Part shown: in pieces, positions 1 to 64,000 of the stretch
Layout of the letters: every line of letters starts with the position of its first letter
Numbering within the stretch: the stretch's first letter is position 1
From: Acorus gramineus
Taxonomy: Eukaryota; Streptophyta; Magnoliopsida; Acorales; Acoraceae
Direction of reading: 5' to 3'
Assembly: GCA_030737835.1 (NCBI GenBank)
Contig: CM060850.1
Coordinates: 15,146,068-15,210,067 of the forward strand
Length of the DNA: 64,000 nucleotides
Position numbers and translations under genes: made by a program
Notes under the pieces: model-generated
The model's database searches: none
Seen by the model: the letters and a program-made list of their open reading frames with translations, nothing else
What the model was told of the DNA's origin: nothing

Positions 1-567
1 CGGACGCTCTCCACGCGCCGAAACCCTTCCCAAAAGCCTTCTCACGCCCCGATCTAGCTTATCCCTCGGAATGGGCCAAATCAGAGGACGAAAGGGGAGG
101 TCGGGGAGGCTAAAGTCGTCGGAATTCGGATTTGAAGACACCGGTGTGTAGATCGGGACCCGATCTACACTTCCCGTGCTTTGGGTTTTCGATTTCGAGG
201 GGTCTAGGGGGCTTGAACGGAAGAAAAACGGAGGAGGGGAGAGAGAAATCTCGACGGGAGAGACGATGAATAGTGTAGGGGTGATTTTTGATTTCTTTTA
301 AGTAGAGCGCGACTTAAATACCCGGATACGCCCTGGAACTGCAAAATTTTTGCAAACGATGCCAGAATTCAACGAAATTTTCGTGGGAGGTCAGAAATGG
401 CACCAGGACACCAAATATGCAGTCAGATTTCCAATCGGAGTCCTCTAGCTCAGACGATAGCTAACAGTCTGAAATTATGCGGTTCCGACCAAAAACCCTA
501 AAAATTTTAAAAACCGCCAGGGCGCTCTAACGGTTACCAACAGGTTAAAAGTGACACATATCTAACA
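1..567 (-). mobile_element. Ty3/gypsy LTR, partial, cut by window edge
   Basis: Read on the minus strand this matches the first ~570 bp of the LTRs of element G2 (at 32157 and 40889). It ends at 567 in TCTAACA, the reverse complement of the LTR start TGTTAGATATGTGTCAC. It resembles the LTR-B copy at 34821 more than the G2 LTRs, sharing for example the TTTCGGCGCGTGGAGAGC block. It contains the 25-nt palindrome at 146-170. The rest of the LTR or element lies outside the window, so whether it is a solo LTR or part of a full element is unknown. Confidence 0.85.
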
Positions 568-1110
568 AAATAATTCTAACTTTCTATGGAAAACCATAAG
601 TTTCTATCCCAAATCATAATATATTTTTTTTAAATAACCAATCTTTCTATCCATATTCTATCCCAAGCCCTAGGTTTCAATCCACATTCTATCCCAAACC
701 ATATGTTTATATCCCAAACCATTTTTTTTTTACTAACCAATTTTTCAATCCATGTTTTATTCCAAAACTTAGGTTTCAATCCACATCTATCACAAACCAT
801 ACGCTTCTATCCCAAACACAATTTTGTTTTTAAAACCAATCTTTCAATCCATATTTTATTCCAAACCCTAGGTTTCTATCCACAGTATATCCCAAACCCT
901 AGATTTCAATCCACATTCTATCCCAAACCCTAGATTTCTATCCCAGACCCTAATTTTATTTTTTGAATAATCACATGTTGAGTTTCTATCTCAAACCCTA
1001 GATTTCTATCACAAACCTTATTTTATTTTTTGAATGACTATTATTTCAACCACATATTGGTTTTCTATCCCAAACCCTAAATAATTTTTTTGTTCAATAA
1101 TCAATCTCTC
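568..1110. repeat. degenerate minisatellite with AAACCCTA words
   Basis: About 540 bp of loosely repeated 25-35 bp units of the form TTTCTATCCCAAACCCTAG followed by ATTTCAATCCACATTC. Several units contain AAACCCTA, the plant telomere word, but only once per unit and never as a tandem heptamer run, so this is not telomeric DNA. T-rich spacers separate the units. Short open frames here are by-products of the repeat. Confidence 0.7.
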
Positions 1111-1544
1111 ATTCCAATACACCCTAAGAATAAGATAAAAAAAAATACATTCAAGAACAAACAAGGATAAATACCTGTATGTGCTAAAGGGATAGTGGAT
1201 AATGTCGTGAGTTCTTCTTTTTCAATGGCTGATCCGATGGGAGGGAGAGGAAAGGAGGGCAGATCAGGTGGGAGGGAGAGGAGAGGAGAAGAGAGAAAGA
1301 AAAAAAAATTTCGAGGAGGCAGAGGAGAGGAGGGAAGAAAAAAAAAGAAAACTTAGGGAGTGGTGGGATTAGAATTTCACTTGTATGTATTATATATGGT
1401 GGTGGGATCATGTTTTACATTGGGCATGGTTTGTGGGATCAGTTAGTAGGTGGGGACAGAAAATAGCATGGTGGGGCTAGAGCTACCCTTTGGAAAACCT
1501 ATGGGTTCTTTGGGAGGGACTAATTGTGAGTTGGGGGTCATTGA
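1111..1544. other. intergenic, purine-rich tract
   Basis: No gene seen. A strongly asymmetric G/A tract runs from about 1228 to 1350 (GGGAGGGAGAGGAAAGGAGG-like), followed by ordinary AT-rich sequence. Confidence 0.5.
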
Positions 1545-2143
1545 GTCTGTCAATTATCCAAAAAAATATCTGTATCCGATTCGAATCCATATAAAAAAAT
1601 TCAAAAAATATCCAATATCTAAAAAATATATATTCGTATCTGAAAAAATTATCTGTATCTGAAATTTTTTGACCAAATACAGATATGCCTGTATCGGATC
1701 CGAAAAACATCTGTATCTGAAAATATTATTATATTGTTATTTATTTAATTATATATTTATATTTTTAGAATTAATATGAGTTTTTTATTTTTATTTTTAC
1801 TTAAAGTATGTAATGTTTTATGTATATACTTATAATTTTATGTTTTATACTAGGTAATTATTATATTTTTTTTTACATATTTTAAATATTAGATATATGA
1901 TTTTTATTTTTGAATATTGAATCTTTGGATATTTTAGTCATTCTATATTTATTTTCAAATTTTAGATATTTCGAATAATTATCCGTATCTGAACATGGAT
2001 TTTTAGATCGAATACAGATATTTATTTTCAATATCTGTTGAATATCAGATACATATATTTTATTAAATATCTAGTTCAGATACAAATTATACATGAATAT
2101 GGATATGGATATATCTTATTCATATTCGTTCTGATTGATAGAC
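1545..2143. repeat. AT-rich inverted-repeat element
   Basis: The ends GTCTGTCAAT (1545) and ATTGATAGAC (to 2143) are inverted copies. Inside, words such as TATCTGTATCTGAA and CAGATACA recur in both orientations around an AT-rich centre. It looks like a small degenerate non-coding transposon. No target duplication was found and the family is not recognised. Confidence 0.45.
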
Positions 2144-2269
2144 TACGAGGTTACTACATTATTGGGCACAAAGGAGTATGTCCGTAGTGGCCAGCTTTGC
2201 GTCGAAACATGATTGATAGGATGAGACTTGACGAGATCTAGATAGTGATGTGTAACATCAATTTATTTA

Positions 2270-4640
2270 TCCACACCTGTTTTATAAATATAATAATAAA
2301 TATAACCAATAGGTGCACATGCAACCTTTTAGAATGGAAAAAGGTTCATTGTTTTGTCATTATTTAAAGAGAACATGTAACTTACAGGGTAAAAGGGACC
2401 TCTTTAAAAACCGTTTGACTGTGTACACATCAAGGCCTAGGCATCAGGATAAGGAGTTAAGATACAGAAAAAATTAGATTAAATCACCTGTTATCTCATA
2501 TGGCATAAAAAATAGGGATAAAATATGAATAATTGTTTATATTTTGAGATAAAAAATGGAGATAATTTGTTCTAAGTAAAAGGTGAAACAGACTTTATCC
2601 CCATTTACTAAATCATATCTGAATGATATCTGAATATTAACTAATCCTAATTATCCAGAAAAGATATGATAAATCTAACAAATAATAAAACTAAAATACT
2701 AATAAGTATATGTCATCCAGAATCCTCTATATGGTGGTCCTCAACATTGATTGAATGGTCTATGATCGTGCAGCATTAGAAAATGACATGGGTGGTATTC
2801 AAAGTAAAATATTAACAAATGAAACTAATCTATCGCAAGAAAAAATTAAAACATTATGTAACATGCACTGCATACTCATGGAAAAGGACTTGATTGAAAA
2901 AACATCCATTGAAACTCCTAATTCATTGGATGTATTAAGATTTTAAGAACATTTATATGACAGGTAAGATGTACCTGTCTTTGAAACTTAGAACAATTTA
3001 TTCGTCCTTGCTTATCAGACGATTTCAGAAAACCATATAAAACTGACTTTAATTCTACAACCATTTAATCCAATTTTTTCCAGCTTGCATTCTATTATCA
3101 ATATCTGATTAGTACAATTGAAAGTAAATATGGATATCTAGGTGGTTGTAGTTATTATTACTTTGCTAATTTTAGAAGATAAAAATCAACTGTTCACAGC
3201 AGTTTCATCACTTCATGTTAGATCTCACAAAACTGATTCGATATAGAAATGTTAAATAGTGAAATCTTGCTTGACATGATTTCAAAAAAAAAAAAAAAAA
3301 AAGTGAAATAAAAAAGAACACTAATAAGTGTAGTGAATTAAGAATTGTTAGGGTTATTCCTTTTAATTGGCTTCCTACGTCATCATTTTTTTTACTCTCT
3401 CTCTCTCTCTCTTACCCCGCCGCACCTTCGATATGACCGCTGCCCTCTACTCCCTCTTTTTCTCTATCCCTTTCATCCCCTCTCACATTTCCAAACCCAC
3501 CACCCCAAATTTTTTTTTTGAGTGGTGGGTTTGAAATTAAGCTAAGGGTTGGGGAATACGTTGTTAGCTGCACATAGTTAATGCATTACAGAATACCTCC
3601 AATAATCACTCTTTGATTAGTTGTATGTAGTTGAATGTTGGATTTTCAGGCTGTCCTTGATTTTAGGATTTATTTTAGATTTCTACGATATACTTAGTTA
3701 AATTTTTACATATTTTAGACTTGAATAAGTTTGTTAGACTCCTTTCTAACATTTAAGATTTATTTTTAATTTTTAGTTAAGATTATGATAATTAAATATG
3801 ATCTATGAATAGAAGTACCACCACACAGTTGTATAATTAGATCTTTAAAAATAAAAAAATATTCTCTTTTATTTTTTCCGATCTTTGTTATACTCAATTT
3901 TTTTTTTACAATTACAAATGCAATCTTGTATACTTAGTTAGCCCTCTCCACTCACTGTATCGAGGTATATATCTCAATAGAAATTTTTATATTTTCAATT
4001 AATTGAAATATATACTTCACATTTTATACAAGTACATACCACATAAAATGAGGTATATGATTTAAAAAAAATGAAAACATGTGCGTTCTGAGTTTTAGAC
4101 TGTAAAATAGATTGAATGTAACATTTTTCATTTTTTTCTCGTAATTGAAAGAATTCCATACAGATTCAAGGAGTTATCCAAAAAGACGTGAATCTTATTC
4201 TTCCATTGTGAATTCAAATTTTCTTTTAAATTTATCTTTCAGGTCCGGATCTATTCAAGACTGACTTCTATCAGTTCAATCAATATCAAACTACATAGTC
4301 AATTGTTGGATACGAGTTTCACTCTCCTATTAGATGCAGTCAGCTATTAAATAAATCATGGATTCTTAAATACCATCAATATCCAATAAGAGAGTAAAAT
4401 ATGTATCCAATTATACAGTTTGATGAGTAAGTTTCATTGTTGAATATCAAAGCCATCAATGACACGTGGAGGCCACCTCATCAGTGTGGGAGCCTCCACC
4501 ACAGCAATAACTCCTTACTAACCAGATTTCTTCACCACCACCACTCAATAAATAAATAAATAAATCATGGATCCATCTTCTCGTCCAATAAACAAATTGT
4601 AAAAGGTGTACGCACCTTTCATTTTCTTCCATACTTTCGG
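2270..4640. repeat. decayed intergenic module, copy U1
   Basis: First of three related, decayed segments in this window (others at 18270-47700 and 58545-63660). Shared landmarks in order are AATAGGTGCACATGCAACC (2310), ACATGCACTGC with CTTGATTGAAAAAACATCC (about 2860-2910), ATCTAGGTGGTTGTA (about 3137), a CT microsatellite (3396-3412), TTTGATTAGTTG with GGATTTTCAGG (about 3612-3650), a TATA-like CTATGAATAGAAGTACCACC (about 3803), and CACGTGGAGGCCACCTCATC (about 4463). No convincing gene is visible. U1 holds the fewest insertions and supplies empty sites for insertions in U3. Confidence 0.65.
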
Positions 4641-5474
4641 TGAAAATCATATATTTAAATACGATCGCACATGTCGGAATGTACGACTGCACGTGTTGTT
4701 GATGAAGCCTCGCGTATATGATCTGACATGTACGATTTGAACAGTTGAGCGCTTAAACAGTCTGATTTTCGTTCGTATAGAATATAAAAGTTAGTTCAAA
4801 TGTTAATAAAAATAAAAAATAAATGTTTTTTAAACGAATTCAGTTCGAAAGACATTTCAATGAATTTAAATAAAAAAATAATAATGACCGTTCAAATAGA
4901 CTTATTGATTTGTTTGAACGTTCAATGTAAGACCACATATGCCGCATATGTATTTTGGACCTTGACTACATATATCAATCGCATATTATTTTGAAACATT
5001 GGTGAAAACCTTTCTTCTTGTTTTTTTTTTTTTTTATTGTACCTGCCCAAACCAAAAAATATTTAATTTGATGGCCAGCCTCCTTAGGAGGGAGACCTAA
5101 AAAAACAACTTTAATTACTTTGACTGATATATTTGATTATATTAAATTTTATCCCTACCTGGTAGGACTTGATCTTTTGATCTTACCTCGAGGACATGCA
5201 TGTTTTGTCAAGCAAACTTATATAAGACAAATTGCCCCCAATAATCACCCTTTGATTGGTTGAGGTTACAATTATTAGATTTTTAGGATTTATTTTTTAT
5301 TTTTAGAATCTTTATTTATATTATTATCTATTAGAAGAAAACATCCATCTTTTTCTTTTCTCTAATGGATTCAAGGGTCTTTTAAAAGAATAACATTGAT
5401 TTTGTTTTGTTTCTTTAGTCATTGCATCAATTATTATGTTAACCATGTACATTGAGAGGAACTAAAAAAATTGG
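4641..5474. other. intergenic AT-rich DNA with partial repeat
   Basis: No gene seen. At about 5228-5345 there is a partial extra copy of the module stretch CCAATAATCACCCTTTGATT found in U1, U2 and U3. A T-run lies at about 5021-5036. Confidence 0.4.
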
Positions 5475-6746
5475 GATTTTATTTTAAAATTCCCATAAAC
5501 TATGTTATTTAGTGATCGATCTCTCTTCTTCTTATTTCTTTTTAAATTCCCAATTTTAACTACTTATTTCATTTTTAGTCCCTCCACCAAACATTCGTTC
5601 ACGTACTTTTATTTTGTAAAATGAGATTTTTTATTTTTAAATCCCTTTAAACCGTGCTATTTTGTGGTCGATTCCTCCATTCTTCATATTGCATTTTAGG
5701 TCTCCAACTTCAAACAAATTTTTCATTATTTGTCCCTGCATAAAACGTCTGTCTATTTGGGGTCAATGGATATTTAAAATTTCTAAACTATTCATCCCTT
5801 GTATGAAAGAAACCCGCAACAAAACCATTTTCAACATTTTTATAACAAACGTATCATTTTTCTGGTTCAGCTTATTCTCAACTTCTATCATTTAATACTT
5901 CAAATCAATGATAGTGCAATCTCAAAACCAAGATTTTATAAAAGTGGAAGAAAATCTTGAATCCTTCATAAATGTGATTTTAAATATAAATAAAAACTAA
6001 AAAAATAGTAGCTTAAATGTTAAAAAAGTATATAAATAATATAAATATTTTAGATTCTTATAAATCACTAATCTCTAAATAAATAAAAGTTTAGAACCAT
6101 GCAAAATAATTTTTTCATTTACTACATGCAAATTTTAAATGGCATCAAAAACTTTAAATTCTAAACACACTCAAAATATATAATTTAATATTTGACAATT
6201 TTCAACCAAGAAAAATCATTTAAATCAAAATTCAAAAATGAAAAAATATTCAAAATTTGCTTTTGTAATAATTATTCTTCAGCTTATTTAATCAATCCCA
6301 ATTAGATAACTAAGGCTATAAGAAAATGCAATCTCAGATTTGGCGGGCATATGCAGTGTTGAATAATACTAAAATTTTCACTCAACACATAACAATACTT
6401 TTGATTTTGATATTTCACCAAACATTTTGTGTACAAGTTTTAAATTTTAAAATACTTAAAAAATCATACAGACATTTTGTCCAGTGACTAATAAGAAAAA
6501 AAATTTGAAGTTGGGGACTTCAAATGAAATATGAAGAAGTGAGGGACTGATCACTAAATAACATAGTTTACAAGGACTTAAAAATAAAAATCTCATTTCA
6601 CAAACTAACGATACATACATGGACGGACGTTTAGCAGAGGAACTGAAAACAGATAGATGATTAAAATTGGTGACTTAAAAAAATATGAAGAAGAATGGAT
6701 TGATCACTAAAAAAACATAGTTTACATGGACTTATAAATAAAAATC
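5475..6746. mobile_element. foldback element, copy F1
   Basis: The left part (about 5475-5790) and right part (about 6480-6746) are inverted copies built on the words TTATTTTTAAGTCCCTATAAA and AGTGATCGATC; the right arm reads GATCACTAAATAACATAGTTT. Each arm holds about two half-units. A ~700 bp centre includes GGCTATAAGAAAATGCAATC, also seen in copy F2. It has no coding capacity. Related copies are F2 (18410-23318) and F3 (46315-46767). It resembles a Mutator-type or other foldback MITE, but the ends are degenerate and no clean target duplication is seen. Confidence 0.65.
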
Positions 6747-7200
6747 TCATTAAAATAATAGATTACAATCACTTACTACATTATCATGGAAAATTGACAC
6801 CCACCCCTAAAAAATCATTCTTATATCTTTGTTTGACGCTACGTGCATTTATACGAAATTTTTGTTTTTTATTTTACTATATAATTGCATGTACCATTCA
6901 AATAAGTGCCTATGAGCTTTTGAGGAGGTGTATCAAGCAAAATGATATGTCTCTGGCTTTTTGTGCAACCCCGTCCGCAATTCTCACTAATTTTTTTTTA
7001 TATTAAAAAAATATGCAGTCTCTCAATGAAATACATACTGCAATAAAATGTGAAGTATACACTGTAAATCATGTACTAATATTTTTCTTTTTGAAAAAAA
7101 TAAAAATTAATTTTCATACACTGTAATATTTTTTAAGTAGAATATACACTGCAAGTATAATGCAATATTGCAGTGTATGAACTGCTGGAGGATGTGGCAA
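6747..7200. repeat. dispersed repeat, copy R1
   Basis: Similar to 56290-57600: shared TATCATGGARAAWTGACA, then TTTGTTT with GCATTTATA and GAAATTTT, then TCAATGAAATA and CACTGCAAGTATAATGC blocks. R1 lacks the Mutator-like foldback that interrupts R2, so it approximates the empty site. No gene seen. Confidence 0.5.
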
Positions 7201-8690
7201 ACCCAAGATTTTTATTAAATGGGGGTTTGAATAAAATTATTACATGAAATATATAAAAAATAATTCCAACTATTTTTAATCCATTATGTCCCTTGCCTTT
7301 TTTAACATATGTAAACATACACATGCAAGTTAGCAGTTACATTTTTTTCAGGTCGTTCCGTCTAAATCCAGTCACACTGTGCACTTTCTATTCAAAATAC
7401 CCTCAACAAAGTTCACAAATGTATTAATACATAGGTTATGCAACAATGTACAATGATATATAACAGTCTCCGAGCATTGTAGAAGTTTGTCAAATGCATC
7501 AATGTATAGGTTTATATGACTATAAAGATGGACAACAATACTGTACAAGTATCTCAAAAAATTTGTTTAACAACATACACATAGTGCAAAATATAATAGG
7601 GTATTTTTGGAATTCCAAAAAATTGGAAAAGCAACAGAAATGACACATGAACACCAAGAAACATGTAATTGCTAACTTAAGGGTGATATCATCATATACT
7701 AAAAATATATAGATCGGTGACTTAAAAAAGGGTGTTAAAAATACTTGGAATTAATTTTCTCAAATATAGAACAAAAATTTCATAAATATGCATTGCATCA
7801 TTCATATAAAATTTTAAATAAAAACATTAAAAAAAATTCATTGTATCATTCATGAAAAATATTTTTTTTTCAAGATTATTTCGTTAATCTTATGATTTCG
7901 GTTTGGACAAGAAATTTTTTTATTATTATATTGACTTTTTTTTTTCCGATTCTCTTTGTTTTTATTGTATGATATGGTTATATATTAGTTTTTTGTTTTA
8001 TTAATGTAGGGGGACGGGTGGGGGACGGCCTTAAGTCCCAACTCAATACGTGGGTCCGTCCGTGGCTTGATGATCGTTTCATAACTCAGATGATGTTGTA
8101 AAATATACTAATTAATAAAGGTGTGTTTGTGCATAATTGCACAAACACGAAGCAAAATATACTAAGGGTGTGTTTGTTCTTAAACACGAAGGGAAATCGA
8201 AAGAAAAAGAAGGAATTTGAGTCAAAATAAAATTGATTGAAAAAAAAATCATTTTTATTTTAATCAGCTTATTTGTTGTTTGCACCGTTATGATAAATGA
8301 TGGAAAATAAAAATTATTGTTTGTGTATGTGATGAAAAACGACGTAAAATAAAAACTTTTCATTGTGCTTGTGATGAAAAATGACAAAAAATAAAATACA
8401 TGTTTGCGTTATATATAAAAAAAAATAAAAAATGACAAAATAAAATAAAATATATTGTTAAAATTATAAAAAAAAAAGCCAATCAACGAAGGCATGTCAC
8501 CTAAAAATTAAAGTTTTTAAATAAATATTTTTTTTGTTTTATTATAAAATTAAAAATAAGAAAAAGCAAAAACATTTTCTCTCATTTTTCCACTCTTCCC
8601 ATGTGTTACAAAAACACCCTGACTGTTCGAGTTCCACACATGTGAAACACGACATTATGGTGACTACCTAGTATCACCAGCGACACGCGC
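7201..8690. other. 5' intergenic region of the aminotransferase gene
   Basis: No gene seen. AT-rich, with scattered short repeats such as GGTGTGTTTGT (about 8121 and 8166) and GATGAAAAAYGAC (about 8330-8390) that suggest remnants of small transposons. The proximal ~100 bp are less AT-rich and hold the putative promoter. Confidence 0.4.
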
Positions 8691-8700
8691 CTATAAATAG
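8637..8700 (+). promoter_or_regulatory. putative core promoter of the aminotransferase gene
   Basis: A TATA box CTATAAATAG lies at 8691-8700, 96 bp upstream of the start codon, placing a start of transcription near 8725-8735. A palindromic E-box-like CACATGTG lies at 8637-8644. No experimental support; judged from position and motif only. Confidence 0.6.
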
Positions 8701-8738
8701 TCCTCCTGCACCTCCAACACAAACACACAAATAGAGAT

Positions 8739-8740
<2 letters not shown>

Positions 8741-8769
<29 letters not shown>

Positions 8770-8786
8770 TCTGTGTGTGTGTGTGT
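8741..8786 (+). repeat. (CT)13 then (TG)n microsatellite in the 5' UTR
   Basis: CT repeats from 8741 to 8766 run into TG-rich sequence up to 8786, ending 10 bp before the ATG. CT runs are common in plant 5' UTRs. This one is likely length-variable and would be transcribed. Confidence 0.85.
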
Positions 8787-8795
8787 CAGTCTCAC

Positions 8796-11700
8796 ATGGC
8801 TCCTACAACACAGACTTCTGTTCATGAGATCAATGGCCTTCAAAACGGTTGTCCAGCAAAGTCTGGCAACCATAAAAGCATTAACAATGGAGGGCACTAT
8901 GAGGTTCTCTCTAACCCATTGTTGATGCAGCAGAAGGGGAGCCTTAGGAGCGTTGTTTCCGATCTCACATCGCGTCCCAACCCCGATAAGTCTGTCATCA
9001 GCCTCGCTCTCGGCGACGCCTCGGCGTTCCCTTGCTTCAGGAGCGGCCGAGACGCACTCACCAAACCCGTGTTCGATGTCATCGACTCGGCTCTCTTCGA
9101 CGGCTACCCTCCCTCCTTCGGCTACCCCTTCGCTCGCCGGTAACGCCCCTCTCATTTATAACTTCTGCGTGTCAATCTTTTTTATAATTTAAAATACAGT
9201 CATATATATCTAATTAACCCACACAGCTCATTATGTTTAATGTTTTCATTTTCTTTATCAAAAAATAGTTTTCTTTGCCAATGTGCACACGCATTTTCAC
9301 ACTTCACCTGCTTTTAATTTTTTTTAAGAGTAATGTAGAATTTGTATTTTTATAAAAAAAAATATAAGTTGTATGGACACATTTATAGGAAATATAAAGA
9401 AATTTAATGAGATATTTATCTCATTGTTTGTTAATGTGATAGACGGTTAATGAGATATATGAGACTGAAAAAAAAATTGTGTATGACAATGCTATTTTAT
9501 TAGCGCTGTTACATTATCTCTTAAAAAAAATTTCACATTTAAACACAACCGAGTCATCCATACAATTGTTGGAATATATATAGTTTTCTTCAAAAATTAG
9601 AACTCATTTGATGCATACTATTTTTTAATTAAAATAGGTGGAAGGCTGTAAATGGGGATATATATAATATTTTCTTTTTTTAATATATTTGTTTGTTATG
9701 TAAAAAAAAAGAGAGAAAATTAATTCTAATATTTTTTTCAATTATTGCATTTTTGAGTTTTTTGTATTTGTTTATTGTATATAAAATAATAGGAAAATTA
9801 ATTCTAAGTATGTTTTTCAACCTCAGCCACGATTATATATTTTTCTAGATCCTTTTTGTCTTCCTCCTTTCTGTTGTTTAATTACCCATTTGATTCATTG
9901 TACACTGATTGTTATGTACTTCGTGTACGTTAGCTATTAAATCATATATTATTACTCATTCCTTGTACATTATTATGTGATTCCAGTGCATTATTATGCA
10001 TTTAGATATATTTTAAAATCTCTTATATTTTTATCATATACAAACTATAGTTGGACAGAAGGAATTAGAAAAAATATGCTCGCTAAATTGAGAATGTATG
10101 ATATGCTTAAAAAGCTGAGGGATATTAAAAAATTGGAATTAATTCTCCGAAATTGAAAAAATATGCCGACTTATATATTTATTATGTAAAATAATAAATG
10201 TAGATCTCACACAAGTTTGAATATATTTAAAATATTTACACGACTAATGACTTAATATTATTTTATATAAATAAATACAATTTTTTTTTGGGAAAAATAA
10301 ATAAATACATTTTTTAAAGAATTGAATACATGTATTTTATTATTTATATATATTCAAATATATATATTACTTTACGTGATATGGAATCAACATGAATCTA
10401 TGCAAAAAAAAAAAGGCATCTGAAGACTCGAATAAAAAAAAAAATACAACTTGGGCAAGTCTTATTTATTTTGGGAAACTGGGAATTCTTTCTGCCATGT
10501 TGGAGCCATTTAATAATCTCAGGTGTCAATTAATGATACTTGTGTTCATGTTTGGCTAGCTATTTATTTATTTTGGTGATACGTGTTTGGCTATTTTTGT
10601 TTTATATACATTAGGCCTCCCTTGAATCTTGGCAAAAAGCTAAAATACTTCACTAGCTGGTTTAAGTGCATATAGTAGGTAGTACTGTTTTAAGAGAGGT
10701 CTAACATATATTATTAGAAAAATGCATATGGTAGGTAGTACTGTTTTAAGTTGCTACATTCAAGGCCACAACATCCACACACAGTACTAATTAGTTTGAC
10801 TGATCACATGTAAATCGTACTTCAAAATTTTTTTTCTCTTAAGTTTAACTATTAGAAAGGGTGACAAAATGTTTACCATCATCTTAGTCCCATTTTATCT
10901 AACCAAATATTTATTTTGTTAGATGAAACATATAATTTATTTTCTAATTTTTATAAAAATCTATATATACAATTTATTTAAATATATGATTTATTTGATT
11001 TATAAATACATATTTCACCGGTAATTTTTTAAAAAATGAATAATTTACTTACTAAATATATTTTTATCTCTATTTATCCACTACTCACTACAAGAAAAAA
11101 TATTTTTTGCCCTATAACTTTTACCAAGAACACAATTTGGTTCGTAATTATATACGACTACCGGCAAAAATCATAGTTTGTAGGTAAAAAATGGTAAATG
11201 TTTCCGTAGTGTTCCTTGGTAAAAATATTCAAAATTACTTTATTTGAATTATACATATATTGTTTACTAGTAAACAATACATATATAATTTCAATTCATT
11301 TAAAAGATATATGGATCTATATATCATATATCTTGTCGGTCGAGAAATGAACTTAAAATTAGTGGTGCAATTTAGACGAATTAAACTCAATCCGATCCGG
11401 GTTGTAGAATGGTTCAAGTTGGGATTTTCTCCTATCCGGTTCAACCCGACCTGGATCTGAGATTTTCTCATTTAAAATTGTCGCACACACCAACATGCCC
11501 CCTATTCGGTTCTCGTGAACCGAATATTCAATAGATGTAACATTTATTAACTCTGGATCTACAGTTTCCAATTACAATGAATTATCCCTTGAGTTTATTC
11601 ATTGAATCTACAATTTATTGATCTAAAATAATATAATATTATTTTGCATATAAATGGAAAAGTGGTTGATTATTCAATTTCAATTTTTAAATACTCACTT

Positions 11701-14178
11701 TTATTTTAAGAGCCCGATGTAGGCCCACCCGGTCTTAACTCGGACCTGGACATAACTCGAATCTGATCCGAACCCACGGGTTCAAGGTTGGGTTGGTTAT
11801 TTCAAGTTGGGGTACGGTTCAGGTTTGAATAAAGTATTTTGATTTGTGGGTTGAGTTTGGACAACCCTCTCACCCAACCCAACCCGCTTAAGTTGTACCC
11901 CTACTTAAAATTATAAAATAAGAAAGGTTCAAATAATGATTTAAAAATTAAATTAAAAGTGAAGTTGAATCTATGCATGAAATTTCATTTCAAAATGTGT
12001 TGATAAATTATTTTGACAGAGCTGTGGCAGAATACCTTGGATGCGGAATAAAAGAGGGAGAAATCTACCTAACTTCCGGTGCAACTCAGGCGATCCAAGT
12101 CATCTTATCAGCCTTGGCTGGCCCGGGACGCAACATACTCCTCCCCCGTCCGGGCTTCCCCGTCTACGCCTCCACTTGTCATCTAGCTGGGATCGAGCCT
12201 CGGTTTTACGACCTCCTACCTTCGAGTAACTGGGAGCTCAACCCTTCCCAAATCATGTCCCTTGCAGACTCCAAAACCGTTGCCATCATGGTCACCAACC
12301 CCAACAACCCTTGCGGCGTTGTCTTCCCCCGCTCTCACCTTCTCCAAGTTTGAACCTCTCATTTGGTTCACATATATAGTTATAAAAGAATAGACGAGAA
12401 TTCGATGACTTTAGATTTCACTAATTTTTTTATTTTCTTATGTCTATTTTATGGTTTTATTTATTGGAATATAATTAAAATTTTACGATTATCTTTTTTT
12501 ATAGTTATCAGGATTTATTCCAACTTATTGTATAATTATTACAGTTATCCATACTATATAAACACGATTTTTTTTAAAATTTTTTTATGAATAAACATAT
12601 TCTTCCCTTAATTCGTATGCATAAACTAAACAAGAATTGAAAGTGCATATGCTTGGGTGCAGATAATGGAGGTGGCCGGCAAACTGCACCTGCCAGTGAT
12701 CGCCGATGAAATATATGGGCACATGACATTCGGCGAAGCCAAGTTCGTGCCGATGGCCTCTTTGGCTTCCACCCAAGGTTCACCACCATCAGTTATCACC
12801 ATCGGTGTGTTGTCCAAACGTTGGATGGTCCCCGGATGGCGCATGGGATGGCTTGCCTTCTCTGATCCCCACGGGAACATTCGGCAGGTATTAATTTTTA
12901 GACCGCGTTTGGATGTGCGATTGAAATGTGAGATTCATATAATCTTGCACTTCAAACTCAGTTTTCAAATGTAAAATCGATCCATAGATCCAATTGGGAA
13001 TAGAATATTAAATTAGTATGTGTTTCCAAAGTTTTTAGACAATCAAATTCAAATTGTTTTTTTCCATATTCAACTTCAAATTTCAAATTTTGTTAGCTTC
13101 ATAAAAAAGATGGATCGAATAGCTTTTTCATAATTGATTATTTAAATTAATTGAGAGTACAAACTATTTTTAAAAATTTGTGCCAAATAGGCAAACAAAT
13201 TAATTTTATGAGCTAATGTGTCTCTGTTTTGATTTGTTATGAAAGGTCATGACGGCTGTGGATATGCTCATGAATTTGGCTCTTGGTCCTGACTCCATAG
13301 TTCAGGTTCAGCTTAACATAATCTCCCCCTTTTTATTATTTTCACTACATGTGTTGTCATGGCCGTCTCCTTAACTAATTCTGCATATCAAACAGGCTGC
13401 ACTTCCAGGCATACTATCTAATGCAGATCAAGAATTTCATGACAATGTGTTGAGGTTGTTAGAATCAGCAGCTGATACGTGTTATGCGAGAATCGATTGC
13501 ATCGATGCCTTGAAATGCCATTCAAAACCTAATGGCTCCATGTTCATGATGGTAATCAAAACGCTTGATTCATTGTGATTTCATGAGGTATCTATCAATT
13601 CGATTTGCATTGTTTGATATCAATTTATTTTTCTTCTGAAGGTTGAGGTCCAAACGACGATCCTTGCTGGTATCAATGACGACATGGATTTCGCTCGGGA
13701 ACTAATGGAGGAGGAATCTGTGCTCGTCCTACCTGGTACTTAGAGATCTCTCATACTTTTGTAAATGTTTATGGTGTGATTTAGGCCTTATTTAATTGGG
13801 ACTAATTTTTGGGAGCAGTTTTTTTAATAAAAACTGTTATTAGCCAATCAATTTGGAATCGATGATCCGAAAACTGATTTTACAGACATAGAATCAGTTT
13901 AATACTTGGTTCTAAATGGGGAGTTGGAGTTATATTATGAATGAAAGTATTACTTCCTTAGAATTATATATGCTATTCAAAATGTTGTGTTTAAAAACTA
14001 TCGACCATGATAATCAATATGTCTAATGTTGTTCAACTGATCTTGAGCAGGATCTGTCATTGGATTGAAGAATTGGGTGAGGATATTCTTTGGTGCACCT
14101 GTTAATATGCTAAATGAGGCGTTCGATCGGGTCCATTCCTTTTGTGAGAGGCGTCGGCTTGCTCAGATGTTGGTGTGA
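8796..14178 (+). CDS. tyrosine/nicotianamine aminotransferase-family protein (7 exons)
   Basis: PLP-dependent class I/II aminotransferase of the plant TAT/NAAT/SUR1 group, which moves amino groups from tyrosine or related substrates to 2-oxo acids. Exons: 8796-9139, 12020-12347, 12663-12887, 13246-13305, 13396-13551, 13642-13735, 14051-14178; all introns are GT-AG, and the joined frame is open for 444 residues. Landmarks: ALGDASAFP near 71-79, ARRAVAEYL 113-121, phosphate-loop TSGATQAI 133-140, NPNNPCG 208-214 (Asn211), ADEIY 238-242 (Asp239 holds the pyridine N), [10 protein letters not shown] 275-284 with the PLP-binding Lys276 and Arg284, and NWVRIFFG 410-417 with Arg413 as likely substrate-carboxylate ligand. 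Length is normal for the family. The N-terminal ~35 residues are variable and show no clear transit peptide, so cytosolic is likely. The ATG was chosen because the frame upstream lies in the CT/TG repeat. Substrate cannot be fixed from sequence. Intron 1 (2.9 kb) holds transposon remnants. Confidence 0.93.
11086..11215 (+). mobile_element. CACTA-type transposon end, remnant
   Basis: CACTACAAGAAAAAAT at 11086 matches the terminal signature of plant CACTA (En/Spm) elements, followed by CGACTACCGGCAAAAA-like subterminal sequence. A possible GTAGTG opposite end lies near 11205, but the flanks do not give a matching 3-bp duplication. Lies in intron 1 of the aminotransferase gene. Confidence 0.45.
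11361..11902. mobile_element. small Mutator-like MITE in intron 1
   Basis: Imperfect terminal inverted repeats AGTGGTGCAATTTA (11361) and TAAGTTGTACCCCT (to 11902). Flanked by the direct repeat ACTTAAAATT at 11351-11360 and 11903-11912, a 10-bp duplication (9-10 bp is typical of Mutator-like elements). 542 bp, no coding capacity; the interior has GGTT/CAACCC-rich words. Confidence 0.65.
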
Positions 14179-14367
14179 TGCTGTACAGTAGAGGAATTCC
14201 ACCTTTGCTGGGAAAGGAAAGCTGAAAGAAAAGAAGAAACAATTATGAGAATCATATTCACGTGGAATTATCTATATTTATGAGTTCATATCATATTCAC
14301 ATTGAATTATCTATATTTATGAGTCCATTTTGTGTAGCCATAAATAACCTATTACTTGGGGTTTTGA

Positions 14368-14373
14368 AATAAA
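14368..14373 (+). terminator. putative polyadenylation signal
   Basis: AATAAA 190 bp after the stop codon of the aminotransferase gene; a second AATAAA lies at about 14523 within CAATCAATAAAAAAA. Either could set the 3' end. Confidence 0.5.
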
Positions 14374-14529
14374 GTACAATGTATTTTAGTATAGTTTTTA
14401 TCCCTGTTAAAGGGAACCAAATTTTATGTATTAAATTTTCTGAATTTTCATTGAGACTTCTTGTTGTGCTAGTCACACACCCTATTTAAATATGTGAAGA
14501 GATTGTGCATAAATGTTCAATCAATAAAA

Positions 14530-16560
14530 AAAAAGTTTAGCTTTTAATTAATATAAGAGTTGTCTTTTTTCTTCCTTCTTTTGTGCCTCCGTCAAGGACT
14601 CGTACTCTCGTAGGAGTTGATGTGGTCGACTTTGTCTGTTTTCAAAAATAGGCTCGGCTTGGACCTTTGTTAAATCTGGTTGTTTTTATGATCTCAGTTT
14701 TGTTACACATATCTCATTATATAAGCCCCACTCATACGACCCATGAAATGTTGTTTTTATTGGCTGTCAAGTTGACCTTTACAAAAGGGCAAAATAAAAA
14801 ATATAGAACTATCCTATTTAAGTCACACGTTCGCATGCCAAACCCCTCTATTTTTGTTTATGGTTTCTTCTCCCGAAATGCACCTCAAAAATTTGTAACC
14901 ATTTTTTAAAAAAATTTAGTAACTTAAAAAAATTATTCTGGTCGATCTGCTCATCTTCAGCGAACGGCATCACCACCCTTGGATTCCCTTCGTCGCTCTT
15001 TATTGTATGAGAGGCGGCTCGACTACCTTTTCAGTCATCATCCGAATTCCACATTTTTCGATCTTCATATCCATTTTTAATTAATGTAACTGAATTTTAA
15101 CATAACCATTATTTATTTCCTATTCTTATATTTCATAAATTTTATATATAACCTGATTTTCTATTAAAAAAATAATAATTAAAAATTAATTAAAAGAATC
15201 TACATCACACATTCACCAAATCTTCTTAAATTAAAATTTTTAAAAATTATAGTTGTGATAAATATTTTAAATAATGTGTTTGCATTGAATATTTGAATAT
15301 CAACATGCAATAGAAATTTATGAATAGTTTATAAAAGCACTGATGATAAATGAACTTAAAAAGTGACAGTTGGTAACAACGAACTTATTTTTAAAACTCA
15401 TTCATATCAAATGGAAACTTGATTCTCCATTGTTAGAAAAACAATAATTTTTCTAAAGATGAAAGCCACAACAAAAATCATGTAAAACGAAAAATTAGTA
15501 AAAAGTTATTTCTATAAGACTGGGAAGAAGAACATAGCATACTAAATTTGACAAGTTTGTTCAATAGAATGATAAGACTGATGTTAGAGTTGGACTCTAT
15601 GGTATTAAGACGTTATTCACCTTGCATTCATGCTCTCGGATAGCGGCACATGTTTTCAAAGACACAAAGGTCGAACGTCTTTTGATAGCAACACTTGAAA
15701 CTAGAGGACCAACAAACTAACTCTATTTGTGACACTCTCCCTTTATAACTCTAACTGACTGGACTGTAAGCAAACTTGAATGCAAGAGGACTCGAGGTAT
15801 TGGATTAGATGAATGAAATACAGAGTCTGGTGTGGTATTCATGTAGGGAAAAATTAGTTGAAGAGGCTATTGAAGGAGCCCCTTCATTCGTTCAGTTTTT
15901 CTCTCAAACAGAGTATGAGACACCCCTTCTTCAAACGGCCAATGGTCAGATCATAACCGTCGATCCGACAGCCTACGTCACAGAAAGTTTCCTTCAATGG
16001 ACAGTCTAGATTACATCCAATCAAAATGATTTCCACTATCTGATTTGACAAATAGTCCAAAAAGAAAAAGATCCAGCTCATAGCGACGATGCGTACGTGC
16101 CAATGTGCCTCTAAAACGCCCAATACACCCACGCGCGCGTGGCACACGTGTGGTATGGAAAAATCCATCATAAGGTGTCCACCGAAACTAATTCACTAGA
16201 ATACAAAGAACCCATTTTATAAATCCTCAAAACTTTTTATCAACTACCGATGTGGGACTAAAACTTTTTTCTTCCTCAACCACCAACCACTTTCACTATG
16301 TTATTGGGAGAACTTTTGATTCAACTTTCTCATTCACTCGGAAATGGTTTCCTAATGAATGAGAACTTTTGTAATATAAATATACCACATCCATTTCCTC
16401 GACGAGAAGAATGCAATCCAATGTTTTTTCACTAACAAACAAATAGTGGAACTCAAACTCATTTTGAACAAGAAATGGTCAAAACCCAAGTTTTTCCAAC
16501 AAATAAAATTATACATAAAGTGAAGATATTAGATAGATGTGGTAGATTAAAGCACAAGAA
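14530..16560. other. intergenic region downstream of the aminotransferase gene
   Basis: No supported gene. AT-rich from about 15060 to 15500. From about 15540 to 16320 the composition is more balanced and includes CACACGTGTGG (about 16143) and ACCGATGTGGGAC (about 16245), words common in plant transposon debris. A 66-codon open frame near 15809 has no recognisable domain. Confidence 0.4.
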
Positions 16561-17290
16561 TATTAGGGTGGGCAATTGGTCTGGTTAGAGTCGGATTTAA
16601 CATAATCTAAACCCAACTCCTCTCTGATAGTAGACTCCATACCCACCCCACCCCACCCCACATCGGGTTTTACATTATGAAATTCATATCTGCCCCATTC
16701 TAACTCGGGGTTTACGATCTTGAAATCTACACCCGCCCCACCCACCCAATTTAAATTGAGTTAATATATTAAAAAAAATCATATGACTATTTAATTTATT
16801 TTTTATATGAATGTAATTACATTCATATAACAACTTTAAATATTTTGAATTACATAAAAATATTAAAATCTCAAAATACATAAAGGAAAATAAAAAGATA
16901 GAATTTAGTAAAATATCAAACAAAATCTTTATCCTTACTGTGACAGATGATTGATTGAAAGGAGAAGTACTGTGTATTTTGAGTTTTTCTATTAGATAAA
17001 TGTGGATGAATAGATGAAGAGAAAAAAATGATGATGACAGTCGCGTTTTAAATTTTAATTATATGAAAATTAGTTTTCATTTATAGTTCATAAGTCTAAA
17101 TGACCGAATATAGATCGGATTAGCAAGTTAGGTCGGGTTTTGATATAATGTGATGAGACAGGTTGAGACGGGTTTTGCTATAATATGTATTACATGGACC
17201 AGGACGGGTTTAGATAGGTTTGAAAAACATTGACTATGTTTTTCAAAAAGCAGATTCTATCCGATTCAGGTGTGATGCTCATTGGCAATT
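16561..17290. repeat. probable degenerate transposon, ends unresolved
   Basis: Opens with GGGTGGGCAATTGG, has a C-rich run CCCACCCCACCCCACCCC near 16644, an AT-rich middle, then several GACGGGTTT-like words toward 17220. The layout of GGGTT/AACCC words at both sides of an AT core resembles the intron-1 MITE at 11361. No target duplication found. Confidence 0.35.
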
Positions 17291-17940
17291 CATTTGGATG
17301 ATCCCTGACGCTCTCTGGATGCATTCCAAATAATGATGTTTTACCAAACAACTATGTAACCTTTCAAATTTAGGAGACGTGTTGGAAAATTTTTTTGAAG
17401 AGATAATTATTCGGTACTCTTCACAAGGGTTACGGATGGAGAGGAAAAACAATATAATATATATATATATATATATTTGTTATGGCATAATGTGATTGTT
17501 GTTAAGTTTGACAAAAGCATCTATCCCAATATTATGAGAATAAATGAATAATGCTCCTCGCGGCGGCTCTGGCAATTTGACTAATTAAAAGTGACATAAT
17601 TTTGAAAGAAACTATGGGCCCTTTCCTTTATTTCGTACATGTGTCAGTCTCATCTCCCTTCACACAATCCAACTTTGATTTTGGAATACAAATACAATAA
17701 CAGGACTCTAGCTATCCTTCACTAGTTCTGGCGTGTTTGGCATTGCGGCCGGGGTTGTTACGGTTGAAAAATTTGGAAGCGTGCGTTGTTTCAACAGGTT
17801 TGAAAACACGAAAAAAATGACCGTGTACCGCTATTATCAGGTAGAAAATGCGAATGTGGGTTTTTCATTTGATTCAGTGGTCGTGTTTAAAAGATGTTGT
17901 AAACGTAATACCAAAAGGAGACTTGTAAAAAAAAAAAAGT
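17291..17940. other. intergenic; (AT)n microsatellite
   Basis: No gene seen. An (AT)n run lies at about 17456-17476. From about 17728 there is GTGTTTGGCATTGCGG, reminiscent of the GTTTGG ends of Harbinger/hAT MITEs, but no partner end was found. Confidence 0.4.
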
Positions 17941-18262
17941 TGATTGTTGTATATGTAGAAAACCTAAATCTCTAGGATAAATCTAAATCTATAATAAATA
18001 TAAAAGATGCAGAGAAGAGAAGAAGAGAGACAGAGAAAGGGAACACATATATACGGAGGACTATATCTCTGCTTTTTATTGATCTAATAAAGAGATTAAA
18101 TAAGATCTATTTATAGATTGAAATAACTAATTTGAATAAATACAAATCTCAAGAGAGTTTATTGATTAAATCTTTTCTGTTGAGATTTAATCTTATCTCT
18201 TATAACTGAGTCAAACTCTTTATTCTTAATAGTATATGTCATGTGCCACTATTACTGACTCC
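17941..18262 (-). mobile_element. candidate solo LTR, minus strand
   Basis: Read on the minus strand this has an LTR-like order: a CTATAAATAGATC TATA region, a CAATAAAAAGC polyadenylation-like word, a CTCTGTCTCTCTTC pyrimidine tract, and an end in TACAACA. No internal element region adjoins it. The 5' edge merges with module U2, so the boundary is uncertain. Confidence 0.35.
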
Positions 18263-18544
18263 TGTTCTATAAATAAAACATAATAAATAAAATATAATCA
18301 ATAGGTGCACATGCAACCTATAAGAATGGAAAACGGTTCTTTGTTTCTATTATTTAAAACCAACAGAGAACATGAATCTCATAAAGGCAGAAGTAGACTT
18401 TGTAAACAAGATATTTTTATTTTTAAGTCTCTATAAAAATACGTTATTTAGTGATCGATCCTCCTATTCTTCTTGTTTTTTTTAGGTCCTAAGCTTCAAA
18501 CACCTATTTGATTTTGATAGAAACAGAGAATAAAATAATGGAAA

Positions 18545-21500
18545 TCCATGTAGACAACCTCATATAGGTCACCGTGAAGAAACGCATTCTTCACATCTAT
18601 CTAAGAGAGAGGCCAGCGACGAACAGCAGCAACAGCAAGGAGAGTACGAACAGTGGTCATCTGATCGACAGGTGCAAACGTCTCCTCATAGTCAATATCA
18701 TACTCCTGGGTGAAACCTCGAGCAACAAGACAAGCTTTATACCGTTCAATGGACCCATCAGGACGATACTTGATCTTGAATATCCATTTGCAGCTAATAG
18801 GTGTAACACCATCTGGAAAGGGAACAACATCCCATGTCTGTGTCTGCTCAAACGCCTGAAATTCCTCTGTCATGGCCTTCTTTCAGTCAGGGTACTCGAC
18901 TGCCTCGCGGTAAGAACAAGGCTCACGGTGGGCATATATAGCTGTGAGATAGGCCTAAAACTGTGGAGAGTAGGTACTGACATATGCAAAACCAAACTGG
19001 TCAGGTGGTCCCTAGTCATAACTGAAGCGGGAAAGGGGGTGACGCGCACGCTGACGATAACGAGGCAAAAGATGAGGATCCACGGTAGGAGGAGGCGCGT
19101 CAGGCGTGGGAGTCGGAGGACCAGCGGAAGTATCTTCACTAGTGGCAATAGGAGACACACTGGGAGGAAAGGGTGGGTTATTTGCAGGAGTGTCAGGTTG
19201 AGACGCAGGGGTAGGAACAGACTCTAGTGCAACAGGTAGGCCAGGAAAAGGAAGAGACGTAATAGGGGAGACCTGAACAGGAGAATGCATAGGAGAGACC
19301 TGAATGGGAGAATGCACAGGAGGAGAGGATGGAGTGGGTGAAGAAGAAAAATAGGGAACATCCTCGACAAAGGACACATGACGAGCGATCCAAAATCGAT
19401 CTCCAATAGGATCATAGCAGCGATAACCCTTGTGTTCGAAGCTAATCCCAAATAATACACACTTTACTGACCGAGCGGCCAACTTGGTGCATTGCTGAGG
19501 AGGGAGAAGAACAAAACACGTACATTCAAATGTGCGAAGTCTACTATAATCAGGGTGAGAAGAATAAAGACGCTCATGACGAGTCATATCGGAGAGGACA
19601 GAGGAGGGGGTGATATTGATAAGATGGATAGAGAGAAGAGCAGCCTCAGCCCAGAATGTACTGGGGACTGAAGAAGAAAGTAAGAGAGCACGTGTCGTCT
19701 CAAGAATATGACGATGTTTACGTTCAACAACCCCATTTTGCTCATGTGTATAGGGGCATGATTGCTGAAAAAGGGTGCCATGAGAATGAAGAAGAGAATG
19801 CATCGTAGAAGAGATGTATCTCGAGCACAATCAGACCTAAAAGTTTTGATACGAGCTTGAAATTGGTATAAATCATATTGGTAAAAATCTCATAAATTTT
19901 GGAAACCTCATAACGTTGACGCAATAAATAAATCCAAATAAAACGAGATTAGTCATCAATAAAACTAATATAATAAGAAAAACCACTCTTTGAGGTTACA
20001 TGAGATGGATCCCAAATGTCAGAATGAACAAGCTCAAATGGACTAGAAGACTGATTATTACTAAAACTAAAAGAAGTAGCCACAGGTTTTGCTAATTTAT
20101 AGCCCTCACAAACAGAAAGTGGAGAAAAAGTAACACGATCTAAGACATCAGACTGAAATAGTTTTTTGAGACGAGACTCAGACACATGACCTAACCTTCG
20201 ATGCCGTAAATCGACATCAGAAGTGACGCTATCACAGAAGACAGATGCATCAGGAACGGGAAGACGAAGATACTCCACGTAATAAAGTCCGCCAAGCCTA
20301 CGTCCAATGCCAATCCTCTGCCCTAATCGTGGATCCTGCACAAGACAACCAGAGGTGGTAAAGGTAACAATGAGACCAAAATCACACAATTGACTAATAG
20401 ATATAAGATTCATGCAAAGGTCAGGGGCATGGAAAACAAATAGTAATGAAAGGGGTCCTGTAGAGTCAGAGGTGGTAGTGATCGATCCACACTGCGTGAT
20501 GACTAAAGGAGAGCGATCTACAGTATGAATCATGGGCAGGTGTGAATGTGCCGGTGAGCATGCAGGGAGGATAGAACTATCCGGTATCATGTGATGTGAA
20601 GCACCTGAACAAAAATTCAATGAACAGAGTACCCGAAGTAGTAGAGAAAGCAGAGGGAATAGAAGAACCAGGAGGAGGTTACTGTACGATCTGTTGATCG
20701 AGGCTCTCTCGGATACGCCCAAGCTGATCTGTGTAGGAAGACAGAGTGTCATTAGCAACAACCACAAAAGTATAGGGAGCAGTGGGGCGATGCTGTCCTC
20801 TTCCTTTTGGTCCAAAGCGTTTTTCAGGATGAAGCTTCCAACAGTCGGTGAACGGATGTCTAGTCCTCTTGCAGTGAGCACAAAATGTATTCTTTCGAGA
20901 GGAGCCTGTGAGAGTCGTAGGAGTGGTCGCCATGACACCCTCATAAGTAGAAGATGGAGTGGACTGGCACAATGCAATGGTGCGAAGACGAGTCTCCTCA
21001 GCGACAACCTCAGTGACAGCGGATTCCAGTCGAGGAAGTGGATCCCGATGTATGAGTTGACCGGCCAATGCGAAAAACTCTGGACGAAGAGCTATCAGAT
21101 ACTGGTACACCTCGCGACGATCACAAAAAACTTCTCGCTCGGAGAAAGTTGTCATCGGTCCAGGCTCAAGTGCACGAAGCTCCTTGAAGTTCGCCCTCAT
21201 GCGGCCATATAGAGTCTGAGCAGATAAATTACCTTGAGTAGCAATCTGAGTGTCGATCAGAAGTTGATATTCACGAGCACCGCTTTTCTCTACAAAGCGA
21301 TCACAAAGATGAGTCCATAGTGCGATAGACGACGGAAAAACTAGTGAGATCTGCATGGCTCGAACGATCAACAGAGTTGATCAAATAGGAGCGTACGCGT
21401 CTGTCCCGTGTGCGCCAGATGATATATGTCAGGTCTCGATCAGAAGGTTGCACAATAGAACCATCAATATAACCGACAAGATTACAACGATCACTCTGTA

Positions 21501-21705
21501 CTGTAATGTGCCAGGGTGACCAATCGTCGACAGAACTAAGAGGAAAATCGGTCGAGTTTGGAAGATTATCCTGAAAATCCTCAAAACATGCCATCTGAGA
21601 GAGAGTAGCAGCCTGAGAGAGATCAGATACCACAGAAGCTTGACGGAGATCAGAAACCTTTGAAGTTGGTGGCGGAAGAGTAGGGTCGTCGTTGGTTTTT
21701 GACAT
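18545..21705 (-). pseudogene. gag and partial pol region of copia-1
   Basis: From 21705 leftwards: gag, a CCHC-like knuckle (CAHCKRTRHPFTDC) near 20880, a protease-like SGASHHM near 20590, a pre-integrase HRRLGH block, integrase with NGVVERKHRHI near 19725, and the reverse transcriptase N-terminus WDVVPFPDGVTPISCKW near 18810. All are typical of plant copia polyproteins. The region is broken at several points and should be treated as a fossil. Confidence 0.8.
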
Positions 21706-21779
21706 TGTACAGAACCACTCAGATGAGGATCAGAAGCAGATAAGGACGTAGAGCATAAAAAAATCGAGCAAAATGGACA

Positions 21780-22540
21780 CCTGGATCACCTTAATCGGAC
21801 TTCCGAAGAGGAAGTTATGACCGATTTAGTGATTCGAAGTCTCAAGGAGGTGCGAGAGGTGGCGGAGAACGGCTGGTGGTGGTCGGAGGAGCTGGAGGGC
21901 GGCCGGAGGTGACTTGAGGGCGGACTCGGGTCGGGTGCCGGACCAGGTTCGCGGATCCGGGTCACTGGGCAGGGTCTGGGTTGGATGTTGGGCGGACTCA
22001 GGTCGGGTGCCGAGTCGGGCGCGCGAGACGATTTGGAACACTCAAGACAGGCTGGCACGAGCTGTCCCAGCAGATCCCGGGAAATCCGGGCAGGATCAGT
22101 GGATCGGTGCCCGGGCAGGATCAGTGGATCGGTGACCGGGCAGATTTGTCGAGCGCGACAAATCCCTGGTCATCCGAGAAGGTGTACACGTGCGGCAGGG
22201 CATGGCGCGATAGGGCGCGCGGCAGGGCATGACGCGGCAAGGCACGGCGTGGCAGGGCGCGGCATGGCAAGGCACGGCTCAGCAGGGCACATCGCGTCAG
22301 TGCGCTCGACAGGGCTGGGCGCGGAACGGCACCTGGCAGGGCAGGGCAGGGCACGGCAAGGCACGCGGCAGTGCTGGGTGCGGTAGGGCAGTGCACGCAG
22401 CAGGGCTGGGCGTGGCAGGGTAGGTCTGCTCGAGTAGCGGTAGGGTAGCACGCAGCAGCGGCAGGGGACGGCGACAGCAGGGGCACGACGGCGACAACAA
22501 CGGCGAATGATTCCAAAAAAATAACTAGGATTTTTTAGGT
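21780..22540 (-). other. GC-rich low-complexity leader of copia-1
   Basis: Between primer site and gag lie several hundred bp of GGCAGGGCACGGC-like imperfect repeats, far richer in G+C than the surroundings. Open frames on both strands here are composition artefacts. A comparable GC-rich leader is present in copia-2 (47950-48740). Confidence 0.65.
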
Positions 22541-22556
22541 TGTGACTCTGATACCA

Positions 22557-22682
22557 TGATAGAAACAGAGAATAAAATAATGGGAATCCTTTGTATTGCA
22601 ATTTAGGGTTTAATCCCTTATATACAAGTACATATAGGATTACACGTGTAATACACTATGACAAAACACATTAAATTTAACA
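22557..22682 (-). repeat. 5' LTR of copia-1 and adjoining primer site
   Basis: 126 bp, minus strand TGTTAAATTTAATGTG to CTGTTTCTATCA. Immediately inside (22546-22556) lies the primer site TGGTATCAGAG, complementary to the 3' end of initiator-Met tRNA, the usual copia primer. Confidence 0.8.
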
Positions 22683-24010
22683 AATTTATTTATTATTCCG
22701 TTTGCTAAAGGTACGTCTATTTGGGCTGACAGATAATTGAAATTCCTAAACAACCATTTAAAATTTTATATTTAAGTCCATGTAAACTATGTTATTTAAT
22801 TATCGGTTCCTATAAACAAACTTTTTAATGATATCTAAATTTTTAAATTTAAAATTCTTCTACTTATGAAATCAATCATCATTAAACAGCTATGGCTATA
22901 AGATAATGCAATCTCAAATTGGGTGGGCATATGTAGTGTTCAATAACTATAAAATTATTACCGAACACCTAATAATGTAAATGCAGTTTCGTTCTAGATA
23001 TTTCATAAAACATTTTATATACAAATTCCAAAATCTTATAGACATTTTGTTCGGATGTTAATAAGAAAAAAAACATTTGATGTTGGGGACTTCAAATGAA
23101 ATATTATGATGGGGGAGACTTATCACTAAATAATATAGTTTACAAATACTTAAAAATAAAAATCTAATTTCACAAACTAATGGTACATGAACGAACGTTT
23201 AGGGCTGGGACAAATAACAAAATAGGCGTTTAAAATTGAAAACTTAAAAAGAAATATAAAGTAGGAAGTGATTCATCTCTAAATAACATACTTTATAGTG
23301 ATTTAAAAATAAAAATTCTTTTAAATAAATGTTTGACCGTTCACACATTATGAACTATCACATTGATTCAAGTAAATCAAAAGGCAGGAAATGAGATAAA
23401 TTAGAAATGAACACGCACAAAGTTTGTCTATTTATAATTAATAAATGAGTATAACTATATTAAAATTGTTAAGAATATAGGTTGCTACTGATTATGAAGT
23501 CCCATTTAAATTTATGTTATTTTATTCAATATATTCCACTGATATAAGTGAGAATTATTTATTAAATCATTTGTCATCACATCTTATAAATTAAAAGTTC
23601 TATGCCACATTAATTTTTTTACATATTATAATTTATTATTCACATCTTATTCACATTTTATTTACAACTTATCTGTGGTCAGTTAAACAATAAAAAAAAT
23701 CATTTTTATATGTTTCACAATGAGAATAACTAAAACATAACAAAAAAAAATATATTGTTTTATTGGAATAGTTATCCATCCTAGAATGTCTTATCTCGCT
23801 ACCCAAAAAGAACATAAAATGCTTGAAAACATGCACAGCTGAATATCCTATTCGGAGTAAAATATTTTTTTATTTGGAACCGTAGACTGACGTTTTAATA
23901 TATTAAGAACGAAGTCCAATATAAATTACAACAAACAAAAATAAATACAAGAAATTGGAGTGATAGTAGAAGAGATATCTGCTGGACTTCAAACACACGT
24001 GCCCCCACTG

Positions 24011-24240
24011 AGGTAGTGTTTGGTAACGCGATTGTAAAACTGATTTTCTGCAATCGCTGGGTTTAACGCGATTGAGGAAGCTGCATCTCCTCAGCTTCCT
24101 CAAATCAGAGCTTTTAAACACTATTTACCTGAAATCTGTTCACAAGGAAGCTGTGATTGTAAAATTGTTTGGTTGTACAATTGCAAAACCAGTTTCCTGC
24201 AATCGCAGAAGCTGCGCAATCGCGCAACAAACGCTGCCCA
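24011..24240. mobile_element. MITE-like element, GTTTGG ends
   Basis: The end GTGTTTGGTAACGCGATTG (from 24015) is mirrored by CAATCGCGCAACAAACGCTG at about 24218-24237. The interior carries further AATCGC/GCGATT words. A related sequence lies near 63680-63900. No coding capacity; target duplication not resolved. Confidence 0.55.
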
Positions 24241-24251
24241 AGAAATACTTA

Positions 24252-24457
24252 GGGTGCGTTTGGTTGTACGATTGCAAAACTGATTCTGCAGGAAGCTCCC
24301 CTCCCTTAGCTATTTGAAATCGCAACTTTTGAACACTATTTAATTATCTGAAATCTGTGTACAAGAAGTTGCTACAGTAAAATTGTTTGGTTGCATGATT
24401 ACAAACACAATTTTCTACGATTGTAAACGCTGCACAATTACGCAACCAAACATAACC
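24252..24457. mobile_element. PIF/Harbinger (Tourist-like) MITE
   Basis: 206 bp with inverted ends GGGTGCGTTTGGTTG and CAACCAAACATAACC, flanked by the direct repeat TTA at 24249-24251 and 24458-24460. A 3-bp TTA duplication and GTTTGGTTG ends are typical of Tourist-like MITEs. It resembles its left neighbour at 24011. Confidence 0.75.
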
Positions 24458-25137
24458 TTAGTCGATCGCCAAGGAACTCGAAATCCCTCTCCCCACACTC
24501 GATATTAAAAGTAAAATATTAACAACTGAGAATCTAAATCTATCACAAACTAAAATTAAAATAATATTTTGTAACATGCACTGCGTACTCGTGGATCGAA
24601 CATGATTTGATTGCAAAAACATCCACAAAAGTCCCTATTTTATTTGGATGTATTTAGAATTTTTAAAACATTTATATGACAGGTAACATGGGGCTGTCTT
24701 CTTTTCTATTCTTTTTAAGAAAAATGTTGCTGTCTTTCAAACCCAGTGCAATTGATTGGTCCTTATTTGTCAGATGATTTCAAAAAACAATATAAAGCTG
24801 TACTTTAAAACTACAACAATTTAATCTTCTTTTTTTTTTTTTTTTTTTTTTGAAAGGTTCAAATACCCCCTTAACTAAAAGTCAAATTTTTTTTACCCGT
24901 ATACTTTTTTTATTTTTTTTATCTCTGAAATCTAATTCTTTTTTTTTTAACTCTTAAATTTTCATAATACCTGAACTATCCCTTACAAACAGGTATAGAA
25001 ATATAGATATATAATATGATACATAAATAAATTATACACATGGTAACATATATTTAATAGTTATCTACAAAAATATTAAAGTACGCAAAGATGTTTATAC
25101 ACAAAATTGTCATATATACATTCTCAATGTCATTACA

Positions 25138-27933
25138 TATTACGTCTTAGAGCGGCCGTTCCCGGATCATAGCAATATATAAATATCAGGTGATCAATAC
25201 AAGAGGTCAATAATGTACTCCAAGGGATACATCAATGATTCAACATATGACATATCTAGTTTAACAAAGCAATAATAACAGATAGCTTATCAGAAAGTGC
25301 AGAAGCGTAAAATGACATAAATCTGTAATCCAAAGTAATATTACAGATCCAATTAACACAATTATTGTCCCGTGAGAGCCAAGTCTAGTCAAAATCAACT
25401 AAAAATAACGACATGTACCTCAAGCACGAATACCATAACATACAGGTAAGAGGAATGCTGACGGCCTCACGCTCACAAAACCAAAAGACAAAATGCTGCA
25501 ACAACTACAGGAATCTCACCTCGTGGGGTCCTCCTTCAAGATCAAATCAGCCCCTGGTGGAGGAACAACAAACGAGGGGTGAGCTACAAGCTCAGTGAAA
25601 GGTAAGAAGCTACACACCGCATCTATATCACATCAATAGTACAATAATAGTTCCAACCAAGACATGGAATAACCTATAATAACAGAACATCACGCAATGA
25701 CGTGCCCTCACTACGCCCTCACTCTTGCCCATATGGATGAAAAGAGAATTTTGGGATAAATCAGTACGCTAACGCCCTACATCATCCGGTAGCTCTCTTC
25801 CTGGCGACCTTCCAACATCATGGCAGCACCACGCAAGAAAGTTTCAACGCTGGACAGCTTCAACGCACGATGATATGTAAAAGAAACACTCTACACTCAC
25901 AATATAACCCTTATGAATCCTCCAATATCGGTTAGTCATTACTGATACGCTATCGAATTCTCATGAATTCCATAAAGTTGCATCCCTCGGATGCAGGAAG
26001 ATTAACTATATTCACAACTGAATAATGTCCTAGCATACCCCAAAGGCGGGTCCTACACACACCTATAACTGATAGGCAAAGTTTAGTATTCAAGTATTTA
26101 GTTTAAACATGCCATAATATATCAAAGCGAAATATGGAACCATACAAACTTAATGATAAATAGCATACCACATATTTAACTAATCATTGAGCAAATTCAA
26201 TATACGAATCTCCTATGACATACCATATTCAATGATATTAAATACATAAGATACAATATTATGCTAGCAATAGTTGTATAAAAATACGGTTATTTATGCG
26301 TGTATTATGGTATTCAAACAAGTAATCGGTGCAATATAAGTTGTCCACGCAAAATGCAATTTATAAATATATGTGTGCATTATCTAACATGATAAGTTAT
26401 AATCCTAATAATACGTCTATTTATATGAATACTATATAAATATAGCACTCTTAGAATACACGGAGCATGGCTACATGTATTACGCACTTCTTAAGTGGGT
26501 GGATCGAACCACTCACCGTTACCCGGATCGTCAAGAGTTCTGTCAACGAAAGCTGCAAAACACAATCAATGATGCTCAATTAAAATATGAAGTCTCCTGA
26601 CACACATACAAGCAAACTTCATGAAGACACTAACTCTTGATGGTTCTCACATCATGCATAATAGTTCTTTGACACACAATCAAGTAAAATTGGTGCATCT
26701 ACTACAACCAGAACTAAACTTTAATCTCCACATCACCAAATACACATCCAATAATTCTGAAATTAATCATACACGTTCTTTGACATGTTAGGATCATAAT
26801 TTGTGTAGACATCATAATCTGATTTCACCTTTACATGGCCGAAATAAAATATTTCCAGAAACTAGTCATTTCCTACGCGAATCTGAACAGTCCATGCAAA
26901 TCAGGTTCTAACTTACAACACAGATAATATTATGATACCAAATTTCATATATAGAATCTAGACATATGGATGATCATATCATAGGCGGACACAATCCTAA
27001 AAATATGTCTCTAAGTACTAGTTTCATAAGGATTGTTACAGGACAGAAATCTGCCATATTATAACACAAAACTCCCAACAACAAGAAAAGGGGAAAAACA
27101 CATACAACAACACCTATGCATCCTTGCTGACCATCCAAAGCACCATATAACAACACTCATACTTCATTGAAGCATAAACATAAACACTTACACGACACAA
27201 AGGGGAAACAAACATACCATGAAAAGAAGAGGGGAAAAGGATGCACACAAGGGATTCCACCACCACCACCACCACCACAAGCAATCAATCCATCACACAT
27301 GCATAGCCATTGCCACCACTAGATCAACACCCTCACATAAGCCAAAAGAAACAATGAGGTTAAAAGAATGCCATGGAGAAGAAGAGGGAGGTGGGGGGAA
27401 ATACAAGGTTCACACACATACTCACCATCCTTTTCACTCTTCCTTCATTTTCTTCTCTTCATCTTCACTTGCACCACCAAAAATCACACACAAAGGGGGC
27501 TGCCCTAGAGAGAATGAAAGGGGGGGAGAGAGAGAGAGATTAAACTCAATTTAGGGTTTTGAGAATGAGATGGGGGCAAAAGAGGTAAAAATGTGCTTGG
27601 TGTGATGAGATAAGGAGGGGGATATACTTAGCCTTACACTCACCTCTAATAGAGACATTAGGAACCAAGGGTTGGAGAATGGGGTGATACTTGCCTAGAG
27701 TCACCACCCACCCAATCAAACAACCAACCAAAACCCAGTAACAGCTAAACACGGATACCATTTGGAACTGTATAATTTTAAAACGATGCCAGAACGCAAT
27801 GAAAATTTACAGGTAGGTCAAAGCAGATACTAGGATCACCGATATGCGGTTATATTTTTAAACTAAGCGTCTGAACTCTAAAAAGAAATAAAAACATGAT
27901 ATTTAATCACTCAAAAGTAACACAAACATAACA
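25138..27933 (-). repeat. 3' LTR of G1
   Basis: 2796 bp; minus strand begins TGTTATGTTTGTGTTAC. Uninterrupted, so it shows the pre-insertion sequence for G2 (ACAGCTAAACACGG near 27745). A (CCA)n run at 27259-27279 is why a His-rich frame appears. It carries the split-leader signals described at 26517-26552. Confidence 0.88.
26517..26552 (-). other. 36-nt exon-like block in the 3' LTR of G1
   Basis: On the minus strand: acceptor TTTTGCAG, then 36 nt starting CTTTCGTTGACAG and ending GGGTAACG, then donor GTGAGTGG. An upstream donor CATG/GTATGTTT lies at 27217, and a downstream acceptor CCACCAG ends at 25554 after GCTCACCCCTCG. Same layout and same block length as in G2 (42757-42792). Confidence 0.55.
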
Positions 27934-28509
27934 TTCTTCCCCCCTTAGGAAATTTAGTCCTCTAAATTTAAGGAAACCTCAAGGAGAAACAGATGTGGGC
28001 AAGCGACTCTCAAGGTTTCCACAAACGCAAAAGGAATGAGTGTCCGACAACGCATTCAACTATTCACTAGCCCGGGAGACAACCAATCACTTGGGCTTGA
28101 AAACCAATAAGACACATGCAAGGTTCTAAGAGATCAAAAGAATACCTCGAACAACGATGTCCGGTGCCTGCGCCTCGTTGGCAGTGAGTGCTACTACACG
28201 CCCTTGGACTAGCTGTGGTGGTGGAGCGGCACGTCAATCCTGCTATTGAGGCAGTCCCCTCTGGTCAAATCGGCCACTCAGCGGCTGCTGTGGCTGACGT
28301 GGTTGTTGTTGGTGATGGAACCTCGGATTAGGCACTCGTGGTGGTCCGGCATCGGGGCAAAACCTGGCAATGTGTCCGACTCATTGGCAGTGGTAGCAAT
28401 GACGCCGGTCTGGAGCACGTGTCTGAACTGAGGTGGCCGCAACAGGAGTAGAACCTCGCACTAGATCTATGACAGGGACAGGGGCTGGTTGGTCAAAGCG
28501 GGGGCGCTT

Positions 28510-29455
28510 GGCTCAAGTATCGTGAGATCCTTCGTCTTGACGTCGAGGGCGCTCCTGGTTCACTGGAGGAGTCTGTCTCGTTGAGGGAGTCCCAATATCG
28601 CGCTCCACGGTCACAACACGAGCTACTAGGTCACTGTACCTCGACAAAGCCTGTGAGGTGACATGCACCCTAATTGTGTTGTTGAGACCCATCTCAAAAC
28701 GTTGACATCGTGTCTGCTCATCAGCGACTAAGGTGGGGGCGAATCTTGAAAACATCGTGAACGGCGCTGAGTAGGCTGTAACAGACATAATGCCTTGAGT
28801 CAACTGCTCGAACTCTCGCATCACGCTCTGACGTGTTGGAAAAGGAAAATACTTCGCCAAGAAGTAGCTCCGAAATCCGACGCCCTCAGGAATGTCCATC
28901 GATCGGGCGGCCCACCAGTCCGCAGCATCATCCTTCAACATAAAAGTGGCCAGCGCGATGCGTTGGCGGTCAGTGCAGCGCATAGTCGCAAAAGTCTTGT
29001 CCATCTCCATCAACCATCGCTCAGGGGCAAGAGGGTCTGCCATCACCCCGTGGAACTCAGGGGGATGGAGCGTCAAAAAGGTAGTCAGGGTGGATTGATG
29101 CTCACGCGCCTCACGCTCCTCCAGTGTCTCCGGGGGTCTCTGAACTCCCATCGCAGGGATCTCCACATGAATTGGTATCTCAAGCGCAACTGGTGGATCA
29201 GGTACTAACGACACTTGCAGGGCCGCATCACGGGCCTCCCGCAAAGCCCTGATCTCTCGCCTGTTCCTCAAGAATGTCCGCTATGCGAACGAAAGCACGC
29301 TCCCAAGCTGGAGGATCCGGCATTGGTTCCTGCTCCGTGGCAGGGAACCCTGCAACCGACCTTGCTTTGTCGATGGAGTCGACAACCCTTGGAGCACGAC
29401 CACGTCCACGACCATGACCACGACCACGACCACGTCCTTGGACGCGAGGAGGCAT
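28510..29455 (-). pseudogene. gag region of G1
   Basis: Minus-strand Ty3/gypsy Gag: an Arg/Gly-rich start (GRGRGRGHGRGRG), then LHPPEFHGVMADPLAPERWL, CTDRQRIALATFML and DWWAARSMDIPEG, the retrotransposon Gag domain, and FEQLTQGIMSV. A zinc-knuckle-like CHQCGHIA stretch follows near 28370-28400. Homologous to the Gag of G2. Broken, few breaks. The space between gag and the polypurine tract (27950-28390) is too short for pol. Confidence 0.8.
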
Positions 29456-29567
29456 GTCAGCAACCTATTGAAATAAATACTAAGATTAGAATGCTCATAT
29501 AGAAATCCTATGACTTAGCTACAGAATTTGACTTAGGCTCTGACAAGACCAGGCTCTGATACCAACT

Positions 29568-32156
29568 TTTTACGCCTCGGAGTAGCCGTCCCCGGATTGT
29601 AGCAATATATAATTATCAGGTGATCAATACAAGAGGTCAATAATGACTCCATGGGGTACATCGATGATCCAACATATGACATATCTGGTTTAACAAAGCA
29701 ATAATAATAGATAGCTTATCAGAAAGTGCAGAAGCATAAAATGACATAAATTTGTAATCCAAAGTAATATTACAGATCAAATTAACACAATTACTGTCCC
29801 GTGAGAGCCAAGTCTAGTCAAAATCAATTAAAAATAACGACATGTAACATACAGGTAAGAGGAATGCTGACAGCCTCACGCTCGTAGAATCAAAAGACTG
29901 AATGCTGCAACAACTATTGGAATCTCACCTTGTGGGGTCCTCCTTCAAGATCAAATCAGCCCCTGGTAGAGGAACAATACACGAGGGGTGAGCTACAAGC
30001 TCTGTGAATGGTAAGAAGCCATACACGACATCTATATCACATCAATAGTACAATAATAGTTCCAACGAAGAAATGGAATAACCTATAATAACAGAACATC
30101 ACGCAATGACGTGCCCTCACTCTTGCCCATAGGGATGACAAGAGACTTTTGGGAGAAATCAATACGCTAACGCCCTACATCATCTGGTAGCCCTCTTCCA
30201 GGTAGCCCTCTTCCTAGCGGCCTTCCAACATCATGGTGGCACCACGTAGGAAAGCTTCAACGCTGGACAGCTTCAACGCACGATGATGTGTAAAAGAAAC
30301 ACTCTACACTCACAATATAACCCTTATGAATCCTCCACCATCGGTTAGTCATTACTGATACGCTATCGAATTCTCATGAATTCACATAAAGCTGCATCCC
30401 TTGGACGCGAGAAGATTAACTATATTCACAACTGAATAATGTCCTAGCATGACCCCAAAGGCGGGTCCTACACACACCTATAATTGATAGGCAAAGTTTA
30501 GTATTCAAGTATTTAGTTTTAACATGCCATAATATATCAAAGCTAAGTATGGAACCATACAAACTTAATGATAAATGGCATACCACATATTTAACTAATC
30601 ATTAAGTAAAATTCAATATACGAATCTCCTATGGCATACCATATTCAATGATATTAAATACATAAGATAAAATATCATGCTAGCAACAATTGTATAAAAA
30701 TACGGTTCTTTATGCGTGTGTTATGGTGTACGAACAAGTAATGGGTGCGATATAATTTGTCCATACAAAATACAATTTATAAATATATGTATGCATTATC
30801 TAACATGGTAAGTTATAATCCTAATAATACGTCCATTTATACGAATACTACATAACTAAAGCACTCTTACAATACATGAAGCATTACGCGCTTCCTAAGT
30901 GGGTGGATCAAACCACTCACCGTTACCCGGATCGTCATGAGTTCTGTCAACGAAAGCTGCAAAACACAATCAATGATGCTCAATTAAAATATGAAGTCTC
31001 CTGACACACATACAAGCAAACTTCATGAAGACACTAACTCTTGATGGTTCTCACATCATGCATAATAGCTCTTTGACACACAATCAAGTAAAACTGGTGC
31101 ATCTACTACAACCAGCACTAAACTTTAATCTCCACAGCACCAAATACACGTCCAATAATTCTGAAATAAATCATACACGTTCTTTGATATGTTAGGATCA
31201 TAATCCGTGAAGACATCATACTCTGATTTCGCCTCTACATGGCCGAAATAAAATATTTCTAAAAACTGGTCATTTCCTACGCGAATCTGAACAGTCCATA
31301 CAAATCAGGTTCTAACTTACAACACAGATAATATTATGCTACCAAATTTCATATATAGAATCTAGAATATGGATGATCATATCATAGGAGGATACAATCC
31401 TAAAAATATGTCTCTAAGTACTAGTTTCACAAGGATTGTTACAGGACAGGAATCTCCCATATTATAACACAAAACTCCCAACAACAAGAAAAGGGGAAAA
31501 ACACATACAACAGCACCTATGCATCTTTGCTGACCATCCAAAGCACTAGATAACAACACTCATACTTCATTGAAGCATAAACACAAACACTTACATGACA
31601 CAAAGGGGAAACAAACATACCATGAGAAGAAGAGGGGAAAAGGATGCACACAAGGGATTCCACCACCACCACCACCACCACCACCACAAGCAATCAATCC
31701 ATCACACATGCATAGCCATTACCACCACTAGATCAACACCCTCACATAAGCCAAAAGAAACAATGAGGTTAAAAGAATGCCATGGAGAAGAAAAGGGAGG
31801 TGGGGGGAAATACAAGGTTCACACATATACTCACCATCATTTTCACTCTTCCTTCATTTTCTTCTCTTCATCTTCACCTGCACCACCAAAAATCACAAAC
31901 AAAGGGGGCTGCCCTAGAGAGAATGAAAGGGGGAGAGAGAGAGATTAAACTCAATTTAGGGTTTTGAGTGTGAGATGGGGGCAAAAGAGGTACAAATATG
32001 CTTGTTGTGATGAGATAAGGAGGGGGGTATACTTAGCTTTACACTCACCTCTAATAGAGACATTAGGAACTAAAGGTTGGAGAATGGGGTGATACTTGCC
32101 TAGAGTCACCACCCACCCAATCAAACAACCAACCAAAACCCAATAACAGCTAAACA
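29568..32156 (-). repeat. 5' LTR of G1, main part
   Basis: Similar throughout to 25138-27700. Interrupted at 32156 by G2; the remaining ~183 bp are at 44462-44644. The primer site TGGTATCAGAGCC adjoins at 29552-29564 on the minus strand. A (CAC)n run lies at 31659-31686. Confidence 0.88.
30921..30956 (-). other. 36-nt exon-like block in the 5' LTR of G1
   Basis: Same as 26517-26552: minus-strand TTTTGCAG acceptor, 36 nt, GTGAGTGG donor. The matching upstream donor is at 31620 and the downstream acceptor ends at 29963. One or two base changes separate it from the other copy while length and both splice-like edges are kept. Confidence 0.55.
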
Positions 32157-32929
32157 TGTTATATATGTGTCACTTTTAGCCTGCTGGTAACCGTTGGAGC
32201 GTTTTGACAGTTTTTCGTTTTTTTCGGTTTTCGATCGGTACCGCTAATTTTTGGACTGTTAGCTATCGTCCTGAGTTAGAGGACTCCGATTGGAAATCTA
32301 ACTGCATATTTGGTGTCCTGGTACCATTTTAGACCTCTCACGAAAATTTCATCGAATTCCGGTAACGTTCCTGAAATTTCACAGTTCCGGGGCGTATCCG
32401 GGTATTTTAAGTCACCCGCTATATAAGTGAAAGCTAAAAATATCCTGGCAATATTCATCATCCCCTACCTTGAGCCCTCTCTCTCCTCTCCTCCGTCATT
32501 CTTCCGTTTGAGGCCCTTAGACCCCTCAAAGCTTAAAAGTTAAAACCTAGGAAGTGTAGATCGGGTCCCGATCTACACCCCGGTGGTTTCAAATCCCAAT
32601 TCCGGTGAGTTTTGCCCGTCCGTCCGCCCTCTCTTCTCCTCTGTTTTGAGCCATCTCGGTGGTGGAGGTAGATACGGGCGTTGGAAACCTTTTGGGAGAG
32701 GTTTCGGTGCGCGGAGAGCAACCGGATTTCCTTTCCTCCCCTTGGTAAGCCTCTTTTTCCTCTCTTTCTTGCCTAGATGTATGCTAGGAGGGTGGAAATG
32801 GGGTTGGGTGGAGGTTGGCGGCGGTGGGTGGCCGTCGGGGGGCTGTGGGAGGTGGTCGGAGGCTGTGGGGTGGTCGGAGGTGGGTGGTAGGGGAGCTCGG
32901 GGTGGCTGGCTGCTGTCTCGGGCAGGGCA

Positions 32930-33960
32930 GCAGCGCAGGGCAGCAGGCGCAGTGTTGGCGCGGGCGTGCGCGCGTGCGTGCGCGCGTGCGTGCGCTCGGG
33001 CGGTGCTGGGGGCCAGCAGGGCTGGGCGTGCGGGCGCTCGGCTGGCGCTGGAGGCCAGCAGGGCTGGGCGTGCGCGCTGGGCAGGCTGGCAGGGCTAGCT
33101 CGGGTAGGCTGGGGGCAGGTGCACCAGTTTGCTGGGAGCGCGAGCGCGTGCGCGCGGGTGCGCGCGCGGGCGTGCGCTCGGGGGTGTAGAGGGAAGCGTG
33201 CGGTGCAGGCTGGCTGCGGGTAGTGGCTGTGCGCGCTGGCAGGCCGGGCTGGCTGGCTGGGCGCGCAGGCGAGCAGGGCAGGGGCGCTCGGGCATCAGGC
33301 GGGCAGTGCCCGGGCGTGAAGGCGAGCAGTGCTCGGGCCACTCGGCGATGCGCGCAGGCAGGCAACGCGGGCAGCAACGCGGGCAGGCTGGCAGGCGGGC
33401 TGGGGGCGTGCTGCCAGGCGCGCTGGGCGCGTGTTGCGCGGGCGTGCGCGTGGACGCTGGGTGAGGGTCCCGGGTGCTTGGCGCTGAGCGCTGGGCGCTG
33501 GGTCGCGGGTACCGGGTGCTGGCCGAGGGTGCTGGGCGCTGGGCACCGCTGCGGGGCGTCGTGCAGGGTGCGCGCGGGGCGGAGTTGGGGTGCGCGCGGG
33601 GGCGGAGCTGGCGGTGCTCGCATGGTGCGTGCGGGTAGAGGCAGGTGGTGCGCGCGGTGTGGGCGCGGAGCGAGGTGGTGCACGTGGGGTGCACGCGGGG
33701 CGAGGCGCTGCGCGCGGGGCGTGCGGGGTGCTCGCGGGCCAGCGCGAGGCGTGCGCGGTGCGCGCAGGCGGCTGCGCTGGGGCGCAGGGGGCGCGCGGTG
33801 CACCCGGGAGGTTTGGCGGTGCGCGGGGTGCGTTGGCTGAGGCGCGGCGGTGCACCCGGGCGATCGAGCGGCCGTGCGGGTGGTTGCCGGCCGTGCGGGT
33901 GGTAGCCGGAGTGCTCGGGTTAGCATGCGTGCGGATCGTATGCACGTTTGCCCGAGTGTT
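32930..33960 (+). repeat. extreme GC/CpG-rich block in the 5' LTR of G2
   Basis: About 1 kb made of GCGCGGGG, GGTGCGCG, CTGGGCGC-like imperfect repeats on the plus strand, very rich in CpG and in G on the plus strand. It lies wholly between the donor-like site at 32745 and the acceptor at 34047. Long frames on both strands here (Ala/Arg/Pro- or Gly/Ala/Arg-rich) follow from composition. Confidence 0.75.
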
Positions 33961-34047
33961 AGGTGTTTAGTTGTGGGTTTTGTGTGTTTGGGGTATTTTT
34001 AGAGTATTTATGTATTGTTCTCACCATATTGAATGTCTGTCTTGCAG

Positions 34048-34083
34048 ATCTGGACGGACGGTCGCGCGACGACCCAGATACTG
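34048..34083 (+). other. 36-nt exon-like block in the 5' LTR of G2
   Basis: Acceptor GTCTTGCAG, 36 nt from ATCTGGACGG to CAGATACTG, donor GTGAGTGGG. Identical in length and edges to the copies at 36050 and 42757. Confidence 0.55.
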
Positions 34084-35169
34084 GTGAGTGGGACAATCCA
34101 ACCCAGTAGAGAGGTGTTATACGCACTTGGGCGTATACCGACCTCTCTTGGGGCACCATGGATAGATATTGGCATGTGTAATATGTATATCATGCGAGCA
34201 TGATTTAATTGTAGAATGCATGTTACCCTAGACTTTGCATGTTAGGGACTTGCACCCTTAGGACATGTGTCTGAGCCGTGCACCATGTCCCCCGTTTCCA
34301 TGTTAGGAAGCCCGACCGATGCATGTGCCCTACTAGTTTATTTATTAAATTAAATGCTAGTAAATGTTAAATTGCATGTTATAGTGAATATTATAGGGGA
34401 GGGGCCTTGCGAGGACAGCGGTGAGACCCGGGTTAGGGTACACCGTGTTCCTTGTTTGGTTGTCGGGGTGTCCTATAACGGGAACTCACGCTGCCCTCCC
34501 GAGTTTCTTTCCCCAACGATATTCCACCCTGTTATAACTTTATGCATGTTCCCCGCATCGTAGTTATGCGCCCTGGTGGGTTCTGAGGAATTCAGAACAG
34601 TAGTGTTGTTATGATGTGTTGTCTGCGGATCCGAGTGGATCATATGCGATGGATAGGCTGTTCTGTTCCCTTCGTTGGATCCGTGTAGAGACTACCTCAG
34701 CGTTAGACAGGTTGTCCCGTGCAGGGGCTCCCAGTAGTAGGCGCCTCCTGATCTGGTAGAAGGACTGTGCTGAACGTGGGAGTGGCCAAACGACCTACGG
34801 AGTGAGGAGAGACTATCGGTTCCCTCAAACCTAAAAACCTAAAGCACGAAAAGTGTAGATCGGGTCCCGATCTACACTCCGGTGTTTTCAAATCCCGTTT
34901 CCGACGATCCTAGCCTCCCCGACCTCCCCTCTCTCTCCTCTGTTTCGGGCCATTTCAAGGGCCGTGATAGATCGGGGCGTAAGAGAACCGTTGGGAAAGG
35001 TTTCGGCGCGTGGAGAGCAACCGGACTTCGCTCCCTCCCCTTGGTAAGGTCCTTTTCTTCTCTTTTCTTGCATAGATGTATGCTAGGGGGATGGATCTAG
35101 GGTTGGGTGGTGGTCGGCGGCGGTGGGTGGCCGTCGGGGGTAGTGGGAGGCCATCGGAGGCCTTTGGGT

Positions 35170-35960
35170 GGGGGTGGAGGTGCTCGAGCAGTGGCAGGCC
35201 CTGTCCCGAGCAGCAGGCAGCAGCGGCAGCGGCTCAGGCAGCGCACATGCTGGGCGCGCGCGTGCGTGCGCGGGTGTGCGTGCGCGCGGGTGTGCGCGGG
35301 TCTGGTGCGAGGAGCTGGTCGTGCTGGGTGTGCTGGAGGGGAGCTGGCAGTGCTGGCGTGTGGGCTGGTGGCCTCGGGCAGCTCAGGCGCAGGGGCTGGT
35401 AGGGCGCGCGCGTGCGTGCGCTCGGGGAGAGCTGGAGGCCAGCTAGGGAGCTGTGCGCGAGGAGCTGATGGCGAGCTGCACGCGAGGTGCTGGTCGCGCT
35501 GGTCTGGGCGCGAGGAGCTGGTCGCGCGGGTGCTAGACGTGCGGGCAGTGGTGGTGCGTGCGCGAGGTGCTGGCGGGCAGGGGTGGTGCATGCGTGAAAT
35601 GGTGGCCGAGGGCAGTGCGCGCGGGAGGGCGTGCAGGGTGCGCGGGTGCTAGGCGCGACGAGGCAGTGTGGTGCGCATGGGGCGCGGTGAGGCGGCCGTG
35701 GTGCGCGCGAGGCGCGGCGAGGCGGTGGTGGTGCGCGCGAGGCGCGGCGAGGCGGCAGAGGTGCGCACGAGGCGCGGCGAGGTGGCGGAGGTGCGCGCGG
35801 GGTGCGTGCGGGGTGAGGCGCCGCGCGCGGGGGCGTGCGGGGTGCTCGCGGGCCGGCGCAAGGCGTGCGGGGTGCGTGGGCTGAGGCGCGGCGGTGCACC
35901 CGGGCGGTCGGGTGGCCGTGCGGGTGGTTGCCAGCCGTGCGGGTGGTTGCCGGGGGTGTT
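35170..35960 (+). repeat. extreme GC/CpG-rich block in LTR-B
   Basis: Shorter version of the block at 32930, with a local array GGTGCGCGCGAGGCGCGGCG near 35690-35800 whose ~33-bp unit repeats about four times. Again bounded by the donor at 35044 and the acceptor at 36049. Confidence 0.75.
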
Positions 35961-36049
35961 GGGTGTTTGCTTTGGGGTTTTGGGGTATTTTTTGTGTATT
36001 TAATAATATTTGTGGATTTATACTTACCAAGTAATACCCTGTCTTGCAG

Positions 36050-36085
36050 ATCTCGACGGACGGTCGCGCGTCGACCCGACTTCCG
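36050..36085 (+). other. 36-nt exon-like block in LTR-B
   Basis: Acceptor GTCTTGCAG, 36 nt from ATCTCGACGG to GACTTCCG, donor GTGAGTGGG. Differs from the G2 block at several positions but keeps length and edges. Confidence 0.55.
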
Positions 36086-38103
36086 GTGAGTGGGACAACC
36101 CAACCCAGTTTGGGAGGCGTTACATGCTTTGGGCGTGTACCGTCCTCCCCTGGGGCACATAGTGATTATTAACTGTTACTTTGAATCCATGTAAGCATGT
36201 TGTGTGTGTAGTAGAATGCATGCCACCCTAGACTTGTATGTTAGGGACTTGCACCCTTAGGATGTTGTGCATGAGCCGTGCATCATGTCACCCCGTTATC
36301 ATGCTAGGAAAGCCCTGACCTGAGCATGCGTCCCATTAGTTTGATTTATTTATTTAAATGCAAACTGCGATATATATATTAGCATGCCTTGGGAATATAG
36401 GGGGCCTTGCGAGGTTAACATTGAGACCCGGGTTAGGGTACTCCGTGTTCCTTGTTTGGTTGTCGGATGTCCTACATCGGGACCTCAGGTTACCCTCCCA
36501 AGGTCTCTTTTCCCCTTTATGCATTATTTATATTCCCCGCATCCTGGTTATGCGCGCTGGTGGAATTCAGAGGAATTCAAGACATTAGAGTTGTAGAGAT
36601 GTGCTGTCAGCGGATCCGAGTGGATCATATGCGATGGATGGGCTGTTCTGTTTTCCTCCGTTGGATCCGTGTAGAGACTACCCCGACGTTAGAAAGGTTG
36701 TCCCGTGCAGGGGCTTCCATCAGTAGGCGCCTCCTGATTTGGTGAAGGACTGCGCTGAACGTGGAAGTGGCCAAACGACCTACGGAGTGGGGAGAGACTA
36801 TCGGTGGACCAAGGGTGACCAACAGCCTAGTCAGTCCCAAGAGCCTAGGTCACCTGTTGAGAGGTGAGGGTGAGGGTATGGTGGGCCGGCGATGCGACGA
36901 CCCACAGGATTGTGAATGGATGATTATCAACCCGTTAAGTCCCAACATCCTAGGTCACCTATTGAGGGTGAGGGTGAGGGTAAGGGTATGGCGGTTCGGC
37001 GATGTGACGAACCCCCGGATTTGTGATATTTATGCCAGTTTTGAGGCTAGTGGTTTGATTAAATGTGGTTAATATGAACTGTATGCATGGGTTGTGCTAT
37101 TCACTGAGCGTGTGGCTCACCCCTCGCATATTATCTTTTTCAGTGATCTCTGAGGGAGGAGCTTCCCGAGCGACTACACCAGTAGAGGAGTAGCGCCGCG
37201 TCCCACGAGTTTTGAGGCCATCAGCACCCTTCTTTCTGTTGTATGTATATATCTCTGTGCTTAGGCACCTAGTGGATGTTGTATGGATTTTATTTGTGTA
37301 TATATATGGACATGTTGGCTTTCACAGGACGTATGATTATGTATCGAGTCTGTAGTATGTTTTGACTACAGACTCAGTCTTTTAGCTTCCGCATTTGGTG
37401 TATATATATATGTCAGCCCTGCTTTTATCTGTGACGTCATTTTTAGATGTTGTTGTGGTATATTATTGAACTCTTGTTACTGATATCATATATACACTTG
37501 CCGCGTCCCGGGGACGGCCGCCCTGGGGCGTGACAGGTTGGCGGTAGCGACCTACTAGTTTGCGAAATTGTTATCTTTTGTGGCTTTGGTAATGATATTG
37601 TGGATGATAAGGATTATCTGGTTGTGGTCAATATTGTCTGTGATGCATGGGTTGTGCCGTTCACTGAGCGTGTGGCTCACCCCTCGCACAATATTTTTCT
37701 TCAGTGTCATCTGAGTCGGATCTGGAGGAGGAGCTCCCCGAGGGACTTCATCAGTGGCGGAGTAGCGCCACGTCCCGCGAGTATCAGAGACTATCAGCAT
37801 CCCTTGTGCCTGTATGTATTATTTTTCGTGCTTGGGCACGTGTTTGTGTTGTATTTGGATGTCTTTGTATGTATATTGGCTCTCACAGGACATGTGATTA
37901 TGTATGGAGTCTGTAATGTGTTTTGATTACAGATTCAGTCTTTAGCTTCCGCATTTGGTGTGTATATATCATGTCAGCCCTGCTTTTGTTGTCTGTGTGT
38001 CATTCTGGCTGCTTGTGTATGATATTATTGACCTCCTGTGTAGATTCTGATATTTTATATACACTTGCCGCGTACCGGGGACGCCCGGGGCGTGACAAAA
38101 AGG

Positions 38104-38115
38104 TGGTATCAGAGC
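38104..38115 (+). other. primer binding site of G2
   Basis: TGGTATCAGAGC, complementary to the 3' end of plant initiator-Met tRNA, seven bases after the LTR end GTGACA. Confidence 0.85.
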
Positions 38116-38217
38116 CTGGTGCTGTCAGAGCCAATGGTCTTCTTTCGTAGAGATGAGTCCTAGGATTTTGATGTGAGTATTCTGATCCTAGTGTCTGGTT
38201 TTCTTAGGATTGCTGAT

Positions 38218-39542
38218 ATGTCTCCTCGTGGAGGACGGCGCGGACATAGTCCCTCTCGACCTTTGGAGGTTTCCGGACCTGCTAGAGGCGAGGATGCTAC
38301 TGGAGAGTCCACGGCTGTGAGGCCAGGATCGGCGCAGGAGCCTCCCGCACGGGAACGTGCGTTCGCTCGGATAGCGGATTTGGTGGAGACTCGGATCAAG
38401 GCACTGGAGGCCCAGACCAGAGTGTTGGTAGAGCAGACGCGGGAGATCCGGGAGCTGAGGGCGGCCCGTGATGCAGTTCCACAGGTCCCCTTGGTAGCAG
38501 ATCCGTCTGTGGTACCCGAAGTACCCCCAGTCCCCGTGGTGATTCCAGCGGCGAGGGTTCAGGATCCCCTGGCGAGGGAGGTGGGGCTAGAGGCTGCAGC
38601 GCGGGTGCAGCAGAGTGGCCTCGCAGCCTTTTTGAAGCTCCATCCTCCCGAGTTCTATGGCCAGTTGGCGGATCCCCTTGCCCCAGAGCGATGGTTGATG
38701 GAGGTGGAGGTGATCTTCTCGACCATGCTTTGCACCGATCGCCAGCGAGTCTCCCTGGCCACCTTCATGCTGAAGGGTAGCGCTGCCGACTGGTGGGCTA
38801 CCCGAGCGGTGGACATTCCAGAGGGAGTGGAGCAGCTATCTTGGGCAGGATTCGGAGTTATTTCCTGGAGGAGTACTTCCCGTTCTCGGCACAGCAGATC
38901 GTGGTGCAGGAGTTTGAACGGTTGACGCAGGGCTCTATGTCTGTCGCCGACTACTCCACGCGCTTCACGAGGCTATCAAGATTCGCTCCAGCTTTGGTGA
39001 TGGACGAAGAGGCGCGGTGCCGCCGTTTCGAGCTTGGTCTCTGCAGCGCCATTCGGGTGCATGTCTCCTCCCAGGCTTTCTCGAGGTTCTCGGACTTGGT
39101 GTCTCGGGCGAAGACAGTCGAGCGAGACCTCGGGATCATCGTAGGGGTTCCGACCCCTTCTGCAGATCAGGGTCCTTCCGGGAGTCGGGACCAGGGGCAG
39201 CGCAAGAGGAAGAGGCCCCGCTTCGAGCAGTCAGCGGCTGCCTCTCCTCCAGCTGATGCGGTGCCAGGGTGGGATCCAGCACCCATTGCAGCAGTGCCCA
39301 TCCAGTCCGTGCAGCCGGAGAGGCGGCGCTGTTTCCATTGTCAGCGCATCGGGCATATCAGATACAATTGCCCTGATGCTGGCCGACCCTGTGTGCTACC
39401 TCAGCAGCGGCAGCCGACGAGGCGTGCTCCTGCTCCTCTGCCGCAGTTTGCTCAAGGCAGGGTTGCAGCGCTTTCGGCCGAAGAGGCGCAGGTTTCGGGC
39501 GTCATGGTTCGAGGTAATGTTTTGTTCCCTAGCTCCCTATGA
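38218..39542 (+). pseudogene. gag region of G2
   Basis: Ty3/gypsy Gag: start MSPRGGRRGHSPS, a charged coiled-coil-like stretch (RIADLVETRIKALEAQTR), the Gag domain LHPPEFYGQLADPLAPERWL with CTDRQRVSLATFMLKG and DWWATRAVDIPEG, LTQGSMSVADYSTRF, and a CCHC knuckle CFHCQRIGHIRYNC near 39330-39372. Homologous to the G1 Gag. A few breaks; treat as a fossil. Confidence 0.8.
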
Positions 39543-39739
39543 ATGATTATATATGTGTGTTGATTGCTGTTAAGCATGTGTGTATTATCTCGTTGAGCGG
39601 GTAATGAGTGTGGTTGTTCAAGTTAAAGAGGCCGGGTTGTAGCCGTCCTGGCAGGAGGCTCTCATCCGTAGGTACCGCCGATGCAGTCGGAGGGGTACTG
39701 ATCGTGGGAGTGTGTCAGGTAGGGGCTAACCCGGAAATG

Positions 39740-40250
39740 GATTAATGGATGATGTCGCGAGCGTGGAATCGCTCTCCCCTTCGTTGGATCCGCGTAGTAC
39801 AGCCCCGGCGTTAGACAGGCTCCCGGTCAGAGGACCAGGCGAGCTACGGAGCGGGGAGAGGCTACCGGTGGACCAGGGGTAGAGAGCAGTCTAAGTCTCT
39901 CCCAAAGTCCCAATATGTCTCCTGATGGGAGTGAGGGTGTGGATGAGACAAAGACGCGTCAACTCGTGACCCAAATTGCTGTTCGACCATTCCCACGGAG
40001 GTTGGGTCCGGTCTTGAGATGGATGTTGAAGGACATCGTTGGGTGATCATCTAGATGTAGGTGATCCGGAAGGGGTTAGTTGTGTTATTTTAAATGATGT
40101 CTTCTTCTAGTGTTCCTTTCTGGATTAAGGGGCCTTGTGAGGTCGGCGTTGGAACCCGGGCTAGGGTACTTCGTGTTCCTTGTTTGGTTGTCGGGGTATC
40201 CTATATCGGGATTTCATGGTGCCCTCCCGAGGTTTCTTTTCCCAGACAAG
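39740..40250 (+). repeat. LTR-like segment inside the internal region of G2
   Basis: GTTGGATCCGCGTAG with GGCGTTAGACAGG, CTACGGAGCGGGGAGAGGCTA and GTCCCAATATGTC (about 39780-39920) match LTR sequence near 34676-34820 and the tandem array at 43556. GGGGCCTTGTGAGG through CCTTGTTTGGTTGTCGGGGT (about 40129-40196) matches LTR sequence near 34400-34470. The two blocks are in the opposite order to their order in the LTR. Confidence 0.65.
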
Positions 40251-40410
40251 GGATACCATGGAAGCATCAGATGGATGAAAGATCAAGTGCGAGTTTTGGT
40301 TAGAGGTTAAGGCCTTTGGGCTGGGTGATTTCTGGTGTAGGCATATCTGTGGACCCGGGTAAGACGCTTGCTATGTCGAATTGGCGTAGGCCGTCAAACC
40401 CCGCAAGGAT

Positions 40411-40877
40411 TTGGAGCTTCTCGAGTTGGCGGGTTATTGCAGGAAGCTTGACGAGGGTCTCTCGAAGATAGCTGTTCCTCTTAACCGCCTTACTTGGAAA
40501 GATGTCCGGTTCGAGTGGTCCCCGTCTTGCGAGGAGAGCTTCCTGGAGTTTTATCGGAGGCTCACCTCAGCGCCAATTCTTACCTCTCCGTCTTGGAGTG
40601 GTGGGTTCGCAGTTGGGTAAAGGTGTGTCCGCGATCCTGCTCACGTCATCCCGTTCGAGCCGCTCGTCTCTGAGCCGGATAGTCATTCGTGGAGCAGTCG
40701 ATTGAGATCATGGACCGCCGCGTGAGGAGGCTCTGCACCAAGACCGTCCAGTTGGTCGAGGTGCGATGGCAGCACCGTTCCGGTGTCAAGGACACTTGGG
40801 AGCTCAAGGATGCCAGGTGTGACGCATCTTTTCCCCTCCTAGATGTTTTTGCATATTTTGAGGACAAAATTTCCTAA
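40411..40877 (+). pseudogene. pol remnant of G2
   Basis: ELLELAGYCRKLDEGLSKIA and LNRLTWKDVRFEWSPSCEES match the region joining reverse transcriptase and RNase H in Ty3/gypsy pol. EIMDRRVRRLCTKTVQLVEV followed by WELKDAR matches the C-terminal end of such polyproteins. Only these small parts are seen. Broken fossil. Confidence 0.65.
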
Positions 40878-41629
40878 GGGGGGAAGAATGTTATATATGT
40901 GTCACTTTTAGCCTGCTGGTAACCGTTGGAGCGTTCTGGCAGTTTTTCATTTTTTTCGGTTTTCGATCGGTACCGCTAATTTTTGGACTGTTAGCTATCG
41001 TCCTGAGTTAGAGGACTCCGATTGGAAATCTAACTGCATATTTGGTGTCCTGGTGCCATTTTAGACCTCTCACGAAAATTTCATCGAATTCCGGTAACGT
41101 TCCAAAATTTCGCAGTTCCGGGGCGTATCTGGGTTTTTAAGTCGCTTGCTTTATAAGTGAAAGCTAAAAATAGAATTGCACTATTCATCATCCCTACCTT
41201 GAGCCCTCTCTCTCCTCTCCTCCGTTTTTCTTCCGTTTGAGGCCCTTAGACCCCTCAAAACTTAAAAGTTAAAACCTAGGAAGTGTAGATCGGGTCCCGA
41301 TCTACACCCCGGTGGTTTCAAATCCCAATTCCGGCGAGTTTTGGCCGTCCGTCCGCCCTCTCTTCTCCTCTGATTTGAGCCATCTCGGTGGTGGAGGTAG
41401 ATCCGGGCGTTGGAAACCTTTTGGGAGAGGTTTCGGTGCGCGGAGAGCAACCGGATTTCCTTTCCTCCCCTTGGTAAGCCTCTTTTTCCTCTTTTTCTTG
41501 CCTAGATGTATGCTAGGAGGGTGGAAATGGGGTTGGGTGGAGGTTGGCGGCGGTGGGTGGCCGTCGGGGGGCTGTGGGAGGTGGTCGGAGGCTGTGGGGT
41601 GGTCGGAGGTGGGTGGTAGGGGAGCTCGG

Positions 41630-42660
41630 GCTGGTTGGCTGCTGTCTCGGGCAGGGCAGCATGCGCAGTGGTTGGCGCGGGCGTGCGCGCGTGCGTGCAC
41701 TCGGGCGGTGTTGGGGGCCAGCAGGGCTGGGCGTGCGGGAGCTCGGCTGGCGCTGGAGGCCAGCAGGGCTGGGCGTGCGCGCTGGGCAGGCTGGCAGGGC
41801 TAGCTCGGGTAGGCTGGGGGCAGGTGCACCAGTTTGCTGGGCGCGAGCGCGTGCGCGCGGGTGCGCGCGCGGGCGTGCGCTCGGGGGTGCAGAGGGAAGC
41901 GTGCGGTGCAGGCTGGCTGCGGGTAGTGGCTGTGCGCGCTGGCAGGCCGGGCTGGCTGGCTGGGCGCGCAGGCGAGCAGGGCAGGGGCGCTCGGGCATCA
42001 GGCGGGCAGTGCCCCGGGCGTGCAGGCGAGCGGTGCTCGGGCCACTCGGCGACGCGCGCAGGCAGGCAACGCGGGCAGCAGCGCGGGCAGTCTGGCAGGC
42101 GCGCGGGGCGCGTGCTGCCAGGCGCGCTGGGCGCATCTTGCGCGGGCGTGCGCGTGGACGCTGGGTGAGGGTCCCGGGTGCTGGGCGCTGAGCGCTGGGC
42201 GCTGGGTCGCGGGTACCGGGTGCTAGCCGAGGGTGCTGGGCGCTGGGCGCTGGGCACCGCTGCGGGGCGTCGTGCAGGGTGCGCGGGCGGAGTTGGCGGT
42301 GCGCGCGGGGTGCGCGCGGGGGCGGAGCTGGCGGTGCGCGCGTGGTGCGTGCGGGTAGAGGCAGGTGGTGCGCGCGGTGTGCGCGCGGAGCGAGGTGGTG
42401 CGCGCGGGGCGAGGCGCTGCGCGCGGGGCGTGCGGGGTGCTCGCGGGCCAGCGCGAGGCGTGCGTGGTGCGCGCGGGCGGCTGCGCTGGGGCGCAGGGGG
42501 CGCGCGGTGCACCCGGGAGGTTTGGCGGTGCGCGGGGTGCGTTGGCTGAGGCGCGGCGGTGCACCCGGGCGGTCGAGCGGCCGTGCGGGTGTTTGCCGGC
42601 CGTGCGGGTGGTAGCCGGAGTGCTCGGGTTAGCGTGCGTGCGGATCGTATGCACGTTTGC
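41630..42660 (+). repeat. extreme GC/CpG-rich block in the 3' LTR of G2
   Basis: Counterpart of 32930-33960 with small length differences in GCGCG runs. Lies between the donor-like site at 41474 and the acceptor at 42756. Confidence 0.75.
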
Positions 42661-42756
42661 CCGAGTGTTAGGTGTTTAGTTGTGGGTTTTGTGTGTTTGG
42701 GGTATTTTTAGAGTATTTATGTATTGTTCTCACCATATTGAATGTCTGTCTTGCAG

Positions 42757-42792
42757 ATCTGGACGGACGGTCGCGCGACGACCCAGATACTG
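42757..42792 (+). other. 36-nt exon-like block in the 3' LTR of G2
   Basis: Same block as at 34048: GTCTTGCAG, 36 nt, GTGAGTGGG. In this uninterrupted copy the second intron-like stretch is 1266 nt (42793-44058). Confidence 0.55.
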
Positions 42793-43555
42793 GTGAGTGG
42801 GACAATCCAACCCAGTAGAGAAGTGTTATACGCACTTGGGCGTATACCGACCTCTCCTGGGGCACCATGGATAGATATTGGCATGTGTAATATGTATATC
42901 ATGCGAGCATGATTTAATTGTAGAATGCATGTTACCCTAGACCTTGCATGTTAGGGACTTGCACCCTTAGGATATGAGTATGAGCCATGCACCATGTCCC
43001 CCGTTTCCATGTTAGGAAGCCCGACCGATGCATGTGCCCTACTAGTTTATTTATTAAATTAAATGCTAGTAAATGTTAAATTGCATGTTATAGTGAATAT
43101 TATAGGGGGGGGGCCTTGTGAGGACAGCGGTGAGACCCGGGTTAGGGTACACCGTGTTCCTTGTTTGGTTGTCGGGGTGTCCTATAACGGGAACTCACGC
43201 TGCCCTCCCGAGTTTCTTTCCCCAACGATATTCCACCCTGTTCTAACTGTATGCATATTCCCCGCATCGTAGTTATGCGCCCTGGTGGGTTCTGAGGAAT
43301 TCAGAACAGTAGTGTTGTTATGATGTGTTGTCTGCGGATCCGAGTGGATCATATGCGATGGATAGGCTGTTCTGTTCCCTTCGTTGGATCCGTGTAGAGA
43401 CTACCTCAGCGTTAGACAGGATGTCCCGTGCAGGGGCTCCCAGTAGTAGGCGCCTCCTGATTTGGTAGGAGGACTGTGCTGAACGTGGGAGTGGCCAAAC
43501 GACCTACGGAGTGGGGAGAGACTATCGGTGGACCAAGGGTGACCAACAGCCTAGT

Positions 43556-43918
43556 CAGTCCCAAGAGCCTATGTCACCCGTAGTAGGGTGAGGGTGAGGG
43601 TGTAGTGGGTTGGCGATGAGCGACCTGCTGGATATGTCTATGGATGATTGTCAGTCCCAATATCCTATGTCACTCCTGTTGAGGGGTGAGGGTGAGGGTG
43701 AGGGTGTAGTAGGCTGGCGATAGCGACCTGCTGGATTGGTGTAGTTAGTCCCAATATCCTTGGTCACCCCTTGAGGGGTGAGGGTGAGGGTGTAGCGGGT
43801 TGGCGGAAGCGACCCGCTGGTTTTGTGTTGATTAGTCCCAATATCCTTGGTCACCCATTGAGGGTGAGGGTGAGGGTGAGGGTGTAGTGGGTTGGCGGTA
43901 GCGACCCACTAGTTTGCG
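43556..43918 (+). repeat. tandem array of about four 86-95 bp units
   Basis: Units begin near 43556, 43651, 43746 and 43832 with AGTCCCAATATCCT, contain GAGGGTGAGGGTGAGGGTG and end in GGGTTGGCGG..GCGACCC. LTR-B has about two diverged units (36830-37020). Confidence 0.8.
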
Positions 43919-45450
43919 GAATTGTTATCTTTTGTGGCTTTGGTAATGATATTGTGGATGATAAGGATTATCTGGTTGTGGTCAATATTGTCTGTGATGC
44001 ATGGGTTGTGCCGTTCACTGAGCGTGTGGCTCACCCCTCGCACAATATTTTTCTTCAGTGTCATCTGAGTCGGATCTGGAGGAGGAGCTCCCCGAGGGAC
44101 TTCATCAGTAGCGGAGTAGCGCCACGTCCTGCGAGTATCAGAGGCTATCAGCATCCCTTGTGCCTGTATGTATTATTTTCCGTGCTTGGGCACGTGTTTG
44201 TGTTGTATTTGGATGTCTTTATATGTATATTGGCTCTCACAGGACATGTAATTATGTATGGAGTCTGTAATGTGTTTTGATTACAGATTCAATCTTTAGC
44301 TTCCGCATTTGGTGTGTGTATATCATGTCAGCCCTGCTTTTGTTGTCTGTGTGTCATTCTAGCTGCTTGTGTATGATATTATTGACCTCCTGTGTAGATT
44401 CTGATATTTTATATACACTTGCCGCGTACCGGGGACGCCCGGGGCGTGACACAGCTAAACACGGATACCATTTGGAACTGTATAATTTTTAAAACGATGT
44501 CAGAACGCGATGAAAATTTACAGGTAAGTCAAAGCAGATACTAGGATCACCGATATGCGGCTATATTTTTAAATTAAGCGCCTGAACTCTAAAACGAAAT
44601 AAAAACATGATATTTAATCACTCAAAAGTGACACAAACATAACATTACATTATCATTTGTAAATGCATTCAGTGTACACAAAATTGTTATAGGTACAATC
44701 TCAAAGTTTCATTAAAATAGATACATCAATTGTTTGAATTACGGCGTTTTCTTCAAATCTTAATGATTAATTGTTGTCTCCCCCTTAATCATCTTCATGT
44801 CCTCTTGGGTAAAATGAAACAAGATTACTAAACTAGACATTCAATATACTTCATAACAAAGAACGGATTTTTCAAGCTATATCAGAAATACAACAATCAA
44901 ACACTTAAAGAAATTTTTATTTAGCAATATGAACAAAATTAGTAATAGCATGAATCTGAACTGTAAATTTATAAACAATTTTAATATTTTAATAAAATTA
45001 CTTCTTAATCCATGTACTTAACAATTACTGAAATTAACATTTACATAACAACTACAACAAACACTACCAATGTGATGCCCAATAACATAATCTACTATTT
45101 ATATAATAGAAATGTAATATCTTTTATTATTCTTATAACAATTACAACAGAAATTACAAAGAACTATAATTTACACAACAAATAAGTAATATCATACATA
45201 GAACTAAACTAAGGACATGTAAATTACATAAATGTAATAACTGATTACAGAAATGTAACGATCAATTACAGAAATGTAATACTAATTTATAGATGGAGGT
45301 GGTTTAGGTATAAAAAATGAGGTGGCGCAAGTCTAGGGGCAAAAAAAAAAAAAAAAGACTGGATTTTAGGGGTAAATAAAAAATTAAAAAAAGTCCGGGG
45401 GTAGAAAAAAAATTAGACTCTTAGTCAAGGGGTATTTGAGTAATTTCCCC

Positions 45451-47803
45451 TATTTTTTTTTTAGCATGCATTCATGTTCTTTATTAATATTAATTTAAAG
45501 TAGATAGATCATCCCAACTAATTTGTTTGTTATAGTTTTATTAGGAGGTTACGGGGAGGAAGATAAAAAATTATTTTTATAAATAACTCCATCAACAATG
45601 TATTTCATGAGAAGGCAAGTGAATAATGCATAGATACAAAACATGTTGATAGTATAAAGAGATGGAAAATCAATGAGAGAGTTTACGCGTCTCTAAATAT
45701 TTTTTTTACATCATGTATCAGATTTGTTGTTGATGGCTTTTGCAAATATTTCTCATTTCTCATCACTGTCTTCACTTCGAATGCAGAAAGAAAAATCTAG
45801 TGGGATCAATGTTGACATGGCGCTGCGTCAGACCAATGTTGGCCAACTCAATGATTAATATATTTATGTACATTGTTATGTATTGTGTACATACACTAAT
45901 AATTTGTGTACACTATTAACCCATACATCATTAGCTACACATACATAGTTGATGCATGTCAAATTATCACCTCCAATTATCTCCCTTGGATTAGTTGTGG
46001 TTGAATGTCCGATTTTTAGGATCTCTATGATTTTTAGGATCTATTTCAAAATTTTAAAATATTTAGTTTAATTAGATTGTTACGTATTTTAGACTTGAAT
46101 AAGTTTATTAGACTCTTTTCTAACTTTTATTATTTATTTTAAACTTTTGGTTAACATTATATAAATTAAATATGATATATAAATAGAAGTGCCACCACAG
46201 TTCCATGCAGATTCAAGGTAAGAGTTATTCAAGAAGATGTGAAACTTCTTATTCAATTGTGAATTCATTTTCTTTGAAGTTAACATTTAGATCGGAATTG
46301 TCACATTTGTTTGGGATTTTTATTTTTAAGTTCTTATAAACATGTCTATTTAGGGATCGATCCCTCACTTTTTCATATATTTTTTTTAGTCCGCATATTC
46401 AACTGCCTATTTGATTTTTAGTCCCTCCGTCAAACGTCCGTATATACACCGTTAATTTATGAAATGTGATTTATTTTTAAGTCCCTGTAAACTATGTTTT
46501 TTAGTGATTAGTCTCTCCCTTCTTCATATTTTATAAGAACTAATCACTAAATAACATAGTTTATAGGGACTGATCACTAAATAGCATAGTTTATAGGGAC
46601 TTAAAAATAAAATCACATTTCACATATTAACGGTGTATGGACGGACGTTTGACGAAGAAACTAAAAATCAAATAGACGATTTAATATGGAGATCAAAATA
46701 GAGATATGAAGAAATGAGATACCGATCCCTAAATAAATATGTTTACAGAGATTTAAAATTAAAAATCTTTTTTTTTAAAGTAACTTTTTTTTTAAGTTAT
46801 TCAAAATTTTATTTTTTACGGTATTTTTAAACGTGTTCTAAAAATATATATATATATCTTACTTTTTCATGCCAGTGTCACATCAATTGAATCTTTAAAA
46901 ATAATTTGATATTTAAAAATAAAAAAAAATTCTCTTATCCAAGAAGACATGGATCTTCTTCTTCAATTGTGTGGATTCATTTTATTTGAAGGTAGCGTTT
47001 AAAATTGTCACATTTTCTTTTAAGATAAAGGTTATTTTAAGTTATTTAAAATCTCATTTTTCCACTGCATTTTCAAATAGTCATGAGAAATTAAAGACGA
47101 TTTTTTTTTTCCATACCACTATCATATCAATTAAACATTTAGAAATAATTAGATCTTTAAGAAAAAATAAAAAAATCTCTCTTGTTTTTTTCATGTAAAT
47201 TGAAGGAGTTTCATGTAGATTAAAAAAGTTATCGAAGAAGACGCGAATCTTCCTTTTTTCATTATGAATTCATTTTCTTTGTAGTTATCGAAGAAGACTC
47301 AATCACATTTTCTTTTTAAAGTAGCGTTTCTTTTAAGTAATTTAATTTTTTTTTATTTTTAAATGCAAACTGAGAGAAGGACAATGATCTTTCTTTTCTG
47401 TGCCTGTATCACATCAATTAATATCACAGCAACCATGCACTGACAGAGTCCTTATCATCAGTGTGGTAGCTTCCATATCTGCAACAACTCTGCTGCCCAA
47501 AAATGTTTCTTTTACACCAAATTCCACCTCCCACATCTAACAAAAAAAAAATAATTCCCTCCATCAGATTCCGAAATCCCACTAGATCTCCTCCTGTCAA
47601 AAAAAAAAAAAAAACTGCTGACACCACCAGCTTCACCTCTCAATCAATCACCCGTACCTTCTTCTCCTCACTTGGCAACCAAAAAAATAAAATAAAATGT
47701 AATATTGAATACTTATCCAACCACCACTCCGTAATAATAATAATATAAAATTTATGAGTTTAATACATATTTAAACATATTAATTAGATAAATATATATA
47801 TTA
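45451..47803. other. tail of module U2
   Basis: No gene seen. Contains the module stretch GGATTAGTTG to AATAGAAGTGCCACC (45993-46195), foldback F3, and words such as AATTGTCACATTT that recur near 46296 and 47012. It ends with the TCATCAGTGTGGTAGCTTCC block shared with 63470. Confidence 0.45.
46315..46767. mobile_element. compact foldback element, copy F3
   Basis: GATTTTTATTTTTAAG (46315) and TTAAAATTAAAAATC (to 46767) are inverted ends. The arms meet almost without a loop near 46535, so the whole 453 bp can fold on itself. GGACGGACGTTTGACGAAG on the right mirrors CGTCAAACGTCCGTATATAC-like sequence on the left. The shortest of three family members in this window. Confidence 0.7.
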
Positions 47804-47934
47804 TGTATATATATATATATATACATATTAGGGTTAATGGTAGATTAGTCTTTTCTTTGTTTTTTTTTTTGTATTATAAATATTAGATACAAACCCTAAT
47901 AAGATTCTTGATTTATTCTTTTTATATTCTAACA
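47804..47934 (+). repeat. 5' LTR of copia-2
   Basis: 131 bp: TGTATATATA through TTAGGGTTAATGG, a TATAAATATTAG TATA-like site, to ATATTCTAACA. Very short for a copia LTR, as in copia-1. The TA-repeat start is longer than in the 3' copy. Confidence 0.75.
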
Positions 47935-47949
47935 TGATATCAGAGCTTG

Positions 47950-48740
47950 AATTCAATTTTTTTCTTTGATTTTCTGTTGGCATTACTCTCCGTTCGCGAG
48001 ATCGTCGATGCCCCGTCGTCCCGTTGGTGTCACCCCGCGCAGATTAGCCGCCCCCGCGCCGCTTTGCCGCTGCCCCACCCAGATCTGCCGCATCTGCACC
48101 GCTGTGCCGCGGTTGCTGCTCCACACAGATCTACCGCCACTGCGCCGCCTCGCACCGCCCTCTCGCGCCGCCTCACGCGACCCTGCCGCTGCTGCACCAC
48201 CCTGCCGCGCCGCCTCGCGCAGGCCCGCCGCTGTCCCCGTGCAGATCTGCCGCGTCTGTGTGGCTGCTGCGCCGCCCTGCTGCACCGCCTCACGCTGCTC
48301 TGCCACCCTGCCGCGCCATCCAGCACCACCATGCCTTGCCCGCCCCCCGTCGGCGCCCTGTCTGCGCACCGCCCGCGCCTGCCTGCGCTTAGTCTCCATG
48401 TTGCGTGATCAGCGCAGATCCGCGCCGATCAGCCTGGATTTCCTGGGATCCTGTCCTGGATTCTGTCACGGACAGCATCCCGGATCTCCCAGGAATTCGT
48501 CCCGAGTCAAGACGCGTCATCTCGTCCCGGATCCAGTGTTTCGCGCCCGCGCGTGCCCGGCTCAGCTCCCGCTCGCGCCCGGCCCATCTGCCCAACCCGG
48601 CTCCAGCGCCCGACCCCACCCGACCCAACCCGGCTCCAACGCCCGACCCGACCCGGTTCCAGCACCAGCTGCCCGACCTGGATCCACGACCCGACCTGGA
48701 TCCACGACCCGACCTAGATCCGCGACCTATTTACCTCCCC
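47950..48740 (+). other. C-rich leader of copia-2
   Basis: GC-rich, C-biased sequence with CGCCGC/CTGCCGCG-like repeats, then a CCCGACCTGGATCCACGA-type tandem repeat (about 48669-48725), between primer site and gag. Open frames in several phases are Pro/Ala/Arg-rich artefacts. Confidence 0.6.
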
Positions 48741-48911
48741 GTCATTGCCTTTTTTGGTATTTTCTTTATCCGGCCGCTACGGGTTCATTCGGACTCCAAA
48801 TATAGTCATTTTGGTACTCATTTTGCTCCATTTTTTGTTCTGCACGCATCTGTGACTATATTTTGCATCATCCGAGGCATTTTTTTTTTTGTTATTCTCT
48901 TTTTGCCTATT

Positions 48912-51900
48912 ATGGCTAAGGATAACACTCAGATCATCGATGTTAAGTTTGATGGTAACAATTACGATGTCTGGTCTATTAGTCTTGAGCTTCAGCTTGA
49001 TTATCGTCGCCTATTGGGTCATGTTACTGGTACTAATCTAGCTCCTGTACTTGAACCATCTCCACCAGGTTCCGATGAGACCACCATCAAGGCCAGAGCT
49101 GAGGCGTATACTAAGGCTTTGTTGACATGGAAGGAGGCCGATTCTCGGGTGAAAGCTTATATTGCTTCTTCGGTTATTCCAAATATCCGTAAACATTTGA
49201 AGCCGTTCATTACAGCCAAGGAATATTGGGACTTTCTGAAGAATTTCTATACGCAAACCGATGGTGCTCAGGAATTCTATCTACATCAGGCCATTTCCAC
49301 TTCTTATCAAGGGGAGCTTTCTATTTGTGATTTTTATTCTCTTTTGTCTGATTACTGGGATCAACTCGCACCTATGGATCCTCAGATGGAGGGTATTTTT
49401 CTGACACGCTATCGTGAGTACCGTAATCGTCAACGATTATACCAATTCTTGATGCGTCTTTGTCCTGAGTTTGAGGCTATTCGTGCACAGATTCTTCATC
49501 GCTCTCCCAAATCGTCTCTTGATACGGTTCTTTTTGAGTTAGTTGCTGAGGAGACGCGTCTTCGCACTATTGTCACTCCGCCTATCGTTGATCACAGTTC
49601 TGTCAATGTTGCACATCGTCAAGACAATCGCTACACTCGGGTCACTTGCTATTATTGCCATAAATTTGGACACGTGCAATCTGAATGTCGTAAGCGTGCT
49701 CGTGATGGTGCTCCTCTTGTTTATGTACCTCGCACTTCAGCTCCTAGAGCACTTCCTCCAGCACCTCGTCCACTAGATCCTGCAGCATCACGTGCACTAG
49801 CGCCTCGGGCGCAAGCACCTCGGGCACCTTCTACAGTTCCTCCACGTCGCTCTCAGCCTCGACCTGCAGCTGCTGTTGCATCTGATTTTCTTACTGATCC
49901 AACGGCATATTCTTCCTCTCAGATCACTGAGAGTCTTGCGCAGCTCCACCTTCAACAACAACAGCTTCAAGATATGCTTCGCTCAGTGACTGGTAGTGAT
50001 TCATCTGCTCCCTTTTCTGCTTCTACTGCGGCGACAGGTAACCTTACCTCCTCATGGATTCTTGACTCTGGGGCTTCCCATCGATTTATTAGTTGTCCTA
50101 CTCGCGTGTTTTCCACTCCTGTTATTCGTACGGCAGATGAGACTCCTCTGTCTATGTCGAGTTCTGGTTCTCTTGCTGATCCTTCTCATCGATTTCAACT
50201 TCCTGATGTTTTTCATGTTCCTGGTCTATCACTAAATTTGCTTTCTGTTGGTCAAATTGCGGATCATGATTGTCTCATTACTTTTGATTCTTCTACTTGT
50301 TCTGTACAGGATCGTCGTACGGGGAAGCAGATTGGGACAGGCTCTAGACGCGGTGGGCTCTACTACATGGATCATCTTCATATTCCTTCGTCTTCTACAG
50401 CTTCTGCTCGCTTGATTTCTTCTTCTCCTTCCTCCTTTGATGTATGGCACCGCCGTCTTGGCCATCTCTCTCCTCCAAGACTTCGTTATCTAATAAGTAC
50501 CGGTGTTTTAGGTTCCTTTTCAAAAACTGAGCTTCAACCATGTGTGGGCTGCAAGTTGGCAAAACACTTGGCTCTTCCATTTCCTACTAGTAAACACATT
50601 TCTGCTTCTCTTTTGATCTAGTTCACTCTGATGTTTGGGGTCCCTCCCCTATTCCTTCTAAAGGGGGTAACCGTTATTATGTTATTTTTATTGATGATTT
50701 TTCTCGCTTTACTTGGATATATTTGATGCATAGTCGTTCTGAGTTGTTACCCATCTATAAATCTTTTGCTACAATGGTTGAAACTCAGTTTTCCAAACGC
50801 ATCAAGGTGTTTCGCTCTGATTGTGGGGGAGAATATTGTTCTCGTGATTTTTTATCCTCCCAAGGCACTCTACCACAGCTTTCCACTCCTTATGCTCATC
50901 AGCAGAACGGAGTTGCTGAGCGCAAACACCGTCATATCCTCGAAACGACCCGGTCCTTACTCCTCTCTGCTTCTGTTCCTGTTCAGTTTTGGGGTGAGGC
51001 TGTTCTTACAAGTGTGTATCTCATCAATCGCACTCCTTCGTCTATCACTGCTGGCATCTCCCCCTTTCAGCGTCTTTATCATAGTCCTCCTAATTATTCT
51101 CGTCTTCGTGTTTTTGGATGCACGTGTTTTGTCCTACTTCCTCCTCTTGAGCGTACCAAGTTGTCTCCTCGTTCTACTATGTGTGTCTTTCTTGGGTATA
51201 GTAATGAGATCAAAGGATATCGATGCTATGATCCTGTTGCTCGTCGTCTTCGAACATCTTGTCATGTCACATTCTTTGAGAATCATCCATACTACGCTCT
51301 TCGCTCGCCTCTGTTCCTCTTCCCCATCCACGGTTGAGGAAGTCACATTTTTGGACTTTTCTATTCCTGATTTCTCATCTTCATCTTCTGCTCCTCAGTC
51401 ATCTATTCCGTCTGTACCTGACCACTCTTCCTCATCAGTCCCATCTTCACCCTTGTCGTCTTCGTCAACTTCTTTTCGGATGATTCACGTGGGACGGTCC
51501 TGTCTACTCCTACACCTATTCCTGATGCTGCTTCGCCAGAAGACGATTCTGCTTCCGCACCAGTTGCTCCTCGTCGCAATCCGCCTCGCGCTCGTCGACC
51601 TCCTCAACGACTAGCTTGGTTGCCTCTGATTCTTTTTCTCCTAGTTTTCAGTGTTTTCTTTCAGCTGTTTCAGCTCATTGGGAGCCCCAATCATATCGTG
51701 AGGCTGTCGGCATTCCAGAATGGGAAGGTGCTATGGCAGAGGAGCTTAGTGCATTACAACACACTCATACGTGGAAAATTGTACCACTTCCTCCAGGGAA
51801 GAATCCTATCAGTTGTAAGTGGGTTTATAAGATCAAAACCAACTCTGATGGTTCGATTGAGCATCACAAGGCTCGGTTGGTTGCATGTCTCCCACTCCTA

Positions 51901-52622
51901 TTGAGCTTCATGCTAAGCTCCAGCCTGATGAAGGAGAATCACTTTCTGATGTTACTCGTTATAGACAACTTGTTGGAAGCCTCGTCTATCTCACTGTCAC
52001 TCATCCTGACATTGCCTATGCTGTGCATATTGTCAGTCAGTTTGTTGTTGCCCCTCGTACTATTCATTATGCAGCAGTTCTTCGGATTATACGCTGTCTA
52101 CATCGTACTATATCTCGTGCTCTGCTGTTACCGTCTTCTTCTACTCTTGAACTTCGCGCTTATACTGATGCTAATTGGGCAGGAGATGTCACAGATAAAA
52201 AATCCACAACTTGTATATGCGTTTTTCTTGGGGGCTCTCTTATATCTTGGAAGGCCAAAAAACAAGACATTGTTTCTCGTTCGAGTGCTGAGGCTGAATA
52301 TCGTGCTATGGCATCTGCTACTGCTGAGGTTGTTTGGCTTCGGCGCCTCCTCTCTGACATGGGCGTCATTCTATCTGCGTCTACTCCTCTATATTGTGAC
52401 AACAAGAGCGCCATTCAGATTGCTAGCAATCCAGTATTTCATGAACATACGAAGCACATCGAGATCGATTGTCACATCGCCCGTCATCATTTTATTGCGG
52501 GCACTATATCACTCCCATATATTTCCTCTTCTCTTCAATTATCAGACTTTTTCACAAAGTCTCATACACTTCAGCGGCATGGTTTCTTGTTGAGCAAACT
52601 CTCGGTGTATGATCCACCATGA
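48912..52622 (+). pseudogene. gag-pol region of copia-2
   Basis: Gag from MAKDNTQIIDVKFDG at 48912; CCHC knuckle CYYCHKFGHVQSEC near 49648; protease WILDSGASHRFI near 50057; pre-integrase WHRRLGHLSPPRL near 50448; integrase HQQNGVAERKHRH near 50897; reverse transcriptase start KNPISCKWVYKIK near 51800; RNase H with AYTDANWAGD near 52159, SSAEAEYRAMA and CDNKSAIQIASNP, to near 52622. These are the usual copia parts in the usual order. Broken fossil with a handful of breaks. Confidence 0.85.
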
Positions 52623-52642
52623 GTTTGAGGAGGGGTATTAAA

Positions 52643-52763
52643 TGTATATATATATGTTAGGGTTAAGGGTAGATTAGTCTTTTCCTTGTTTCCCTTTTTG
52701 TACTATAAATATTGGATATAAACCCTAATAAGATTCTTGATTCATTCTTTTCATATTCTAACA
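52643..52763 (+). repeat. 3' LTR of copia-2
   Basis: 121 bp, TGTATATATATATGTTAGGG to ATATTCTAACA, with a TATAAATATTGG TATA-like site. Confidence 0.8.
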
Positions 52764-53462
52764 TATTCAAATACGAATATAAATTTTTATATTTGAATTT
52801 CTTAATATACTGATTAAATATGAATATTTTTTAAATAATTGACATTTTAATTATTAACATTAAATTAAATAATCAATTGATATATTAAAAAAATATGAAA
52901 ATTAAAATTGAGATTTTAAGATTGATTATCTCTAAATTTTTGGATATTTTTAAATTTTCAAACACAAATTCATTTTTTAAATAATTAACAGACTTAGCAG
53001 GATTATAGGATTTTCTCATAAGGGGGGTTGGAGAAAATAATTAGACATGCAAAATAAAAACTCTATAAATAAAATACCTTATTCTCCACGTGGTTTTTAT
53101 TTTTTTTTGACCAATCAATTATTTTTTATAAATATAATTATTATATAAACAACAAAAGATATTATTCACTGATTGACAGGCAAGAACAATAGAAAGAAAG
53201 AAAGGGAATAAATATTTTTTGGGGGAACAATTTTAAAAAAGTACAATTAATACGAGAATCCAATTAAAAAAATATATATAAACAGACCACCATCTCAAAA
53301 GCAATCTGGTCCATGAGAGATTTTCAAATTGGGGTTGTTTGGGTTAATGTAGAAAATCATTAATTAGATGGGTACTGTGGAAATGCAATCTCTAGATTCA
53401 TTGGGATTTTGGGGTGGGAATCTACATGTGCAGTGGAAGGAAGGGAGAAACCATTTTTTTAT
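52764..53462. other. AT-rich intergenic DNA
   Basis: No gene seen. Short inverted AT words (AATATGAATATTTTT, AAATTTTTGGATATT) near 52800-52960 may be a worn transposon. The rest is plain AT-rich sequence. Confidence 0.35.
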
Positions 53463-54427
53463 GGGTTAAAGACATCTAAGTCCCTATGAACATGAAAAAA
53501 CCCATATAAATCCATACTAAAATTGGAACAGACGTACGAGTCCCTGAAAACTCAGAAAAACCCAATTATCATCCCTGAGTTAAATTTTCATCCAAACTTA
53601 ATGGAATATTCCCAGAATATTCTGTCACATATAATTGTGTAAACATTAAAGTCCTTATAAACAGTCATAAAGACAAATCAGTCCCTCCAAAAGACAAAAT
53701 TGCCCCTCAAAGACTTTTACATTAAATTGTGTACACATTGTAGTCCCTATAAACAATTATAAAGATAAATTAGTCCTTGCAAAAGACAAAATTACCCCTG
53801 AAAGATTTTTACATTTAATTGGATAGACATTACAGATTTACAGTCCTTATAAATAATCGTAAAGACAAATTGGTACATGTAAAAGACAAAAATGCCCCTG
53901 AAGAATTTTTACATTTAATTGTGTAGAAATTGCATTTTTTTAGAGGGTATTTAATTTTTAAATTGCAATGTCTGCACAATTAAATGTAAAAATACTTCAA
54001 GGGTATTTTTGTCTTTTAGAGGAACAAATTTATCTTTACGATTATTTATAAGGACTGTAATGTCTATCCAATTAAATGTAAAAATCTTTCAGGGGTAATT
54101 TTGTCTTTTGCAATGACTAATTTGTCTTTATAATTGTTTATAGGGACTACAATGTGTACACAATTTAATGTAAAAGTCTTTGAGGGGTAATTTTGTCTTT
54201 TGCAGGGACTGATTTATCTTTATGACTGTTTATAAGGACTTCAATGTCTACACAATTATATGTGATGGAATATTCTATGAATATTCCATTAAATTTGGAT
54301 GAAAATTTAACTCAGGGATGATAATTAGGTTTTTCTGAGTTTTCAGGGACTCGTACGTCTGTCCCAATTTTAGTAGGGACTTATATGGGTTTTTCCATGT
54401 TTGTAGGGACTTAAATGTCTTTAACCC
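53463..54427. repeat. 965-bp hairpin-forming inverted repeat
   Basis: The left arm (53463 to about 53936) and right arm (about 53959-54427) are inverted copies over almost 470 bp with a ~20-bp loop: GGGTTAAAGACATCTAAGTC at the start, GACTTAAATGTCTTTAACCC at the end. Each arm also holds about three tandem ~100-bp units around TTTTACATTTAATTG and AAAGACAAAATTACCCCT. No coding capacity. No clear target duplication; the flanks are T-rich. Confidence 0.85.
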
Positions 54428-54949
54428 TTTATTTTTTTGTTTTTGATGAGTAGGTTTGACTGGGAAAAATAGATTATTATAAATCTTGGTCCAAGTATTA
54501 GAAAATTAGTGATTTTTTTTTCTTGAGATTACTAGCAATGATTAGTGCTGCTGTAAGGGAGGAATCAAAACTGCAAATGTTGAAGTCTCTTTTTACCCCA
54601 TCTCTAAAGCAATTCATGACCAACCAAATCAGCTGTTTCTTTAGATACGGATGTGATTAATGAGACAAAAAGTGATGCGAGTGATTCCTATTGAATGATT
54701 ATGATTCCAGAGAAGTTTTATAGATCATTTCTTAATTTAGTGTCCCAAAAGGTACACACAAAATGGGAGGTTGGAATGAGAAAAAAAAGAAAGGAAATAT
54801 TTTTTACCACACCTTTTCTACTTTTTATTGATTGCTGTCTCGCACTATATTTTATGTTTTTTTTATCTGTTTTTTCTCATCACCATTGGAAGTAGTTCTA
54901 CATATGGACAATTTTGAAAGGAAAAAACTTTATAACACATTGCATATTT
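54428..54949. other. intergenic DNA
   Basis: Nothing recognised. AT-rich with several poly-T runs; a 66-codon frame near 54695 has no recognisable domain. Confidence 0.35.
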
Positions 54950-56235
54950 TCCTCCCGTTTGTGGTGGAAAATAAGCGCAGAATATAGAAGAATGGAATAG
55001 GATAGTAAAAAAAAATTGTTTGTTTTGCTAAAATAAACTCTGATAGTTATGTCTGGATTAACTAGGATAAGACATGATAATTATTCTCAGAAAAAACCAT
55101 AATTGTTTATTAGGGCTTATCTATACCAATGGATAAAAATATCATTCTCTGTCATTTTAAAAAATTTATCTAACCTAACACTCTCTGCAGGGGTGGACTT
55201 AAAGGTTGACTTGGCCGGGCTACAGCCCGGCTCAGATTTTGTTGTTTTTTTTTGTTATTTGTTATATATATTAAGATAATGTTATATACAGACTTTTTTT
55301 TAATCATAATTCTAGTTTACACATGTTTTGAATTTTTTAAAAATAATATATACTTTATTTAATAAGATATATACTTTTATAAAAAAAATGAAATATATAT
55401 TCTAATAAATTGCATGAATACATTTATAGAAAATATGTAAAATTTTTATTAAAACATATACCTCGTTATTGTGTGAATATATGCTCTGATGATTTTCTAT
55501 CATAAGACTGAAATTGAGGTTGAAAAAAAAGAAAAATAATATGTTCAACCCCTTTTATAGTCCCATTTGCAATCCACACCGTTTTTTTTAAAAAAAAATT
55601 ATGCGCCCTTCTATCAAAATATACGCTGTTATATGAAGTGATATATAAATTGAGATACATTAGTGTAATTTTTTCATTATAAATAAATAAATTTTTTATT
55701 CCATATATTATGATACTCTACACTATGATACGTAGTATATATTATATAATCATATTGTATGGGATAGCAAAAAAGGATTGAATGTATTTTGAATATCATA
55801 TTATTTAATATATATAAAATAATTACATCAAATATAAGAATAAAAAAATCCTTCTATATTAATATTTAATACAGCCCACCCAAAAATGTTGTCCTAGATC
55901 CGCCCCTGACTCTCTGCACACATTCTAAAAACTATCACATCTATCATATCATACATACATCTCTCATACTTATTCCCAAACACAAATAATTTATGCAGGG
56001 GCATAGTTGTCATTTAAAAAGTTTTAAACTCTTATCCATCTCTTATCTACCACTTATCCTTACTTTATTCAAGGTGAATCAAACAACAAAAAGATCAATT
56101 TACATTTCTCAATGAGAATAACAAAAATGACAATCAAATAAAAATTTACTTATTTAGCATGAATTGTTATCTATTCTAATATAGCTATCAAGGACGAATA
56201 ACCTTATATCACACCATAAACAGGGGATTGGGTAA
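54950..56235. mobile_element. dispersed element E5, copy 1, interrupted by an hAT-like element
   Basis: 54950-55187 plus 55917-56235 is an inverted-orientation relative of 60233-60743: TTGTTTGTTTTGCTAAAATA, ATATCATTCTCTGTCATTTT, AATCAAACAACAAAAAGATC and AATATAGCTATCAAGGACGA all find reverse-complement partners there. No coding capacity. The hAT-like element 55188-55908 lies inside it. Confidence 0.6.
55188..55908. mobile_element. hAT-type non-autonomous transposon
   Basis: 721 bp with inverted ends CAGGGGTGGACTTAAAGG and CTAGATCCGCCCCTG, flanked by a perfect 8-bp duplication ACTCTCTG (55180-55187 and 55909-55916). CAGGGGCGGA ends and 8-bp duplications are typical of plant hAT elements. AT-rich interior without transposase. 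Confidence 0.85.
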
Positions 56236-56289
56236 TGACGGACCTAAAAAATAATAGATTAAAAAAAAAAAACCTGGAATTGATTATTT

Positions 56290-57600
56290 CCAATAATTGC
56301 CCACGGAATATAGCACAACATCATACTACAGTATCATGGAGAAATGACAATCAGTACTAAAAATCATTATATAAATTTTGTTTTTGGTTACATGCATTTA
56401 TAAGAAATTTTAAAAGGGCACGGCTATCCCCACCGAGGGTTTTTCTTACCCCACCAATCGAAATAAAAAATCGGTGTTTTATCTTTTCCCACCGATCCGG
56501 TCAGATCGACCAGATTTGGTCGCCACTTCAGGTTTTGGACGACCGGACTTGGTCACCATTTCAGATTTTGGGCGATCGGACTTGGTCGTCATTTCAGGTT
56601 TCAGACGACCGAACTTGGTCGAACAGGATTTGTAATAAAGTTTATAATTTTTTTCTTGGAAACATAATCCCATGACGTATATCTTTCTTGAATCCTTCAT
56701 ACCACTTCAAGTCTGAGTTGTAATGTAAGGAGAATCAATTATTATTCTTAAATGTAGAATATAAGAACAATTTTTTTTACATAAGTGACGGACTAATTTT
56801 CAAAAGCCAAATATATAATGTGTTTGGATCAACTGATAGGTTTTTTTTGTTTTCAAACCAAGAATCCTCTTAACTACGAATTCACACGAAGCTTAAAAAT
56901 GATATATATTTATCTAATAAGATATTTTTTTATAAAAATTTGAATTAATTGAAAGTATACCTACTTACATTTTTTTCGACCCCTTAGCTGTTGTTTGGAT
57001 CAAAGAATAAATGTAGAATATAATGGATAAACCCAAAAATTTATTTGTTTACAAAAAATAGGTAGATATAGTTTTAAACCCTGTTCGACCAATTACAGTC
57101 GCCCAAAGCCTGAAATTGCGACCAATTACTGTCGCCCAAAACCTGAAATGGCGACCAAGTCCGGTCGTCCAAAATCTGAAATGGCGACCAATTTCGGTCG
57201 ATCTGGATTGGTGGGAACAGCCAAACACCGTTTTTTTTTTTTTTTTTTTTTTGATTGGTGGGGTAAGAAAAACGATGGGTGGGGATAGACGCGCCCATTT
57301 TAAAATGCGTAAATGCATATGAACTTCAAATACGTGCTATGACCCGTAGGCCTTCTTTATGAGATATATAAAGGAAAATTTAGAAAATGATATATCTAAC
57401 TCCTTACGCAATACAAACCCCTCACTGCTTTCCTTTGTTTGAAAACAAAAAACTCCCTCATTGAAATATTCACTGAGAATCACTAATATAGAAAATATAC
57501 AAAAAATATTTTTTATTTTTATACATTGCAATATACATTGCAAGTATATTGCACTATCCTGGAGAAGGTGATGCAAAAATATAGTGTACGAGTGCTAAGT
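56290..57600. repeat. dispersed repeat, copy R2, interrupted
   Basis: Relative of R1 (6747-7200), split by the foldback at 56416-57296. To the right, AAAATGATATATC, CATTGAAATAT and CATTGCAAGTATATTGC units recur about three times up to 57850, so the family itself is loosely tandem. No gene seen. Confidence 0.5.
56416..57296. mobile_element. Mutator-like foldback element
   Basis: 881 bp. The ends GGGCACGGCTATCCCCACC and GGTGGGGATAGACGCGCCC are inverted, and similarity continues for ~200 bp per side. Inside each arm a ~40-bp unit (GACCGGACTTGGTC..TTTCAGATTTTGG) repeats three to four times. Flanked by the perfect 9-bp duplication ATTTTAAAA (56407-56415 and 57297-57305), as expected for Mutator-like elements. 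A T-run near 57231-57252 breaks the symmetry. Confidence 0.85.
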
Positions 57601-58544
57601 GTATAAAAATTAGAAAATGATATGTGTAATCCCTTGTGCAGTCTCAATTAAAATATATTGTTATTTTTTTAAGTAAATTTTTTTAATTGAAATATATATT
57701 GTTATACGAAATTAAGGAAAATGATATATCGAGCCCCAATTATATGCAACACTAAATTTTTTTTTTCCTTCTAAAACTTATACATTCTCCTATTGAAATA
57801 TATGTTGTTATATGAAATGAAATATATACGAAGATGCAATATTATATTTTTTCAATTTAAAAATATAAATATTTTTCTTAGGCCACATAATATAATATAA
57901 TCTCATACACTATAAATAAACCTCTCACACCGACGATACAAACAGACGACAAATCTAAAACTCTCTCTCTCTCTCTCCTGACCTAACGCAGGCTTCAATG
58001 GATCCTCCCCCCCCCCCCCCCTCCCATGTATTTTCTCTTTTTTTTTCTTGTTTGTACTCACACACTTTGATTTTGGAATACAAATCATTGTAGTAAGGGG
58101 GCGTTTGGGTAAACAAAAAAAAAAGCGTTTTGAGTAGAAAGAATAGGTGAGTATAATTATGCAATATTAGTTGAGCTTAATCTGGTATTTATATTCTAAA
58201 TCCTTCATGGAATTATGTTATTCTATAAGGGATTCACTTATCAAATCACATGTCATTACATCAAATTATCTATTATCACTCTTATACATCAATGAGACCC
58301 ACATGTCAAATCAATTTTTTACACTTTATTCACATTTTATTCTTCATCAATCAAACAACTTAATCTATATTATTACATTTCACAATGAGAATAACAAAAA
58401 AACACAATTAAAAAAAAATTGCATGTTCCATTGATAAAGTTATCTATTTCTAAAATAGATATATAAATCCCATAATAATTTATATCTCTATTCAAACGGG
58501 TCAGAATCTATATTTTACTCATAATTAATTAAAACGTGTTTGTT
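57601..58544. other. AT-rich DNA with C-run and possible MITE
   Basis: No gene seen. A CT microsatellite lies at 57961-57977 and a poly-C run at about 58008-58021. From 58097 GGGGCGTTTGGG faces TCAAACGGGTC near 58492, possibly the two ends of a small MITE, without a matching duplication. Confidence 0.35.
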
Positions 58545-58635
58545 GTACAATTAAAATATAAAAATAATTAAATAATAATCAATAGGTGCACATGCAACCA
58601 TTTAGAATGGAAAACGATCTGTTTTTTTTTCTATC

Positions 58636-58673
<38 letters not shown>

Positions 58674-59147
58674 AACAACATGAATCTCACAAGGTAAAAG
58701 CAACCTTTATTAAAAAAAACCGTTTGACCGTCCACACTTTAAAAAGCATTGGATGACCAAAAGTTAATTGTTTAATAAACTATCACATTCGATTCAAATA
58801 TATATCATAAGGTGGGACGGCTGTTGGGTATTATTTTAACCAATATATTCTAATAATATAATACTCACATATCAAATTAATTTTTATCACTTTTTATAAA
58901 TTAAAATCTTGTGTTACATTATTTTATTAATTTTTTAATCACAACTTATCTGTGAACAGTTAAACAATAATAATTTCATTAATACATTTCATAATAAGAA
59001 TAACTAAAAACATAATTAAAAAAAAGTTTTTTTTATTTTTATTGAATTATTAATTCCAGAATATCTTATGTCATTTGAAGGGAGGCTTAAAAACATGCAC
59101 AACCCCGAATATCCTATTTACAGTAAAACATTGGCAAATGAATCTAA

Positions 59148-59476
59148 GGATCCGTTTGGAAACACAGATTAAGATGATGTTTTTTTTAGGATGATTTTAG
59201 ACCTTGACTTTTTAGGATGTTTTTTTTTTTATTTCAGGAATCAATATTTGAAAGGAGTTTAATGTTTGGTAGAGAAAGTTGCTTTTCAATTCAAAAAATC
59301 GATTCCGACCAAAAAGCATTGTTTCTCAGTTTTTCAAAACATAAATTTTGAGAGAAAAATTAAAAGGAATCCAGCTTCTAATTCTTCAAAAAGCTGTCTC
59401 GTTTAACTGTACAATTTTTAGCTTTTCAGTTTTTCAAAAAAGAAAAGCGCGTTCAAACACGCAACTAAACGGGGCC
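59148..59476. mobile_element. PIF/Harbinger-type MITE
   Basis: 329 bp with ends GGATCCGTTTGG and CTAAACGGGGCC, flanked by TAA (59145-59147 and 59477-59479). Module U1 has the empty site AAACTAATCTATCG at about 2822, confirming a precise insertion with a 3-bp duplication. Confidence 0.8.
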
Positions 59477-59642
59477 TAAATCTATCACACTATATAAAAA
59501 AATAATTGTAACACGCACTGCCTTCTCATGGAACAGGACTTGATTGAAAAAACATCCATACAAACCCCTACTTCATTGGATGTATTAAGATTTTAAAAAC
59601 ATTTATATGATAGGTAACATGTAGCTGTTTTTTAAACTTTTA

Positions 59643-60048
59643 GCCCATGTTTAGTTCAAAAATGTAATTATTATGAGATTTATGATTATTCTAGTATAAA
59701 TAAGAATAAAATGATTTTGTGTTTGGTTGTGTTTTGAATTATTTCCATTGAGAAACGTAATAATAAAGTTTTTGTTGTTTGGATAAAATATGAATAAAGT
59801 GTTGATAAAGATTTATAAAAGATAAAAAAATGATGACAGTTGATTTGATAGTGGGCCCACATATTCTTTTAGTTTGAATAACCTGGAATAACTTAATTCT
59901 AATGGGTGGATGAAATCCATATACCACTTTATACTAGTTAATTCTGGCATACAGGTTCTCATTTATTCCAGTTATCCAAAAAATCATAATGAAGTTATTC
60001 CGACTAATTCTAATTTATACTGGGCTTATTCTCTAATCAAACATGGGC
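59643..60048. mobile_element. PIF/Harbinger-type MITE
   Basis: 406 bp with ends GCCCATGTTTAG and CAAACATGGGC, flanked by TTA (59640-59642 and 60049-60051). The empty site GAAACTTAGAACAATTTATT is present in U1 near 2983. Interior non-coding. Confidence 0.82.
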
Positions 60049-60232
60049 TTAGAACAATTTATTCGTCCTTATCAGACGATTTCAAAAAATATATATATAT
60101 AAGTACTGTACTTTAATACTACATGCAATTTAATCCAATGTTTTGCAGCTTGCATTCAAAGTAATTCCATTATCAACATCTGATTAGTATAATTGAAAGA
60201 AAACATAGATATCTAGGTGGTTGTAAACTTGT

Positions 60233-60743
60233 AAACACCCCCCCCCCCCTCATGAGATGCGACATTGGGTTATTCGCTTCTGATAGCTATATTAGGATGG
60301 ATAATAATCCAGGCTGAATAAACAAATTTTTATTTGGTTGGCTTTTATGTTATTCTTATTAGAAAACATAAAAATGATTTTTTTGTTGTTTGATTCACCA
60401 ATGATAAATGATTCATAAAAGATAAATAAGAGTTTATGATTTTTTAAATGACAACTATATCATCTGGGAATAGTGTGAAGTTTTTAGAATATGTATAAGA
60501 TTGTTAGGTAAGATAAATTTTTTAAAATAACAGAGAGTGATATTTTAATTCATTGGCATAGAAAAACCCTGATAATCAATTTCAACATTTCCTGAGAGCA
60601 GTTATCAGACCTTATCCAATCTTATCCAAACATAACAATCGGTGTTTATTCTATCAAAACAAACAGCTTTTTTAAATTATTCTCGTATATTCCTCCTTAT
60701 TCTCGCCATATATTCTACGCCGGAAGGGGGGGGGGGGCGGTGT
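60233..60743. mobile_element. dispersed element E5, copy 2, with C-run and G-run ends
   Basis: Begins AACACCCCCCCCCCCCTC and ends GGGGGGGGGGGGCGGTGT, so the terminal inverted repeats are homopolymer C and G runs. Inserted between GGTGGTTGTA and ATTATTATTACTTT, which are adjacent in U1 (about 3143-3165). Reverse-complement relative of 54950-56235. No coding capacity. Confidence 0.65.
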
Positions 60744-60975
60744 AATTATTATTACTTTCCTACTTCAAGAAGAAAAATCAACAGTACTTCACAGCAGTTT
60801 CATGTTAGATCTCACAAAATTAACTAACTCAATATAAAAATGTTAAATAAATCTGCTTGACAGGATTTCAAAAAAGGAAAAAAATGTGAAATAAAAAAGA
60901 ACACGAAATGTAGTGAATTACGTATGGTTAGGGTTATTCCTGTTAATTGTCTTCCCACATCATCATTTCTTTGAT

Positions 60976-62205
60976 GAGCCAGTCCATCACCACCCACCCA
61001 AATACTCTTCCCCCAACCCAATAAAAATTTAAAACATCTTATATTAGACACTCATCCAACCAACTTCAATTGACACAAATGCAGTCATATAAGAGTGTCT
61101 GATATGACACAAGGTGTGTCACCCAAAACTTTTCAACTGCAATATTTTAAAAGTGACACGACAGACTTTGGGTCAAAGTAAATTTTTCAGTTTGACATAC
61201 TCTGAGTCAAACTATAGTGTCTACTGCGACCCAAGGTGTGTCGTCTAACATTATCCAATTGACAATAATTTAATTTTCTTATCCATCATAAATATCATAA
61301 ATACATAATAAATAAATATCATAAATAAACAATATTCACGTACATAGTCACATAAGTTAATTCAACATTAACATATTCGATCTATAATGCACATTCACAA
61401 ATCTAATCATTCTTTTGTCGTAAATGAAAACATATTATTGATATAAAAGTCTTCCTTGTCCAATATTCACACATCCAAATTCAACCAACCAACACAACCA
61501 TATTAGTAGATTTTGGCTTCTGAACAATGTATTGAGTAAAAAATGTACTAATGTGGATGTGTTAGTTGGTTGAATTTAGATGTATACATGTTCAACAGGG
61601 AAGACTGTTATGTTAATAGTAGGTTTTCATTTGTGAAAAAAATAATGTATTAGATTTGTGAATGTGCATGTTGGATATGCGAATGTTGAATTAACTTATA
61701 TAACTATGTATACGAATGTTGTTTATTTATGATATTTTATTTGTTGTGTATTTATGATATTTATGATGGATAAGAAAATTAACTTATTGTCAATTGGATA
61801 GTATTGAGCGACACACATTAGGTCATAGTAGACATTCCAGTTTGACTCGGAGTATGTCAAAACGAACAACTTACGGTGACTCAAGGTGTGTCACATCACT
61901 TCTAAAATATCGTAATTGAAAAATTCTAGGTGACACACCTTAAGTCATAGTAAACACCCTAGTTTGACTCGAGTATGTCAAATCGAACAACTTATGGTGA
62001 CCCAAGGTGTGTCGCTCCACTTTTAAAATATTGTAGTTGAAAAATTCTGGATGACACACCTTGGGTCACATTAGACATCCCAGCATGACTAAGTTTGTGT
62101 CAAGTGAGGTTGGTGTGATGAGTGTCTAAAATAAAATGTTTTAACTTTCTGTTGGGTTGGGGGGGGGGGGGGGGAGCAATTGGTTTGGTGGGATTAGACC
62201 GGCTC
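60976..62205. mobile_element. Mutator-like foldback element, 1.2 kb
   Basis: The ends GAGCCAGTCC and GGATTAGACCGGCTC are inverted, and complementarity continues to the centre near 61540. Flanked by the perfect 9-bp duplication TTCTTTGAT (60967-60975 and 62206-62214). Arms carry repeated AAGGTGTGTC and TTTGACATACTC words. U1 lacks the element at the matching place (about 3385). A G-run lies at about 62156-62174. Non-coding. Confidence 0.87.
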
Positions 62206-63660
62206 TTCTTTGATTCTTTCTCTTTCCCTTTCTCTTTCTCAACCTCTCTCTCCCTTTCTCTCTTTCTCTCTCTACCCAGCCGCCACTCTCCTCTCTCTCT
62301 TCTTCTCTATCCCTTCCATCACATCTCTCACATTTCCAAATTCACCACCCTAAAAAATTTTGGGTGGTGGATTTAAAATAAAGGGTGGGGGAATATCCCC
62401 TCCCTTAGATCATACATTGTTAGTTGCACATAATAATTGACATGTGACAGATTATCTCTCATAATCACCCTTTGATTAGTTGAGATTGAATGCCGGATTT
62501 TCAGGCCGTCCTTGATTTTTAGATTTATTTTAGATTTCTAAGAAATTTAGGGTTTTTTGGACTTGATTAAGATTATTAAACTCTTTTCTAACATTTAAGA
62601 TTTATTTTTAATTTTTAGTTAAGATTATGTTAATTAAATATGATCTATAAATAGAAGTACCACAAAAAAACTTGTATAATTATTAGATCTTTAGAAATAA
62701 AAAAATATTCTTCTTTATTTTTTCCGAGCTCTGTTACACTTAATTTTTTTTACAGTCACAAATTCAGTTTTACATACCTCGTTATCCCCATTCACTCAAT
62801 GTGTCGAGGTATATACCTCATTAAAAAAAAAATTGCATTTTAAATAAACTATGTCATTCAATTCATTAGAGTATATATTTCATATTTTATAAAGGTACAT
62901 AACTCATTAAAAGATATATATGATTTAAAAAAAAAAATGGGCCTAGTTTTGAACTGTAAAATGGATTGAATGTAAATTTTTTATTTTTTTCTCATAATTA
63001 AAAGAGTCTCACACAGATTCAATGAGTTATCCATGTTATGCATAATGGAAGCAAATATAACAAATATTTGATAGAAGAAAACATAGATAAAAAGAAGACA
63101 GAGACTTAATGTGGCTCTGCCTAAACCTACATCCACATTGTTACAAAATAGTAGAGCACCCATTACCAGCTGAGAATTACATTTACATTAAAACTTATAT
63201 TAAAACCTCCATTAGAGTATCTCTCTAACTATCTCACTCAACATCCATTAAAGCCTCTATTTAATACAAATAAGTTAAGCCAAATCAAATTTTAAAGTCT
63301 CTTTACATAAAATTTTATACAAACAAATCTTAATTAACAAACTATCAATAAAATATCTCAATAATCTAAGAAGACGTGAATCTTCGTGAATTCAAGTTTT
63401 CATTTAAAATCTTTCTTCCCTCATTACACTTCCGTATCAATTGGTATCTGAGCAAACACGTGGAGGCCACCTCATCAGTTTGGTAGCTTCCACCATTGCA
63501 ATAACTCCACTCAACAATTGCCTCACTACCCAACCAGATTTCTTCACCCCACCAAATTCTACTTCCCATGTCCAATAAAAAAATGATTCCCCCAAGCAGA
63601 TTCCCAAAACCCACTAGATTTTCCCCCTTCAAGTCCATAGAAAAAAAAAAATAGCAACAC

Positions 63661-64000
63661 CAGATACCACCAAGGTAGCGTCCACCAAGGTAGCAAATCG
63701 TAAAACTAATTTTCTATAAACACGGGATTTAAAACTAATTTTACAAATTTTTTTTTTTTTCAATCACAGCTTTTAATGCTATTTGTTTAAAAATCTACCT
63801 GTAAGAAGCTAACTGTAAAACTGTTTAATTACATAATTGTAGAACCAGGTTTCCTGTAAATGCAAAAGTTGTCCAATCACAAAACTAGACACTGCCCAAA
63901 TCATATCCCGACACATATCGTACCACCTCCCGCTTCCAACCCTTCAAAAAATAAAATTCCACCGATCAGATTCCCCAACCCCATTAGATTGCCCCCCTAC
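63661..64000. other. MITE-like sequence at window end
   Basis: No gene seen. From about 63690, AAATCGTAAAACTAATTTTC and CTGTAAAACTGTTTAATTAC resemble the element at 24011-24240. Then CAGATTCCCCAACCCCATTAG echoes 63598, a short local duplication. Confidence 0.4.

Follow-up and report, generated by a model that had tools for sequence, protein, structure and literature searches.

The window, the whole 64,000-nucleotide stretch of Acorus gramineus DNA analysed here, carries LTRs of two Ty3/gypsy families, G1 and G2, assigned by their paired LTRs, a tRNA-type primer-binding site (GGTATCAGAGC) following the LTR, and a gag gene. Retrotrans_gag is recognised in both families and Ty3_capsid in G1. The G2 internal region, ~2.8 kb, consists of gag plus degenerate remnants, with sub-threshold matches to RT_RNaseH_2 (E 0.039) and Chromo (E 0.025), and G2 is compatible with a Tekay-type chromovirus (Tekay/Del). 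The bounds of the G2 LTR follow from a start word common to 32157 and 40889 and from the GGCGTGACA end at 44443-44451. The features are as follows.

25138 to 27760, minus strand: second G1 LTR, bounds approximate; block 26552-26517; candidate intron 2 26516-25554 (963 nt)
29568 to 32156, minus strand: G1 LTR, bounds as in the preliminary description; intron 1 31834-30957 (878 nt); block 30956-30921; candidate intron 2 30920-29963 (958 nt)
32157 to 38097, plus strand: G2 5′ LTR, interrupted by an LTR piece (about 34821-37535); intron 1 32745-34047; block 34048-34083; candidate intron 2 34084-37704, piece included
34821 to 37535, plus strand: G2b LTR piece, 5′-incomplete, without U3 and TATA; intron 1 35044-36049 (1,006 nt); block 36050-36085; candidate intron 2 36086-37143 (1,058 nt)
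38098 to 40888, plus strand: G2 internal region; primer-binding site at 38105, gag ATG at 38218, gag remnants
40889 to 44451, plus strand: G2 3′ LTR, the reference copy, repeat partner of the LTR starting at 32157
41180 to 41473, plus strand: exon 1 of the G2 reference, 294 nt with no ATG, ending CTTG/GTAAG
41474 to 42756, plus strand: intron 1 of the G2 reference, 1,283 nt, 73% GC, GT..AG, precisely lost in genomic copies
42757 to 42792, plus strand: 36-nt block, start of exon 2; left edge from loss copies, right edge predicted
42793 to 44058, plus strand: candidate intron 2 of the G2 reference, 1,266 nt; bounded by the GTGAGTGG donor and the anchored CAG acceptor, which recur across families
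44029 to 44058, plus strand: GCTCACCCCTCG block with branch-like CTCAC, pyrimidine tract, and CAG
44059 to 44165, plus strand: predicted exon 3, up to a conserved GTATGT, with no ATG

All five LTR copies in the window have the arrangement given in the preliminary description, an acceptor (TCTTGCAG or TTTTGCAG) followed by 36 nt and the donor GTGAGTGG, and the junctions proposed there coincide with the motif positions and the measured segments. Other particulars needed correction: intron 1 of G1, put at 0.66 kb, measures 878 nt with the donor ATGATG/GTGAGT, and the copy at 34821, listed among the five LTR copies, begins inside exon 1, lacks U3 and TATA, and sits within the 5′ LTR that starts at 32157. 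This G2b piece replaces part of the 5′ LTR, and recombination between copies looks likelier than a clean insertion. The first introns of the two families occupy homologous positions and are very unlike in make-up, that of G2 (41474-42756) being 73% GC with low-complexity sequence and that of G1 (31834-30957) AT-rich by eye. The start of G2 exon 1 was placed by inference at the TATA at 41150 plus 30, and its 3′ end is fixed by the 33 genomic junctions lacking the intron that are discussed below.

Genome-wide counts refer to one assembly only, the window's own (398.6 Mb, 137 contigs). The pattern TCTTGCAG-N36-GTGAGTGG has 9,617 exact matches, against 0 for a reversed-pattern control. With an acceptor word slightly looser than in that pattern, TTGCAG-N37..66-GTGAGTGG gives 3,210 matches (control, 17); in the ~100 listed, inspected by eye, the spacing is 37 or 39 nt with about five exceptions. 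Spacings of N6..35 give 457 (control, 50), including 32-nt forms. A sample independent of the block comprised 30 loci picked by a degenerate downstream anchor, which itself has 15,661 genome matches (control, 0). The G2 core is present in 20 of these 30, each with AG, 36 nt, and GT, the donor being GTGAGTGG in 19 and GTAAGTGG in one. Two loci are G1-type, L040 with 36 nt and a changed acceptor and L056 with 32 nt; L045 is altered on its acceptor side; and the other seven have no convincing core within the 1.5 kb examined, although L061 and L064 have a 39-nt and a 37-nt block, respectively, farther upstream. The 36-nt length is thus the main one, as proposed, but it is not invariant, since 37-, 39-, and 32-nt forms share the same edges; the suggested constraint on micro-exon length stands in that 36 nt dominates, and falls short in that length is kept loosely. 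It is a family habit rather than a strict requirement. As for the status of the block as a micro-exon, its left edge is supported by loss copies and its right edge is predicted. We also considered a hairpin in the block and rejected it, the z-scores being -1.5, 0.9, and -0.1 in three copies.

Splicing is supported by G2 copies without intron 1. In 33 genomic places the end of exon 1 is followed at once by the block, the break falling on the predicted GT..AG edges (13 exact, 3 with one mismatch, 9 with two, and 8 with three; control, 0). We extracted 30 of these (L009-L038), and all 30 have LTR sequence on either side of the junction, which reads CTTG or CTCG plus the block in 26 and has one extra G in four (L034-L037). 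Precise intron-less copies at predicted splice sites imply that spliced RNA was copied back into DNA, and the coexistence of intron-bearing and intron-less copies that both kinds of RNA were copied. In a tree of 67 LTR pieces, 30 without and 37 with intron 1, the intron label requires 13 changes, at least 10 of them forced by well-supported branches, although the tree counts label changes, and some may be gains or mixing of copies. Intron-less copies of different contigs cluster in places (L026 and L027 with L017 and L032), so some intron-less lineages may have transposed again.

One element, L077 (C2:7691000-7700500), lacks intron 1 in both LTRs, which lie at 1638-3950 and 6776-9074, with a primer-binding site at 3956, and are 96.6% identical. 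In the standard model of reverse transcription, R of both new LTRs comes from the 5′ end of the RNA, so a template spliced there explains why both LTRs are intron-less. Four further same-strand pairs of intron-less places, 5.1-7.5 kb apart (C54, C59, C65, and C78), are candidates for single elements. The L077 internal region is of the same size as that of G2 and aligns with it at about 86%; the short form of G2 (38098-40888 and L077) may have multiplied. From the sequence evidence, precise removal of G2 intron 1 at GT..AG as a spliceosomal intron is supported. For G1, a genome-wide search with either candidate donor found no intron-1 loss, returning 6 and 7 weak matches with 2-3 mismatches (control, 2 in the second search); none of the six loci read (L113-L118) is an intron-less G1 LTR, and L116 is an ordinary G1 acceptor.

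The signals of intron 2 recur across families, with the GTGAGTGG donor on one side and the anchored CAG acceptor on the other. The later acceptor proposed after the shared GCTCACCCC block is borne out: CAG lies 19-23 nt past that block in 29 of the 30 anchor-chosen loci, the other (L048) having CAAG. Its tract has 8-11 pyrimidines of 12 in the 30 loci, and the letters of the tract vary while CAG and the tract itself are kept, so that acceptor 2 looks functional. All 30 extracted intron-1-less copies run on from the block into intron 2; 28 keep GTGAGTGG, the other two (L013 and L031) being damaged there, and 26 extend, within the extracted flank, as far as the anchor close to the 3′ end of the intron. 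A genome search of one family with up to 3 mismatches found no junction of block and exon 3, nor did a degenerate pattern with up to 1 mismatch. The proposal of a leader spliced twice therefore stands for intron 1 of G2, with its precise intron-less copies, and not so far for intron 2, which is kept in the loss copies and yields no junction. A real second intron is plausible, in which case its splicing would be confined to non-replicating RNA; otherwise the segment is no intron at all. Repeated GGTGAGGGTGAGGGTG runs lie within it at 43570-43890.

The putative leader is largely free of ATG. Over 282-289 nt, exon 1 is free of ATG in 33 of 39 rows, and the joined exons of the copy at 40889 have 0 in 437 nt, against 3.4 expected, a count as low being reached in 17 of 1,000 shuffles. 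The 35 ATGs of intron 2 and the 9 of the U5 tail in the same copy agree with expectation. Splicing would thus remove many upstream ATGs in G2, with U5 and the spacer still preceding gag. G1 has an ATG in exon 1 and in one of two blocks. Exon 1 also contains a perfect inverted repeat (41283-41307, and the same site elsewhere), letter-perfect in 23 of 39 rows, and the 81 nt around this hairpin fold with z -3.3, none of 200 shuffles being equally stable. Farther downstream, GTATGT (44166-44171 and equivalents) is present in 44 of 53 exon-3 rows, and in 42 of these the first ATG downstream of acceptor 2 falls within it. It was tried as the donor of a third intron and rejected, the preceding base never being G in the 44 rows. 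A poly(A) element with the motif UGUA is perhaps a better fit for the conserved GTATGT.

We favor a partly spliced, largely AUG-free, non-coding leader within each LTR, with mainly unspliced RNA replicating, and put its probability at roughly 70%. Four other readings were weighed against it. The intron-less copies could be ordinary DNA deletions that involve no spliced RNA, since LTR deletions are common and a CTTG repeat lies at either edge of the intron. Deletion between these repeats predicts the shifted junction CTTGCAGATCT, which has no match with one mismatch or fewer and 3 with two, where the splice junction has 16 and 25, and the three matches look like mutated ordinary acceptors; identical exact edges recur, moreover, and the intron is missing from both L077 LTRs, which together make deletion extremely improbable. 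A more serious contender is that intron 1 alone is real, that GTGAGTGG and the GCTCACCCC block are not spliced and owe their conservation to a role in packaging or regulation, and that the 36 nt are the start of a long second exon. The retention of intron 2 in intron-1-less copies and the missing junctions of block and exon 3 fit this well, as does the near-invariance in G2, which in the anchor-chosen loci extends throughout the 24 nt past the donor, so that donor 2 in this family is no more conserved than its surroundings. Against it, the donor word is kept across G1, G2, and the 39-nt families, and a good acceptor with a changing pyrimidine tract is found in all but one of the anchor-chosen loci; we consider it unlikely, without dismissing it.

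The three exons might instead encode a small LTR protein whose frame the 36 nt preserve, and an open frame does run across the joined exons to a homologous stop in most 36-nt rows. These rows come from 64 acceptor matches after de-duplication, 17 of them without an assigned block or with an odd one, and one row pairs a block with exon 3 of the enclosing LTR. Convincing by eye, the coding frame fails a codon-position test in three of four segments: third-position excess reaches p 0.03 in one exon-3 class and is not significant in the exon 1 tail (p 0.35), the block (0.11), or the other exon-3 class (0.46), in a comparison that left out poly-C-length variants, duplicates, and exon-3 rows of other lengths. 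Exon 1 has no in-frame ATG, and the frame is lost in all seven 37-nt copies examined, which leaves a protein very improbable. Alternatively, the block donor may be used together with an acceptor immediately upstream of the gag ATG; the product would be a subgenomic RNA of retroviral type that lacks the primer-binding site. At 38180-38220 the gag ATG is preceded by a YAG that resembles an acceptor, with a branch-like TTCTGATC, and G1 and a third family have similar sites. A site of the YAG/GNTGCTGAYATG kind, accompanied by a branch-like word, is conserved before gag in the families seen, and it could complete the removal of upstream ATGs. The genome has 2 matches to the block-to-gag junction against 5 for the control, which is chance level and weighs weakly, as such an RNA would not be copied back. 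We think it improbable, if less so than a coding role.

Under the partly spliced leader that we prefer, transcription would presumably start just downstream of the TATA box. The spliceosome would remove intron 1 in some RNAs, which are later reverse transcribed, as the intron-less G2 copies support. Other RNAs probably lose intron 2, which would run from GTGAGTGG to the acceptor that follows GCTCACCCCTCG. Intron 1 would nearly always stay in the replicating RNA, and intron 2 in every case seen. Places that bear intron 1 number in the thousands and those that lack it in the dozens; the ratio is rough, each count coming from a particular pattern, and it points to a replicating RNA that nearly always escapes splicing. 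Most likely it is mainly unspliced RNA that serves replication, the spliced RNA having other uses, and intron 2 may contain an element required for replication, for example a packaging signal. More tentatively, and with doubts that outweigh our confidence, we can picture a complete three-exon unit in which splicing sorts a replicating pool, with intron 2 kept for packaging, from a non-replicating one, and in which rare copying of RNA spliced at intron 1 leaves a countable record, including intron-less lineages that multiplied.

Some retroviruses, HTLV among them, have a splice donor in or near R (PMC3504254, PMC12789967). Unlike retroviruses of that type, these LTRs contain a whole intron, perhaps two. 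According to PMC12786077, plant LTR elements are generally intron-free, Ogre and EVADE being named as exceptions. In Ogre (a gypsy element of pea and Medicago) and EVADE (an Arabidopsis copia element) introns are likewise spliced from only some transcripts; in contrast to the LTR introns here, those named in the available text lie in the coding region (PMC6317226, PMC12786077). BARE1, a Ty1/copia element of barley, has a 104-nt intron at the end of gag, not in the LTR, and according to the portion available its authors were unable to amplify any copy of the spliced RNA from genomic DNA (PMC3735527), whereas G2 has such copies. Retrosat2 and Tekay (Del) are gypsy elements with LTRs of >3 kb ending in GGGCGTGACA, like the G2 LTR, and the available excerpts (PMC3485330, PMC6317226) mention an additional ORF0 upstream of gag-pol in Retrosat2 and no LTR intron in either, PMC3485330 being without the word intron altogether. 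A search of titles and abstract openings in the open-access literature turned up no paper on introns that lie entirely within the LTRs of plant gypsy elements, which is weak evidence, as subscription papers mostly fall outside it.

An intron in the repeated part of the LTR presents a paradox: a template spliced near its 5′ end would strip the intron from both new LTRs. With thousands of copies bearing the intron and a few dozen lacking it, the replicating RNA is evidently mostly unspliced, and the exceptions count the leaks. The division of plant retrotransposon RNA between translation and replication is thereby partly testable from genomes alone, and these LTRs bring splice sites wherever they insert, which is relevant to gene annotation.
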